Origin: a virus
Reading direction: 5' to 3' (one strand)
Virus record (IMG/VR): IMGVR_UViG_3300023184_009494
Coordinates: 1-55,522 of that record
DNA length: 55,522 bases
Below, in pieces: positions 1-55,522 of this stretch. The position numbers were made by a program, and so were the translations under genes. The notes below the pieces were generated by a model, which had not been told where the DNA came from, searched no databases, and saw only the letters and a program-made list of their open reading frames with translations. Each line of letters opens with the position of its first letter. The first letter of the stretch is position 1.

Positions 1-71
1 TCTAATACAGGTTCATTGCCAATGACGTCTTTAACTGCATCTGTGAAACGTAAGTTTCTTGTGTGACTCAT
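1..71 (-). CDS. Unknown protein, N-terminal fragment cut by window edge
   Basis: Only the first 23 codons are inside the window. They read MSHTRNLRFTDAVKDVIGNE followed by PVL. The ATG overlaps the stop of the upstream 652-aa gene as ATGA, the arrangement used throughout this minus-strand operon, so it is very probably the next gene of the baseplate/tail-periphery operon. No function can be read from so short a piece. Confidence 0.6.
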   Translation of the reverse strand, partial: MSHTRNLRFTDAVKDVIGNEPVL

Positions 72-2026
72 GTCATGAACTCTCTATTTGACTTTACATA
101 TGACCCATAAAAAGAAATATTGATAGATCCCGTGTTGAACTGAACATCATGGCCGTCGGCGTTCTTAAGATCATAAAAGTAAGAAGAAGAAAGTATTGTG
201 CCGCGACCAACAAGTAAAGATCCTGCATCAGGAAAATCAACTTTTATATTTTTTAGGGCGGGCCTTGTCTTTGAAGCTGCCAATATTAATTTTTGTCCTG
301 GGTATACAAGGTATGGTGACGGGTTTTTATTCCCAGCAAATGATTGTGTATAAAGTAAGAAAGTATCTTCAGAGGGAAAACTTGCTAATTTGGTCGCCAT
401 GTTGGTGACAAAGATCTCTCTTTCTGTTGAACTTGAAACATAATAAGGATTTTTTATATTTTCGACTGCTCTAGTCGGGTCTATCATTGAAAATTCTTTT
501 CCAAATATTGAATTCCCACTTGGTTCAAATCCGGTCAATCCTCGACCCACACAATTAGAAGAAAGAACAGAAGTATTATTGGAATTCCATTTGACAAATT
601 TATTTTGCATAAAAATGTCAAATTTACTAATTAAGTCAGAAGTGTTCATTCCGTAAAATTCATCAAAAGATTTAAATAAAAATCCATTGGAAATTCCTGC
701 AGTGGATTTAATTTGAACACTTCCCGTAAAAAATCTTTTATTAGGATCTGCATCAGCTACATAAGAGACAGAAGCAGCTTCTTTGTTTTCTTCTTGACCT
801 GAAGTCAAAACTATTGTAGGGGCATGATCATCAGGTGTAGCGTAGCAAAATATATCTTTTATCAAATCATCAGAGTGAGTTATTAGATCATGACACACTA
901 TGTCTCTAATCTTTAAAGACCCGTAAGGTTGTTGTGACATTAAAGATAATGTAATCCCAGGCCCTCCTGCATCATAGAACCCAACATAATACCCAGGAGG
1001 TTCAATAGCCGTTCCCATATATGTGTAGTTGTTACCAGAAGATGTTGTTTGTGGAATGATTGTTTTATCAAAAAACCAACTTGATCCAAACATGAACGGT
1101 ATTTCAAATACCACTTTTTCAATTAAAAAGGGTCTGTCTATAGGTAACTCAAATGTCTCATTTGATGAAGCATCATAATCACTATTTCGTGTGATGCTTT
1201 TAGGATAATCACCTGTTGAAATTTCAACACCATTTATCGAATTAATTTCTTTCCCAACCCAATCTGTTGATTGAATAAGATTAGTGGCATTAATTGCATA
1301 TCTATGTGGATCATTACTTCCAGAAATGCATACATTTCCAAAGCAGTCAAATCCGAATCTGTCTTCTGTTGCAAGCCCGCCTATAGTTCCTCCAGCGTAA
1401 TCAATAGTCTTAAAACAGAATTTTTCAAATGGACCAACAATATCATGTTGTGCCGTAGCAGGTATATTCCACTGTCCTTGATTTATATTTAGATAGTAGA
1501 TGCTACTACTATTTGACAACATCTTTGTCTTTTGATTTACTGGAAAAGACATTCTAATCTGTGTCTTGTTCATCAATCCAGTTGAAAAGCTCCCAGGTTC
1601 ACCAATTGATCCAGCAGATCCTGTTGCATAAAATGAATCTAAAAAATTTCCTTGTTCATGTTGGTTAACCTCTTTAAATGCATCTGAAGAAGAACTATAA
1701 AAAGGGTCAATTCCAGAAACCTGTTCATATCTTCCAGGCTTAAGCGTTCCTGTGACAAAGACACCAGATAATTCAGTCATTAATAGATCGTATGATGAAT
1801 TTCCGCCAGGATAAGCAAATAAGTCTGAAAGAGTTTCTACTCCTCTGTATGCATTTCTATTGTTTGTAACATAATTTCTTGGAAGCCCAGATGGCATATC
1901 CATGATTACGCCTGAGACAAAATTCATTGTTTTTTGATCATTAAAAACAATGTCTTGTTTTGATGCAAAATCTACTGAATCATATCTTGCAACTTCTCTT
2001 CTTGGAAGTATCTTTCTTCTTGACAT
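68..2026 (-). CDS. Large phage structural protein, function unknown
   Basis: A 652-aa protein near the distal end of the minus-strand baseplate operon. Its ATG overlaps the previous stop by one base (TGATG), so it is translationally coupled to the 346-aa gene before it. It is rich in Ser, Asn, Gly and aromatic residues, has no signal peptide or membrane segment, and reads as a mainly beta-structured virion protein. I recognise no named domain. The position downstream of the gp6-like gene matches the T4 order in which gp6 is followed by outer-wedge and fibre-attachment proteins (gp7-gp10), so a peripheral baseplate or tail-fibre-network role is inferred from context only. Confidence 0.6.
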   Translation of the reverse strand: MSRRKILPRREVARYDSVDFASKQDIVFNDQKTMNFVSGVIMDMPSGLPRNYVTNNRNAYRGVETLSDLFAYPGGNSSYDLLMTELSGVFVTGTLKPGRYEQVSGIDPFYSSSSDAFKEVNQHEQGNFLDSFYATGSAGSIGEPGSFSTGLMNKTQIRMSFPVNQKTKMLSNSSSIYYLNINQGQWNIPATAQHDIVGPFEKFCFKTIDYAGGTIGGLATEDRFGFDCFGNVCISGSNDPHRYAINATNLIQSTDWVGKEINSINGVEISTGDYPKSITRNSDYDASSNETFELPIDRPFLIEKVVFEIPFMFGSSWFFDKTIIPQTTSSGNNYTYMGTAIEPPGYYVGFYDAGGPGITLSLMSQQPYGSLKIRDIVCHDLITHSDDLIKDIFCYATPDDHAPTIVLTSGQEENKEAASVSYVADADPNKRFFTGSVQIKSTAGISNGFLFKSFDEFYGMNTSDLISKFDIFMQNKFVKWNSNNTSVLSSNCVGRGLTGFEPSGNSIFGKEFSMIDPTRAVENIKNPYYVSSSTEREIFVTNMATKLASFPSEDTFLLYTQSFAGNKNPSPYLVYPGQKLILAASKTRPALKNIKVDFPDAGSLLVGRGTILSSSYFYDLKNADGHDVQFNTGSINISFYGSYVKSNREFMT

Positions 2027-3066
2027 CAGTAAGTTAAGCCTCCGTAAGCTATTGAATCTGTACCATTTTGGCTGATGTTATCATACATAAATCCCGTTGA
2101 TGCGGATTTTTCTTTTTTTGAAATATAGGTTGTTCCCTGTCCGCGCATTTTGTTTACAACTTCAATTAAGTCAGAAGTATAATTTGAAGTTGTATCTGTG
2201 CCTCGTGGAGGAACTTTATCTTCAAAAGGAGCTAAATAATTTACTCCGTCATTAAAGTAAAAAATGCTTGAACCTAAATGACGAACAACATCTCCCTCGT
2301 CATTTTGCATTGTTATGTCTTCTCCAAGATCCAAGAACACATTGTTGTTCTGTCTTGTTGGTTCGTAATAATCTACAGATGTAATATAATCTGAAGCCAA
2401 GAACATTGTTGAATTTCCGCTTCCAAATTGTCCTCTGACTCCTTGAGGCTCAAAGGGAACGTTAATGCTAAATTTTGAAATTATAGGTCTAATTGGAAAT
2501 GGCTCTATGATGCCGTTGAGAATATAATTTTCTAACTGATTTGAATCATTAGTCACAATAGGAAATGTGATCATGTTCTCAATAGGTTTATCTTCTTCTT
2601 GTAATCCAATAAAGTAAATTGGATTGAATATGTCAATTTCTTGATAGTAATCTTTATCAACGACGCTTATTTCGCTGACGCCAAGGCAAAGTGGTTTTAT
2701 TAAGTGACCAGGAGTTCCTGCTGATATCTTGACTGTTCCTGCAATCCAATGATTAAAATTAGTAATTTCAATACCATTTCTATAAGAATCTAGATTTACA
2801 GACGATGAAAGATAATTGTGACTCTTTGGAGTAGTTGAAGATTTTGCTCTAGTTTGTCCTCTTCCAAAGAGTCCCGCGACATTAATCGATCCAGAAACTG
2901 CTCTTGCAATTGATCGATCAACAAAATAAGAAGTATCTTTTAGTCTAATCTGTTCTTTTGTTGAAAAATAGCTTTCATCACAATCAATTGATATAAAAGA
3001 TATGTCTTTTTTAAAACCTCTGTCATTTGACTTTGGTTTTTGTGAAGGTTCTGAAGAATCTGTCAT
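2026..3066 (-). CDS. Probable baseplate-operon structural protein, unknown
   Basis: 346 aa with no recognised domain. The first 25 residues are polar and probably flexible (many Ser, Lys and Pro). The remainder is soluble, with several GxGxS-type turns and a Gly/Ser/Tyr-rich C terminus ending AYGGLTY. There is no membrane segment. It sits between the 1171-aa LamG protein and the 652-aa protein with almost no spacing and overlaps the latter by one base, so all three are likely co-transcribed and co-translated. A role as a small wedge or linker subunit is inferred from gene order, not from its sequence. Confidence 0.55.
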   Translation of the reverse strand: MTDSSEPSQKPKSNDRGFKKDISFISIDCDESYFSTKEQIRLKDTSYFVDRSIARAVSGSINVAGLFGRGQTRAKSSTTPKSHNYLSSSVNLDSYRNGIEITNFNHWIAGTVKISAGTPGHLIKPLCLGVSEISVVDKDYYQEIDIFNPIYFIGLQEEDKPIENMITFPIVTNDSNQLENYILNGIIEPFPIRPIISKFSINVPFEPQGVRGQFGSGNSTMFLASDYITSVDYYEPTRQNNNVFLDLGEDITMQNDEGDVVRHLGSSIFYFNDGVNYLAPFEDKVPPRGTDTTSNYTSDLIEVVNKMRGQGTTYISKKEKSASTGFMYDNISQNGTDSIAYGGLTY

Positions 3067-3075
3067 AGGAAAACC

Positions 3076-6000
3076 TTAATATTTCTTTAAAGATCCAACA
3101 ATCTGTTGCACCAATAAACTATCGTTGATAACCTGTTTATCGCCCATGTAGTTTTCACTATGTCTATACTCCGTCTTGTGACGCTCTAAAATATGAGATT
3201 CTATAACAAAGTTTGTTCCTTTGTATTTTGTCTTGCCAGGAACAATCTGTTCTATAAACGATGAAATAGATCCGTCAAACCATCTATAAAATTCTAGAAA
3301 TTTTCTAAAATTCATTTTTTCTGAGAGTCTATTAAAGTAAACATCTCTTAGATTTTCTAGATCTGGATAGTCTGGAGAGAACATGAGGTCCGGATTTCCG
3401 ATTGCATTTCCTATAACTTCAAATGATGAGAACATATTAATGATATCTCTGTCAAGAGCATCTGCTAAAGAAAATTCGATTGATAGTCTAACATCGTCTA
3501 CAGGTTCTTCTTGTGCAAAGGCACTTCTATGAGCATACGAAGGTACTGATGATGCCCATGGGTTTTCATTGATTAGAACAGGGTCTTCAAAGCTTCTAAT
3601 TCTTATTTTGTCATCTGTTGATGCTTCATCAAAAGCAGGAGAGAGATAGCCGTAGCTAAACATGTCTCCAATAACAACTTCTGATCCTGTAACAAATCCT
3701 GTCCCAGACAAGAACATGTTATGTTGACTATAGTCGACGAAAGATATGTTTCCTAAAGAGTCAGCATTTCTATCTATCTGTTTTGACAGAGAATCTATTC
3801 TAAGTTTATTGTAAGAACCAGATATATTCTTGACAAAGTTATATTCTACGAATGGATCAGAAGCACCAGTAGATTTGTAATTTCTGACATGCTCTTTCCA
3901 TTCTTCGTCATTGACAAATTTTGACCAAAATCTAAAATTTGAAGCCCACCCTATAAAGTCAGAAGTTCTAGCTATATTATCTGAAACTGAAGTTGTATCA
4001 TTTAAGAAAGAATATCCTGCGCTAGAATTTATTTGTTGATTGTTACCGATGCTTACAAATGTTCCTGATGCATTTAAAGTTGAAGATATTGTTCTAAATG
4101 CATTTCCTTCAGATGCAGCCTGCTCATTGAAAAAAGTCTCTGTCTGATCTATAAAAACTAAGTCACCCCATTCTGATTTCCCGGCTCTAAGGCAATATGA
4201 AGATGAAAGATAATCCAAACCAATTTCATCAGATCTTTTATGACCAAAAGAAATGTTCCATTTGTCACCGTCAAAAATGCCTAATCCAGGCAAATTTAAA
4301 GACATGGAAAGAACAGGTGAAGCAGAGCTCATTCCCGACCGAGCATAGGCTTTTATTTGAGCAGGTACTCCCTTTTTCTTTTGAGTTGCAACAACATTGA
4401 CAAGAAGACCAGGGTGTGAATTTAATGAACTTCCTGTAACAAGCATTCTAAATAGAGATTGATTTACAGTGTTATTTAATTTATTTTTTGGAAATTTATA
4501 TAAAGCTTCTACAGTCCATGATCCTGAAGTCAATAGGCCGTCCGACAGATTTGTTGTTCCTAGATTATTACCCAATGAGTCATGATAAAAGCTTCCTGCT
4601 GGCAATGGAAAACCAGGTTCAAGTCTTGAAGAAGACAAATAAGGAGTTGACACAAGTGAAGAACCGATAAAATCGATCATTGCACCTAACTCCATCTTTT
4701 TTTCTCTTGAATTTGTTAGAGACTTTGTTGTGCTTCCGCCATATTCTCTAATTTTTAGACTATTGTCAGGATCTATTCCTACAGACCTAAGGAACGTTCT
4801 AATGCTATGTTGTGTTCCTTTTGACCTAATAACTTGAGGTATATTTACAAGAATTCTTCTAAGAATTAGAGCTTGTAATTTCTTTAGAGGAAGATTTTCA
4901 TCTGACGAAGTTGTATATCCATCGATATCTTCGGCTTCTGAATATTGAGCAATAGTTGAACTATTAAAGAACGGCGGTATATAGAATCCATAGCTTCTCA
5001 CTATGTCTTCAAGAAAATTGTCAGGTACTGTGTCAATTGTATCGTAATCAACGGTTCTAAGAGTTCCAAATGCATCAATAAACAACTTAATATCATCAAA
5101 AAATTTTGCCCAAATATAGAGGAAAGAAAGAATTATTTGAGCTGAACCTTTTTGACCTTGCCCAGGTATTCCTGATCCACCATATGCATCTCCTGAATTT
5201 CCTTCTATGTTTTCAAATCCATCCTGTGATGCTCCTTCAAGCAAATAATGCTGAGGAATAAGTTTTAGAATAATGTTTGGATTTGCTGCATCATAGCTTT
5301 TTGCTGTTGCAAGCAATGTTTCATTTAGGTTCATTATGTTTGGTGAGGCTGGAAATAGAATTTTTTTGAATTCTTGTCTTTCATTTTTAACAGGATTTAA
5401 AGTGTCAAGAGATGCATCAACTCTCAGACTTCCTGTAAAGTTCATAATTGTAGAGTGTAAAGAGTTTCCTGAACTATCAAGAACAACGGCATTTACAGCG
5501 TCATTTGGTGAAAACAAAGATAGCGGCGGAGGAGGCTCATTAAATCTGTAATATAACTTTAACTCAGGTATTGAATATAGACCCCGCGTAGCATTTGTGC
5601 GCTGTTGGCTTTCATTTCTTGCAGAATGAAATATTCTTAATTCGTCAAGTGTTCCGCTTAGCGTTTGAGATGGCACAACAAGGTTTCCCATAGAATAAAA
5701 AGAAGATCCTGAGCCAATTAAAAGATCTACTGCATCAATATTTAATTTTCTGATATTAACTGAATTAATGCTTTGATTTGCTAGTGCTTCATTGACATAG
5801 AATTGCAAATAATTTTGTGAATCTGAGTTTTCTTTATTTATTGTTGCACAGATATGATTATAAGATCCTTTGCTTAGAATTGTAGTTACCTTATTTCTAA
5901 AAGATCCAGAAGTTATGCATAAACTAGCTGTTGCATATATTGTTGAAACTGTAGGTTCAAGATAAAGAGAAAAACCTTCAGATTCTGATGAAATTTTCTG

Positions 6001-6591
6001 CAAAATTACCTGACTATCATTTGCAATTGTCGGTAAGAACAATTGAGCTTCTATTGTAAATGACTTGTCGGGATTTGGAGTTATAACGGGATCACCAAGC
6101 GAATTTTTTGATAATTCAGGATACAGGAAACCAGTTTTATCTTTTACAGAAATCCATGTTCCAAGATTTGCAAGATATCCATTTGATGGATCCTCTCCAA
6201 CTTTAGTACCTGAAAATTGAAGAGCACCTGACCATGTTGGAAAATTATCAAATACCCATTTTTCAAAACCATTGATTTTCTCTAAAAATGATTCAACTTC
6301 TTTTTTTGATCCATCAAAAGGAAAGCTATTAATAATATTGTTAAATGCTTCGTTTACTTTTACTTCTGCTGAAGAGAAAAAAGTATGATTTTCAAATTTT
6401 GACCAATCAACATTTAGTTGTTGCGTATTCTTTAGTGGGTAACTAAGTGGATCATACTTAAATGACCCTGAATCTCTTGAATTTGTATTATCAAGATTTG
6501 CATCCTGATAATTCATCTGAACAGGTCTTGCATCAAGCTGCGAAGCACGCATCCATGCCGGCGTATATGGTTGTTTTGATCTCGTCGACAT
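3076..6591 (-). CDS. 1171-aa baseplate/tail protein with two LamG-like domains and gpI/gp7-like core
   Basis: A mosaic virion protein. Residues about 165-350 form a LamG/concanavalin-A-like domain: it opens with SFTIEAQLFLP, has a middle segment resembling a lectin strand, and closes with GTLDELRIFHSARNES and YYRFNEP. Residues about 575-625 (NIPQVIRSKGTQHSIRTFLR, then GIDP and IREYGG) look like the core seen in P2 gpI and T4 gp7-type tail proteins, in which an orphan chain is inserted into the wedge. Residues about 687-900 form a second, more divergent LamG-like sandwich ending in a strand containing FRFWSKFVNDEEW. It lies two genes after gp6, where T4 has gp7 (1032 aa), and is of similar size. 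I infer a wedge protein that carries carbohydrate- or surface-binding modules. The LamG calls are more secure than the gpI/gp7 call. Confidence 0.65.
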   Translation of the reverse strand: MSTRSKQPYTPAWMRASQLDARPVQMNYQDANLDNTNSRDSGSFKYDPLSYPLKNTQQLNVDWSKFENHTFFSSAEVKVNEAFNNIINSFPFDGSKKEVESFLEKINGFEKWVFDNFPTWSGALQFSGTKVGEDPSNGYLANLGTWISVKDKTGFLYPELSKNSLGDPVITPNPDKSFTIEAQLFLPTIANDSQVILQKISSESEGFSLYLEPTVSTIYATASLCITSGSFRNKVTTILSKGSYNHICATINKENSDSQNYLQFYVNEALANQSINSVNIRKLNIDAVDLLIGSGSSFYSMGNLVVPSQTLSGTLDELRIFHSARNESQQRTNATRGLYSIPELKLYYRFNEPPPPLSLFSPNDAVNAVVLDSSGNSLHSTIMNFTGSLRVDASLDTLNPVKNERQEFKKILFPASPNIMNLNETLLATAKSYDAANPNIILKLIPQHYLLEGASQDGFENIEGNSGDAYGGSGIPGQGQKGSAQIILSFLYIWAKFFDDIKLFIDAFGTLRTVDYDTIDTVPDNFLEDIVRSYGFYIPPFFNSSTIAQYSEAEDIDGYTTSSDENLPLKKLQALILRRILVNIPQVIRSKGTQHSIRTFLRSVGIDPDNSLKIREYGGSTTKSLTNSREKKMELGAMIDFIGSSLVSTPYLSSSRLEPGFPLPAGSFYHDSLGNNLGTTNLSDGLLTSGSWTVEALYKFPKNKLNNTVNQSLFRMLVTGSSLNSHPGLLVNVVATQKKKGVPAQIKAYARSGMSSASPVLSMSLNLPGLGIFDGDKWNISFGHKRSDEIGLDYLSSSYCLRAGKSEWGDLVFIDQTETFFNEQAASEGNAFRTISSTLNASGTFVSIGNNQQINSSAGYSFLNDTTSVSDNIARTSDFIGWASNFRFWSKFVNDEEWKEHVRNYKSTGASDPFVEYNFVKNISGSYNKLRIDSLSKQIDRNADSLGNISFVDYSQHNMFLSGTGFVTGSEVVIGDMFSYGYLSPAFDEASTDDKIRIRSFEDPVLINENPWASSVPSYAHRSAFAQEEPVDDVRLSIEFSLADALDRDIINMFSSFEVIGNAIGNPDLMFSPDYPDLENLRDVYFNRLSEKMNFRKFLEFYRWFDGSISSFIEQIVPGKTKYKGTNFVIESHILERHKTEYRHSENYMGDKQVINDSLLVQQIVGSLKKY

Positions 6592-6603
6592 TCGAGTTTT
6601 CTC

Positions 6604-8097
6604 TTAATCTATTCTAAATGATGTAGAAGCACTGGGAAAAAATAATTTACTGCCATTCAAAGATAACATTATATCAACTATATACACTCTTCCAACCAAC
6701 AGAGGAGAAGTATAGAGAATAAAAAACATTCCTGAAGCATCACTAGATACTTTTGTTGAATTCATTATGTCGTCAAAAGGAACAACAATTTCTTTTGTTG
6801 CAGTATCTCTTATGCTGTAAAAAACATTTTTAAGGACAACACCTGGAAGATCAACAGGTAGCTTTACAACTTTTATTAAAGGAGTATTTTTATCAAATAT
6901 GTTAACTCTAAAATTTGGATTATTTCCTTTAAGGTAGGCATTCTGAACACCTGTAACACTGACTTGAAACCTTGAAGAACTTTGTGACGTAGACGTTCTA
7001 TTTGGTTTTCTAACTATAACATCATCACCTGTCGAATAGACAACAGACAAATCATTTGAAACCCATTGAGTATGAAATTTTACTGAACCTGATTCCAATA
7101 TTTTTGAAGAAATAACCGGGTCATTTGAAGGAACTACAATTGTAGAGCTATAAACACCAGTAACATGATTTATTCCTCTTGAAAATTGTGATCCAGAGTA
7201 ATAAAGGTCATAGCTTCCACTTGGGTATTCTGTTGAAAGCTTAAAGGTTAGACTGTTATTTCCTGATATCTCAGAGCTTGATGAAACAATATTTTTAACT
7301 TGACCTTGCACGTAATTATAGAGATTTATACTGCACGAAGTGTCAAAGACTAAATTTAGAGTATCATCATTTATTGAATCATTGTAGCCGTAAACGAGCT
7401 GAGGTCTTTTGCTTTCATCATAAGCGTGGCGACTTCCAAATCTTTTAACAAAATAAGTTCTGTTATCTGTCTCTAGTTGTGATGCAAAAGATAACCTAAA
7501 ACCTTGATCAGGTAATTCTTTTGACAAAGTTGAAGATAATATTTTTGTAACATCAATTAGAAGATCTTCTGTTCCAGATTTAAAAAATTGCGTACATTTG
7601 GTTGTTACAAAAGATGCTGATCCAGTGATATAATCTCCAGGTGAAGAAGCAGCTGTTGAAAGATTGCAACCAGGCAAGAACCACTCTTTACCAAATGAAG
7701 ATGATAACCAGTTGCACGAATCTTTGTCTGAATAATATGACGAATCTTTTCCTGAACCCTCTTCAAAAGAAGCGGAAAGTGGGTATAAGTCGACATTAAA
7801 ATTGACTGGATTTGTTTGACCTCCAAAGACATCTTTAAGCGAAATTTTGCACCAAAAACTTGAATCATTGACATCAATAAGCCCTGAAGATACGTCATCT
7901 TTTAGTTGCTGTAAGTCAAAATGAATTAAAAGACGAGATAATTCAGTATTTTTAATATTGTTTGTTTTTGTAACTCCATAAAGCTTGAACAAGTCAAGAG
8001 ATGCTGCAAGACCTATGTTTGACGAAACAACAGGAACTGAATTAACAATTTTATTTGTAACATATGAATCTTTATCGGCTGGAAGAGATTTATACAT
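6604..8097 (-). CDS. Structural protein with DNRLRE-like domain
   Basis: 497 aa, overlapping the start of its operon neighbour, the gp6-like gene, by 8 bp. Residues about 50-235 follow the pattern of the DNRLRE / CBM-like fold found in surface proteins: a strand LSRLLIHFDL, then a segment with FEEGSGKDSSYYSDKD and NWLSS, then a DVTKILSS helix, a GFRLSF strand, and a closing strand around KRPQLVYGY. The C-terminal half looks like beta-sandwich repeats (for example STEYPSGSYDLYYSGSQF) typical of tail-fibre shafts. There are no membrane segments. The likely role is an outer-baseplate or adhesion protein. The domain assignment rests on pattern only, and an unrelated all-beta virion protein remains possible. 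Confidence 0.5.
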   Translation of the reverse strand: MYKSLPADKDSYVTNKIVNSVPVVSSNIGLAASLDLFKLYGVTKTNNIKNTELSRLLIHFDLQQLKDDVSSGLIDVNDSSFWCKISLKDVFGGQTNPVNFNVDLYPLSASFEEGSGKDSSYYSDKDSCNWLSSSFGKEWFLPGCNLSTAASSPGDYITGSASFVTTKCTQFFKSGTEDLLIDVTKILSSTLSKELPDQGFRLSFASQLETDNRTYFVKRFGSRHAYDESKRPQLVYGYNDSINDDTLNLVFDTSCSINLYNYVQGQVKNIVSSSSEISGNNSLTFKLSTEYPSGSYDLYYSGSQFSRGINHVTGVYSSTIVVPSNDPVISSKILESGSVKFHTQWVSNDLSVVYSTGDDVIVRKPNRTSTSQSSSRFQVSVTGVQNAYLKGNNPNFRVNIFDKNTPLIKVVKLPVDLPGVVLKNVFYSIRDTATKEIVVPFDDIMNSTKVSSDASGMFFILYTSPLLVGRVYIVDIMLSLNGSKLFFPSASTSFRID

Positions 8098-9952
8098 TTG
8101 AAACTGCCTTCCCTGTTATGTTTATATCCGGATATTTGACTTCAAATATAGCACCTGTAGGTGGATAAAGAATTTGATTTCTAGTATTAAGTTGAACATC
8201 AAAAGCAATTGGTGAATATTGCTTGTTTTTTACTGTGCCATACATGTTATTGAACTGTATCTTATCAACCGCTATGACTCCGGGTTTAGAGAAAATTATA
8301 CTAATAATGTCAGACATTACTATTGGTTGATTTATATGAAAATTCTTTACATTAAAATAAGATTGAAGATCTGATATTATGCTTTGTAAAAGCGTGCTCT
8401 TATTGAGCGCAGGATCTGCTACAATTTGAAAATATAGTTCTAAATTAATAATTGCAGCGTCTAAAACGTCAATTGCATCTGAAATCATTCTATAAGAATT
8501 TAGATATCTTTTAAGATTTATCTTAAGTGCATCAGGTGAAGATATTAGCTCCTGATTTGAATTTCTTGAAACTATAAATAGTTGAGCTGCAAGAGGATTG
8601 TTTGGATTCTTTGAAACAGAAGCTCTAAAAACTCTTCCAAAGTTACTTGGCATTGAATACACTCGAGCCATTAAGTCTTCTTTTGTTACAATTCTTTCTT
8701 GTGAATTTTTGACTGAAGGTACAAGTGCTAAAAGTTGGTCTGTTGTCGGTGGATCCTCGCCGCCAGCCGCATCTTTAGGATTTGATACTTCGAGACTTCC
8801 TCTTACTTGTGACTGTAGAGATGTTGATGGATTTTCTGGAAATATCATCGATATATTTAAAGTATCTCTAATGGACTTAGGAGGCACATTGTGTTCGAGA
8901 CCTCCTCCGTATCTATAAGTTATAGCAAGCGATGTATTTGATGCAGCAACACCAAGCGTTGCAGTTTTTAACATTTTTTGAGGATTAATAGATACTCTAG
9001 AGAAAGTCTGCGAATATGGTAGAGCAATTGCAAATTCTGAAGGATCTGGGATAACGTCATCTTCAAGACTGTTAGCCGTTCCTCCACCTAGTGTTAAAGT
9101 TGTACTTCTATTGCCAAGAGACATTTCTCTTGTAAATCTGTATGGAGCAGGAACTACTTTTAGAGCATCTTTGACTAAAGCATTGTTTCCTGATACATTA
9201 AGAACATTTTTATAAACAACGTCATTTGAAAGGCTGTCAACTTCATAGTATGAATTTCCAAAACCATCAATTATTGAAATTATTTCAGTAACATCTTTTC
9301 GAGAAAGAGTTAGTCTTCTAAACGGTATAAAACTATTTAAAGAAAAGCTTTCGGTTGTTTCTGTTCCTGAGCTACAAAGTCCGCTTTTCTTAAGAATTTT
9401 TGAAACAATATTTCCGCCTATTTTTCTTCCATTTGTAATTAATACATTTTTATCAACAGATATTAAGCCGTTTGAAACATCTAAATTCCAAAATTGAACA
9501 TCTTCTACAAGAGAAAATTGTATTCCTGAGTCTGATCTAACTAATCCACCTGCTGAAATTGTTGGTAAAAGAGAAGGATCAGGAGTTAAATTTCCGTCTT
9601 CAAGAACAGGCACTTCAATATAAAAATCAACATAAACAAGAGCAGGAGATGATCCCACTATAGGAATTCCTGCATTTTTTATTATTTTTTCAATATTATT
9701 GGTCTCTGTTGCCGTATCATAGTTTAGCTCTCCATACAAATGATCCATGTAGAAAGACATGTTATCACCGATATAGGCAGCCATATCCATTAACAGACCT
9801 CCCATAGATGATTCAGAAAAATCTTGAATTCTATCTGGGTAATATTGCCTAGCATAATCTAGAATAACAGTTCTAAATCCATCAAAGTCTCTTGCAAGAT
9901 AATTTCTTTGACGTATATTCTTTAGAGCTGTATTGTTGTCATTTGATGCCAT
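8090..9952 (-). CDS. Baseplate wedge protein, gp6-like (Baseplate J family)
   Basis: 620 aa, close to T4 gp6 (660 aa). The N-terminal 100 residues carry the helical segment typical of gp6/gpJ proteins: GGLLMDMAAYIGDNMSFYMD followed by a short helix ending in NAGI. The central part is beta-rich. Residues about 390-560 hold the Baseplate_J-like block, with VTKEDLMARVYSMPSNFGRV, a strand LFIVSRNSN, and an alternating helix/strand region through residue 560. In myoviruses gp6 dimers form the inner ring that holds the wedges together and switch the baseplate from hexagon to star. The directly preceding gp25-like gene supports the call. The gene has an AGGA ribosome-binding site in the 38-bp gap before its ATG. 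Confidence 0.85.
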   Translation of the reverse strand: MASNDNNTALKNIRQRNYLARDFDGFRTVILDYARQYYPDRIQDFSESSMGGLLMDMAAYIGDNMSFYMDHLYGELNYDTATETNNIEKIIKNAGIPIVGSSPALVYVDFYIEVPVLEDGNLTPDPSLLPTISAGGLVRSDSGIQFSLVEDVQFWNLDVSNGLISVDKNVLITNGRKIGGNIVSKILKKSGLCSSGTETTESFSLNSFIPFRRLTLSRKDVTEIISIIDGFGNSYYEVDSLSNDVVYKNVLNVSGNNALVKDALKVVPAPYRFTREMSLGNRSTTLTLGGGTANSLEDDVIPDPSEFAIALPYSQTFSRVSINPQKMLKTATLGVAASNTSLAITYRYGGGLEHNVPPKSIRDTLNISMIFPENPSTSLQSQVRGSLEVSNPKDAAGGEDPPTTDQLLALVPSVKNSQERIVTKEDLMARVYSMPSNFGRVFRASVSKNPNNPLAAQLFIVSRNSNQELISSPDALKINLKRYLNSYRMISDAIDVLDAAIINLELYFQIVADPALNKSTLLQSIISDLQSYFNVKNFHINQPIVMSDIISIIFSKPGVIAVDKIQFNNMYGTVKNKQYSPIAFDVQLNTRNQILYPPTGAIFEVKYPDINITGKAVSNV

Positions 9953-9990
9953 TTTTTCCTAAATTTATCAATAATAAATAAAAAGTATCG

Positions 9991-10458
9991 TCAAATTGCA
10001 TATAAAACTATTTGAAGACGCTTATTTTTAACTTGAAGTGCTGAAATATTATATGAAATTGTAATCTTAATGGTTGCTGTATTTTTATTTTCATTTCTAT
10101 CTGTAGTAGAAGAGAAATCTTCTAAATCAATGAAAGGCATCCACGTTTCAACGGCCGTTTTTATTCTTGCTATTGCCTCATTGTCAAAATCATCTTGAGA
10201 TACAAGCTCAGTTGTAATTGGCTTTAAGTTTGCTCCAAATTTATAAATTCCAAGCCTTTCACCCCAATTTGTTAGCAATAAATTTCTAAGATTATCTGCA
10301 AATTGACTTTCAAGACTATAGTTCATAGATAGAATACCTTCAGTAGTTCCTAGCTGAAGTGGCGTCTTTATACCGTAAGGAATTTGAGTAGCTTTTAAGG
10401 TCTCTAGCGCTATTTGCTCTTGAGTTTTTCCTACGCTTTTAAAACTATAAGACGACAT
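9991..10458 (-). CDS. Baseplate wedge subunit, gp25-like (GPW/gp25 family)
   Basis: 155 aa, slightly longer than T4 gp25 (132 aa). Family signatures are visible: an early IKTPLQLG segment, the LESQFADNLRNLLLTNWGER block (gp25 and VgrG-associated TssE proteins have the same N-[LI]xxLLxTxxGER core), then the helix ending FDNEAIARIKTAVETWMPF. The protein nucleates sheath assembly on the baseplate and bridges the gp6 ring to the tube. It stands immediately before the gp6-like gene, exactly as in T4. It is set off from the preceding gene by 63 bp, one of the larger gaps in this block, so a local promoter is possible. Confidence 0.88.
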   Translation of the reverse strand: MSSYSFKSVGKTQEQIALETLKATQIPYGIKTPLQLGTTEGILSMNYSLESQFADNLRNLLLTNWGERLGIYKFGANLKPITTELVSQDDFDNEAIARIKTAVETWMPFIDLEDFSSTTDRNENKNTATIKITISYNISALQVKNKRLQIVLYAI

Positions 10459-10521
10459 AATTGTAAATATAACATCGCAAGACTACAGGCATGACAATTA
10501 TTATGTTCAGATATATCATAT

Positions 10522-11391
10522 TCAGACATAACCTCTTGAGATTGCCGATGCTTTCACTATAGGTCCAGAACCAATTACAGTGCCTAAAGCAGAAAATGCA
10601 ATTGCTTCAGCAATTACAGAAGCTAATGCTGCTGCTGCTGCAAGAGCAGTAACTGGTGGCGTATCAAAAGGCCCGTTTTTGAAAATTTCAATAATAGAAT
10701 TTATAAAAGAATAATCAATTACTGGACTGAATAGGATTGGTCCGGTAGCTATTAGTGGGTTGGGTAAAATTTGGGCGGCAATTAAAGCAAAAACACTTGA
10801 AAAAGATAATGGAATTATAGTGCCTAATTTGTTCTTTACGTCTATTGCACCAAAAGGAGAATAATTGAAATCACCAGGTAAAGACAAGTCAAATGAAGGA
10901 GAAGGTGGTTTTGGAGATACAAGTGATGTTGCAAAAGCTGTATATGAAACCCTAACAACTGTTGTATTTGGATCGGCTGGAATAATAGGTGGAACTAAGA
11001 TTGCATCTAAAACAACTGGTAAAGGTAAAGGAACAGGTAGTGGTGGTGATGGAGTTGCCCAAGGAGGTGCAGCATTTTTAAGTTGATCTGCAAGAACAGC
11101 AGGATCAAACAATGGAATAGCAAAATTAGAAGAGAAATTCAATGAATTTGCAGCAGATTCATAAAAACCATCAATCCAAAGTTTCTGAAATTCTGGGAAT
11201 TTACTCGAGTCACTTATATTAATATTTTTAGAAAAATCTCTAGTAGGCACAGAGATAACAGTAGAGCCGAATGGCAAAGGTATTGCACCGGTTAATAAAG
11301 CTAGTTTTACCCTATTGACAAAGATGCTCTTTGCAGAACTAGTAAGTTTTCCGCCTGATAAAATTCCTGCATTTTCTAATGTTCCACCCAT
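10522..11391 (-). CDS. Hydrophobic proline/alanine-rich protein between spike and gp25
   Basis: 289 aa of unusual composition. Residues about 95-165 are a run of Pro-rich hydrophobic segments (PPWATPSPPLPVPLPLPVV, then ILVPPIIPADP). Residues about 240-280 are an Ala/Ile-rich stretch (VTALAAAAALASVIAEAIAF) that could cross or insert into a membrane. The start codon overlaps the stop of the spike gene as ATG/TAG, so the two are coupled. I recognise no family. Its place between the OB-fold spike and gp25-like genes suggests a virion component of the central baseplate. A membrane-active or tip-associated role is a guess based on composition. Confidence 0.55.
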   Translation of the reverse strand: MGGTLENAGILSGGKLTSSAKSIFVNRVKLALLTGAIPLPFGSTVISVPTRDFSKNINISDSSKFPEFQKLWIDGFYESAANSLNFSSNFAIPLFDPAVLADQLKNAAPPWATPSPPLPVPLPLPVVLDAILVPPIIPADPNTTVVRVSYTAFATSLVSPKPPSPSFDLSLPGDFNYSPFGAIDVKNKLGTIIPLSFSSVFALIAAQILPNPLIATGPILFSPVIDYSFINSIIEIFKNGPFDTPPVTALAAAAALASVIAEAIAFSALGTVIGSGPIVKASAISRGYV

Positions 11392-12821
11392 TAGTCAACC
11401 AATATCTTTTTAGCCCACGTTCCTTGGCCGGCTTCACTTGTTCCGATAAATCCTCCCATTGTATCTGCTACAGGAGGTGATGAAACATTGCCATTGCTAG
11501 CAATGGCATCTTTATCTGTGCATAACAGCGCTTTGCTTGCATTTTCACTTCCTAACTTTATATAACCTTTTTTTGAAGGTTTAAAAATTATGCTTCCATC
11601 TGTTGCAACAACAATTGAAGCCCAGTCATCATGATCATCTTTTTGAGACTTAATATCTTGACCATCAGGAGATTTTTTTACATCATTTCCTGTAACAATT
11701 ATTTCCACATCTGATCTTGCAATAATTCTTATTTTATCAGTCTTAATAACAATTGCAGCATCTCCTGACTTTGAATCAGAGATATCATGACCCTTGTCTT
11801 TAAATGATTTGTTGTAATCTTCTAATCCAAAATTTAAATCAGTTTTAGTTCTCTGAGATATCAAGACTCTGCTTCTGTCTTCTTTAAGGTCTGGGTCGCC
11901 TTCAAAAGCAACGATGTCTTTATTTGATTTTCCTATTTCTTTGTGAAGCTCTTTTCCTCTTGACTCAGAATTAGAAAGCTGCATACTTGTTACGGAAACA
12001 ATTTTAGCTGATGTTTTTTCAGTTTGTCCTCTACCGACTACAAGATCTATAGAACCTGCAGACTTATTTAAATCTTTTTTATTTTTTTCAGGTTTTTGCC
12101 TATTATCAGCTTTTATATAATTTGAAACTGGACCAGTTCTATCTGTACCTAACACAATAAGTGAATTATTTGAGCCTTCTATTGATATATCTCCAGGCCT
12201 TTTTCTAAAGCGCGGAACAGCTTCATAATCTATTATTTTTGATGCGTCTGTTTCAGTAACTAGGTCTTCAAATACTTGTTCAGCTCTTTTTGAACCACTT
12301 GGATAACCTTGAGACGTATACATTCCATTAATATCTGTTTTTCTAATATTTTCAACTATAAAAGTTCTTCCATTTCTAAGTTCATACCAAGGCTCTAAGT
12401 CTTCTGATATTTTTGTTATACCTGGAAACATGGAGGTTTCATTAATTCTTGGAGCATGAGTATGATTTACATCGTCTATAAAATGTGGTTCAGTTATTTT
12501 ACAGAACCAATATGCTAAATCAGTTGTAATTGAATCTGGGTTTTCTTTTATTGCCCACACCATTTCTCCTGGTTTGCATGGAAAAGATAAATGAGAAGGA
12601 AAAAAAGGAAAAACAAACATCAAATTGCTATTATTGTCTCTCAGCTCTTTTGCTATAATTGTATTTCTTGGCAAAGATTTAGCATATTTTATGTTTGAGA
12701 TCTGTAATACATCTTTCCAGTATTCGAGCTTTTTATTGTTTTTATCATTTAATTCATTGACAATATAGTCATTTGGATCAGAAATAACGTCAAATATTAT
12801 CATTCTAATAAACTGAGACAC
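11391..12821 (-). CDS. Central baseplate spike/hub protein, gp5-type OB-fold, no lysozyme
   Basis: 476 aa. Residues about 60-115 resemble an OB-fold of gp5/VgrG type (FPFFPSHLSFPCKPGEMVWA). Around residue 205 is a signature common in large marine T4-like phages: RKRPGDISIEGSNNSLIVLG followed by TDR. After a polar linker, the C-terminal part has short beta strands with repeated I/V residues (KIRIIARSDVEIIV, GSIIFKPSKKGYIKLGSENA), consistent with a trimeric spike. The lysozyme domain of T4 gp5 is absent. The start is GTG preceded by GGAGAG at 8 bp spacing, and it lies 2 bp after the previous stop. A second in-frame start, ATG at 12803, would remove six residues. Confidence 0.7.
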   Translation of the reverse strand: MSQFIRMIIFDVISDPNDYIVNELNDKNNKKLEYWKDVLQISNIKYAKSLPRNTIIAKELRDNNSNLMFVFPFFPSHLSFPCKPGEMVWAIKENPDSITTDLAYWFCKITEPHFIDDVNHTHAPRINETSMFPGITKISEDLEPWYELRNGRTFIVENIRKTDINGMYTSQGYPSGSKRAEQVFEDLVTETDASKIIDYEAVPRFRKRPGDISIEGSNNSLIVLGTDRTGPVSNYIKADNRQKPEKNKKDLNKSAGSIDLVVGRGQTEKTSAKIVSVTSMQLSNSESRGKELHKEIGKSNKDIVAFEGDPDLKEDRSRVLISQRTKTDLNFGLEDYNKSFKDKGHDISDSKSGDAAIVIKTDKIRIIARSDVEIIVTGNDVKKSPDGQDIKSQKDDHDDWASIVVATDGSIIFKPSKKGYIKLGSENASKALLCTDKDAIASNGNVSSPPVADTMGGFIGTSEAGQGTWAKKILVD

Positions 12822-12823
12822 GA

Positions 12824-13180
12824 TTATCGCTCTCCAATCTTTCGAAACATTTCTTCGGGGTCAATCTCAGCATCTTTTGATTCTGATTTTGCTATTAATT
12901 CGGCAAGGCGAATAAGCTGATCATTTGCTTTGCTCATTCTTTCAATATATGTTGACAAAGCTTTTCCATGTACAGCATGTTCTGTGCTTTTATCTTCTAC
13001 AATTTCAACAAGAGTAGTAAAGAGAACATATGCATTCTGCCTATCAACTACTGCATTTTCATAAATTTCTTTCCATAGTCTCTTTTTTTTATCAGAGACG
13101 CCATCAATTTGTGATAGCAGTTCAGAAAAATCTTTAATTTTCTGTTCTATTAGTATGTCAGCTTCTTGAGTTGATGCCAT
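12824..13180 (-). CDS. Small helical protein next to the late sigma gene, unknown
   Basis: 118 aa, predicted almost entirely helical from its heptad-like distribution of Leu, Ile and Ala, highly charged and without Cys. Readable segments include KKKRLWKEIYENAVVDRQNA, LSTYIERMSKANDQLIRLAE and a C-terminal EMFRKIGER. It sits between the gp55-like sigma gene and the spike gene. I considered a late-transcription co-activator such as T4 gp33 because of the position and size (gp33 is 112 aa), but saw no sequence similarity to gp33, so no function is assigned. Confidence 0.6.
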   Translation of the reverse strand: MASTQEADILIEQKIKDFSELLSQIDGVSDKKKRLWKEIYENAVVDRQNAYVLFTTLVEIVEDKSTEHAVHGKALSTYIERMSKANDQLIRLAELIAKSESKDAEIDPEEMFRKIGER

Positions 13181-13191
13181 GTGAACAAATA

Positions 13192-14088
13192 TCAGGATTT
13201 TTTAACATCAATCTTAATTTTTTTATAATGACGCTTTATTGATTGCATCGTTGTGGTCAGTTGTTTTGGGCTTAATCCGGATAATTCTCTCATATACAGA
13301 AGTATTGCACCCTTGTTTAGAAGATCAACTTCATCAATATTTTCAAATATTGTAATAATTGAGTTTATGCAAGTTAGTTCATTTTCCGTCTTTATCTTTG
13401 TTCTAATGTCATAAAGCAAGTTTAGCGTTGTTTCAACAGATGATGTTGCATCAAGAATATCGTCTTGAGACGGAATAGATCCATAGTCTTCAACTATCAT
13501 ATTTTCGTATGATGTAAGACCTGCAGGGTCATCAATGCTGACATTTCTTTTTAGCTTTTGAGCCTTTTGCTTTGTTCTGATAATTAGCCAATTCTTTGCT
13601 ACAACATTAAAATATGAAAAAGCATTTGTACCTCTGCCTGAGTCAAACTTGTGTATTGTTTCAAAGAGAAAATTGACACAATCAATTTTTAGATCATCAT
13701 ATGAATCATGTATACCTGTAAATTTATGTATATTAATTAGATTTTCAACTAATTTTTCAAATGCTGGAAGTATGTCATTCACATAAATTCCATCTCTGAT
13801 TTTTTTTATAGTTTCTTTTTGAAACGAGACAATTGCATCTTGAGTTCCAGCATGGAAATATAATTTTATATTAGACTTTAAGTGTTTTGCTTCGGCATCT
13901 TGTTCAGGAGTAATTTTTTCAGCTTCAGCTGGTATTTCAATTTCATCTTTAGCTACTTCGGTCTTTACTTTAATTTCGGCAACAACAGGAGTTTCTTCCT
14001 TTTTTTGAACATCAACAATCTTAGTTCTTGTTCTTTTTAGCTTCTTTGGAGCAGTTGTGTTTTTCGGCTCTATGCTTGTATTGGTCAT
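13192..14088 (-). CDS. Late-transcription sigma factor, gp55-like
   Basis: 298 aa, longer than T4 gp55 (185 aa). The first 70 residues are a Lys/Glu/Pro/Thr-rich, probably disordered extension. Residues about 120-185 hold the region-2-like core: a helix with SYDDLKIDCVNFLFETIHKF, then DSGRGTNAFSYFNVVAKNWL and a basic segment KQKAQKLKRNVSIDD. The F-D-x2-RG-x4-FSYF pattern is the gp55-type equivalent of sigma region 2, which binds the beta-prime coiled coil and late promoter DNA. Residues about 250-290 (ELSGLSPKQLTTTMQSIKRH) look like a weak C-terminal helix-turn-helix. It likely recruits host RNA polymerase to late, virion-gene promoters. The ATG overlaps the stop of the membrane-protein gene before it. 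Confidence 0.8.
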   Translation of the reverse strand: MTNTSIEPKNTTAPKKLKRTRTKIVDVQKKEETPVVAEIKVKTEVAKDEIEIPAEAEKITPEQDAEAKHLKSNIKLYFHAGTQDAIVSFQKETIKKIRDGIYVNDILPAFEKLVENLINIHKFTGIHDSYDDLKIDCVNFLFETIHKFDSGRGTNAFSYFNVVAKNWLIIRTKQKAQKLKRNVSIDDPAGLTSYENMIVEDYGSIPSQDDILDATSSVETTLNLLYDIRTKIKTENELTCINSIITIFENIDEVDLLNKGAILLYMRELSGLSPKQLTTTMQSIKRHYKKIKIDVKKS

Positions 14089-14390
14089 TTGTTGTCTTCT
14101 TTAACATCTAAGGAACCATAGAGCTTATTTGCAATTATAAGCACAGCATCTCGGCAACCAGAAATATCATTTAATAAATTTTTCACGACAGGATCGTCAA
14201 ACATTACATCAGTTTTTGAAGCAATGTCTATTTTTTGATGATATTCATCCAAAATATCAAGAGATTCTTCAATTTGAATTCCCATCTCTTCTAGTTTATT
14301 AAGCATATCAATGTTTCTTATAACGCTGACAGCAAGAAAAGCTGAAAGAACAACAATTATAATCATTAGAAATATAACAATAAAAATCAT
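14085..14390 (-). CDS. Small membrane-anchored protein, unknown
   Basis: 101 aa. Residues 1-24 form one strongly hydrophobic segment (MIFIVIFLMIIIVVLSAFLA), followed by a polar helical tail of about 75 residues with the segment DVMFDDPVVKNLLNDISGCR. An N-terminal anchor with a cytoplasmic coiled tail is the likely topology. The gene overlaps both neighbours by 4 bp (ATGA), linking the glycosyltransferase locus and the sigma gene in one transcript. I cannot name a family. Confidence 0.6.
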   Translation of the reverse strand: MIFIVIFLMIIIVVLSAFLAVSVIRNIDMLNKLEEMGIQIEESLDILDEYHQKIDIASKTDVMFDDPVVKNLLNDISGCRDAVLIIANKLYGSLDVKEDNK

Positions 14391-15556
14391 GTAATAAGCT
14401 TTCCTAGAACTTCATCATAAGATTTTGAAATTTCATTAAAAGAATATTTTTGACTTATTTTTTCCTTAAGCTCTTTTGCCCACTTCACTGGAATTTCATT
14501 TGAATTTCTAAATTTGACAACTTTCTTCTTAAAGTCTTCTTCTATGGGATTTGCCCATTTTGATTCTGTCATGAAGATCTTGTTGTCTACTCTTGAAGCA
14601 TGAATTTTTTCAAGCTTGTAGTCAATATCAATAAATTTTCCATGAGATAGAAAATCCAAATGTCCCGACCAATTAGTTGCAATAACTGGTAGACCAGAAG
14701 CAGCAGCTTCTAGGGTTGGTAAACCATAACCTTCGCCTCGAGTTAAGCTAATCAATGCTTTAATTTGAGGATGCTTATATAGAGAGGCGACCTCTGAATC
14801 ATTCATATCGCCATGAAGAAGATGAATTTTTGGAAGAGAACTTTTTCTTACTTCTTTCAATAGTGTACTTAGCATTTGAGTAACAAGTTTTCTGTCAATT
14901 TTTGTGTTTCTGCCCATATTAGTCTTTATAATAAGACCAACATCAGAATCATGTGCAAAAGTCTCACAGAACCACTTTATTGAATAAAAAATATTCTTTC
15001 TGTCATTTTCAGGGTTGTTTCCAGTTACTTGTCCGAAAAGAAGAAAGTTAAAAGGTGTAGAAAATTGAAGTTCATCGACTCTTGTTTTTTTTGTCTCTGA
15101 TATAGCATGTGAAAAAGACTCAGGTATTAAAAACATTGGAACGGTTACATTGCCCGTATTTTTAAAACTATTCTCAGTATGCTTTGAAGGAACAATTACT
15201 GCAGTCATTGAATTGCAACAATTTATCCATTCTGGATTGCACTTGTCTGTTTCAACACCAGCTGTAATTCCAACATTAACTTTAGCGAGCTTTGTATCCC
15301 ATTCATTTGGAAGTTGAAGCTGAATAGATGCATCATAAACATCACCAGATGGGTCCACGGTTTTTTCCATAATTTGTCCGATAAAACCACCATCTAAATT
15401 TTTATCAATTAACCATGGTGTATCTCCCCAAGGGAGAGCCTGGAAGTATGGGTCGATATCTGATCTTGAAAGCATCCATTTTGCAACTTGACGAGTATGA
15501 ACACCGTATCCACTCATTGTTAGAGATGGTCCTCTAAGAAGAACTCTTTTTTTCAT
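14387..15556 (-). CDS. Glycosyltransferase, GT-B fold (GT4-like)
   Basis: 389 aa, two-domain GT-B enzyme. The N terminus has a Rossmann-like start with a glycine-rich loop (RGPSLTMSGYGVHTRQVAKW). The C-terminal domain has the nucleotide-sugar-binding signature EGYGLPTLEAAASGLPVIAT followed by NWSGH, which contains the E-x7-E pair of retaining GT4 enzymes. It is the last of the glycosylation genes in the direction of transcription and overlaps the membrane-protein gene by 4 bp. It forms a tandem pair with the next GT4 gene. The acceptor is unknown; virion protein or host glycan are both possible. Confidence 0.8.
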   Translation of the reverse strand: MKKRVLLRGPSLTMSGYGVHTRQVAKWMLSRSDIDPYFQALPWGDTPWLIDKNLDGGFIGQIMEKTVDPSGDVYDASIQLQLPNEWDTKLAKVNVGITAGVETDKCNPEWINCCNSMTAVIVPSKHTENSFKNTGNVTVPMFLIPESFSHAISETKKTRVDELQFSTPFNFLLFGQVTGNNPENDRKNIFYSIKWFCETFAHDSDVGLIIKTNMGRNTKIDRKLVTQMLSTLLKEVRKSSLPKIHLLHGDMNDSEVASLYKHPQIKALISLTRGEGYGLPTLEAAASGLPVIATNWSGHLDFLSHGKFIDIDYKLEKIHASRVDNKIFMTESKWANPIEEDFKKKVVKFRNSNEIPVKWAKELKEKISQKYSFNEISKSYDEVLGKLIT

Positions 15557-16806
15557 AGTTCAGTCACTTTCCATGAGTCTCTGTCAAAATTTTCATCTTT
15601 CCAGTTATTCATTGTAGAGGTAAGAGTTTCATCCCAAAGTGAAACAACTTTATTCATATCATATTCTCTTTTCGCGTGCTCAGCTGCTCGAAGACCAATC
15701 TCTTCTCTTTTTTCAGGACCCATGTCGTACATCTTCATAAATGCATCAGCTAGACTTCTATGAGATACAAAATCTTCCCAAATAAAAGGAACCATTTGAT
15801 TTCCAACTAAAGATCTAACATCTGGATCAAGAGCGACACCGTAATGTTCACCAGTTACATGGTCTTCAACTTGACGAGTTAGTCCACCAGTCTTAATTGA
15901 AATAACTGGCTTTCCGCACATTTTTGCTTCAAGAATTGGTAATCCGAAACCTTCATTGGCACTTCTATTGACAATTGTATCACATACATTGTATAGAAAT
16001 TTCATTTCATTGAAACCAATTCGATCCTTTGAAAATACAACACTATCCTTTATTCCAAGAACATCAATGACGCTGTATAAGTTTGTTCCTTCTTGATCAA
16101 GTGGATCTGCATGCATAACAAAAGTTGCTTTTTGATGTCCGTGTTTCTTTTGTAGGTCTTCTAAAAACATCTTCCAAGAAACAAGAATATCACTTGGCAT
16201 CTTTCGACGGGCATTCCTGGAAACATAAAGTGCTGTAAAATGATCTGCTCGATGTTGCCCAAGAAGCGATGCTTTAAATTTTGCAGCCTCTTGCTTTGGA
16301 AGAGGGCTATAAAGCTCTGATGGTACAGCATGTGGAATATAATGCGTTTTATTAGGAAATCTTTCCTTTATCATTTCATATGTTGGATAATTGATACAAT
16401 TTATGAGATCTGTAGATTCATAAAGCGGTCTATTAAATTCTGGATATGGAGGGTTGTCCCACAAATGCCAATAAGCAATTGGACAAATTTGATGAATCTC
16501 ATCTTCCATTTCCCAAGCCCAGAGAAAGAATCTCGGGTCTGTAAATAGCATCAGAGCATCAGGTCGAAGTTGCGCCAATGTTTTTCTAAGAAGATTTTTG
16601 TCTCCAAAACCATTGGTAGGCTTGATTACAAAATCAGGATTTACTGCGACGGTTTCATAACTATCATGGCGAACTGCTCCGCCAAAACATTTAAAAGAAT
16701 ACTTTCCAGTGTTTATAAGGCCGTTTATTAGCCACCGCGCCTGGGTTCCTACGCCGCTCGTCGAAAGAGGGTGATCTGAAAGTAATAAAATTGTCTTTTT
16801 GCTCAT
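15553..16806 (-). CDS. Glycosyltransferase, GT-B fold (GT4-like)
   Basis: 417 aa. The N-terminal domain begins KKTILLLSDHPLSTSGVGTQ, with the same SG-x-G-x2-Q/R loop as the neighbouring 389-aa enzyme. The C-terminal domain has NEGFGLPILEAKMCGKPVIS followed by a GG-x-TRQVED loop, the GT4 E-x7-E motif. I use the ATG at 16806, which has an AGG ribosome-binding site in front, instead of an upstream in-frame TTG at 16824. It overlaps the 389-aa gene by 4 bp. The two enzymes probably act in sequence on the same glycan. The sugar donor cannot be read from sequence. Confidence 0.8.
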   Translation of the reverse strand: MSKKTILLLSDHPLSTSGVGTQARWLINGLINTGKYSFKCFGGAVRHDSYETVAVNPDFVIKPTNGFGDKNLLRKTLAQLRPDALMLFTDPRFFLWAWEMEDEIHQICPIAYWHLWDNPPYPEFNRPLYESTDLINCINYPTYEMIKERFPNKTHYIPHAVPSELYSPLPKQEAAKFKASLLGQHRADHFTALYVSRNARRKMPSDILVSWKMFLEDLQKKHGHQKATFVMHADPLDQEGTNLYSVIDVLGIKDSVVFSKDRIGFNEMKFLYNVCDTIVNRSANEGFGLPILEAKMCGKPVISIKTGGLTRQVEDHVTGEHYGVALDPDVRSLVGNQMVPFIWEDFVSHRSLADAFMKMYDMGPEKREEIGLRAAEHAKREYDMNKVVSLWDETLTSTMNNWKDENFDRDSWKVTEL

Positions 16807-16863
16807 TGAGCCTATATTACGCAAATTACAAATATTGTAATAAAAATAAGAAAAAGTTGTATT

Positions 16864-17703
16864 CTATGTGCAATTCTCTGTATTTTTATATTCACACCAT
16901 AGACATGAATCTCTATTCTTGATTGCAATACCTTTTTTTACAGCAGATATCATGTTATTCACAATTTTAAGTGATCTATTAATAGGAACTTCCCCTAAAG
17001 ATACGGGTATTAGTTCACAATGTTGCCCAGGCTTTGCCATTTTTTTCAAGATAACAAAACCGCATCGAACATCTTTAAAAGGAATTTGTTGATTCTTTTG
17101 ATGCCAATAGTTCTTATAAAGTGCAAGCTGTGCAGCCATCATTGGATCTGATCTTTTATCTCTAAACCAGCCGCGAGCTGAAGTTTTCCAGTCAATTATC
17201 CAATAAACCGTTTCTCCGCGCTTTCCTTTTGACTTGATTACTCCGTCAATAAATCCTTTAAATGCGTGTGGATGACCAACAATAGGTTCATAAAGCTGAT
17301 GTTCAGCGTCAATTGCTTGCCATTCTGGGAATGAATCATCTAAAAATTGCGGAACTTCTGCAAGAATAAGAGCAGCATCAGATTTGCATTTATCAAGAAC
17401 ATCTTGAGTAAAGTCACTTTTTCCTTCATGCTTCTTCCATGCAGCATCAAGTTCATCAAATGCAATTTGTGGAATCATTTCTCTTTTTAGAAGATAATTT
17501 TCACATGCAGAGTGAACTGCAGTACCAAATTCTAGAACAGGAGAAGGCTTTGAAAAATCAAGCTTCTTGACATGAAAAAGATTATGCCTGTATGAACACT
17601 CTTTCCATAGCTTCACTTCTGAGAATGAAACATGTGGTTTTCCAGTAGGTAGCTTTTCAAATTTTTCATTTTCTTGCATTACAATTATAACCATATAATG
17701 CAT
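16864..17703 (-). CDS. PD-(D/E)XK nuclease, Cas4/RecB-like with probable Fe-S cluster
   Basis: 279 aa. Motifs in order: an N-terminal SFSEVKLWKECSYRH with Cys36; LEFGTAVHSACENYL with His64; GFIDGVI with Asp153; WIIDWKT with Asp171 and Lys173; and QLALYK with Gln192. The C terminus holds Cys267, Cys270 and Cys278 (CLWCEYKNTENC). Cys36 plus these three fit the four-cysteine Fe-S clasp of Cas4 and AddB-type nucleases. It is expected to be a DNA exonuclease acting in phage recombination, end processing or host DNA degradation. It lies within the glycosylation locus with no obvious functional tie to it. No Cas1 or Cas2 is present. The start choice (17703, 17694 or 17679) is not settled by a clear ribosome-binding site. 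Confidence 0.8.
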   Translation of the reverse strand: MHYMVIIVMQENEKFEKLPTGKPHVSFSEVKLWKECSYRHNLFHVKKLDFSKPSPVLEFGTAVHSACENYLLKREMIPQIAFDELDAAWKKHEGKSDFTQDVLDKCKSDAALILAEVPQFLDDSFPEWQAIDAEHQLYEPIVGHPHAFKGFIDGVIKSKGKRGETVYWIIDWKTSARGWFRDKRSDPMMAAQLALYKNYWHQKNQQIPFKDVRCGFVILKKMAKPGQHCELIPVSLGEVPINRSLKIVNNMISAVKKGIAIKNRDSCLWCEYKNTENCT

Positions 17704-17715
17704 ATACCAATTAGT

Positions 17716-18648
17716 TCATTCTCTTGTTCTTTTAGAAACTGCTCTACCCAGCTGATGTTCCCAGTCTCTATCCTTGCGAACCTCTAGATTTTTTTCCCAA
17801 GATGCCCTTAGAACCTTGGAGTCAACTCCGCTTTTAGCGGCAACATCAATCATTGCATTCACATCTTTTGGGAAACAATGTCCCCCGAATCCTCTGTACC
17901 CGTCCGGCCCGGGTACTGCCCAGTGACTCTCTCCTAAGCGTCTGTCATATTTCGCATATTCGACAACCTTGTCATAGTCCACATTAAGTCCGGATTTATC
18001 TAGGGCCTCGCAGATCTGCGCCATCTCGTTAGCGAATGCGACCTTGACGGTGAGAAAGTTGTTGGTGAGATACTTCACCATCTCGGCGGTGGTGGATGAA
18101 GTCTTCACAATGGGTACCTTTGGGAAAGCAGTGCCAAAAACTTGCTTAACAACATTAATCCATGGGCGAGGACCACCAAGGATGATGCGGTTCTGGTTTC
18201 TCATGTCGTCAAGAGCGTTTGCCTCCGTGAGGAACTCTGGATTGAACACCACGTGGAGGCCACTTCCTTCGTACTTCTTGTTCCATCTTTCAGTCGAACC
18301 TGGAGGGACTGTTGACTTAACAACAGCAATTCTTTCACCTGGTATCTCCGCAAGCTCATCAAGAACTCCCTCCACAATAGAGAGATCTGCTGAACCGTCT
18401 TCGAACATGGGCGTAGGAAGGCATACAAAGTAGACTCCCGTGAATTTTTCTTCCTTGTTTTCTGATACTCTCTCAGCGTGGTCGACCATACTTTTGAGGG
18501 TCCATGTATTGGAAAGAGAATGAGCTCCCTTAGCTGTCTTATCAGCTTTGTCGTATGCGTATACGGCAAAGCCGTGTTCAGAAAAAACTGTGGTAAGAGA
18601 ACCGCCTACAAAACCTTGACCCACGACTGCTATTGATTTATTGTTCAT
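17716..18648 (-). CDS. UDP-glucose/GDP-mannose dehydrogenase family, short form
   Basis: 310 aa, against about 390-440 for usual family members. The NAD-binding loop [10 protein letters not shown] is at residues 9-17, [15 protein letters not shown] at about 136-149, the conserved Lys near 203 in [15 protein letters not shown], and the catalytic-Cys motif [10 protein letters not shown] at 253-262 (Cys258). The protein stops soon after the central helix domain, so the C-terminal UDP-binding Rossmann domain is missing. It would oxidise the C6 hydroxyl of a nucleotide sugar to the uronate if active. The DNA is clearly less AT-rich than the surroundings: I count 55% GC in 18001-18060 against 30% in 40861-40920, which suggests recent acquisition together with the adjoining Gmd gene. 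ATGA overlap with Gmd. Confidence 0.82.
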
Positions 18649-19610
18649 AATAATTCTCTTTTTAAATCTTCTTCATACATCATTTTAACCAATTCCTCAA
18701 AAGAGTGCCTTGGTTTCCAATTCAGGATTCGATGAGCCTTTGATGCATCACCTTTGAGGTGCGGAACTTCATGTGGTCTGAATAAACGAGGATCCACCTC
18801 CAGATATTCTCTATAATCTAGACCGGTCATCTTGAAGACCAATTTTGCAAATTCTTTGACGGTGTGGCACTCACCAGTCGCAATGACATAATCATCAGGC
18901 GTAGATTGTTGCAACATCAACCACATGGCCTCCACATAGTCACCTGCAAATCCCCAGTCCCTAACAGCATCCAGATTACCAAGCTGAAGAGACTGTTGTT
19001 TCCCTAATTTGATGCGGGCCACTGCCCTTGTAATTTTTCTGGTGACGAATGTCTCTCCTCTGCGTGGTGACTCATGATTGAAAAGAATACCTGCGGAAGC
19101 ATGCATTCCGTAGCCAATCCTATAATTTCTAACAAGATTATGTGAGAACAATTTGGCAGCAGCGTATGGCGATGCAGGCGTCATTCTTGTGTCTTCATTC
19201 TTCAATTCATCGGTATTGTCACCGTACATTTCTGACGAGGAAGCCTGATAGAATCTGACTGAAGGTACAGTATTTCTGCAAGCCTCAAGCAACCTCATCG
19301 TTCCCATGGCGACTGAATCAACTGTCTCTTCAGGAACATCAAATGATGTGCGAACGTGTGATTGGGCAGCTAAGTTATAGACTTCATCAGGCTTAAATTC
19401 CTGAAGTATCCTATACATGGATCCCACATCATTCAAATTACCATAGACAAGCTTGAAATGTGGGTTGTTGTACAGGTGATCAATATTGGAAGTGTTTATG
19501 ACTGAAGTTCTTCTTTTGATGCCTATTACAAAATAGTTTTTTTGAAGAAGCAGTTCAGCTAGATAAGACCCATCTTGTCCTGTGACACCTGTTATAAGAG
19601 CTGTTTTCAT
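18645..19610 (-). CDS. gmd: GDP-mannose 4,6-dehydratase
   Basis: 321 aa, slightly shorter than bacterial Gmd (about 345-370). It is an extended SDR enzyme: NAD(P) loop [13 protein letters not shown] at residues 8-20, RRTS segment at 33-36, active-site SSSEMYG at 124-130, catalytic Tyr149 and Lys153 in SPYAAAK, and the substrate segment [18 protein letters not shown]. These details are diagnostic of Gmd over UDP-glucose 4-epimerases. It converts GDP-D-mannose to GDP-4-keto-6-deoxy-D-mannose, the precursor of perosamine, fucose and rhamnose. The DegT-type aminotransferase directly upstream fits GDP-perosamine synthesis; no fucose synthase or reductase was seen. Confidence 0.93.
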
Positions 19611-20725
19611 TTTTTGTCAGACACCATTTTTGAATACTTCTTGATGACATTAATTACTTTTTTTCTATCTTTTTTTGATAGATCTGGAAAACTTGGCAAG
19701 ATAACAATTTCTTGATTTAAAATTTTTGCATTTGCATTATTAATAATTTGAATCTTACCTGAATCAATGTATTCTTCCAGATAAGGTTGTTGTGATGCAG
19801 TGTAAAACATTGGACGTGTCTCAACGCCATTCATAGAAAAAAATTTCTGAGTTTGGGTATATGATGATCCTTTAATGCGAATACCAAACATCCAATTTGA
19901 ATGTATACAATTCTTTTCAGTTTCCTGAAAATAAATATTTTCAATATCTTTTAGTGCACTCTTATAAAAGTCAAAAAGCTCTTTCTTCTTTTCTAATATT
20001 TCTTCATAAACTTCTAATTGGCTGAATAGCAGCGCAGCTGCCAAATTGGTCATTCTATAGTTGTATCCTAAATGTGAATGAACAAATTTTGTTGAAGATT
20101 GTCCTTGTCCGTGTATTGTTTGCGCTAAATGATATGAATCATCGTCATTTGTAATGACGGCTCCGCCTTCTCCACACGTAACATTCTTATTTGAAAAGAA
20201 AGAAATAGAAGAAGCGAGGCATTCAGTGCCAGTCATTTTTTCTTCTTCATATTTTCCTAAAAATCCTTCACAGTTATCTTCTACAATAAGAAAATTTTTC
20301 TCTTTTAATAAGAATGGATTGCCAATGTTGTGAACAACTAAAACGGCTGTGGTATCTGGATTTTCTTTTTTGAGAACTTCTTCTAAAGCAATTCTGTCAT
20401 AATTCCAAGTTTTTAAATTAGAATCGACAAATTGAATTTTTAAATCGCTGTCAAAGAGAAAAGAATTCCAGGCTGCAACATACACGCCATCTGGGCAGAT
20501 GATTTTTTCAATTGACTTCTTGTTCTTTAGAATCTTGGAAAGAAGATGTGTTGCGGTCGTGCCGTTGTTTGTAAGAAGCACATGTTTGGCACATAGTATG
20601 TCTTTCAGTTTTTCTTTCGATGCATCGTAGTAGTATCCGCCAGATGAATACCAATTCGATTTAACAACATTGTTGAGGTATTTTTTTGTGTTTGGAGCAA
20701 CATATGGTGAATAAATTGGAATCAT
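19607..20725 (-). CDS. DegT/DnrJ/EryC1-family sugar aminotransferase, perosamine-synthase-like
   Basis: 372 aa, PLP-dependent fold type I. Visible: an N-terminal [17 protein letters not shown], the [12 protein letters not shown] cofactor-binding helix, IVEDNCEGF with Asp150, and the Schiff-base lysine Lys180 in [16 protein letters not shown]. This family transfers an amino group from glutamate to keto-sugar nucleotides. With Gmd overlapping downstream, its probable substrate is GDP-4-keto-6-deoxymannose, giving GDP-perosamine (RfbE/Per activity). That substrate is inferred from context. The GEGG motif is standard for the family. It overlaps Gmd by 4 bp. Confidence 0.85.
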
Positions 20726-20726
20726 T

Positions 20727-21035
20727 TTAATAAGTTTTATGTGATCTTTGAAGAAATTTACCGTTATCTAGGTTTTCACCTTGAGATGAAACTTCGATCA
20801 TTTCTATGATTTTTTGATCAACTTCATTGATTAATTGATTTCTTTGAATATTTAGATCACAAGCTTTTTTTAGCTTGTCCCATAATATTTCCGCTCCTTT
20901 TTCTTCGTTGAAATATTTTTCTTTGTATTCATTAAATGACATTCTTCTAATTTCATAGATTAACTCTTGGTTGTTCCACATTTTCATGTCAACAGTTATA
21001 AGTTTGTCTATAAGTGTGCCCAATGTATCAGACAT
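20727..21035 (-). CDS. Small unknown protein of the sugar locus
   Basis: 102 aa, soluble and charged, predicted mostly helical. The start (GTLIDKLITVDMKMWNNQEL) and a second block (CDLNIQRNQLINEVDQKIIE) resemble small helical proteins I associate with polysaccharide-synthesis loci, but I cannot name the family with certainty. It overlaps the HAD phosphatase gene by 8 bp and is 1 bp from the aminotransferase gene, so it is part of the same operon. Confidence 0.55.
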   Translation of the reverse strand: MSDTLGTLIDKLITVDMKMWNNQELIYEIRRMSFNEYKEKYFNEEKGAEILWDKLKKACDLNIQRNQLINEVDQKIIEMIEVSSQGENLDNGKFLQRSHKTY

Positions 21036-21342
21036 GCAATTTCTCCTTCAATAATTCTATACTGACATTTTCAGGATTAATGCATCTGTCATCAACCCAG
21101 ACATCGTATAGGGGTTTTCCGCAAATTAAAAGATGATACTTGACTTCATTGTTTTTTAGCCAATTTTCTGTCATCTGGTATTCGGCCCATGATCTAGCCG
21201 TGTATATCATTACAAAGTAGCCTGTATCATAACATTTGTTCACGATATCAACATGATCTTTTTTATGTTTTGAAAGACTTTTTTCAAAGGTTGGACGCTC
21301 CTCACACAACGTTCCATCTAAGTCAAATACTATTTTTTTCAT
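21028..21342 (-). CDS. HAD-superfamily phosphatase, capsule-biosynthesis type
   Basis: 104 aa from the ATG at 21342. HAD motif I KIVFDLDGTLCEE is at the N terminus (nucleophile Asp6 and acid/base Asp8), and motif II is in VMIYTARSWAEYQMTENWL. KPLYDVWVDDRC supplies the acidic motif IV near residue 87. The short, capless form matches small phosphatases found in capsule and LPS loci, which dephosphorylate sugar phosphates. The reading frame is open upstream to 21366, adding MERCRITI, but that extension is made of a duplicated sequence and the ATG at 21342 begins exactly at the conserved fold. It overlaps the next gene by 8 bp. Confidence 0.75.
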   Translation of the reverse strand: MKKIVFDLDGTLCEERPTFEKSLSKHKKDHVDIVNKCYDTGYFVMIYTARSWAEYQMTENWLKNNEVKYHLLICGKPLYDVWVDDRCINPENVSIELLKEKLHV

Positions 21343-21392
21343 AATAGTAATCCTACAACGTTCCATCTATATTTTTTCATAATAGTAATCCT
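21307..21392. repeat. Imperfect direct duplication at HAD / ATP-grasp gene junction
   Basis: The block beginning ACGTTCCATCTA and ending TTTTTCATAATAGTAATCCT occurs at 21307-21352 and again at 21358-21392, the second copy lacking about 11 internal bases. The first copy is the start of the HAD gene and its leader. The second copy supplies the last codons and stop of the ATP-grasp gene. This looks like a small tandem duplication or a recombination scar where gene cassettes were joined. It may have truncated or replaced the C terminus of the ATP-grasp protein. Confidence 0.75.
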
Positions 21393-22293
21393 GATATGCT
21401 CTTGACATATAAAAATTCTTTTTCCAATTCGATGAATAAGATTTTGAAACAGATTTTTTCAAGACAAAAGAATCTTTTATAATTTTTACTATATTGCATC
21501 CAGCTGCAATAGAAAGCGTAGCACCGCCTCCAAATCTTGCATTTATTTCCATAATCCAAATTTTATTTGATTTATCAACAATGAATTGCATGCAAATTGG
21601 ACCTGCAAATTTGAAAGTTTTTAAAATATCAATTACGGCTTTTTCCAAAACTGATTTACCAAATAAATCTTTAGAAACTGTGCAACTTCTTACTACTTCG
21701 CCACCTGTTACCTGAAGTCTTTTTCTTGGAACATAGTCTATTAAAGTTCCATTTGCATCAAAGCAACAATCTATGCTATACTCATTTCCAAATATTCTTT
21801 TTTGAATCACACGATCATCTTCAACAATGCCTGGAGAGCTTGACACAAATTGAATATTTTTTGAACCAAATCCAAATCTAGGCTTTATTACCGCATGTGA
21901 TCCGTCATCTTTTGGATAATACTTTGTGATAGATTCATTCTCCAAGAAATGAAGTTCGAATTTCTTTTTGTCAAGACATTTTTCTGATGTTAGAAATTCA
22001 GAAACACAAATTGAATTTGTAGAATCAGGATAACAATTTTTTAATTTTGACAATATTCTTGTTGCTTCATCTTGAAATGGAAGAACAATGTCGTAATTAT
22101 TTTTTTCAATTAGTTCTAAAATGTCATTACTGATATTCGGATCAGTCCACTTTAGTCCCTGATAAATATTTGATGCTTCCAAATTTATTGGAGAATCTAT
22201 ATCATATTCATAAGCATCAACTTCAAATCCGTCAGATTTGAAATAAGATGCCATAGTAACTCTGCGACCAGCACCCACAAAAAGAGCTTTCAT
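21367..22293 (-). CDS. ATP-grasp ligase (carbamoyl-phosphate-synthase-like)
   Basis: 308 aa. The N-terminal pre-ATP-grasp Rossmann-like domain starts MKALFVGAGRRVTMASYF. The ATP-binding region has SHAVIKPRFGFGSKNIQFV (the phosphate-binding Lys and Gly-rich loop), IQKRIFGNEYSIDCCFD, and the metal-binding end FIVDKSNKIWIMEINARFGG (Glu and Asn). Such enzymes ligate a carboxylate to an amine or thiol. In polysaccharide loci they often attach amino acids or other groups to sugars, which would fit the aminosugar made by the DegT/Gmd pair; that link is inference. The extreme C terminus derives from a duplicated junction sequence and may not be native. Confidence 0.78.
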   Translation of the reverse strand: MKALFVGAGRRVTMASYFKSDGFEVDAYEYDIDSPINLEASNIYQGLKWTDPNISNDILELIEKNNYDIVLPFQDEATRILSKLKNCYPDSTNSICVSEFLTSEKCLDKKKFELHFLENESITKYYPKDDGSHAVIKPRFGFGSKNIQFVSSSPGIVEDDRVIQKRIFGNEYSIDCCFDANGTLIDYVPRKRLQVTGGEVVRSCTVSKDLFGKSVLEKAVIDILKTFKFAGPICMQFIVDKSNKIWIMEINARFGGGATLSIAAGCNIVKIIKDSFVLKKSVSKSYSSNWKKNFYMSRAYQDYYYEKI

Positions 22294-22910
22294 TTTTTTC
22301 TCATGGATACATTAAAAGAAAGAGGAATTGAATTTTTTCCTAATTCACCTGGTGGATAAACATCAAAATCTAGATCAAATTTTTTAGAAAAAAGATGTTG
22401 ATAACCGTATTCTGATATTCTCCAATAATCTGGGATGGGTCCGTGAACCTTAAACATGTAAGGTGTATTCACGTATACCGTGGCATGTTCTGATGTTATC
22501 TTGTCAAATTCATCGCATAACAAGTGAATGTTTGCTACATGTTCTATTATTCCAAGAAGAATTACTATGTCAAATTTTTCTTGGACATGTTTGGAAACTT
22601 CCTCGATCGAACAAATGTAGTCTGCATTTCCTGCAATATCAAGAGTTTTATAATTGTGACCAAACTTTTTTGCTTCTATTCCAATTATGTCAGTTGATAT
22701 TTCTTCACATTTTTCTTTGTAAAGATTGTCAGATGGTCCTACTTCTAAGACGTTTAGGGGATTTTTTGATTCTTTCATTTCTGATACTATCTTTTGAGCA
22801 AAAGATCTCATGTGAGATCTTGCTAAGTAGTAATCGTCGTTATCAGAAAAGAACCAATGCCTTCTACCAATTTTTCCTATTTCTGATTCAAATTTATGCA
22901 TAAAAGACAT
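22290..22910 (-). CDS. SAM-dependent methyltransferase, class I
   Basis: 206 aa. Motif I is NVLEVGPSDNLYKEKCEEIS (the E-x-G-x-S variant of the SAM loop), followed by an acidic strand end DIIGIEAKKFG, motif IV FDIVILLGIIEHVAN and a later strand ATVYVNTPYMFKVHGPIPDYW. The IEHV motif is typical of type 11/12 methyltransferases that work on small molecules and sugars. An acceptor among the sugars assembled by the neighbouring enzymes is likely. It overlaps the ATP-grasp gene by 4 bp. Confidence 0.75.
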   Translation of the reverse strand: MSFMHKFESEIGKIGRRHWFFSDNDDYYLARSHMRSFAQKIVSEMKESKNPLNVLEVGPSDNLYKEKCEEISTDIIGIEAKKFGHNYKTLDIAGNADYICSIEEVSKHVQEKFDIVILLGIIEHVANIHLLCDEFDKITSEHATVYVNTPYMFKVHGPIPDYWRISEYGYQHLFSKKFDLDFDVYPPGELGKNSIPLSFNVSMRKK

Positions 22911-22934
22911 TATATCATTATGGCAAGAAATTTA

Positions 22935-23651
22935 TTACACAATAATCCATTTTCTTTTGTTATGAAAGTTTAGATTATTTCTAAAAGTGTAATAATAAGC
23001 TTTTTGATTGTTTTTTGGTAATTCAGCAAGATCAGCTAAGCACATTAAAGAAGAACCCATCATGTGTATTTCTTCGGCTTTTTCAAGAATACATAAAAAA
23101 TCTATAATGTCATAATTTATGTCATTTTTTACAATTTTTAAATTGGTTTGTGGGGTAAAAGAAAATCCTCTTGCTGGGTCATCGTGAACAAAAGCAAAAG
23201 ATTTAGAGTTTTCATTATGATTACCTAATAAATCTAAAAAAATTTTTTCTTCAATGTCTAAATTTCTGCTAAGTAGCTTGTGTTCATATTTTATTTGATA
23301 ATCTAAACCTATTTTTTCATAAAAACTGTAATCCCACGGCAAATCACTAAGATACTGATATTTTTCATATCCTGTCGCTATCAAAGAATAAGAGTTATTT
23401 TTTGCCCAATTGACTACATTGTTTTTTGAATAATTTTCAAATGGAATCACTTTAATTTTTTCATTTGAAATGAAAAACCTTTTAGCATTTTTTTCTTGCG
23501 ACTTTTTTACTGGAAAAAGTATTTTTTTGCTATCAAATTCTTTGGTAAGATAATTTGCAATAGATGAACAAACAATAATGTCGCCAAATCCTTGATGGGT
23601 ATGAAAAACTATTTCTTTAGAATTTTCTATGTAATGATCGAACTTTATCAT
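22935..23651 (-). CDS. GT9/heptosyltransferase-like glycosyltransferase
   Basis: 238 aa, short for a GT-B enzyme. The opening FHTHQGFGDIIVCSSIANYL matches the glycine loop of ADP-heptose:LPS heptosyltransferases and related proteins. Near residue 163 is SFAFVHDDPARGFSF, in the position of the donor phosphate-binding segment, and the C-terminal EIHMMGSSLMCLADLAE equals the GT9 helix that contacts the nucleotide. The C-terminal domain appears minimal. It starts 4 bp after the stop of the FkbM-like remnant. The substrate is unknown. Confidence 0.6.
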   Translation of the reverse strand: MIKFDHYIENSKEIVFHTHQGFGDIIVCSSIANYLTKEFDSKKILFPVKKSQEKNAKRFFISNEKIKVIPFENYSKNNVVNWAKNNSYSLIATGYEKYQYLSDLPWDYSFYEKIGLDYQIKYEHKLLSRNLDIEEKIFLDLLGNHNENSKSFAFVHDDPARGFSFTPQTNLKIVKNDINYDIIDFLCILEKAEEIHMMGSSLMCLADLAELPKNNQKAYYYTFRNNLNFHNKRKWIIV

Positions 23652-23654
23652 AAT

Positions 23655-23780
23655 CTAATAAAACCAAACGTCGAATTTTTTTGTTTTTTGCGTGCAAATT
23701 TCAGACAAAATTTTTCTTTTTTCATTAAACTGTTTCAGTCCCTGAAAAAGATGTGTTCCGCAATCGATAAATAATTTCAT
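23655..23780 (-). pseudogene. N-terminal remnant of an FkbM-type methyltransferase (41 codons)
   Basis: A short minus-strand frame begins MKLFIDCGTHLFQGLKQFNE and ends KKFDVWFY-stop. The start reproduces the first strand and SAM-loop region of FkbM-family methyltransferases (pattern FIDCGTHxxQG), and the C-terminal FDVWFY sits where these proteins have their second strand before the acidic residue. Intact members are about 200-260 aa, so only one sixth remains. The stop falls 4 bp before the heptosyltransferase-like gene, as if that gene replaced the rest. It could still be expressed as a small peptide; the ATG lies 3 bp after the stop... of no clear ribosome-binding site. Confidence 0.55.
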
Positions 23781-23782
23781 GT

Positions 23783-24463
23783 CTATCTTTCAACCCCCGT
23801 ACCTGTTGACCAATAATAAAGCCTTTCAGGTATGTTATAAAATCTCATTCCATTCTTGACAGATCTAATCCAAAGATCCCAGTCTTCCCACATCACTCTG
23901 CCTGCACTTAACCAGAATATTCCTGGTTTATTGTTTTCATTGTATCCACCCATCTTATTAAAAGATTTTTTTCTAAACATTATAGAGCCATGACACATCA
24001 TATTTTCACGATCTATTGAATTAGCAATGCTTTCGTGTGTCTGATATTGACCCGGGAGATAACAAGAGTCTTTAATTGTTCCATCTGACTGGTAGTCGGC
24101 AGCAAGTGTTCCAACGAAATCATATTCGGGATTGTCCTCAAAAAATTGAATTTGTTTCTCTAATTTTTTTGGATGATACTGATCGTCTGCATCTAATTGA
24201 GCAATGAAGTCATATTTTGACACTCTGACTCCAGTATTTCTGGCAATTGCGCCCGATGTTTTTCCTTCAAGGGTTATGAATCTAATGTCTAAATTGGACT
24301 TAATTGTACTGATAATATCTTTGTAATCAATGTAACAACCATTCAAGACACAAATTACTTCAAAATTTTTATATGTCTGACTTTCTAGTGATTTTATTGC
24401 TCGAAGAAGTAGATTGTGATGTTTCTCAGACGGTATATAAGCAGGAACAATTACTGATATCAT
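23783..24463 (-). CDS. Family 2 glycosyltransferase (GT-A)
   Basis: 226 aa, one GT-A domain. It opens MISVIVPAYIPSEKHHNLLL, then SLESQTYKNFEVICVLNG, and has the metal-binding DxD motif in DFIAQLDADDQYHPKKLE near residue 115. The C-terminal part includes HGSIMFRKKSFNKMGGY and EDWDLWIR, in which ED is the usual catalytic-base position of GT2 enzymes. It is expected to add one sugar by inversion. The gene overlaps the CgeB-like gene by 4 bp. Confidence 0.85.
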   Translation of the reverse strand: MISVIVPAYIPSEKHHNLLLRAIKSLESQTYKNFEVICVLNGCYIDYKDIISTIKSNLDIRFITLEGKTSGAIARNTGVRVSKYDFIAQLDADDQYHPKKLEKQIQFFEDNPEYDFVGTLAADYQSDGTIKDSCYLPGQYQTHESIANSIDRENMMCHGSIMFRKKSFNKMGGYNENNKPGIFWLSAGRVMWEDWDLWIRSVKNGMRFYNIPERLYYWSTGTGVER

Positions 24464-25311
24464 AGTAATTCTAAAAGATACTCTATTCTCTTGTCATATG
24501 TGTGGTTGCTAATTGTTCTTTTGTAACCTTTTTCTGCCAAATCAATTCTTTTTTGATCATGAGCTAGCAGTTCTTTTACTGATTCTATTAGCTTTTCATT
24601 TGAATCATATACAATTATTTCTTCACCTATTTTGAAAAGCTTTTCAATATCAGGGACATTGTTTGTCACCAAAGGTAATCCGCATGCAGTTGATTCAAAA
24701 ACTCTGTATGGTATGTCAATGTCGATAGATTTGTTGAGAGCAACTCTATAAGTTGAGATCTCATCTATCATTTTTTGACCAAGAATTTTTGTTGAAACTT
24801 TCACAGAAATATGATTTGACAGAGCTGAAAGCCATTGACTTCTGTCAGCTATGATGCTTCCACAGAACCCAACATCGTGTTTCTTTTCTAAAGATATCTT
24901 CTTAAACCACTCATCATCTACAGCATTTGGAAACCACACTGCTCTTTTTGTAAGTCCTTCAAAAAATCTAATATAGCTGCTTGTAGAATTTAACAGAAGA
25001 TCAATTTTTGATTTATGGCAGAAAAAACGATGTGAATGAAGAGCACAATGTGAGTCTATGCTCCAAAAAATTTTATATTTGTCAATATTTCCGAGATCAG
25101 GCATCCAACCAGTGTCGTAATTTTCCAAAGAGAGTATAACGTCAAAATCTTTTATGATGTCATGAAAAGGTATATTATAATTTTCGTGACCAAGACCCCA
25201 CACTGTATTTTCAACTCCTCGTCTCTTCAAAGACTTTGAAATTGAAAAACATTCTCTCATATGTCTATTTTCTTCATGCCTTCCATTTTCTTGAATTATT
25301 AGAAATTTCAT
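24460..25311 (-). CDS. CgeB-like glycosyltransferase (GT-B)
   Basis: 283 aa. The N-terminal half is a Rossmann-like domain with SLENYDTGWMPDLG and a histidine-rich segment (SHCALHSHRFFCH). The C-terminal half starts at HDVGFCGSI and contains IPYRVFESTACGLPLVTNNV followed by DIEKLF, the hallmark of the CgeB / Glyco_trans_1_2 domain. These proteins transfer sugars in spore-coat, capsule and phage loci. The 301-aa gene at 27156 has the same architecture and the two could be paralogues. It overlaps both neighbours by 4 bp. Confidence 0.75.
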   Translation of the reverse strand: MKFLIIQENGRHEENRHMRECFSISKSLKRRGVENTVWGLGHENYNIPFHDIIKDFDVILSLENYDTGWMPDLGNIDKYKIFWSIDSHCALHSHRFFCHKSKIDLLLNSTSSYIRFFEGLTKRAVWFPNAVDDEWFKKISLEKKHDVGFCGSIIADRSQWLSALSNHISVKVSTKILGQKMIDEISTYRVALNKSIDIDIPYRVFESTACGLPLVTNNVPDIEKLFKIGEEIIVYDSNEKLIESVKELLAHDQKRIDLAEKGYKRTISNHTYDKRIEYLLELL

Positions 25312-25964
25312 GAGATATGAATTCGAAGAACATCTAAGTGTTCTTTGACTGTTTCTTCGTTTTCATCAAAGACTTGTCCGACAAATTCCAAATTTGTTCT
25401 TGGCATAGGCCACGGCTTTTTTTCAAAGAAATCATCATTTACATGACTAGTATTTCTTACAATTGGATAAATAACTTCTTTCAAGAAATTTTGATCAACT
25501 TGCCAAAAATTTCCCTTTGTATATTTTTCAATTAATTTATTAATGTCTCTAAGAAGAGGGGCTCTTACTCCCCACATGCCACCCATTATAGGCGCTCCAT
25601 GCCAAGGATGATCTCGCATTATATGAAAAAGATTGCCAGATAATAACCATTCATTAACGGCTGCTGACTCTCTTAATGTAAGCCTTGAGTCAGTATCTCT
25701 GCTAATCATGGCTTCTACATCAGGATCGCTAGCGGCTTCAAATCTCCAAAACATGCCTGTCCAGTCACCTTCATTAGGCATAATGATAATTTCAGAATTA
25801 TTTTCTTGAAGTTGTCTTGTTATGTCTTTGTCAACATTTTTTGAAACATAAAACCTTGGTATCCATCCTGGGTATATTTCGCTAGCGATTTTTGAATTTT
25901 TTACAGCTCCAATTGTGTACTTAGGATTGTTGCCCCACAAACTAAATGCAATAATTTTTTTCAT
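25308..25964 (-). CDS. Putative glycosyltransferase, GT-A-like
   Basis: 218 aa. The start MKKIIAFSLWGNNPKYTIGA leads into a strand/helix series. A DxD-type motif is in EAMISRDTDSRLTLRESAAV near residue 90, and a conserved HPWHGAPIMGGMWG segment follows near 120, where GT-A enzymes bind acceptor. I recognise this general type from phage and algal-virus sugar loci but cannot name the substrate. The ATG lies within the last codons of a 37-codon small frame on the same strand. Confidence 0.6.
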   Translation of the reverse strand: MKKIIAFSLWGNNPKYTIGAVKNSKIASEIYPGWIPRFYVSKNVDKDITRQLQENNSEIIIMPNEGDWTGMFWRFEAASDPDVEAMISRDTDSRLTLRESAAVNEWLLSGNLFHIMRDHPWHGAPIMGGMWGVRAPLLRDINKLIEKYTKGNFWQVDQNFLKEVIYPIVRNTSHVNDDFFEKKPWPMPRTNLEFVGQVFDENEETVKEHLDVLRIHIS

Positions 25965-26055
25965 AGTTCAATCCCCATGCAGTACATTCGTGGGCGGTCT
26001 TGCTGTGGCGATCGCGGTATGCACAAGGCTTTCCTGTAGTTTCTATTCTTCTCAT
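25942..26055 (-). CDS. Possible 37-aa small protein
   Basis: A minus-strand frame beginning MRRIETTGKPCAYRDRHSKT and ending NYEKNYCI. It is supported by a strong ribosome-binding site (AAGAGGAAG, about 2-4 bp before ATG) in the 113-bp gap before the GT-A-like gene, and it overlaps that gene's start in another frame by about 23 bp. It has three Cys and two His, so metal binding is conceivable. It may equally be a leader peptide controlling translation of the downstream gene, or chance. Confidence 0.35.
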   Translation of the reverse strand: MRRIETTGKPCAYRDRHSKTAHECTAWGLNYEKNYCI

Positions 26056-26076
26056 GTCTTCCTCTTTCTTGTATGA

Positions 26077-27159
26077 TTAAAACTCGCAATTTTTGCTCCT
26101 AGCAACACTTAGGTAGAATTCTATTACTTTTTCAACGATTGTTTTTTGCTCAAAATTCGAGGTGGCAAAATTTTTAGCTTTGAAGGACATGTCACGTCTG
26201 ACATCTTGATCTGCTAGCGCCACCATGGCCTTATAGTATTCATTTGAGTCTTTTGCATAAAAGCCGCCGGTGCCTAACCACTCTATCTGACCATTTTTAC
26301 CAGCGATGTGCGTTATGACAGGCTTGCCATACATCATAGCTTGCGCGATGGCAGTACTACAAATTTCTCCATCAGAACGATAGTGCGCAAATACGTCTAT
26401 CGTCTTATGAAACCTTTCGATGTAACTGTCTTCGTTTGTGCAGTCTAAGAAAATTACGTCGCTCTCTAAGCCTAATTGTTGCACACAACGCCTTGTGTCA
26501 TCGCATCCTCCTAATAACAGATACTTGCTTCTCCATGTATAGTTCTTTATAAATGCTTTATACGCAATCAAAGAAATAGGAGTGAAGTTAGCAGGTCGGC
26601 CGATCCTACCAAAGACCAGCATGTCCTCAGACAATTGTAGGTCACTCCTAAGACATTTCAGGTCTTCGTAAGAAGTAGAAGGGCCCGGTATTGGGTTTGG
26701 TATCAGAACAGAGTTTTTATTTTCAGGCATCATTAAACATCTTCCAATGAATATTGTGCCGTCTAGATAAGGAGATGTGTCTCTGTAACCAAAGATGTTA
26801 GTCTCTACTTGAACAGGGCAGATCCTGCTCGTGAAGGGCCATTCGTAATATCCGCTCCGCGCGAAGTGAAGAATGTGTATATCGTTTTCTTTTGCGACAC
26901 GCCCTATGTCCTCAGTTAGAGGACGCCACCCTTCATTCGGACCGGTCTTTTGCAGTGATCTTTTGAACTGAACGAAATTACAGTTCAACAGAATTTCTTT
27001 TGCAGCTTGTAATCGATTGTGTTCGACAGTATCAGCATAAAGTATGCTGACCTTAAATCTAGGGTCTCGCTGCAGGATATCAGCAATTCTTTCATGAGAT
27101 CTCCAAGTCCCGGCAAAATCAATCTGATGAGAATAAAAAGCAACTTTAATTTTAGTCAT
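26077..27159 (-). CDS. Glycosyltransferase, GT4-like
   Basis: 360 aa. The N-terminal domain starts IKVAFYSHQIDFAGTWRSHE. The C-terminal domain starts around LVFGRIGRPANFTPISLIA and contains YRSDGEICSTAIAQAMMYGK followed by PVITH, the donor-binding helix of GT-B enzymes with the conserved acidic residue. The gene is less AT-rich than its neighbours (I count 45% GC in 26221-26280), hinting at a separate origin. It overlaps the next gene upstream by 4 bp. Confidence 0.75.
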   Translation of the reverse strand: MTKIKVAFYSHQIDFAGTWRSHERIADILQRDPRFKVSILYADTVEHNRLQAAKEILLNCNFVQFKRSLQKTGPNEGWRPLTEDIGRVAKENDIHILHFARSGYYEWPFTSRICPVQVETNIFGYRDTSPYLDGTIFIGRCLMMPENKNSVLIPNPIPGPSTSYEDLKCLRSDLQLSEDMLVFGRIGRPANFTPISLIAYKAFIKNYTWRSKYLLLGGCDDTRRCVQQLGLESDVIFLDCTNEDSYIERFHKTIDVFAHYRSDGEICSTAIAQAMMYGKPVITHIAGKNGQIEWLGTGGFYAKDSNEYYKAMVALADQDVRRDMSFKAKNFATSNFEQKTIVEKVIEFYLSVARSKNCEF

Positions 27160-28061
27160 AAAGTCTCTTCTAATTTTTTAATTAGTGACGCTACTCTTGA
27201 AGAACACATATGTTTCTTTCTAACAGCATTTTTTGCATTGTCTCCAATTTCAAGAGCTAGGTCAGGATTATCTAGCAGATGTTTGGCTTTTTTGACTGCG
27301 TCTTCTTTTCCGTCATACCAAATTATTTCTCTTCCTTCTACAAGAAGATCATAATATCGAGATGACTCTGCAGGTCTATCTGCCAACACACATCGGCCGA
27401 GAGCTGCACCTTCAAAAACTCTTCGTGTAATTTCTTTGTTCTTGCTTTCCTGAAATACTATTAGCCCAGAAGCAAGAAATTTCGCATGTTCGTCACCCCA
27501 TGCTCTTCTGTTGGCAAAATTCTTACCAAGTTTTTCACTCATATGTCTTGTGACTTCTCCTCTGTCTCCACATGTTGTAACACATATATTTTCCATAACA
27601 TTCATGTCTTTTGAATATTGTTCATCTATGGCAAATTGAGGCCACCATAAAGAATTCTTTCTGAAGACTTCTGAATACATTGAGAAACACCTGTAGTCAG
27701 GAGTCAATATTAAGTCAGAAGAATAAGCTTTTTTTACATGTGAATAATGTGATTGAGGCTCGTCGCCGGACTCATATACGAGTAATGTATTTGGAAAGTT
27801 ATTTTTGTTCCAAAATTGTCCTGTCCAGGGACCGTAATCTAATGCAAGCATAAATGCAGGTATAAATCCTGCGTTTATAAGACTAAATGCATCTTTTTCA
27901 GCATCAATTCTATAACTTCCAAGTGAATCATACATTGAGATTGTTTTAATCTCATAACCCCTTTCTCTTAGTTGATTGACAATAGCAGTTGAAGTATTGC
28001 TGGTGTCTTTGATGTCGTCTTCCCTGTAAGGATACAGAACTATTGCTTTATTGTTCATCAT
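27156..28061 (-). CDS. CgeB-like glycosyltransferase (GT-B)
   Basis: 301 aa. It starts with a short strand AIVLYPYREDDIKDTSNTST, has SGDEPQSHYSHVKKAYSSDL near residue 100, and a C-terminal CgeB-type domain with KEITRRVFEGAALGRCVLAD followed by RPAESSRYYDLLVEG. It shares the RVFE-x-A-x-G core with the 283-aa protein at 24460. A role in glycan assembly is likely; donor and acceptor are unknown. ATGA overlaps on both sides. Confidence 0.72.
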   Translation of the reverse strand: MMNNKAIVLYPYREDDIKDTSNTSTAIVNQLRERGYEIKTISMYDSLGSYRIDAEKDAFSLINAGFIPAFMLALDYGPWTGQFWNKNNFPNTLLVYESGDEPQSHYSHVKKAYSSDLILTPDYRCFSMYSEVFRKNSLWWPQFAIDEQYSKDMNVMENICVTTCGDRGEVTRHMSEKLGKNFANRRAWGDEHAKFLASGLIVFQESKNKEITRRVFEGAALGRCVLADRPAESSRYYDLLVEGREIIWYDGKEDAVKKAKHLLDNPDLALEIGDNAKNAVRKKHMCSSRVASLIKKLEETL

Positions 28062-28777
28062 AGATCGAAATTTTTTAATTTTCTATCAAGATAAATTTGA
28101 TGATCTGGGTCGCCCGGGATGCTGTTTTTTTTCCATACTTCATCATGCCCAAAGCTTTTTTGGGCAATAAATTCTGGGAGTATTTCTGAGAATTTTTGCA
28201 TTGCAGTTAGATCACTCATTACGACGTCTGGGTGCAAATGTCTGATAATTACTTGTTCATAAAAAGATTGAAGTCCTAGGGCATTTGCAACATCAGTAAA
28301 TTCTGCGTCACACCAAAAACTCTTATATTCAGGATGATAAATATAACCAAATCTGTCGTAATACTTTTTCCCTAGTATGCATAGCGTATTTAGGTCGCGG
28401 CGCCATCCGTCAAAAAACCACAGCACTCCATCAGTATCAGGATATTTTGTCTTCATTTCACTTCTTATTATATCATCATATCCTTTTACTTCAGGTATCA
28501 TGTCATCGCTAACAAGTACTAATATGTCAAATTTTTTGTTCTTCATGTCAGCATTAATTGCTTCAATCTTATTTTTTGAATTTCCAAAATTGACAGACAA
28601 ATTAGGAAAATTTTCGAGAACTGCAATGACTTCTTTGTTGTTCATATGTGTATCATCTTCGTCGACAGATATGACAAATTCAAAGTCTTTCCCTGACATC
28701 AGCTTATAATATGTCTCGAGAGCCCTAAAAAATTTAAGCGCGCGTCCCCTGGTTGGATATTTAAAGAGTATTTTCAT
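28058..28777 (-). CDS. GT2-like glycosyltransferase
   Basis: 239 aa. It opens MKILFKYPTRGRALKFFRAL (nucleotide-binding strand and PTRGR loop), has FEFVISVDEDDTHMNNKEV and a second acidic motif DILVLVSDDMIPEVKGY (DD at the metal site) near residue 92. The later DGVLWFFDGWRRDLNTLCIL is a typical acceptor segment. It is similar to phage-encoded GT-A proteins that lack the usual C-terminal helices. The substrate is unknown. Confidence 0.68.
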   Translation of the reverse strand: MKILFKYPTRGRALKFFRALETYYKLMSGKDFEFVISVDEDDTHMNNKEVIAVLENFPNLSVNFGNSKNKIEAINADMKNKKFDILVLVSDDMIPEVKGYDDIIRSEMKTKYPDTDGVLWFFDGWRRDLNTLCILGKKYYDRFGYIYHPEYKSFWCDAEFTDVANALGLQSFYEQVIIRHLHPDVVMSDLTAMQKFSEILPEFIAQKSFGHDEVWKKNSIPGDPDHQIYLDRKLKNFDL

Positions 28778-29502
28778 TTCTCTTCTCTATTCGTGCTAGT
28801 ATTTCTTCTATACAGATAAGGCTTCTCAAGAAGAATTGAAGTAGACTTAAGCCCCGCTGTAACTCTGAAGTTAAAATCAGAGTCTTCGCTTAATAGCGTT
28901 CTTATTCCCATTCTTGGTGGATTAAATCTAAAACCAATGTCCCATATTTTCTTAAGAAACATTGAACTGACTCCGGCTGTTTCAAAATTTCCTGTAAAGT
29001 AATGATTAATCCCAGGCGTTTCATAACCTTGAAGAACTATTTTTGATACTTCTTCTCCTGATACAATTTTTAAATTTTCAGGAGTTGTATCATTTTTAGC
29101 ATGAATGTTCAATTCATCAGGTGTCCAGCAAGAGATAAATCCACACAAATTGTGAACAGAATTTGTATCAACAAGAGTCTTAAATTGACTTTGTATTCTC
29201 CAAGAAAGTGAAAAGTCATCAGCGTCATGTGATGTACAAATTTTAGCATCTGTTGTAGAAAATGCAATATTTAAAGCGTTCCACTTTCCTTTATTTTTTT
29301 CTAATGATATAAGTCTAATTCTTTTATCATTTTTACTCTCGACAACATTCTTTACATTTAGATAATCTTCAGACCCATCATCTATTACAACAATATCAAG
29401 ATTTTCATAAGATTGCAATATTATGCTGTCTATAGATTGACTTAAATATTTTGAATGATTATAGTTGCAGATTGCAACACAGACTTTATAGTCACTGTTC
29501 AT
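28774..29502 (-). CDS. Family 2 glycosyltransferase (GT-A)
   Basis: 242 aa. The N-terminal VCVAICNYNHSKYLSQSIDS and SYENLDIVVIDDGSEDY are diagnostic for GT2 enzymes. The metal-binding motif is in TSHDADDFSLSWRIQSQFK near residue 93, and an LLSEDSDFNFRV segment near 205 supplies the ED catalytic pair. It overlaps both neighbours by 4 bp. Confidence 0.85.
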   Translation of the reverse strand: MNSDYKVCVAICNYNHSKYLSQSIDSIILQSYENLDIVVIDDGSEDYLNVKNVVESKNDKRIRLISLEKNKGKWNALNIAFSTTDAKICTSHDADDFSLSWRIQSQFKTLVDTNSVHNLCGFISCWTPDELNIHAKNDTTPENLKIVSGEEVSKIVLQGYETPGINHYFTGNFETAGVSSMFLKKIWDIGFRFNPPRMGIRTLLSEDSDFNFRVTAGLKSTSILLEKPYLYRRNTSTNREEK

Positions 29503-29864
29503 TGACGTTTTTTTGCTTCAAAAATAAATGGATGAGCAAATGGTGTTCCGCTCATCATTGTTGCCATCAGAACAATTTCTTTTGTAGGAATATTGTTCAA
29601 TGAAGCTCGCTGAGTAAAAATATTAGGATCAAGTTCTTGATTATTATTAATGGTTACAGAATCATAATACATTTGAGACAGAAAATTTACAGATTCATTA
29701 CTTAGTGGGATCTGAGCCTCTTTTATTACTTCAGATAGTGTAAAAAATATATCTTGATACATGCTAGTACATGCAGCTTTATCAAATTTCTCCCCCATTC
29801 TTTTTGATAATTTTCCTGTCAATAGTTTTGTAACAGCTTCTTGAAGCTTTATTCCTGGTTTCAT
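29499..29864 (-). CDS. Unknown 121-aa protein inside the glycosyltransferase run
   Basis: Soluble, mixed helical protein without Cys clusters or membrane segment; it starts MKPGIKLQEAVTKLLTGKLS. There is nothing glycosyltransferase-like in it. It is locked between two GT genes by 4-bp overlaps, so it is translated with them and may serve as an accessory subunit. The family is unknown to me. Confidence 0.5.
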   Translation of the reverse strand: MKPGIKLQEAVTKLLTGKLSKRMGEKFDKAACTSMYQDIFFTLSEVIKEAQIPLSNESVNFLSQMYYDSVTINNNQELDPNIFTQRASLNNIPTKEIVLMATMMSGTPFAHPFIFEAKKRQ

Positions 29865-31783
29865 TTTGTAGGCTCCGTTACATTGACTTTAATATGTGGA
29901 ACAACTTGTCCACGCCACTTAGAGTGGAATATCCATCCACCTGTTTTCTCTGAAAATTCTGATGCTCTCTCTTCTATCATTTCATTTGTAACTTGAGACC
30001 AAGGAACATCAAACATCATATTTGATTCTGCAGTATCTTCAAGAGACTTATTAAAAAGAGAATTCCAGTGTTTTGTCCAATAATCTCGATATAGTCTCAT
30101 TTTTCTTGGAATATTATGCCACGAATAATGATGTACTCCTGGTAGATTTTGAATAACAGCATTAAACCACTGTTCATACTTTTGAAGTGATTCAGCGTTA
30201 CCATTGATGGCCGATTGACGAATAGCTTCTGATTCACTTGTATGAAATGTGACATGAGGAAGTCTATTTCCTGTATTTTTGTCTATCATATCACAACCAT
30301 CTGTTCCTTCAGCGGCATAGACATCTCCATTGGAGTCGACTCTTCTTAAATCTGATGGAATTCCATGCGTAATATGAGGAGCATTTTTACTAAGTCGCCA
30401 TTTCCACGGCTGAATATCTGCTCTTACTTTATTAGAGCCTCCCCAGTATTCAATTACGGGAAGAGAAACAATATCAATATTGTTTGGAATTTTTTGACAG
30501 AGATCAATTATTTTTGGAGCATCTAGCTCATGAACTACTTCATCAGAGTCCATCTGCCAGCAGAAATCACTTGTGCACATTGAACGAGCGGCTGCCTTTT
30601 GTGCACCATCAAATACTGCATGTCTTGGATGATTCCAATCTCTTGGAACAATTTTAATCTTTACTTTTTCATTGTCAGGAGTATTAAATTCTTCTGCTAT
30701 GCTTGAAAGCTTTTCATATGTTCCATCTGTGCTTCCTCCGTCAACAATGCAGACCTCATCACAAAAACGAATCATTGACCTAATGCATTGCTCAAAAGGA
30801 TACTCCTGTTTAATGCAATTGTATGCAGTTGTATAGCCGCTAATAGTTATTTTATGATTCATAATTAGCTTTATTGATTTCCAAAATAATTCTGGTGCTG
30901 AATAGAGATATTCATGAATATCTTGCAAATTATTGGTATTGAACCATTCCTCATTTGCATGTTGAACATTTTCATTAAGTTCAAGTTTGCAACCTAAAAG
31001 CTTCGCTTCAATAACCATACGAGGGCATGTATCGGCTCCTGTTGGAAGATAAACGAAACCTTCGGCGTGGGCGAGCTTATCAAGAATTTGATCATATGGA
31101 AGATTCCATACAACTTCATATTGTTTTTTATTTTTCTTGCACCAATCTTCAGCTTGAGAAAAACCCTTAACCCAAGAAGTTGAACCAAGAACCAGCCAAC
31201 CTTGTCTAACATTAGATGAAGTAGAGGCTTGGTCTCGCAACCACTGGATGGTTCCTAAAGTATTCTTTGAAAATACGGAGGATAGAACAACATTATCTTT
31301 TTCCAATAAAAACGGAAACAAGCTAGTGTATCTGTTCTTTTGTCCCTCTGACATCCACCATAAGCTTGTAGATCCATAATAGAAAGCTGAAATTATTTTT
31401 CCGCTAATATTTTCGGCACAATCACAAGAATTTCCTGTGGCTGATTCATGTTTCTCTGGAGATCTATATTTGCAATATTTGTAATCATATTCAAGAACTG
31501 AATATTTTAGATTTGCAACAATGCTGGGGATAAGTTCGAAATTAATTTGCGAAAAGTTTCCAAATATCCAGAATTTATCTTTACCCTGCTGAAGAGTAGC
31601 AAGGTTTACATTTCTAGAAAGAATTTTTTGAACTTTAAATGGAGATTCCGAAATTAAAGCTTCAGTAGTAAGCTCGGCTCCTCCTACATAATCCTCTAAA
31701 AACATATCAGATACAAATATAATTTCAGCTGATTGATCTATTTGCTGATTAGGATTAATAAATATATTTTCTTTAAAGTTCAT
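29861..31783 (-). CDS. Two-domain glycosyltransferase: GT-B-like half fused to GT2 half
   Basis: 640 aa. Residues about 15-300 look like a GT-B protein: LVLGSTSWVKGFSQAEDW near 200 and the donor-site helix YLPTGADTCPRMVIEAKLLG near 245. Residues about 310-520 are a GT2 domain: KITISGYTTAYNCIKQEYPF, then CDEVCIVDGGSTDGTYEKL, with the metal motif in FCWQMDSDEVVHELDAP. The last 120 residues contain a His/Trp-rich helical end (HHYSWHNIPRKMRLYRDYW). It is the first gene of the minus-strand run next to the divergent control region, so it would be the promoter-proximal glycosylation gene. Two successive sugar transfers by one polypeptide are inferred. Confidence 0.75.
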   Translation of the reverse strand: MNFKENIFINPNQQIDQSAEIIFVSDMFLEDYVGGAELTTEALISESPFKVQKILSRNVNLATLQQGKDKFWIFGNFSQINFELIPSIVANLKYSVLEYDYKYCKYRSPEKHESATGNSCDCAENISGKIISAFYYGSTSLWWMSEGQKNRYTSLFPFLLEKDNVVLSSVFSKNTLGTIQWLRDQASTSSNVRQGWLVLGSTSWVKGFSQAEDWCKKNKKQYEVVWNLPYDQILDKLAHAEGFVYLPTGADTCPRMVIEAKLLGCKLELNENVQHANEEWFNTNNLQDIHEYLYSAPELFWKSIKLIMNHKITISGYTTAYNCIKQEYPFEQCIRSMIRFCDEVCIVDGGSTDGTYEKLSSIAEEFNTPDNEKVKIKIVPRDWNHPRHAVFDGAQKAAARSMCTSDFCWQMDSDEVVHELDAPKIIDLCQKIPNNIDIVSLPVIEYWGGSNKVRADIQPWKWRLSKNAPHITHGIPSDLRRVDSNGDVYAAEGTDGCDMIDKNTGNRLPHVTFHTSESEAIRQSAINGNAESLQKYEQWFNAVIQNLPGVHHYSWHNIPRKMRLYRDYWTKHWNSLFNKSLEDTAESNMMFDVPWSQVTNEMIEERASEFSEKTGGWIFHSKWRGQVVPHIKVNVTEPTK

Positions 31784-31890
31784 ATTAGCTTATCTCTTAT
31801 TTAAGCTTAATTTAAGAGTAACTAAATCCTAGTTAAAAGCTTAATTTAAGATATTTAAGAGAGAACTTACTAATACTTGGAGAGTTGTAC
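31784..31890. promoter_or_regulatory. Divergent control region with 15-bp direct repeat
   Basis: The only divergent gap between the long minus-strand run and the plus-strand block. AAGCTTAATTTAAGA occurs at 31803-31817 and 31837-31851, 34 bp apart (about three helical turns). The first copy lies in an imperfect palindrome, CTCTTATTTAAGCTTAATTT followed by AAGAG. CTTAAATA-like elements appear on the minus strand on both repeats, similar in spirit to T4 late TATAAATA boxes. A GGAG ribosome-binding site at 31879-31882 serves the plus-strand gene. Promoter or operator function is inferred from position. Confidence 0.55.
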
Positions 31891-32460
31891 ATGACAAAAA
31901 GAACTTTATCTAAGCCTAAAAACTCTTCAATTCCTCCAAAGTCCACAAATGATTCAGGAATGCTTGGAGATATACACAAAAAAATAGCTTCTAGCGCCGC
32001 TCTTAATGGCGGGTTCGATACTCTTCTTTATAAAATAGATAAAATTGAACAAAGTCAGGGACAGCTTGTTACAAATATTGGTAAAATTGAAGAGAATCAA
32101 GGTCACTTAAATGACAAAGTTGATAAAATTCATGAAGCAATATATGATCCGAATGATGGATTATTTTCAAAGATATCTGAAGCAAAACTAGAAAATACAC
32201 AGAAATTTTCTGATGTTGAATCAAAGCTTTCTGAAATCTCTACTTGGAAAAAATATAAAGAGAAATCTGAAGATAAAATTGAGATTCAACACGATGAAGC
32301 AAATATTAAGATTAATACGCTTGAGAGATCTGTAGAATCTTTAGTAAAAAGCAAAACAGCTACTTGGTCTATCTTAAAATGGCTAGGTGTTGCTTTAGGT
32401 GGTGGAGTTCTTACGCTTTGTTTTAAGTGGTTAGAAACACTAATTACAATGAAACACTGA
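31891..32460 (+). CDS. Coiled-coil protein with C-terminal membrane anchor
   Basis: 189 aa from the ATG at 31891 (GGAG at 8 bp; the frame is open from a TTG two codons upstream). Residues about 45-150 show heptad repeats (DKIEQSQGQLVTNIGKIEEN and DKVDKIHEAIYDPNDGLFSK), so a long coiled coil is likely. Residues about 158-182 form a transmembrane segment (WLGVALGGGVLTLCFKWL). The overall plan resembles XhlA/holin-accessory-type phage proteins, but a spanin or structural role is equally possible. First gene of the plus-strand block. Confidence 0.6.
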   Translation: MTKRTLSKPKNSSIPPKSTNDSGMLGDIHKKIASSAALNGGFDTLLYKIDKIEQSQGQLVTNIGKIEENQGHLNDKVDKIHEAIYDPNDGLFSKISEAKLENTQKFSDVESKLSEISTWKKYKEKSEDKIEIQHDEANIKINTLERSVESLVKSKTATWSILKWLGVALGGGVLTLCFKWLETLITMKH

Positions 32461-32487
32461 TAAACTTATATTGTACAGTGTTATTTC

Positions 32488-33636
32488 ATGGTACAGATAA
32501 AAGATTCTGATGATTATTTAAATGATATTAAAGATATTCTCAGAAAGAATATCTATGTAAGAAATTCCATATCTTTTAATGATAATAAGTCAGATCTAAA
32601 GACAAAAAGAGGCTTGCAACATTTTTTTGCAATCAAATTTGCCTTACAAGAAAAACAAAAATTATATGAAATAATTTTAGGTCATGCAGCAAGAGCCGAA
32701 AAAGCTAGCCCTGGTGCTGGATTGATTCTTCTTAGCATGTTCTGCGGAGAACAAAAAGAAAATTTAAGCTCTGAATTTGAAATAAAAAATAAAGATGATG
32801 TTATCTTGTCTCTAAAGAGATTAGAGCTCACAAGCAGAAATTTTCAAATACTTCAATCTGTTCTTCAATATTCAACTGTAAATTCTAAATTATCTGTAAA
32901 AAAATCAACTAATCAAACTTCATATATAGAAATAACTGAAGGAAATATTTTTGAAGCAAAAACTCAGATTCCAGTTACTAAACAAGAGCACAGTAACATT
33001 AAAATAATTTGTATTGATGGCTATATTGAATCAGTTTCTGAGATTCATCATGTTCTTGAATATCTTTCTCAAACAAAAGATTCTTGTATTATTTTTTCAA
33101 GAGGGATGTCAGAAGACGTCTTGCATACTATAAAAATAAACAACGATAGAGGATCTTTAAGCTTATTTCCTTACATTATTCCGTTTGACATCGATAATGT
33201 CAATACTTTGGTTGATTTATCTGTAGTAGCCGGATCAGACATTATTTCTAGCTTAAAGGGGAATTTAATATCGTCTATTGATGTTTCGTCAATTAAATCT
33301 GTTGACAAATGCTCTTTATTTAAAGATAAGGTAGTCATAAAAAATGAATCATCTAAACAAAGAATTATTCAACACATTGATCACTTGAAGCGAACAATCG
33401 AAGAAAGACAAAACTTAACTGAAATTATTTCAAACAGAATAAAATCTTTATCATCTTGTTGTATTGAAATTTCTCTTGCAGATGATATTAATTTTTACTC
33501 TTGTTCTCAGCAAATTGACGAAGGAATAAGGGTCATATCGGCTATAATGAATAAAAACTACAACAACTATAGCGTTTCAAAAGATCATCTTATTGTTTTA
33601 GAAAAAACTCTAGATGACCTTTGCGGCATTAATTAG
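32488..33636 (+). CDS. Divergent GroEL-like protein lacking the ATPase domain
   Basis: 382 aa versus about 548 in GroEL. Residues about 145-330 align by eye with the GroEL apical domain and its flanks: YIEITEGNIFE matches the DVVEGMQFDRGY entry; KIICIDGYIESVSEIHHVLE matches the LLADKKISNIREMLPVLE strand-helix; CIIFSRGMSEDVLHTIKIN matches LLIIAEDVEGEALATLVVN; and VVAGSDIISSLKG matches IATLTGGTVISEEIG. Residues 290-350 match the returning intermediate helices (IIQHIDHLKRTIEERQN, then ISLADD, then IDEGIRVISAI). The N-terminal GPKG and GDGTT nucleotide-binding motifs are absent, the position of catalytic Asp398 appears to be Glu345, and the chain ends before the C-terminal equatorial domain. It therefore probably cannot hydrolyse ATP; a substrate-binding or host-GroEL-modulating role is inferred. 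No GroES-like gene is in the window. Confidence 0.7.
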   Translation: MVQIKDSDDYLNDIKDILRKNIYVRNSISFNDNKSDLKTKRGLQHFFAIKFALQEKQKLYEIILGHAARAEKASPGAGLILLSMFCGEQKENLSSEFEIKNKDDVILSLKRLELTSRNFQILQSVLQYSTVNSKLSVKKSTNQTSYIEITEGNIFEAKTQIPVTKQEHSNIKIICIDGYIESVSEIHHVLEYLSQTKDSCIIFSRGMSEDVLHTIKINNDRGSLSLFPYIIPFDIDNVNTLVDLSVVAGSDIISSLKGNLISSIDVSSIKSVDKCSLFKDKVVIKNESSKQRIIQHIDHLKRTIEERQNLTEIISNRIKSLSSCCIEISLADDINFYSCSQQIDEGIRVISAIMNKNYNNYSVSKDHLIVLEKTLDDLCGIN

Positions 33637-33690
33637 TGTGTTTTTATTTACTTCCTCAACGCTAGTCTTACTTTGTTTACAGGTGACCAA

Positions 33691-33915
33691 ATGAATTCAG
33701 TTGATAAAATTTCTCGCGAATCAAAAGTTCTTCTAGATGATGCTAAGGATGTTTTTGCTGCAAATCTTGTAAATGCTGTTCGAGCAAAGACAATAGTAGT
33801 TGATGAATCTCAGCTACCTGCCGTAATAAATCTATTGAATATTTCATTAGATGAATCTTTTCAAAGAGCTCTTCCATTTTTTCAGAGAACAATAAAAGAA
33901 CACGTAAAGAAATGA
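33691..33915 (+). CDS. Small helical protein, unknown
   Basis: 74 aa from the ATG at 33691, preceded by AGGTGA. An in-frame start at 33673 would add MFTGDQ but lacks a ribosome-binding site. The protein is helical and charged, with DDAKDVFAANLVNAVRAKTI and a basic end (RTIKEHVKK). It overlaps the next gene by 4 bp. No family recognised. Confidence 0.6.
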   Translation: MNSVDKISRESKVLLDDAKDVFAANLVNAVRAKTIVVDESQLPAVINLLNISLDESFQRALPFFQRTIKEHVKK

Positions 33916-34376
33916 AAGGACAGCTTCACCTAATTAAATGTAGGTGTATTCTTCCTCAGTTTAAAGGACGGCAAAACCCTCCTGTACATCAGTTTGTAAC
34001 TTTTTCAATTATAAATGATGATGATACAGTAAAATCAAAATATGCTCAGTGTAATAATTGCGGAACTATTCACAAGATTATTGACATATGCAGTTCTGAA
34101 ATATTGCCTGGAAAAGAATCTGCTTCTTCAATTATTAGTATTGATGACATAAAGGTTTCACTTCCGCCTAATCTTGTCAATATTTTAGAAAGAAATAATT
34201 CTGAACTTTATGCATGGGAACAAGCTCAATTTATTATTGAAAATAAGAGCTGGGGAGAATTTGTTATCTTGGCTCAAGAAGAAGAAGCCGGTACTAAGCA
34301 AGGAAAATATGTTAGAATAATGAGCGAGACTTTCTTTAAAGTTGACTCATTCACCAGAGAAGATATTTTATCCTAG
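33912..34376 (+). CDS. Putative zinc-ribbon protein, unknown
   Basis: 154 aa. Two cysteine pairs are visible, IKCRCILPQF near residues 9-11 and YAQCNNCGTIHK near 47-50, consistent with a single Zn ribbon. The remainder holds acidic segments and a WEQAQFIIENKSWGEFVIL block. It is coupled to both neighbours, in a run of small conserved-looking genes before the ClpP-like gene. The function is unknown; metal-dependent nucleic-acid or protein binding is plausible. Confidence 0.6.
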   Translation: MKGQLHLIKCRCILPQFKGRQNPPVHQFVTFSIINDDDTVKSKYAQCNNCGTIHKIIDICSSEILPGKESASSIISIDDIKVSLPPNLVNILERNNSELYAWEQAQFIIENKSWGEFVILAQEEEAGTKQGKYVRIMSETFFKVDSFTREDILS

Positions 34377-34387
34377 AAAAATAAATC

Positions 34388-34654
34388 ATGATTCAAGATA
34401 ATCAATTAAATCTATATGGGGAGATGCAGTCTGAAAAACTAGCAGCAGACAACAAAGTCTCACATCAGATAGTTTCTGAAATTAATCAATTTGGCATTAA
34501 TGATAGACAAAGATGGTTGATAATTTATCGACTTGCTCTAGAGTTTGAAAATGTTCAAGATATGAAAGAATTATCTTCCTTTGTAAAAGAAAAAAAGGGA
34601 AGCGAAATATTCATTTCAAAAATTTATAACTTAAACAAAGAAGAGGAAATCTAA
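34388..34654 (+). CDS. Small unknown protein upstream of ClpP-like gene
   Basis: 88 aa, soluble and helical. Central segment INDRQRWLIIYRLALEFENV followed by a charged tail (VKEKKGSEIFISKIYNLNKE). It shares one base with the next ATG (TAATG), so it is translationally coupled to the ClpP-like protease. An adaptor role is possible but unsupported by sequence. Confidence 0.55.
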   Translation: MIQDNQLNLYGEMQSEKLAADNKVSHQIVSEINQFGINDRQRWLIIYRLALEFENVQDMKELSSFVKEKKGSEIFISKIYNLNKEEEI

Positions 34655-35262
34655 TGGGACGATCAGTTCAAGTAACCGCAGAGCTCTCTAGGAATTCTCA
34701 GAAAAATAACTCAGAAGAGTCATTTCAGGCACTGAATGTTCATTCAGGCGACTCATCAAGATTAGTTGTTCTTCATGGTGATGTAAATGAGTCATCAATT
34801 TCAATGGTTGTTGCTCAATTGCTTCATCTTGCTTCTCAAAATCACAAACCTATTCATCTAGTTATATCAACATATGGCGGCTCTGTTGATGAGATGTTTA
34901 CTCTCTATGACACAATTAAATTTCTTCCTTGCCCAATTCATACAATAGCTCTTGGAAAAGTTATGTCAGCCGGTGTGCTCTTGCTTGCTTCAGGGGCAAA
35001 AGGGCATAGAATGATCGGTAAGTCAGCAAGAATAATGATACATCCAGTTTCAGGCGGTGCTGTAGGAAATATTTTTGAAGTAATTAATGATACAAAAGAG
35101 CAAAAAAGACTTCAAGACCAAATGGTTGATGCAATAGTAAAAGAAACAAAAACATCAAAGTTGAAAATTGAAACAATTATGAAAACAGGTCACGATGTGT
35201 ACCTTCTTCCTGATGAAGCTATTAAGCTAGGAATTGTAGACAAGATCATCGGTGAAGATTGA
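34654..35262 (+). CDS. ClpP-like serine protease
   Basis: 202 aa, near the 190-200 of ClpP. The oxyanion strand HLVISTYGGSVDEMFTLYDT is at residues 68-87, the nucleophile Ser105 in LGKVMSAGVLLLASGAKGHR, the catalytic His130 in ARIMIHPVSGG, and Asp181 in the GHDVYLLPDEAIKLG segment, where ClpP has its acidic residue. All three triad positions are present. The N-terminal 30 residues are polar and longer than in processed ClpP. No ClpX/ClpA-type ATPase is in the window, so it may work with host unfoldases, act as a peptidase alone, or take part in capsid maturation; I cannot decide between these. Confidence 0.85.
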   Translation: MGRSVQVTAELSRNSQKNNSEESFQALNVHSGDSSRLVVLHGDVNESSISMVVAQLLHLASQNHKPIHLVISTYGGSVDEMFTLYDTIKFLPCPIHTIALGKVMSAGVLLLASGAKGHRMIGKSARIMIHPVSGGAVGNIFEVINDTKEQKRLQDQMVDAIVKETKTSKLKIETIMKTGHDVYLLPDEAIKLGIVDKIIGED

Positions 35263-35309
35263 ATTTGTAATTATGAAAACTTAATCAGCATTAGGTATAG
35301 TGTGAAGCT

Positions 35310-36962
35310 ATGCCACTTCATGAATATGAAAAGTATTTTCCTTTTCCTAGTATTCGACCTGAACAAAAAAAAGCAATAGAATTTGCTTTGGACTCTTATG
35401 AATCTGGGAAAAAGTATGTCATTCTAGAGCTCTCTACAGGTGTTGGTAAATCGGCTACAGGCATTACTATAGCACGATATATGGAAGCTCATGCTCCACC
35501 TGTAAGAAATGAAGATGGTGAGCTAATGACTGGCGCTTATGTCATTACAACTCAAAAGATTCTTCAAGAACAATATATGAATGATTTTGGTCCTCAGTCA
35601 GGGAAAGATTTGATAAGGACAATTAAATCATCAACAAACTATAGATGTAAATTTTATTCTGATCAGACTTGCTCTGAATCAAAAAGAGTACTTGCTAAAC
35701 TTGGTAAGCAGCTTAATGGAACTGAATTTCAGAAACAATGTAAAAATGAATGCACTTATAGTCTTGAAAAGCAAGATTTTATCAATTCGCCTATATCGAT
35801 AACCAATTTTTCTTATTTTTTGGCTGAAACAACTTATGCAGGAAAACTAGAACCAAGGGCTCTTCTTATCGTAGATGAGTGTCATAATACAGAATCAGAA
35901 ATTGGAAAATTTGTTGAAGTTACATTTTCTGAAAAATTTGCTCGAGATGCTCTAAAGTGCAAAATTCCTAAGCTTGATTCTCAGCAAGCTGTTTTTGATT
36001 GGATTAAATCAGGATATAAAAAGTCTCTTTCAAAGTATGTAAAAGATCTTGAAAAAAATCTTGCAAAACTTTCTGGAGACATTGAAGGTTATGGCGATTA
36101 TTCAAAACAATATGAGATGCTAGAGAAGCATATTGGAAAAATTGAACAATTTGTCGAAGTATACAAAGAAGATAATTGGGCTATGAATATTGTGTACCCA
36201 CAAGAAGGAAACAGGCGTGGGGCAAGAAAATTCGAATTTAAACCAATTGATGTTTCTCTTTACAGTCAAAAGACTTTTTTTAGAAATGGTGCTAGACTTC
36301 TTATGATGTCAGCAACCGTTGTTGACAAAGATGTTTTCTGCGCATCTATTGGATTGCCTGCAAGTGAAGTAAGTTATCTTAGAATTCCTTCGCCATTTCC
36401 TGTCAAAAATAGACCAATTCATTGTCTGCCTGTCGGAAGCATGTCAAAAGATTCAATTGATAAATCTCTACCAGTTCTTGTAGAAGCCATTAAAATGCTA
36501 ATGGAGAAACATCCAAATGAAAAAGGAATTATTCATTCAACAAATTATAAGATTTCAAAATATCTTCAAGAAAATATAAAATCTAATAGAATTCTATCTC
36601 ATGATTCTTCAAATAGAGATATAGTTTTAAAAAAGCACATTGAATGCTCTGAGCCAACTATTTTGCTTAGTCCTTCTATGATGGAAGGAGTAGATCTTGC
36701 TGATAAATCAAGTAGATTTCAAATATTGTGTAAAATCCCATTTCCTTATCTTGGAGATCTTGTTATTAAGAAAAGAATGGAGCGCAATAAGCTGTGGTAT
36801 CCTTATATGACTGCCAAATTAATCATTCAATCTTTTGGAAGATCAATCAGAAATGAAAAAGATTATGCCGTCTCATATATATTAGATTCAGATTGGCAAA
36901 GATTCTATTCAAGAAATATTACCATGTTTCCAGAAGAGTTTAGGCAGTCATTCACGTCATAG
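35310..36962 (+). CDS. DinG/XPD-type superfamily 2 helicase with probable Fe-S cluster
   Basis: 550 aa. Walker A is LSTGVGKSATG at residues 41-51 and motif II is IVDECHNTES with DECH at 189-192. Between them four Cys (113, 121, 144 and 148) in YRCKFYSDQTC and QKQCKNECTY match the Fe-S insertion of XPD/DinG enzymes. Motif III is LLMMSAT near residue 335, motif V SPSMMEGVDLADKSSRF near 455, and motif VI IIQSFGRSIRNEKDYA near 510. It is likely a 5'-3' DNA helicase for replication-coupled repair or recombination. T4 uses Dda/UvsW in comparable roles, but this is a different family. Initiates 47 bp after the ClpP stop. Confidence 0.85.
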   Translation: MPLHEYEKYFPFPSIRPEQKKAIEFALDSYESGKKYVILELSTGVGKSATGITIARYMEAHAPPVRNEDGELMTGAYVITTQKILQEQYMNDFGPQSGKDLIRTIKSSTNYRCKFYSDQTCSESKRVLAKLGKQLNGTEFQKQCKNECTYSLEKQDFINSPISITNFSYFLAETTYAGKLEPRALLIVDECHNTESEIGKFVEVTFSEKFARDALKCKIPKLDSQQAVFDWIKSGYKKSLSKYVKDLEKNLAKLSGDIEGYGDYSKQYEMLEKHIGKIEQFVEVYKEDNWAMNIVYPQEGNRRGARKFEFKPIDVSLYSQKTFFRNGARLLMMSATVVDKDVFCASIGLPASEVSYLRIPSPFPVKNRPIHCLPVGSMSKDSIDKSLPVLVEAIKMLMEKHPNEKGIIHSTNYKISKYLQENIKSNRILSHDSSNRDIVLKKHIECSEPTILLSPSMMEGVDLADKSSRFQILCKIPFPYLGDLVIKKRMERNKLWYPYMTAKLIIQSFGRSIRNEKDYAVSYILDSDWQRFYSRNITMFPEEFRQSFTS

Positions 36963-37014
36963 GTTTACTTTTTACATATTAGCAATATATTATTCTTAGA
37001 AGGATGTAATTTAA
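36963..37014 (+). promoter_or_regulatory. Candidate sigma-70-like promoter and RBS before Hc1-like gene
   Basis: TTTACT at 36964-36969 and TATATT at 36986-36991 are separated by 16 bp, a fair match to -35/-10 boxes. AGAAGGA at 36998-37004 is a strong ribosome-binding site 10 bp before ATG. The 52-bp gap and strong signals suggest that the small basic protein is expressed separately and highly. AT-rich DNA gives such boxes by chance, so confidence is limited. Confidence 0.4.
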
Positions 37015-37221
37015 ATGTCAGATAATGCAATTCTATTAAAGTGGTCTGAAATAAAGTCTCTTGTTGAGTCGCTTGAAGTTGATGTAGCAAAGAATGCTCG
37101 CGGCGTTGCCGCCGCAGGAGTTAGAGCAAGAAAAGGCCTAAGGCTTCTTCAGGCAACTGCGAAGCAACTTGTAAAACTTACTCTTGAGGCTGATAAAACA
37201 GTCTCACCTGACAAGGAATGA
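37015..37221 (+). CDS. Histone H1-like (Hc1-type) DNA-binding protein
   Basis: 68 aa. The pattern WSEIKSLVESLEVDVAKNA, then AAGVRARKGLRLLQATAK and QLVKLTLEADK resembles the Hc1/bacterial histone-H1-like family (EELKxLVxSLExD, AAGxRxRKxxxxLKxLA). It is rich in Lys, Arg, Ala and Val and should form a helical, DNA-binding protein. It could compact phage DNA or displace host nucleoid proteins. It has its own strong ribosome-binding site and is followed by a stem-loop. The call rests on a short pattern and is moderately secure. Confidence 0.6.
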   Translation: MSDNAILLKWSEIKSLVESLEVDVAKNARGVAAAGVRARKGLRLLQATAKQLVKLTLEADKTVSPDKE

Positions 37222-37241
37222 TTTTAAATATCTAAGAACTA

Positions 37242-37270
37242 TAAGGCTCTTTTATTTTGATTGAGCCTTA
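37242..37270. terminator. 8-bp stem-loop, possible attenuator/terminator
   Basis: TAAGGCTC at 37242-37249 pairs with GAGCCTTA at 37263-37270, with a 13-base T-rich loop. It lies between the Hc1-like and the acidic-protein genes. No T-run follows the stem on either strand, so a standard intrinsic terminator is not clear; transcript-end stabilisation or attenuation is possible. Confidence 0.4.
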
Positions 37271-37292
37271 AGTCGTACTAATAAGAGGAAAA

Positions 37293-37628
37293 ATGAGACA
37301 AGAAGAAAGACAGCGGCGCGTCATTGCATACAAACAAGAACAGGAAGCACTACAGCCTCAGGTGCAGCAATTACAACCTGCTGTTATATATGAAAGAAAA
37401 GTCGAAGAGGCTGTTGTAGTAGACGATAAAAAGGCTAAAATAGAAGAAGTTTTAGAATATGCAAATAATGTTTCTGAAATAGAAACTAATTTGAGCAAAG
37501 AAGAATCTTTAGAAACAGTTGTTGAGACTGTTTATGAGCTTGAAGAAAAGAAAGAGCTAGCTGAAGTTTCAGTTTCAAGTGAAACTTCATTAATTGATGA
37601 AAAAACAAAAAAGAAAAAGAAGACTTAA
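37293..37628 (+). CDS. Acidic low-complexity protein, unknown
   Basis: 111 aa, dominated by Glu, Val, Lys and Gln. It begins MRQEERQRRVIAYKQEQEAL and ends with a Lys run (DEKTKKKKKT). Helical or disordered, no membrane segment. It has an AGAGGA ribosome-binding site. The stop overlaps the stop of the opposite-strand region-4 gene by 4 bp, so the two genes converge without a gap. The alternation of acidic centre and basic ends is notable beside an H1-like gene; no function is assigned. Confidence 0.5.
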   Translation: MRQEERQRRVIAYKQEQEALQPQVQQLQPAVIYERKVEEAVVVDDKKAKIEEVLEYANNVSEIETNLSKEESLETVVETVYELEEKKELAEVSVSSETSLIDEKTKKKKKT

Positions 37629-37888
37629 AGGATAAAGTTTCTTATTTTTTGGTAAATATTCTTTTCAATTTGACAGATTCTCATTCTTGTCAATCCGTAT
37701 ATTTTTCCAATTTCACGCAATGTTAGTGGACCTTTTTGCGTTGTAATTAAGACGCAATTTTTACCTATTGGATGATTTATCCACTGTTTACAACTTTGTC
37801 TTTGACATGTTGACTCATATTTTTCAACAGCTTCATAACAGGTGGTTTGAATAACTTTCAAATTAGTCTTTTGTTTAGATTTATGCAT
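37625..37888 (-). CDS. Stand-alone sigma-70 region 4-like protein
   Basis: 87 aa. Residues 53-80 (GPLTLREIGKIYGLTRMRIC followed by QIEKNIYQKIR) reproduce the region-4.2 helix-turn-helix of sigma-70 (TLREIGxxxGLSRERVRQIE). Residues 17-45 carry four Cys (17, 28, 33 and 45: YESTCQRQSCKQW and GKNCVL), probably a zinc-stabilised flap-binding part, with a fifth Cys at 72 inside the helix-turn-helix. No region 2 is present. It is encoded alone on the minus strand among plus-strand genes, so it has separate timing. Together with the gp55-like region-2 factor it could make a split sigma, as T4 gp55 and gp33 do functionally; that pairing is inference. A plain repressor-type HTH is the alternative. Confidence 0.8.
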   Translation of the reverse strand: MHKSKQKTNLKVIQTTCYEAVEKYESTCQRQSCKQWINHPIGKNCVLITTQKGPLTLREIGKIYGLTRMRICQIEKNIYQKIRNFIL

Positions 37889-37951
37889 CTTGTCTATGTG
37901 TTATATTTTGTCTAAGAACCAAGTTTGTACAAGAAACTTAAGAACAAACAC

Positions 37952-39349
37952 ATGAAAAAAACATATATCCTTGACACAAATGTACTTCTTAGCGATCCAA
38001 GCTTTTTCAAAAATTTTGATGATAATGATTTAATAATTCCAATTCTTGTTCTTGAAGAGCTTGATAAACACAAAGGTAGATCTGATGAAGTAGGAAGAAA
38101 TTGCCGAGAAGTAAGCAGAGCACTCGATGGATTAAGTGCAGGAAAAAACATACAAGAAGGAGTAGAATTGCCTCGAGGAGGAAAGCTAAAAATATCTTCT
38201 TGTACGGCAGGTTATAAAGATCTTCTTCCGCCTGAATTAATTCAAGGATCTTCTGTTGACAACATGATTATTGGTTTTGTTCTTCAACTAAGAGAGTCAA
38301 TACCCGACGCAATACTTGTTTCAAAAGATATAAATGTTAGAGTTAAATGCTCTTCTCTTGGAATACAAGCTGAAGACTATCTAAGCATTAGAGTTTCAGA
38401 CAATGTTGACTCTTTATATACTGGAGTAAAAGTTGTTGTTACGACTCAAGATGTAATTGATAATTTTTATCATGAAGAAAAATGCAATGTTGACGAAATA
38501 ATACAAGAAACAACTTATCCCAACCAGATCGTTGTTCTTAAGGCTGTTGACGTTGAAGGAAATACATTAAAATCTGCTCTATCAAGAAAAACAGCTGACA
38601 GCTCTCTCGTTCCTCTGCAAAAATACGATAATGTTTTTGGGATTAGATGCCGTAATAAGGAACAAACATTCTCAGTCGACCTTCTAATGAATCCAGAAAT
38701 CAAGCTAATAACGCTTACTGGACGAGCTGGTTGTGGAAAAACATTGCTTGCATTGGCTGCAGGATTAGATCAACTTCAATCAATTGGTCAAAATCCAGTT
38801 TATCAAAAACTAATTGTCTCCCGCCCGGTTCAACCCGTTGGTCGCGACATAGGTTTTCTGCCTGGAACTTTAGAAGAAAAGATGGAGCCATGGATTGCTC
38901 CAATTAGAGACAATCTTGAATTTCTTCTAGGTTCTTCTGGAAAGAAACAGAGTATGACATCTCAGACACCAAGAAAAAAGAAGTCAGAAGAATCTTCTGG
39001 CGGCTTTAAGGATCCTTATCTTGAACTAATGCAGCAAAAAGGACTTATTGAAATTGAAGCAATTTCTTTTATTAGAGGACGATCTATTCCAAATGCATTC
39101 ATGATAATTGATGAAGCACAAAATCTATCAATGCATGAACTAAAGACAATTATTACTCGAGTTGGAGAGAATACAAAAATTGTTCTAACGGGAGATATTG
39201 AACAAATTGACAATGTTCATGTAGATACTTTTACAAATGGTCTAACGTATGCTGTTGAAAAATTTAAAGAATATTCAATTGCAGGTCATGTAACACTTCT
39301 TAAGGGTGAACGAAGTGAGTTAGCAACTTTGGCATCAAAAATTCTTTAA
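37952..39349 (+). CDS. phoH: PIN-PhoH fusion protein
   Basis: 465 aa from ATG 37952; the frame is open from a TTG at 37925. The N-terminal PIN domain starts KKTYILDTNVLLSDPSFFKN (acidic residue Asp8) with LVLEELDKHKGRSDEVGRNC (Glu and Asp) near residue 40. The C-terminal PhoH ATPase has GRAGCGKTLLALAA at residues 257-270 (Walker A), VSRPVQPVGRDIGFLPGTLE and EKMEPWIAPI, then IDEAQN at 386-391 (Walker B). Phage PhoH genes are common in marine phages. PIN-PhoH forms in bacteria act as RNA helicase/ribonucleases. A role in RNA processing during infection is more likely than phosphate regulation. Its promoter must lie in the 63-bp divergent gap shared with the region-4 gene. Confidence 0.88.
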   Translation: MKKTYILDTNVLLSDPSFFKNFDDNDLIIPILVLEELDKHKGRSDEVGRNCREVSRALDGLSAGKNIQEGVELPRGGKLKISSCTAGYKDLLPPELIQGSSVDNMIIGFVLQLRESIPDAILVSKDINVRVKCSSLGIQAEDYLSIRVSDNVDSLYTGVKVVVTTQDVIDNFYHEEKCNVDEIIQETTYPNQIVVLKAVDVEGNTLKSALSRKTADSSLVPLQKYDNVFGIRCRNKEQTFSVDLLMNPEIKLITLTGRAGCGKTLLALAAGLDQLQSIGQNPVYQKLIVSRPVQPVGRDIGFLPGTLEEKMEPWIAPIRDNLEFLLGSSGKKQSMTSQTPRKKKSEESSGGFKDPYLELMQQKGLIEIEAISFIRGRSIPNAFMIIDEAQNLSMHELKTIITRVGENTKIVLTGDIEQIDNVHVDTFTNGLTYAVEKFKEYSIAGHVTLLKGERSELATLASKIL

Positions 39350-39397
39350 TAGGTCGTCAATGACTTGATAAGAATATTTGATGTATACTGAGTTTTT

Positions 39398-40849
39398 ATG
39401 AGCGGAATACTTGATAGCAAATCTAGAATTTTAGATGCAATCTTAACTTCAGAAGGACGAAGGCAAGTTGCTGAAGGTACCTTTCTTGTATCTAGTATTA
39501 CGTTTACTGATGCTGACATAGCATATATTCCTGATGCTATTGACGGACACGTAGATCCAACTGGAAAAATATATTTTGAAGCATGCAATCTTCCTCAAGA
39601 TCAAATTGTATTTGAGGCAAATGATGGCGGAAAGCTCATTCCACTTAGGCACCAAGATATAAAACTTAAAACATCCAATGGCGTCGACGGAAATGTGTCT
39701 GGATCATCAGGGCAGGGTTCCATTGTTAATGGAAGGCTAGTTGTTTATCAGTTTCATCATGGAAGAACAATAAAAGTTTCTGATATATTTGAAGATCCAC
39801 AAGATAAAAACAAAGGCTTTATTTATTCAGATTCTAGTGGGCTGACAGGAAGCATTCTAATAAATCCACAAATTGTTGCAGGTTCAATAACGTCGTCAAT
39901 ATCTCCAGGTGGTCCTTATATTGTTTATGTAGGTACTAAAAATGGAATAGGCTCGGTACAGTTTGCTGAATCAATAAGCTCTGCTATTTCATCATCTAAA
40001 TCTTCTGGCGGACCTTCTGTATCATCTTTTGCTCAAAATAATTCAGTATATCTTGACGGAGGAGATGACAATTATTTTGGAACAATTTTACAGTATTCAG
40101 GAACATTATCATCTCCAATTGTTCTTGAAGAGGCGGCAATAGGCGGAAATCAGCATACAGATGAGCTTACAAATGCAATATTTGCATCACAAATAACAGG
40201 TTTGTTAACTTCATCTTTTGACAACTACAAAAAATTACAACCAATATCAACAATTGATAGACTTTTTATGGATGATTCTTTTGAAATATCTTCAAATGAA
40301 ATAAGCTTTGATATAACACAGATAAAAAATGAAACTTTTAAGACTTTAAAGGTTCAATCAAAAACGCCGCCTGATATTAATGCCATAGATTCATTGTTCA
40401 ATGACAATAAAATGAGTCATCTTGATAATTTCAAGTATCTTCCTCCAATCGTTAAAGTAAGCGACTCTATTGTATCTGACAAATCTAATATTCAAAGTAT
40501 TCAACCTTATCTTCTTGGAAATTATCCTTCTTGGGGTGATAATGAGAAAACATTAAGTTACTTCGGTCTATTAAATGAACTTCAAAACTATCCAAAACAA
40601 GATATTTTATTTTGGTCGACTTCAAATAAGAACAATATTATTGCTCAAATATTTGAAGTATCAGAAAATACAGTTCACAAATTAGACATTGTTGACTTTG
40701 GAAAGATAAAAAATGATACTCATGATCCAACAGTTGTTAGCAATAGAGTGTTTTTTGCAGGAAAAACATTTATTGACAATAGAGGAACAACATGTTACGT
40801 CAACATGTTTTCAATAATTTTCTCTAAGAGGAAGAGAGAATTTGTATGA
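39398..40849 (+). CDS. Virion structural protein with LD-x-LT N-terminal module
   Basis: 483 aa. The first 45 residues (SGILDSKSRILDAILTSEGR then RQVAEG and SSITFTDADIAYIP) closely parallel the N terminus of the 250-aa protein at 49143, so the two share an assembly or anchoring module. The rest is Ser/Gly/Asn-rich and mainly beta, with no recognised domain. It is the first gene of the second virion block. Its stop codon overlaps the ATG of the FnIII-type gene. I expect a tail-surface or fibre protein. Confidence 0.65.
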   Translation: MSGILDSKSRILDAILTSEGRRQVAEGTFLVSSITFTDADIAYIPDAIDGHVDPTGKIYFEACNLPQDQIVFEANDGGKLIPLRHQDIKLKTSNGVDGNVSGSSGQGSIVNGRLVVYQFHHGRTIKVSDIFEDPQDKNKGFIYSDSSGLTGSILINPQIVAGSITSSISPGGPYIVYVGTKNGIGSVQFAESISSAISSSKSSGGPSVSSFAQNNSVYLDGGDDNYFGTILQYSGTLSSPIVLEEAAIGGNQHTDELTNAIFASQITGLLTSSFDNYKKLQPISTIDRLFMDDSFEISSNEISFDITQIKNETFKTLKVQSKTPPDINAIDSLFNDNKMSHLDNFKYLPPIVKVSDSIVSDKSNIQSIQPYLLGNYPSWGDNEKTLSYFGLLNELQNYPKQDILFWSTSNKNNIIAQIFEVSENTVHKLDIVDFGKIKNDTHDPTVVSNRVFFAGKTFIDNRGTTCYVNMFSIIFSKRKREFV

Positions 40850-43383
40850 AGATTTTTCAATCACCATTATTAAGTAAAAGAACGTCAATTCTCTCTATAC
40901 CAGAAAACACTTATGTAGAAATTAAAAACATTGATTCTAATTTTATGTATTTGAAAATTAGATGCAAGATTTCTCTAACAAATGTTCTTAATGATCCTCG
41001 TGAATATGAAAAAGTAGTCATATATCTTTCTAATGATACGTCTCCTGTTTTACAGTCGTCTGTAAATTCTATAAAAAATAACAATGTTATTAACCCGATA
41101 ACTAAATTACAGACAAATTCTATCATCAATCCTACACCGAAGATTAATAGTGAAAAATTAAGTCCAATATATCCTAAGTCAATATCTGAAAAATTGTTGG
41201 ATGGGAAATCTATGCTTCAAACTCTTATAAAGCAAGAAGAATATTTGTCTCCACCATACGAAATATCAATTTCATCTTGGTCTCTAAACTCATCACTGAC
41301 AAATAGTGTATCAACAATTGATTTGTCTGTACCAGAAAAACAACCTGTTAGAAAAACATATCCATCTGGAATATCTAATATAAATTCTAGAGAACTAATA
41401 TTTAGAATCAATAGAAATATTCAAGATATTACCTCTCCTGCAGATGAAAAAAACATAACTTCTGAATCAGATTTATATGGAAAAATTTTTTCATCTGATA
41501 ATTCACAATTTAGTCAGCTTTATACTGACATGCTAAAATACTATCTTTCTGATGTAAAAAAGAGCGAATTTGAAGATTCTTCTCAATGGTATGAGCAGAC
41601 AAGAATATCCAAGAAGCTTGATTATTTTGTTTTGGAAACGAATCACGATATACAAGTTCCAGTTATTAATAAGAATTCAAGAATAAAAATAAGATTTGAT
41701 CTTTACAAAAAAGACTCAAATATACCTGACGAATCACAGACAAAAATATTTTCTGCATCTGATCACGTGGCAGCTTATTATTCTTTAAAAAAGCCTCCAA
41801 TTGTAAGATTTAATAACAATGAAAAAGCTAATAAAGGTTCTTACATAACAGGAAATTCAATTAATATTAGCATTCATGATCAAGAAAACAATGGAAATAT
41901 TTCTGGATATCACGTTTATCTAAAGTCAATTGATAGACTTGGAAATGCTGAGTCTTATAAAAAGGTAAAGCAGACTTCAAATTCATCGTCTAATAATTTT
42001 TCAATTCAAGTTGATTCAAAACTATCAGTTGTTAGAGTCGTTCCACTAGAAATTGATGGAAAAGAATCAAATTTATTCACTAATGTTGTTATAGGGCCCG
42101 GATACGATGAAATAGGAAATTTAACAATTATTCCTTATTATCTTTCCAATGCAAATGAAGTGTATGTTGAAGCTCATAATATTCCTAAAACGGCTTCATC
42201 GGCTGTTCTTTATAGACGAGATTGTTCATCAAATACAGGCTTGCCATTTGAAGAGGTTTCATATACTACTCTAGCCGGAGAATCAGAAAAATGTACTTTT
42301 TCTGATGTTTTAGTTCCCGGGAAAATTTTTGAATATTATGTTTGTGTTCTGTCAACAGCTCATAATGACATTAAAGAAAATAATAAAAAATATGTTTCAA
42401 ACTTTGTGCATTTGAAACATCCAATTTCAAATGTAGGAAATTCTCCTCCAATAAAAGTTGTTATTAATAATTTCAACTCTTCTTCAGATATAAATAACGA
42501 TATATCCATTTCATTTGACATAAAAGTTTCGGTTACTCCTGATGAAAATAAAAAAATTATTGATGCTTTTAAGTCACAGCTAGGAGAACTGTATAGTCAA
42601 TTTCTTGATCCAGCACATAATCAATCTTCTCCTCTGAATGATGGAAATTATGCTGATATAATAATGCATGAAGTAGTAAGAACAAACTTAAATACAGCAG
42701 AAAGAGAAGTATTTGACATTGTATCTGCAGGCACTTTTCAAGATAATCAATCTTCTCAGTCAATTGCAAACATAAAAAAAATAAATCCTCAATATTCTTA
42801 CATTTATCAGATTTTTTCTTATAGAAGAGACCCTATAACGCTTTTTAAAAATTACATAGCAGTTCCATCTCCTGCAAGTAATCGTTTTTATCTTCCATAT
42901 AAGTGGAAGAATCCGACTGTTGTTGCAACAGGAAAACTATATTCAGAAGACATTAATGGAATTCCAATTATAGATCTTTATGATGCACTAACTTCTCAAT
43001 CATATGGACTAACAGCATCATATAATTTTCAAGGTTCTACTCAATTGACTCAATTGAAAAATATTATAGCCTCAAGGCTTGACATAAATACAGTTAGAGT
43101 AAGCTGGTCTTACTCAGGTATAACTGAACATAATAAAATTAGTCTTTATGATTCTTTCGTAGTAATGAAAGTTGTAAATGGTATTAGAAGCTTCGTCGGA
43201 AGAACACATAAAAATTTCATTTATCATGAAATTGATAAAAAAGATCTCGGTTCCGTCTATTACATAATAGTACCAATTATGAACGATTTTTCAATAGATG
43301 ATCCAGGTTACTCTAATGAAATTTTTATAGATGTTGACGGTCTAATCAAACCAGTTTTAATTCCAACCTTTCATAACAATTAG
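40846..43383 (+). CDS. Large tail protein with fibronectin-III-like domains
   Basis: 845 aa. At least two beta-sandwich regions are visible: residues about 320-540 (strands such as ISGYHVYLKSIDRLGNAES and FEYYVCVLSTAHND) and 740-835 (TVRVSWSYSGITEHNKISLY, FVVMKVVNGIRSF, YYIIVPIMNDF), with the strand spacing of FnIII repeats. The first 250 residues are less ordered and Ser-rich. FnIII repeats in phage tails are usually surface decorations or adhesin stalks. Overlaps the preceding gene by 4 bp. Confidence 0.6.
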   Translation: MKIFQSPLLSKRTSILSIPENTYVEIKNIDSNFMYLKIRCKISLTNVLNDPREYEKVVIYLSNDTSPVLQSSVNSIKNNNVINPITKLQTNSIINPTPKINSEKLSPIYPKSISEKLLDGKSMLQTLIKQEEYLSPPYEISISSWSLNSSLTNSVSTIDLSVPEKQPVRKTYPSGISNINSRELIFRINRNIQDITSPADEKNITSESDLYGKIFSSDNSQFSQLYTDMLKYYLSDVKKSEFEDSSQWYEQTRISKKLDYFVLETNHDIQVPVINKNSRIKIRFDLYKKDSNIPDESQTKIFSASDHVAAYYSLKKPPIVRFNNNEKANKGSYITGNSINISIHDQENNGNISGYHVYLKSIDRLGNAESYKKVKQTSNSSSNNFSIQVDSKLSVVRVVPLEIDGKESNLFTNVVIGPGYDEIGNLTIIPYYLSNANEVYVEAHNIPKTASSAVLYRRDCSSNTGLPFEEVSYTTLAGESEKCTFSDVLVPGKIFEYYVCVLSTAHNDIKENNKKYVSNFVHLKHPISNVGNSPPIKVVINNFNSSSDINNDISISFDIKVSVTPDENKKIIDAFKSQLGELYSQFLDPAHNQSSPLNDGNYADIIMHEVVRTNLNTAEREVFDIVSAGTFQDNQSSQSIANIKKINPQYSYIYQIFSYRRDPITLFKNYIAVPSPASNRFYLPYKWKNPTVVATGKLYSEDINGIPIIDLYDALTSQSYGLTASYNFQGSTQLTQLKNIIASRLDINTVRVSWSYSGITEHNKISLYDSFVVMKVVNGIRSFVGRTHKNFIYHEIDKKDLGSVYYIIVPIMNDFSIDDPGYSNEIFIDVDGLIKPVLIPTFHNN

Positions 43384-43393
43384 TAAATAGAAA

Positions 43394-46300
43394 ATGAAAT
43401 CTTCTAAATTAGTCAACGGTACTTCTTCTCAATTATCAAATAGCACTTATCATGCTACTCCTTTTGAAGAAAAACAAAAAACATCTCGATATATTCCGCC
43501 AATTAGTTTTGCTTCACCTTCAATTATTAGGTCTGAAGTTACAACCAAGTCAATAAAAGATTTTTCTAATACAGATACATCGACAATATCAAATGAAAAT
43601 TTAAAAAAATACTCAATTCATTCCGGGCTTTCTGAAGACCAGCCAAGCATAATATTAACATCTAAATTTATTCCTATTTTTTCTTTTGGAAAAGAAAATT
43701 TTATAAGCAATGCATTGAATACAAAGGAAAACTCCATTCTTTTGACTGCAAAAAATGCAATCAATATTTTGTCTCAAAACAAAGACACTCAAGATTATGT
43801 TTCTTCAAATACTGAAAACCTAAAAACTTTTCTTGACTCTGAAAATGAATTTATAAAAAATATTCTTTCTCAGCTATCAGATGTTTTATGCAGACTTAAT
43901 ATTAAGAATTGGTCTTATAAGGATTCATCTTCATCAACAATTTATAGTTTTGAAACTTCTTTATTGGAAAAGACTTATAAAAAAGAAGATATAAATAATT
44001 TTTCAAATTCCAAGATATGGAATCAGTTTCTATTAGAATTTAAATTAGATGTAATTTCTCATACAAGAGACTTAATAGGAACAACAAGAGACAAATCTGG
44101 CAATGATAGTGATTCATATAAACTTTCAGGTCTAATTGCCGAAAAGAGCGATTCATCTAAAAGAATATGGGTAAATCCGTATTATAAAAACATCATTAGC
44201 GAAGATGATATGAATAGATCTGATGATGTTTCAATTAATGAAAATGTAAAAGCATTAATTTCTCTTCAAAATAATCTATATGTTAACTTAAACAGTTCGA
44301 CAAAGACAATAAATCAAAATTCAACTCGAACATCTTCTAGTGAATCTATTGAATTATTAACTCAATATCATGGTTCTGGAAAAGATATATCACTTATATC
44401 GAATTCACTAGCCAAAGAGTCTAATTACTCAAAAGAGATTATAAGCAATTCTAAAACTCTTTCTGATAATTATGGTTATTCAGTCTCCAATGATGGAAGT
44501 GGAAATATTCAAGTATGGGATTATCTTGTAGGAAAATTTAGAAATTCTGTTCTTGAAGTTCAAGATTCATCATCAAATATTATCGGAAAAGGTAGATCTT
44601 TATCAAGTCTCTCCCAGTATTCTGTACAGTCTCCTAATTCAAGCGATCAGTATAAAGTATTGACATTTGAAAGCTCTTTTCTTCCACAATCCGAGATAAC
44701 ACCTGGTTCATTCTATTTTATAGATAGCACTCTTGATACACCTGATGGTAAAAATTTTGACTTATCTAGAATAAATGTACTAACAGATAAACTCAAAAAA
44801 ACTTCAGATACATTAAGTATTATTTCTAAATTTTGCGGCTATGATCAAGGACAAAAAGAAGTTATTGATCCAGCCGACCTTGTCAATCAAATACTTCATA
44901 AATTTGATTATTTTACTGACATGTATTCAAAATGCATACTTCCAACAAATCTAGTTGGAATGATTCCAACAGGATTAGCATATAATGTTATTTTAAATCT
45001 TTCAAATCAAGAAAAAAATAATAGGTTTTCAGCTGCAGTTGCTCGATGCGCAATTATTCCATCAGATACTTACAAATATCAAAGTTCAAATTTAAAATCT
45101 CTTCTTTTTTTAATGGTCATGAATGCAGTTATTCTTCAAGCAAAATCTGAATCAAGTTCAGAATCTTCAAAGATGTCATTCAGTGATGCATCAATAAAAA
45201 AAGTTCAAGATAAGATTATGAAAATTCTAAAAAATGGATCAATTGAACTTGATGATTACATAAAAGCTAAAAATCAAAATAGAATATTTGCTGATCATAT
45301 CGTTGTTACAGATAACTCAGGAAACACTATTACTGATGTTTCTGCTCCAAGTACAGAAATAATAAGTTTAGAAAACGGAATATGGAAAACAGTATTTGAT
45401 ATAATGAAAGAAGTTTATAATTCTTCTGATTTATATGACTTACAAAATAAATCATCTACTGTTTATTCAGGGATAAATAAAATTGTCTATCTTTTTGCTT
45501 ATTTTGATATGATTCTACGAGTTATATCTTCAATGTCTCCAGAAAGCTTATTAGGAAATTATGGATATCATAATAAAACTGCTTACGAAACTGGTCTGGT
45601 ATTAAAAGAAGTTCTGTCTACTGAAATAAACTCTTTTTTCTATATGGGATCTCGAGGATCAGATAATGGTTCTTTTTCTCTTGGAAATAATCCAATTCAA
45701 GTTCAACCAATAGAGTTTGCAAAATCATATTTGGTTACAGAAAAATCAATAATAAATTCTCAAATTGGAATTTTGAAAAACTTTGTATCGCAACTTAATA
45801 CTTCTTTAATAGATTTTTCAGTTTTTCTTGGACAAAAATTTGGTGAACATATTGCAAATGTTTCTCCGCTATATGAATTAGATACAGAATTAAATTCAAT
45901 TCAAAAAAATGCATTACTAGGAATGTCTCTCACTGAAGAGCAGCTAGTTCTTTCAAACTATATTTCTTCAGAGTTATCAGATAAAATAAATACAAATTTA
46001 GATTCAGAATCTAAATTATCTTCAATTCCTTTTTTTGCTGATTTCCCAAAGGGTTTTTCTTCTTATTTGCCAATTAATGACACTGAATTGTTATCATATT
46101 TTCTATTATCTTCTTTCTTTAAGTCAGAAGAATTTCTTTTAGAAAAAGGAAATAACAAAAAGATCATGTCAATTGGAATTCCACCAAAAATGTTAAGATC
46201 TTTATCTTCAACAAGTTCAAGTGCAAATGCTCAAGAAGCAATCAGAAAAAATATAATTAGAATTAAAATATATAAAGTTGACAGATTACACCCAGAGCTT

Positions 46301-47203
46301 GTTTTCATTCCACAGTCTTATCTCTTTGAAATGTCAAGATTTCCAACTAGAGTTCTTGGTAACTGGAATTTTAATAATTTTTCAAACAATGAAACTAATA
46401 TTTTACAGATTCCTACAAAATTTTACTTAAATTCTCAATTTACTCTTCATGATGATTATTCTAAAGCATTTGATACACATGGAACTATTTTATCTGATGA
46501 TCAAAAAGTAGAGATATATTCTAATCATGCAAAAAGCTACTTAGCAGAAGAATACCTAAGATGGTTTACTGATTGTAATCTTGATGAAACTCGATATTTT
46601 CATTATTCTAAAATGTCAAATACTTTACATAGTATAGAAGTTCAGTATCAAAACTACTTAAATACAATAAGCCTAAATATTCAACAAAATCAGACAGCAG
46701 CTGCTCCTACTAATTCTTCAACAGTTAATGTTCAATTTACTGATCCTCTAAGTGGGAACAAATATACTTTCCCTTCAAAAATGACGAACAACATAAAGCC
46801 AGAGAATGTTGTTTCGTCACAAAATAAAAAAATTCAATCAAGTACTACTGTAAGCCCAGCTTTAGACTTAACTGATTCAATGCGTTCATATTTTCTTCGA
46901 GAAACTATGATGCATGACATAAATGTTCACAAAAGAAGAGCCTCATATCCTAAAAAATTTGATAGATGTTTTAGTATAATATTTGACCCCGATGATTTTA
47001 AAATTGATGAGTCGCAGTCAGACTCATCAACTCTTGCTATTATGAAACAGAATGGCATAATAATTGGAGGAAACATTGACACATCTAATAAAAAAATTCC
47101 ATATAGGCACAGAGATACATCACCCGGGGACGTGAGTTTTGATCAATACTTTACAACAGTTGAACCATTTGACTATAATCAAGCCTATGGAAGCGGAAGT
47201 TAA
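43394..47203 (+). CDS. Giant structural protein, 1269 aa, unknown
   Basis: The largest protein in the window. Composition is dominated by Ser, Asn, Lys and Ile with few Cys, no signal peptide and no clear membrane segment. Long helical stretches occur around residues 470-620 and 720-850 (for example QNRIFADHIVV and QFLLEFKLDVISHTRDLIG-type segments). The C-terminal 120 residues are polar and end with SFDQYFTTVEPFDYNQAYGS. I see no named domain and no convincing tape-measure features such as long heptads or hydrophobic patches. It is linked by its context to the FnIII-like proteins on both sides. Confidence 0.55.
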   Translation: MKSSKLVNGTSSQLSNSTYHATPFEEKQKTSRYIPPISFASPSIIRSEVTTKSIKDFSNTDTSTISNENLKKYSIHSGLSEDQPSIILTSKFIPIFSFGKENFISNALNTKENSILLTAKNAINILSQNKDTQDYVSSNTENLKTFLDSENEFIKNILSQLSDVLCRLNIKNWSYKDSSSSTIYSFETSLLEKTYKKEDINNFSNSKIWNQFLLEFKLDVISHTRDLIGTTRDKSGNDSDSYKLSGLIAEKSDSSKRIWVNPYYKNIISEDDMNRSDDVSINENVKALISLQNNLYVNLNSSTKTINQNSTRTSSSESIELLTQYHGSGKDISLISNSLAKESNYSKEIISNSKTLSDNYGYSVSNDGSGNIQVWDYLVGKFRNSVLEVQDSSSNIIGKGRSLSSLSQYSVQSPNSSDQYKVLTFESSFLPQSEITPGSFYFIDSTLDTPDGKNFDLSRINVLTDKLKKTSDTLSIISKFCGYDQGQKEVIDPADLVNQILHKFDYFTDMYSKCILPTNLVGMIPTGLAYNVILNLSNQEKNNRFSAAVARCAIIPSDTYKYQSSNLKSLLFLMVMNAVILQAKSESSSESSKMSFSDASIKKVQDKIMKILKNGSIELDDYIKAKNQNRIFADHIVVTDNSGNTITDVSAPSTEIISLENGIWKTVFDIMKEVYNSSDLYDLQNKSSTVYSGINKIVYLFAYFDMILRVISSMSPESLLGNYGYHNKTAYETGLVLKEVLSTEINSFFYMGSRGSDNGSFSLGNNPIQVQPIEFAKSYLVTEKSIINSQIGILKNFVSQLNTSLIDFSVFLGQKFGEHIANVSPLYELDTELNSIQKNALLGMSLTEEQLVLSNYISSELSDKINTNLDSESKLSSIPFFADFPKGFSSYLPINDTELLSYFLLSSFFKSEEFLLEKGNNKKIMSIGIPPKMLRSLSSTSSSANAQEAIRKNIIRIKIYKVDRLHPELVFIPQSYLFEMSRFPTRVLGNWNFNNFSNNETNILQIPTKFYLNSQFTLHDDYSKAFDTHGTILSDDQKVEIYSNHAKSYLAEEYLRWFTDCNLDETRYFHYSKMSNTLHSIEVQYQNYLNTISLNIQQNQTAAAPTNSSTVNVQFTDPLSGNKYTFPSKMTNNIKPENVVSSQNKKIQSSTTVSPALDLTDSMRSYFLRETMMHDINVHKRRASYPKKFDRCFSIIFDPDDFKIDESQSDSSTLAIMKQNGIIIGGNIDTSNKKIPYRHRDTSPGDVSFDQYFTTVEPFDYNQAYGSGS

Positions 47204-47209
47204 ATTATC

Positions 47210-49024
47210 GTGTCTATAAATATATCAGAGCCCTCTATATCGGTTGATGAAATCAACATTCCCGAGATTTCAGAGTTATCATCTGAATTTACTTATAACT
47301 ACTACACAATTGACGAGAGAGTCTCTGAATATAAAAGCTCTCTTGTTGATTCTTTAAAAAATTTACCAAGATATGTAACTCTAAGATGGAACTCTTCTGT
47401 TCTTTCTAATTTTGAGATTCAAAAAAATGACTCTAGCAAAAGAGAATTTTCAAAAGAAAGAAGCATTGAAAACAACTTTGAAAAAATAATGTCTGAAGAT
47501 AACTTCTTCAATGAAGGTTATTTGTCTCATGTTTTTTCTGATATTACTTCAATAGAGCAAGGAAGCTCTGATCTTGAAAATTACAGCAGATTATCCCAGG
47601 ATAACGTTGAAAGTGTTTTTAAAATGTCACAAAAACAAATTCAAGAAATATCTTCAAATTCAAACCCTGATGACGAAATACATAATCAGCATTTGTCTTC
47701 AATTTCAAGTGCTTATTCAAATCTTGCTAACATGCCTAAAGATTCACTTGGTCTTAGGGTTTATGATGAGTCTGGGCGATTATCTGATAAAGATGATCTT
47801 CTTGAATCATTGTGTAACTCTTTGTCAATCAATGTCAAGATTAATAATTCAATCATTCCAGACATTTTTAGAAATTCAAAAGAAAAGAACAAGAATCTTG
47901 ATGTTTTTAAGATTTCATCATTAAAGAAGAATGTAAATGATGAAGTTGTAATAAAAAACATTGGTAAAACAAGCCAATCATATTCTTCTTTTAGTTCTCA
48001 GCCTATAAAAATGATAGGATACATTATTGAAAGATATTGGTCAACACCTGAAGGATATACAAAACAAAAGAATTTCTTTATTGAAGATCCATCAGTTACA
48101 AACTTTGTAGATAAAACTCCGCTCTATGGTGTCACTTATGTTTATACTGTAAGAGCCGTTTCTAGTGTAAAACTACTTACTAGATCACCTGATGGATCAA
48201 GTGTTAGCGTCTCTGAGATTTATACAAGTTCAAAACCAATACCAACTCATGTAAATTGTCTTGAATTTGTTCCTCCGCCAGAACCAGAAAACTTAAAATT
48301 TACTTTTGATTATGATGAAGGAAATTTAATAGTTCAATGGGATCCACCAATAAATCCTCAAAAAGATATAAAGCAATACCAAGTTTTTAGAAGAAAGAGT
48401 ATTGATTTTCCATTTGAGCTCATAGCACAATATGGATTTGATAGATCATATCCGGGTTGGCCTGATAATACAAGATACACTACAGGAGAAATTGTAGATG
48501 CCAATAATTTTTCTAACACACCACCAGAATATCGAAACTTAATTAAAAACTCAGAAAGCCTTGTTTGTTTTCATAGAGACAAAGAGTTTACAGTTGATAC
48601 TGAATTTTTTCAAAATGAATCTTTTATTTATTCAATATGTAGCATTGATGCTCATGGCATGATATCTAATTATTCAGAACAACACGAGGTAGTTTTTGAT
48701 TCATATAAAAATAAGATTGTTTCAAAGGTAGTGTGTGACTCTGGGTCACCTAAACCTTATCCTAACATGAATCTTAGAATCGATGCTTTTAAAGATTCAA
48801 TTAGAGTTTCAGGAGATGAGACAAAAGAATTGAGTATTTATTTTTCTCCTGAATATCTAAAAATCAAAGATAAAGACAACAAAACTTATAAGATAGTTGA
48901 AGCAGTAACTTCCGCAAAAAATAACAACCCTTATTATGTTCTTCAGCTAATTAATTTAGACAATCAAAAAAGTCAACTAATAAAGATAAACATCAATGAT
49001 TCGACCAATTTAACTAGTTCATAG
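47210..49024 (+). CDS. Structural protein with fibronectin-III-like domains
   Basis: 604 aa, starting at a GTG 6 bp after the preceding stop. The first 240 residues are acidic/Ser-rich and probably extended. Residues about 265-345 (IGYIIERYWSTPEGYTKQKN and YGVTYVYTVRAVSSVKLL) and 360-500 (GNLIVQWDPPINPQKDIKQY, QVFRRKSID, FIYSICSIDAHGMISNYS) each show the FnIII strand order with a VQW core. Like the 845-aa protein, it is likely part of a fibre or outer-baseplate complex. The C-terminal 80 residues may form another beta domain. Confidence 0.65.
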   Translation: MSINISEPSISVDEINIPEISELSSEFTYNYYTIDERVSEYKSSLVDSLKNLPRYVTLRWNSSVLSNFEIQKNDSSKREFSKERSIENNFEKIMSEDNFFNEGYLSHVFSDITSIEQGSSDLENYSRLSQDNVESVFKMSQKQIQEISSNSNPDDEIHNQHLSSISSAYSNLANMPKDSLGLRVYDESGRLSDKDDLLESLCNSLSINVKINNSIIPDIFRNSKEKNKNLDVFKISSLKKNVNDEVVIKNIGKTSQSYSSFSSQPIKMIGYIIERYWSTPEGYTKQKNFFIEDPSVTNFVDKTPLYGVTYVYTVRAVSSVKLLTRSPDGSSVSVSEIYTSSKPIPTHVNCLEFVPPPEPENLKFTFDYDEGNLIVQWDPPINPQKDIKQYQVFRRKSIDFPFELIAQYGFDRSYPGWPDNTRYTTGEIVDANNFSNTPPEYRNLIKNSESLVCFHRDKEFTVDTEFFQNESFIYSICSIDAHGMISNYSEQHEVVFDSYKNKIVSKVVCDSGSPKPYPNMNLRIDAFKDSIRVSGDETKELSIYFSPEYLKIKDKDNKTYKIVEAVTSAKNNNPYYVLQLINLDNQKSQLIKININDSTNLTSS

Positions 49025-49142
49025 AAGTAATAAGATCATTTAAGGTAAAAACATTGACATGTTCCATATTTTTAAGCAGGACAATCAGCAGATTATCTCG
49101 TTGTAAATAGTAAATTAGAGAAAGAAAATAGAGAAATCAATA

Positions 49143-49895
49143 ATGGGATATCTTGATAATTCAACAAATAACGTGATACTTGATGCTGTTTTAACTGATT
49201 ATGGGCGTCAACAACTTGCATCTGCAAATAATGCTTTCAGCATCACATATTATGCCTTAGGAGACGATGAAGTTGACTACAAGCTTATTAAAAAATATGG
49301 ACGTGCAGTAGGAAAAGAAAAAATTGAGAAGAATACACCAATTTTTGAAGCTTTTACTAACCCAAGTATTGCTTTAAAATATAGACTAATTGGAAGAGAA
49401 AACGATGGTACGTCAATATCGACCAATTACCTTCCTGTTCTAAAGACAAAATCAACTGTTGTGCTTCAAAAATCTGGTGGCTCTACTTCATCTCCTGTCT
49501 CTTTGGACACTTATTTTGGTAATAGTACTGGAACAGGGGTTCCACCTGAAATAATTCAGCGATCTTATCTAATAAAAGTTCCTGATAGATTTTTTACTAT
49601 TGATAGCCCTAATGGCGGAAAATTGACACAACCAGATGTTGCAAGAACTTCCGTTGATTCAGGCGACCCAAATAGAATAGCAACATATAGATTTACAACA
49701 ACAACCTCTAATACAACGACTATATCGTTTAATGTCACAGCTCAAAGTATTGATAGCACTACTCTTTCTATTTATGGAAAAAGAGTGTCAGGGAATGACA
49801 AATCTAGAACAATATACAGCTATATAACTGTAGTTGGTGAACAACATGGATGCACCATTGACATACCAGTGTCGTATAATGCACTGACAACGTGA
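49143..49895 (+). CDS. Virion protein with N-terminal module shared with the 483-aa protein
   Basis: 250 aa. It begins GYLDNSTNNVILDAVLTDYG, continues RQQLASANN, and has FSITYYALGDDEVDYKLIKK near residue 35; this LD-x-ILDAxLTxxGR...SIT...D pattern repeats in the 483-aa protein and occurs in large marine phage structural proteins I have seen. The rest is Ser/Thr-rich beta (TTTTSNTTTISFNVTAQSID). The 118-bp gap in front, one of the longest here, holds TTGACA but no good -10 box. Probably a small tail or sheath-associated decoration protein. Confidence 0.65.
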   Translation: MGYLDNSTNNVILDAVLTDYGRQQLASANNAFSITYYALGDDEVDYKLIKKYGRAVGKEKIEKNTPIFEAFTNPSIALKYRLIGRENDGTSISTNYLPVLKTKSTVVLQKSGGSTSSPVSLDTYFGNSTGTGVPPEIIQRSYLIKVPDRFFTIDSPNGGKLTQPDVARTSVDSGDPNRIATYRFTTTTSNTTTISFNVTAQSIDSTTLSIYGKRVSGNDKSRTIYSYITVVGEQHGCTIDIPVSYNALTT

Positions 49896-49915
49896 TAAAA
49901 GGATGATTTTTTGAA

Positions 49916-51169
49916 ATGGCGATATTAAAACAGATAAATGCATCCGATAAAAAGACAACAAGGTCTTTTTTAAATCAACTAATTGACGTTCTTCAAGAAG
50001 ATATTAGTTCTTCTGTTTCTCGTCGAAAATACCAAGTATTTGTTACTGGAGGAATTGGTCCTGGCGTCACTTCTTCTCTATTTCAAACTGTATATGACCA
50101 GGATTTCACCCTTCAGACTGCTAACCCCGTTTTTGATATAACAATAGGTTTAGCTTCACCTGATTCAATTAGAGGTGGAACAACAACAAATACTGCCGGT
50201 GTAGCAAGCAAGTCTTCAACTGGACAAGATACAGGTGGAAAATATCTGTATCCAAGCAGCTCACTAATGATGAGAGAAAAGACTGATATTTACGGACAAT
50301 TTGCGCAGACACTGTTAGGAAATAGAGCAAATATGTTTCAGCTCCCAGTAGATGCAACGTTGTCTACTACTCAAACAACAACACCAGTAGATACTGCGCT
50401 ATTCATTGCATTTAAAAGGCTTTTTTCAAGAGATCAAATTAAACGTGAGACTTTTGCAATGCGCTTCTATCAAACTGCAAGTCTTGTCACTACGGAGACA
50501 CCAGCTAAGCCAAATATTTTTATAACATCAAATTCAGGTTCTGCAATATTTACTGACATTGGAGCAGCAGATTCAAGATATTTTGACATTGGTGGGCAGT
50601 ATGGTTACCTTGTTGATGCTTCTTCAACAACAAAAACTGTTGGTCTCATGTATTATGACTCAGGTATTGCAGTCTTAGACATTGAAAAGATCACATCTAG
50701 TTCTCAGTTTATCTCTGGTACTATATCAGCAATGACTCCTTTAGGAAAAACCGTTTTAGGAGGTCTTGGAACCGAAACATACAATAAGTCAAAAGTTGTT
50801 CCTGATCTTATGGTGTCTGCATCTGTTGATGACATTGTTGATCACTTTAGCTATTCTCGGTTTGGCGACGGCGCTATGACCGCAATAACATTCCAGAACG
50901 TTACAAATATTAATTCTTCTCTAATTTTCTGTAGAGCTCTTCCCGATGACTTTAATTATTCATCTAATCCAACTTATACTGACTCCGACGGTCACTTGAC
51001 AATTTATGATAAAAGCATTTCCGACGAGAATCAAGAGACATTTACTTATGTAACGACAATTGGTCTCTATGATGATTCGGGAGGACTATTGGCTGTAGCA
51101 AAATTGAGTCGACCAGTTGAAAAGAATCCCAGCCGAGATTTAACATTCCGCGTCCGCCTTGATTATTAA
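49916..51169 (+). CDS. Virion structural protein, shares C-terminal module with 839-aa protein
   Basis: 417 aa. Residues about 175-260 contain GYLVDASSTTKTVGLMYYDS followed by GIAVLDIEKI, and the last 45 residues read ETFTYVTTIGLYDDSGGLLA, then VAKLSRPVEKNPSRDL and RVRLDY. Both segments reappear in the C-terminal third of the next protein, so the two are paralogous over about 170 residues. The N terminus (FVTGGIGPGVTSSLFQTVYD) is distinct. Likely subunits of one surface complex. The gene has a weak AAGGA ribosome-binding site. Confidence 0.65.
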   Translation: MAILKQINASDKKTTRSFLNQLIDVLQEDISSSVSRRKYQVFVTGGIGPGVTSSLFQTVYDQDFTLQTANPVFDITIGLASPDSIRGGTTTNTAGVASKSSTGQDTGGKYLYPSSSLMMREKTDIYGQFAQTLLGNRANMFQLPVDATLSTTQTTTPVDTALFIAFKRLFSRDQIKRETFAMRFYQTASLVTTETPAKPNIFITSNSGSAIFTDIGAADSRYFDIGGQYGYLVDASSTTKTVGLMYYDSGIAVLDIEKITSSSQFISGTISAMTPLGKTVLGGLGTETYNKSKVVPDLMVSASVDDIVDHFSYSRFGDGAMTAITFQNVTNINSSLIFCRALPDDFNYSSNPTYTDSDGHLTIYDKSISDENQETFTYVTTIGLYDDSGGLLAVAKLSRPVEKNPSRDLTFRVRLDY

Positions 51170-51219
51170 AAATCTTATAACTTATTTCAATGGCCATCTG
51201 TGCCATATTTAGGTAATCA

Positions 51220-53739
51220 ATGGCTATAATTCCTGTCACACAAGATGATGTAGAGACTTTTACAATAGTAACCACACCTATTAGGCATTATTCTTCAAGC
51301 TCTTATGGGATAACAGGATCAGTAAAAGTCTTTGCCCGGGGATCATCTCTTGAAAAAGAGACTACATCCCCACGCAGGGTCTATGATGATTCAAATCCTG
51401 ACGTTCATACTGATATTAATTTTGATTCTGCATATAGTAAGCTCAGAAATCAAGCAGCTACAAACAGAGATTTCAGGCTTCCTATATTAGGTCAGCTTGA
51501 ATCTTATGTACAGCTAGTAGACAAGGCATCAATTAAGCCTAACAATGTTCTTGAAATAGGAAGATTTACTCCTTCACCTAATCTAACAAAGCATACACTT
51601 TTAAAGAACAACATTAAAGATGTCCTAATTCCTTATTATAGGACATTTTATCCTCATGCAAATTGGGCATATACAAATTATCATTCGATAAATTTTTTTA
51701 CTGACACTGGCGGATTTATACCAACATCTTCAGTGTTGTTATATCCTAATGTTGGAGATGCCGAACTTCCTTCTACCGTTGGTTATGCTTCAGGCTCTTA
51801 CTGCCTAACAGGTGCATTTAGTTTCGATTTTCATATTAATCCAAGATACCAAGTTGACGGAATAGACGCCGGTCACTTTAAAGCCGGAACAATATTTCAT
51901 CTATCTTCCAGTTATGCACTTTCTTTAATTACCGGGTCAAATAAAGATCCAAGAGGGCTTCCTACAGGATATAGGTTACAGCTTCAATTAAGTCATAGCG
52001 CTGATTATCCTCCTTCGTCAGTTATCCCAGGAAATTATCCTAAGGATCTAGTTTTTCTATCTGACGATAATTCATTATCATGGAACAACTGGCATCATGT
52101 TGTTGTTAGATGGGGTACTCAGTCTATAAATGATGGAACTGGATCGTTCGTCGTAGACGGAATAAACAAAGGAGATTTTGTTATTCCTTCAGGAACCATT
52201 AATCCTCAACATGCTGCAAATATATTAAATCCAGACGTCCTCTGTGTAGGAAACTATTATGAAGGACATAATTTCGGTGGTTCAGCTCAAAGCCTATTTT
52301 TTGCTACCAACCCAGCAACACGAGATGGTGTTTACAGTCTTGTTGATGATCCTTCAGAATCACCTGCTCATTATAAATTTAGACACCCTCTTAAAGCTGA
52401 ACTTCATGACATTACAATTCGTAGAAAATTTCTTAAAGATTATGAAATAAATGCTTCTGGGTCAAGAGGAATAGGAAATGAGTCATTAGTAAAAGATGAT
52501 GTTGCATTTTATCTTCCTCCTTTCTTTGTAGAGGAAACTCCAATTAGAAAATTTGTCGGAGATCATGGCGGGATACTACAGACTCCATTCTTTGAAATAG
52601 ATGGAACAACTGACGATCCTTTTAATGTTGCCTTATCTTTTGGAGTAGCTGGTCATTATATTAATCTTGAAAATTTCACTAAAGATTTTTCAACGAATCG
52701 ATTTCCAAGACTAATGGAGCTTTCAGCTTCAACAGTTGATTACACGACAGATGCACAAGAAGCCAATTATTTTCTTTATCAAAGCAAAGGAACTGCTAAG
52801 AGAAACTTAACTGTTCTTCCTTGTGATGACGGAACTTTTGACCCCAATTATGAGCTACTATTTAGCGAAAAACTTCAGAATCATTATGCTGATTCAAATG
52901 GAAATTTTGACATTAGCTACATTAATCTAGATAATTTGGTTACAATTGAAGCTGCAACAGCAGGCGGATTAAGTGCTTACGATCCTGATAGCGATACACA
53001 TAAAGAATTTTCACAAAGCCTAATCGGCCCAACTCCAGAAATACCAGGTTCCCCTCCAGGGCCTGCAGTTCAAAGACATATTGCAAACATTGCTACGGCA
53101 ATTTCAGCATCTGGTGGACAAGATTATAGTTTTGACAGAGGTATTCAGCAAGGAATGCCTCTCACAATATTTCAACGTCTATTGGATCCGTCTTCTAATC
53201 AAGTTACTTTCTTTAATATCAGTAACTTATATTATGGAAGAAAAATTCTTCCTGGTAGCTTTACAATTAAAGACTCTAGTATTTCGGGTTCCCATGGTTC
53301 TGTTTCTATTACCTTAAAAGATGACGGCTTTGGTAACCTTTATAGAGCTGATTCCTTTACAGATCTTGCAACTCAAAATTCTGTAGGAAATATTTTTTAT
53401 GATGAAGGAATTATTCTTGTAAAAAATCCTCATCTTTATTTCTTTGGAAAAGATCAGATAGACATATCCTTTAAAGGAATTAGACCTGTTTATTCAACAA
53501 AATACGAGATTCTTGCAGGACCTGGCATGCTGAACTCTTCTTCAAATGCATCTTATATTGCCAATAAGGATCAGCTAAAAGCATCTCTTGATCCTGGTGA
53601 TGATGGAACTTTTGTCTATATTAGTGGTATAAATTTTCATGACGATAACATGAATGTGATTGCTAGAGCCAAGCTTGCTCAACCAATTATGAAGCGCGAG
53701 AACGATAAAATTTTGTTTAAAGTTTCTTTCGATAGATGA
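51220..53739 (+). CDS. 839-aa LamG-type virion adhesin candidate
   Basis: Residues about 195-405 form a LamG/concanavalin-A-like lectin domain: TGAFSFDFHINPRY entry strand, YRLQLQLSHSADYPP, the diagnostic SWNNWHHVVVRWG strand, SFVVDGINKGDFVI, VLCVGNYYEG and closing LHDITIRRKFLKDYE. Residues about 670-839 are the module shared with the 417-aa protein (SVGNIFYDEGIILVKN; TFVYISGINFHDDNMNVIAR followed by AKLAQPIMKRENDK). LamG domains bind glycans or proteins, so a receptor-binding or capsid/tail surface role is likely. The C-terminal module probably anchors both proteins to the virion. The last gene of the second structural block. Confidence 0.75.
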   Translation: MAIIPVTQDDVETFTIVTTPIRHYSSSSYGITGSVKVFARGSSLEKETTSPRRVYDDSNPDVHTDINFDSAYSKLRNQAATNRDFRLPILGQLESYVQLVDKASIKPNNVLEIGRFTPSPNLTKHTLLKNNIKDVLIPYYRTFYPHANWAYTNYHSINFFTDTGGFIPTSSVLLYPNVGDAELPSTVGYASGSYCLTGAFSFDFHINPRYQVDGIDAGHFKAGTIFHLSSSYALSLITGSNKDPRGLPTGYRLQLQLSHSADYPPSSVIPGNYPKDLVFLSDDNSLSWNNWHHVVVRWGTQSINDGTGSFVVDGINKGDFVIPSGTINPQHAANILNPDVLCVGNYYEGHNFGGSAQSLFFATNPATRDGVYSLVDDPSESPAHYKFRHPLKAELHDITIRRKFLKDYEINASGSRGIGNESLVKDDVAFYLPPFFVEETPIRKFVGDHGGILQTPFFEIDGTTDDPFNVALSFGVAGHYINLENFTKDFSTNRFPRLMELSASTVDYTTDAQEANYFLYQSKGTAKRNLTVLPCDDGTFDPNYELLFSEKLQNHYADSNGNFDISYINLDNLVTIEAATAGGLSAYDPDSDTHKEFSQSLIGPTPEIPGSPPGPAVQRHIANIATAISASGGQDYSFDRGIQQGMPLTIFQRLLDPSSNQVTFFNISNLYYGRKILPGSFTIKDSSISGSHGSVSITLKDDGFGNLYRADSFTDLATQNSVGNIFYDEGIILVKNPHLYFFGKDQIDISFKGIRPVYSTKYEILAGPGMLNSSSNASYIANKDQLKASLDPGDDGTFVYISGINFHDDNMNVIARAKLAQPIMKRENDKILFKVSFDR

Positions 53740-53778
53740 TTTTAATATTAGATTTTGTAAAGTGATCTGAAGCCTTAG

Positions 53779-54171
53779 ATGCCACCAAAGAAAAAGAAAC
53801 GCAAGGGCAGATACCATCGCGGTCTGCATATCTCTCCCATGGCAGGAGAATGTAAATATCGTAGCGGATGGGAACAAAAATTCTGCGTATACCTGGATTC
53901 ACATCCCGGCGTTCTTACCTGGTCATATGAGAAGACGGTCATCGAATACATCTCAAATAAACGCACTGGCAAGATCCGCAAATACTATCCAGATTTTCTT
54001 GTCGAATACAGAGATGGTTCAAAGAACGTCATCGAAATCAAACCAAAAAGAAAACTGACACACATCACCGTCATCAAGAAAGCCGAAGCTGCAAGAACAT
54101 GGTGCATGACCCACGATGCCACCTACATTTTACTCACAGAAATAGAACTAAAGGATATGGGTATTCTATAA
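53779..54171 (+). CDS. Head-completion nuclease, T4 gp4-like (TnsA/PD-(D/E)XK)
   Basis: 130 aa (T4 gp4 is 150). The order of segments matches gp4: KYRSGWEQKFCVYLDSHPG with Glu32, TWSYEKTVIEY, KIRKYYPDFLVEY with Asp72, and NVIEIKPKRKL with Glu87 and Lys89 as the nuclease core. The first 12 residues are very basic (PPKKKKRKGRYHR). In T4, gp4 is needed to finish filled heads, probably by trimming packaged DNA before neck attachment. Next to it are resolvase and primase genes. The DNA here is less AT-rich than in the structural block. Confidence 0.85.
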   Translation: MPPKKKKRKGRYHRGLHISPMAGECKYRSGWEQKFCVYLDSHPGVLTWSYEKTVIEYISNKRTGKIRKYYPDFLVEYRDGSKNVIEIKPKRKLTHITVIKKAEAARTWCMTHDATYILLTEIELKDMGIL

Positions 54172-54217
54172 ATTGAATATTCTACATAGGTTTACGTGTC
54201 ACTGCATGATTCAATAA

Positions 54218-54793
54218 TTGAATGTGCCTAAAATTGTTATCGGTCTTGATGTCAGCACTTCTTGCACAGGAATATGTCTCATCAATCCTGAAATCAACCC
54301 GGATGATTCAGGTTCACACATACTTCATCTAGATCACATCGAATTTAAAAAATTCAAAACTCTTTGGGAAAAAGCCGACTACACAACACGATATCTTTCC
54401 GACATCAAAACAAAATTTATAGGTGATTATATTTTAGCAGTTGAAGAACCTCTAATGGGTTTTCAAAAAGGAATGTCTTCCGCTGCGACCATCACGACAC
54501 TGATGAGATTCAACGGCATCACCTCATACATCGCTAGAGGAATATTTGGAGTGGATCCTTCATATATCCCAGCTGCATCTGCAAGAAAAATGTGCGGCAT
54601 CAAAATGCAAAGAACTGCAATCGCTGGCATGTCTGGAAAAGAGCAGGTCTTTAAATACATGTCTGAACATGATCTTAAACATGTTGTGTGGCCCAAGAAG
54701 AAGAGTGGTAAGGACGAGGAGTGGAGCAGAGATGCCACCGATGCATATGTGATAGCAAGGGCAACTTGTCTTTTGAAAAGTGAAGATGGCTGA
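54218..54793 (+). CDS. RuvC-like Holliday-junction resolvase
   Basis: 191 aa from TTG 54218, or 189 from GTG 54224; neither start has a clear ribosome-binding site. The RNase H-like core is visible: KIVIGLDVSTSCTGICL with Asp11, YILAVEEPLM with Glu76/77, and the C-terminal WSRDATDAYVIARA with Asp172 and Asp175. Such RuvC-type enzymes resolve branched DNA before packaging, which fits the neighbouring head-completion nuclease and primase genes. T4 uses the unrelated gp49. Confidence 0.8.
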   Translation: MNVPKIVIGLDVSTSCTGICLINPEINPDDSGSHILHLDHIEFKKFKTLWEKADYTTRYLSDIKTKFIGDYILAVEEPLMGFQKGMSSAATITTLMRFNGITSYIARGIFGVDPSYIPAASARKMCGIKMQRTAIAGMSGKEQVFKYMSEHDLKHVVWPKKKSGKDEEWSRDATDAYVIARATCLLKSEDG

Positions 54794-54811
54794 TGGTATG
54801 ATGAAAGTATA

Positions 54812-55522
54812 TTGGTAGCAACAGTCACAGATCGTCTCAGCTTTTATGAATCCGTCTTCGGTCGTGGAAGATTATCGGGTAATGGCATCAATTTTGATGT
54901 CAGGTGCCCAATTTGCGCGCCCAATGACCCAAGCAAGAAAAAACTATCCATCAGGACGACTGATGATGCAAATCACTGCTGGACATGCGGATGGAAATCA
55001 CGAGGTTTGGCTCCGTTACTTCGTAAGTATGGCACTCAGGATCAACTAATAGCTTATCGATTGATGTGCGGCGTTGATCGTCTCGACATGTCTCATGATG
55101 TTGTCGACGTTCAGCCCCTGACATTACCAGCTGATTTTCAACTCATCGCAACTTCCAACGAGTCAGATCCTGATGTCAAGGCAGCACGAAGATATCTCAT
55201 ATCTCGAGGACTTGACGAAAGAGATGAGTGGTATTTTAAATTAGGACTTTCAGCTGAACCGAGATGGTATCGACGCATCATCATGCCATCGTTCGACGCA
55301 TCTGGGAAGCTCAATTACTTCACAGCCCGTGCATTCGACAGAAATAAAAAACCGAAGTACGACAACCCTGATGTCGATAAAAATCCTGTCATATTCAATG
55401 AGCTCAACATCGACTGGTCACGAAGATTGACATTGGTTGAAGGTCCTTTCGACCTCGTCAAATGCCCAGAAAATTCAACTGCACTTTTAGGATCTGATCT
55501 CGACGAGCGGCATGAGATTTTC
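54812..55522 (+). CDS. DNA primase, DnaG-type, N-terminal portion (cut by window edge)
   Basis: A 237-codon open frame that runs off the window end; translation starts at TTG 54812 (MVATVTDRLSFYESVFGRGR). A zinc finger CPIC at residues 32-35 and HCWTC at 55-59 is followed by an RNA-polymerase-like region with WYRRIIMPSFDASGKLNYFT and, near residue 207, the Toprim start LTLVEGPFDLVKC with Glu210. The order zinc finger, core, Toprim is that of bacterial DnaG and of T7-gp4-type primases. It synthesises RNA primers on the lagging strand. Whether a helicase domain follows is beyond the window. The start is weakly supported; an in-frame stop at 54791 limits any upstream extension. Confidence 0.8.
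   Translation, partial: MVATVTDRLSFYESVFGRGRLSGNGINFDVRCPICAPNDPSKKKLSIRTTDDANHCWTCGWKSRGLAPLLRKYGTQDQLIAYRLMCGVDRLDMSHDVVDVQPLTLPADFQLIATSNESDPDVKAARRYLISRGLDERDEWYFKLGLSAEPRWYRRIIMPSFDASGKLNYFTARAFDRNKKPKYDNPDVDKNPVIFNELNIDWSRRLTLVEGPFDLVKCPENSTALLGSDLDERHEIF

What the first reader, a model, noticed from the sequence alone, without database searches (positions are those of the whole stretch)
37625..37888. Stand-alone sigma region 4 with a Cys cluster, possible partner of the gp55-like factor
The 87-aa protein contains only a region-4.2-like helix-turn-helix plus four or five Cys. A separate region-2 factor (gp55-like, 13192-14088) is in the same genome. T4 divides these functions between gp55 and gp33, but gp33 has no recognisable helix-turn-helix; here the flap/-35-binding part looks like true sigma region 4. 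The gene alone faces the opposite direction among plus-strand genes, suggesting separate timing.
Basis: partly seen in the sequence, partly recalled or inferred. Interest (0 to 1): 0.65.

Follow-up and report, generated by a model that had tools for sequence, protein, structure and literature searches.

The report
Phage stand-alone sigma region-4 protein
A large, uncultivated phage lineage carries a tiny separate copy of the part of a sigma factor that reads the upstream half of promoters; it travels with an unusual upstream promoter box, which suggests that these phages re-aim the host's RNA polymerase with a detached sigma piece, although that link is so far only a correlation.

Summary
ORF 37625-37888(-) has a true sigma-70 region-4.2 helix-turn-helix (Pfam E=3e-9) behind four invariant cysteines (C-x10-C-x4-C-x11-C). 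It belongs to an undescribed family with at least 202 relatives in IMG/VR and no full-length relative found in cultured phages. The recognition helix (TRMR[IV]CQ[IL]EK) is fixed. The gene is almost always the lone counter-oriented gene between PIN-PhoH and an Hc1-like gene.

The gp55-like factor co-occurs in 18 of 19 large records tested. The proposed partnership at late promoters is nevertheless not favoured. Late (structural) genes carry a single ATA[CT]TTA box with no -35 element. Flavobacterium phage immuto has the gp55-like factor and that late box but no region-4 protein.

Region-4-bearing phages also have a second promoter class before DNA-metabolism genes: -35 GTGHAAA, about 17 nt, then TAnnnT, often leaderless. 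It is at or near chance level in 12 phages without the protein. The changed helix residues (E585->M, R588->C) are those reported to read -33 G, the position altered in this box.

Best guess: the protein replaces host sigma region 4 and reads GTGHAAA. The main rival is that the box reflects the unknown hosts' own sigma. Zinc binding, flap binding and DNA binding are inferred, not shown.

The parts
37625..37888 (-). stand-alone sigma region-4 protein, 87 aa
37637..37732 (-). region-4.2 HTH (residues 53-84), recognition helix LTRMRICQIEK
   Evidence: Pfam PF04545 E=3.2e-9; helix fixed in 79/79 loci fetched without using it
37754..37840 (-). four-Cys module (residues 17-45), C-x10-C-x4-C-x11-C, in the place of region 4.1; putative zinc site
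   Evidence: Cys invariant in 74/74; zinc binding inferred only
37925..37932 (.). palindrome TTGTACAA between the region-4 gene and phoH; TTGWACA/TTATACA-like boxes recur upstream of the gene in many loci
   Evidence: functional assignment inferred
37952..39349 (+). PIN-PhoH gene, neighbour on the opposite strand in essentially every locus
   Evidence: PF02562 E=2e-46, PF13638; synteny
37015..37221 (+). Hc1 histone-like small gene, conserved neighbour on the other side
   Evidence: PF07432 E=5e-10; synteny
13192..14088 (-). gp55-like factor: sigma region-2 domain plus conserved C-terminal helical domain
   Evidence: phrog_234 E=1.1e-5; A3; model
10464..10470 (-). late box ATATTTA exactly 12 nt before the start codon of the gene at 9991-10458
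   Evidence: class defined
51205..51211 (+). late box ATATTTA 15 nt before the start codon of the gene at 51220
31851..31857 (+). possible late box ATATTTA 40 nt before the in-frame ATG of the gene listed at 31885
   Evidence: weaker
35273..35301 (+). putative early/middle promoter ATGAAAA-N16-TATAGT before the helicase gene 35310-36962; GTG/TTG versions found at the same place in 34 of 73 relatives
   Evidence: the window copy is a weak match

Best explanation
The 87-aa protein is a detached sigma region 4: a C-terminal region-4.2 helix-turn-helix joined to a four-Cys, probably zinc-binding, module. Most likely it is made early or middle, docks where the host sigma region 4 sits on RNA polymerase (the beta-flap), and reads a phage-specific -35 box (GTGHAAA, minor form TTGWACA). 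The -10 (TAnnnT/TATAAT) would still be read by a sigma region 2, most simply that of the host sigma. It would thus steer host polymerase to the phage's DNA-metabolism promoters, while the gp55-like factor separately reads the -35-less late box ATA[CT]TTA. Shown: the family, the fixed helix, the synteny, the two promoter classes and their association with the two proteins. Inferred: zinc, flap binding, DNA binding, timing, and which factor reads which box.
For: Sigma70_r4 in 67/67 members. Recognition helix fixed in 79/79 loci without ascertainment on it, as expected if one DNA code is read. GTGCAA sits at exactly -36 of the start codon 34 times against ~0.8 per position. An EM over genes with TAnnnT at -12 gives G-36 T-35 G-34 [ACT]-33 A-32 A/C-31 A-30. 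The leaderless two-box pattern occurs 218 times in 3.0 Mb of 14 region-4 records against 14 in 3.2 Mb of 11 phages without it (reversed pattern near zero). The marine region-4 clade shows GTG[CT]AAA-N16-TATAAT, mainly in G071, G073 and G041, with the reversed control at zero. Canonical TTGACA is not enriched. Genes with this promoter include a DNA helicase, GroEL, polynucleotide kinase, SbcC/D-like and nucleotidyltransferases. The box is preserved before the helicase gene in 34 of 73 loci. Sigma70 E585 and R588 read -33 and R584 reads -31 (PMC2613000); here E585->M and R588->C, R584 and Q589 kept, and -33 is almost never G (1 of 76). Immuto has the gp55-like factor and late box but neither region-4 protein nor GTGHAAA.
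Against: Association only: the lineage shares ancestry and perhaps related hosts, so the host's own sigma could read GTGHAAA. Hosts are unknown. If the region-4 gene's own promoter is of this class, a host factor must read it at least weakly at first. Region 4.1, which helps hold the flap, is not recognisable. The AlphaFold model is moderate (pLDDT 78.6, pTM 0.47) and has no Foldseek match. The window itself has no leaderless GTGHAAA match. Some marine region-4 records (G017, G029, G036, G072) show few or no boxes.
Confidence: 0.4

Rival explanations
1. GTGHAAA is simply the -35 consensus of the hosts' own sigma. The region-4 protein does something else, such as binding the beta-flap as a gp33-like coactivator of gp55-like late transcription with non-specific upstream DNA contact.
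For: Always found with the gp55-like factor in large records. gp33 (phrog_254) not detected in 14 of those records while T4 rings at 1.6e-33, so the flap seat appears free. T4 gp33 clamps the flap like region 4 and needs no -35 (PMC7892883; PMC2988020). Early genes must be read by host polymerase at first.
Against: Immuto, Mel-JY01 and LR756508 have the gp55-like factor without the protein, and immuto still has the late box. A fixed recognition helix is unexpected for a non-specific contact. No clamp-binding tail is visible on the protein, and no gp45-type clamp passed the family cut-off in 17 region-4 records (one weak hit in G009).
Confidence: 0.25
2. It is an anti-host factor: it occupies the beta-flap or the -35 region and displaces host sigma region 4, shutting off host promoters, with no -35 of its own.
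For: Small and apparently not under the late box (ATA.TTA upstream in 1 of 75). Known phage precedents act on sigma region 4 (AsiA, summarised in PMC7824862 and PMC11598898).
Against: The invariant DNA-reading helix argues for a DNA target. A specific non-TTGACA -35 class accompanies it.
Confidence: 0.13
3. It is an ordinary zinc-HTH regulator that binds the palindromic TTGTACAA region between itself and phoH and controls that divergent pair.
For: A TTGTACAA-type box recurs in the intergenic region in many loci, and the gene pair is always adjacent on opposite strands.
Against: The box also lies 36 nt before start codons elsewhere, in a promoter-like position. The protein resembles sigma region 4 rather than repressors.
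Confidence: 0.12

Closest known systems
Sigma-70 region 4.2 (PF04545), e.g. RpoD/SigA, FliA/WhiG
   Same: HTH over profile positions 19-50, E=3e-9; R584 and Q589 equivalents kept
   Different: No region 2, 3 or recognisable 4.1; four-Cys module in front; E585->M and R588->C
T4 gp33 (PF16805, phrog_254)
   Same: Small separate protein in phages that also carry a gp55-type factor; the beta-flap seat is the expected site
   Different: gp33 is not structurally related to region 4 (PMC7892883) and does not recognise DNA sequence (PMC2988020); no sequence relation found
T4 AsiA/MotA middle-promoter switch
   Same: Works-like proposal: host sigma keeps the -10 while a phage factor changes the upstream contact
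   Different: Two unrelated proteins in T4; here one true region-4 domain. Comparison rests on papers and general knowledge, not tested here
SPO1 gp33/gp34 late pair
   Same: Two-protein phage transcription specificity
   Different: SPO1 gp33 is Phage_Gene33 with no Sigma70_r4 hit; gp34 carries region 2 and a weak region-4 hit
Bacillus subtilis SigO-RsoA split sigma
   Same: A sigma factor divided between two proteins, one of them about 9 kDa (PMC10141391)
   Different: Cellular and not tested here for homology
Minimal HTH-only sigma factors of group 2 jumbo phages (PMC7824862)
   Same: That paper reports jumbo-phage sigma factors with just the single HTH
   Different: The Cys module, this family and its promoter code are not described in the passages read; no full-length relative found in cultured phages

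Membership tests
Sigma-70 region 4 (PF04545) | significant match to the region-4 profile | tested here: met
   67/67 members, window E=3.2e-9 over the cut-off
Sigma-70 region 4 (PF04545) | region 4.1 present | tested here: not met
   match starts at profile position 19; the Cys module lies there instead
Sigma-70 family factor | region 2 for core binding and -10 melting in the same chain | tested here: not met
   87 aa with region 4 only
Sigma-70 region 4 (PF04545) | binds the RNA polymerase beta-flap | not testable with these tools
   no complex prediction or assay available
Sigma-70 region 4 (PF04545) | reads a -35 element | tested here: inconclusive
   a distinct -35 class co-occurs with the protein; binding not shown
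T4 gp33 coactivator (PF16805/phrog_254) | sequence match to the family | tested here: not met
   no hit for the window protein; T4 gp33 hits its own families
T4 gp33 coactivator (PF16805/phrog_254) | C-terminal sliding-clamp-binding tail | tested here: not met
   by eye, the protein ends in the helix (...KIRNFIL) without an acidic-hydrophobic tail
gp55-type late sigma (phrog_234), window 13192-14088 | match to the late sigma family over region 2 | tested here: met
   E=1.1e-5; found in 29 of 45 records
gp55-type late sigma (phrog_234), window 13192-14088 | single-box late promoter without a -35 | tested here: met
   ATA[CT]TTA, no -35 information
Zinc-binding protein | metal bound by the four Cys | not testable with these tools
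   Cys invariance only

The most novel reading that the evidence does not exclude
A phage lineage rewrites the -35 code of its hosts' RNA polymerase with a free-standing sigma region 4 that replaces the host's region 4 while the -10 stays under host-sigma control, giving a GTGHAAA, often leaderless, promoter class separate from the gp55-type late class.
Probability: 0.33. Interest if true: 0.82.

Novelty: new variant of a known kind. Interest (0 to 1): 0.62.

Why it matters
The 2010 review of T4 late transcription asked why the region-2-like and region-4-like parts are always separate genes (PMC2988020). Here the detached part is a true region 4 with a fixed and altered reading helix, and the phages carry two cleanly separated promoter classes. 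If the link holds, sigma's -10 and -35 readers are interchangeable modules in nature, and a small protein could be used to re-target RNA polymerase. The two promoter codes also allow gene timing to be predicted in a large uncultivated phage lineage.

Tried and rejected
Foldseek of the region-4 model against the PDB gave no usable match. Profile comparison of the gp55-like C-terminal domain with the region-4 family found no relation, and the Foldseek support for it as a sigma-like domain is weak (best E=0.03). A -35 element at late boxes was sought at fixed and variable spacing: only mild A/T preference. Canonical TTGACA promoters were not enriched upstream of genes. gp33, gp45-type clamp and bacterial beta clamp were not found in the region-4 records, apart from one weak gp45 hit in G009; these families diverge fast, so the negatives are soft. 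A region-4-like hit in G049 was a chance match. Cultured-phage hits S-B68 and Vibrio 207E48.1 lie in larger proteins and are not the same family.

Full report
Observation. The 87-aa ORF at 37625-37888(-) is real. It carries a bona fide sigma-70 region-4.2 HTH (PF04545, E=3.2e-9, residues 53-84), and all solved-structure hits are sigma region 4. Region 4.1 is not recognisable; in its place lies C17-x10-C28-x4-C33-x11-C45. No other region-4 match exists in the 55.5-kb record. No NCBIfam or PHROG model describes the whole protein.

Family. IMG/VR scans found at least 202 relatives. The four Cys are invariant in 74/74 distinct sequences. Because one scan used the recognition helix as bait, I repeated it with a bait outside the helix: 79/79 loci keep TRMR[IV]CQ[IL]EK, so the fixed helix is not an artefact of the search. 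tblastn in 50,697 phage records gave HTH-only matches to other sigma-like proteins and no full-length relative. The only bacterial-genome locus is a phage-like stretch in a MAG.

Synteny. Across the roughly 80 loci examined, the gene lies beside a PIN-PhoH gene on the opposite strand, with the Hc1-like small gene on its other side and usually a helicase and ClpP-like block beyond; it is the counter-oriented gene of the block. Its upstream region carries the late box in 1 of 75 loci and instead often shows TTGTACA, TTGAACA or TTATACA boxes. Separate timing is therefore plausible, though not measured.

gp55-like factor. The protein at 13192-14088 matches the late sigma family (phrog_234). It is present in all 14 region-4 records of at least 100 kb, in G045 and in G070-G072; it was not found in the possibly incomplete G073: 18 of 19. 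The alignment and model show region 2 at about 80-181 and a conserved C-terminal helical domain at about 208-297. Foldseek aligns the whole chain with full-length sigma factors, weakly (best E=0.03). Conversely, immuto, Mel-JY01 and LR756508 have the gp55-like factor but no region-4 protein, even at E up to 10 (the same profile rings at about 1e-38 in carriers).

Late promoters. ATACTTA is found 46 times in sense, 6 in antisense, 3.9 expected upstream of genes. The broader ATA[CT]TTA box often starts 12 nt before the start codon and shows a purine preference at +12. Genes behind it include tail sheath, head-tail adaptor and baseplate wedge. No -35 element exists at fixed or variable spacing. 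In the window it sits at 10464-10470(-) and 51205-51211(+). Immuto shows ATA[CT]TTA 21 sense / 1 antisense. The late box therefore goes with the gp55-like factor and does not need the region-4 protein.

Second promoter class. Following the boxes upstream of the region-4 gene, I found a two-box promoter. GTGCAA lies exactly 36 nt before the start codon 34 times against a background of about 0.8, with TAnnnT at -12 to -7 and C at -1, i.e. apparently leaderless. An EM on genes with TAnnnT at -12, seeded only weakly with T-35, A-32 and A-30, gives G T G [ACT] A A/C A. The whole pattern occurs 218 times in 3.0 Mb of 14 region-4 records and 14 times in 3.2 Mb of 11 phages without the gene; a scrambled control pattern is near zero. 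Marine region-4 phages have a leadered version, GTG[CT]AAA-N16-TATAAT. TTGACA-N17-TATAAT is near chance in the region-4 records. Genes of this class include a DNA helicase, GroEL, polynucleotide kinase, SbcC/D-like and nucleotidyltransferases. The box is conserved before the helicase gene in 34 of 73 loci; the window copy, ATGAAAA-N16-TATAGT at 35273-35301, is a weak match, and the strict pattern is absent from the window.

Interpretation. A paper states that sigma70 E585 and R588 determine -33 and R584 determines -31 (PMC2613000). In the phage helix the first two are Met and Cys and R584 is kept, and the phage box avoids G at -33. This coherence, the fixed helix, the association across freshwater and marine clades, and the immuto control lead me to propose that the protein reads GTGHAAA. 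It remains a correlation: shared ancestry and unknown hosts could explain it, early promoters must be readable by host polymerase at first, and no binding has been shown. Of many patterns examined, those reported have very large effect sizes, but gene starts come from a simple ORF caller and no transcription start is measured.

Relation to known systems. T4 gp33 binds the beta-flap, is not structurally related to region 4 (PMC7892883) and does not recognise DNA sequence (PMC2988020). SPO1 gp33 is a different family. B. subtilis SigO-RsoA is a split cellular sigma (PMC10141391). A jumbo-phage survey already noted HTH-only minimal sigma factors (PMC7824862), so the kind is known; the Cys-bearing family and the promoter code are new to my reading.

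Noticed in passing
G001, G024, G025, G030, G035, G043 and others: A large class of apparently leaderless promoters: GTGHAAA at -36, TAnnnT at -12 and C at -1 of the start codon.
   Followed up: yes
L114 (Flavobacterium phage immuto): ATATTTA-type late box strongly enriched upstream of genes (21 sense / 1 antisense), extended as TATATTTAGGTAT.
   Followed up: partly
window 14387-16824 and 23783-29502: Glycosyltransferase-like and other sugar-related genes interrupt the structural block.
   Followed up: no
window 37015-37221: Hc1 histone-like small protein conserved beside the region-4 gene in essentially every locus.
   Followed up: partly
window 37293-37628: 111-aa Lys/Glu-rich ORF tail-to-tail with the region-4 gene, overlapping its 3' end by 4 bases; not among the recognised neighbours of the other loci.
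   Followed up: no
L108, L087, L103, L109, L112 (gp55-like C-termini): Several gp55-like proteins end in KFRLF, KFKLF or FDIF, resembling clamp-binding tails, but the window's version does not; no gp45 or beta clamp was found.
   Followed up: partly
G070:113661-114395 and G074 contig 5:101489-102202: gp55-like matches that each contain one in-frame stop codon.
   Followed up: no
L083, MAG Methylococcaceae TMED69: Phage-like stretch with the region-4, PhoH and Hc1-like genes binned in a bacterial MAG.
   Followed up: partly
W07 (Bacillus phage G): About 100 same-strand TTTACA-N17-TATAAT promoters, far above the control count.
   Followed up: no
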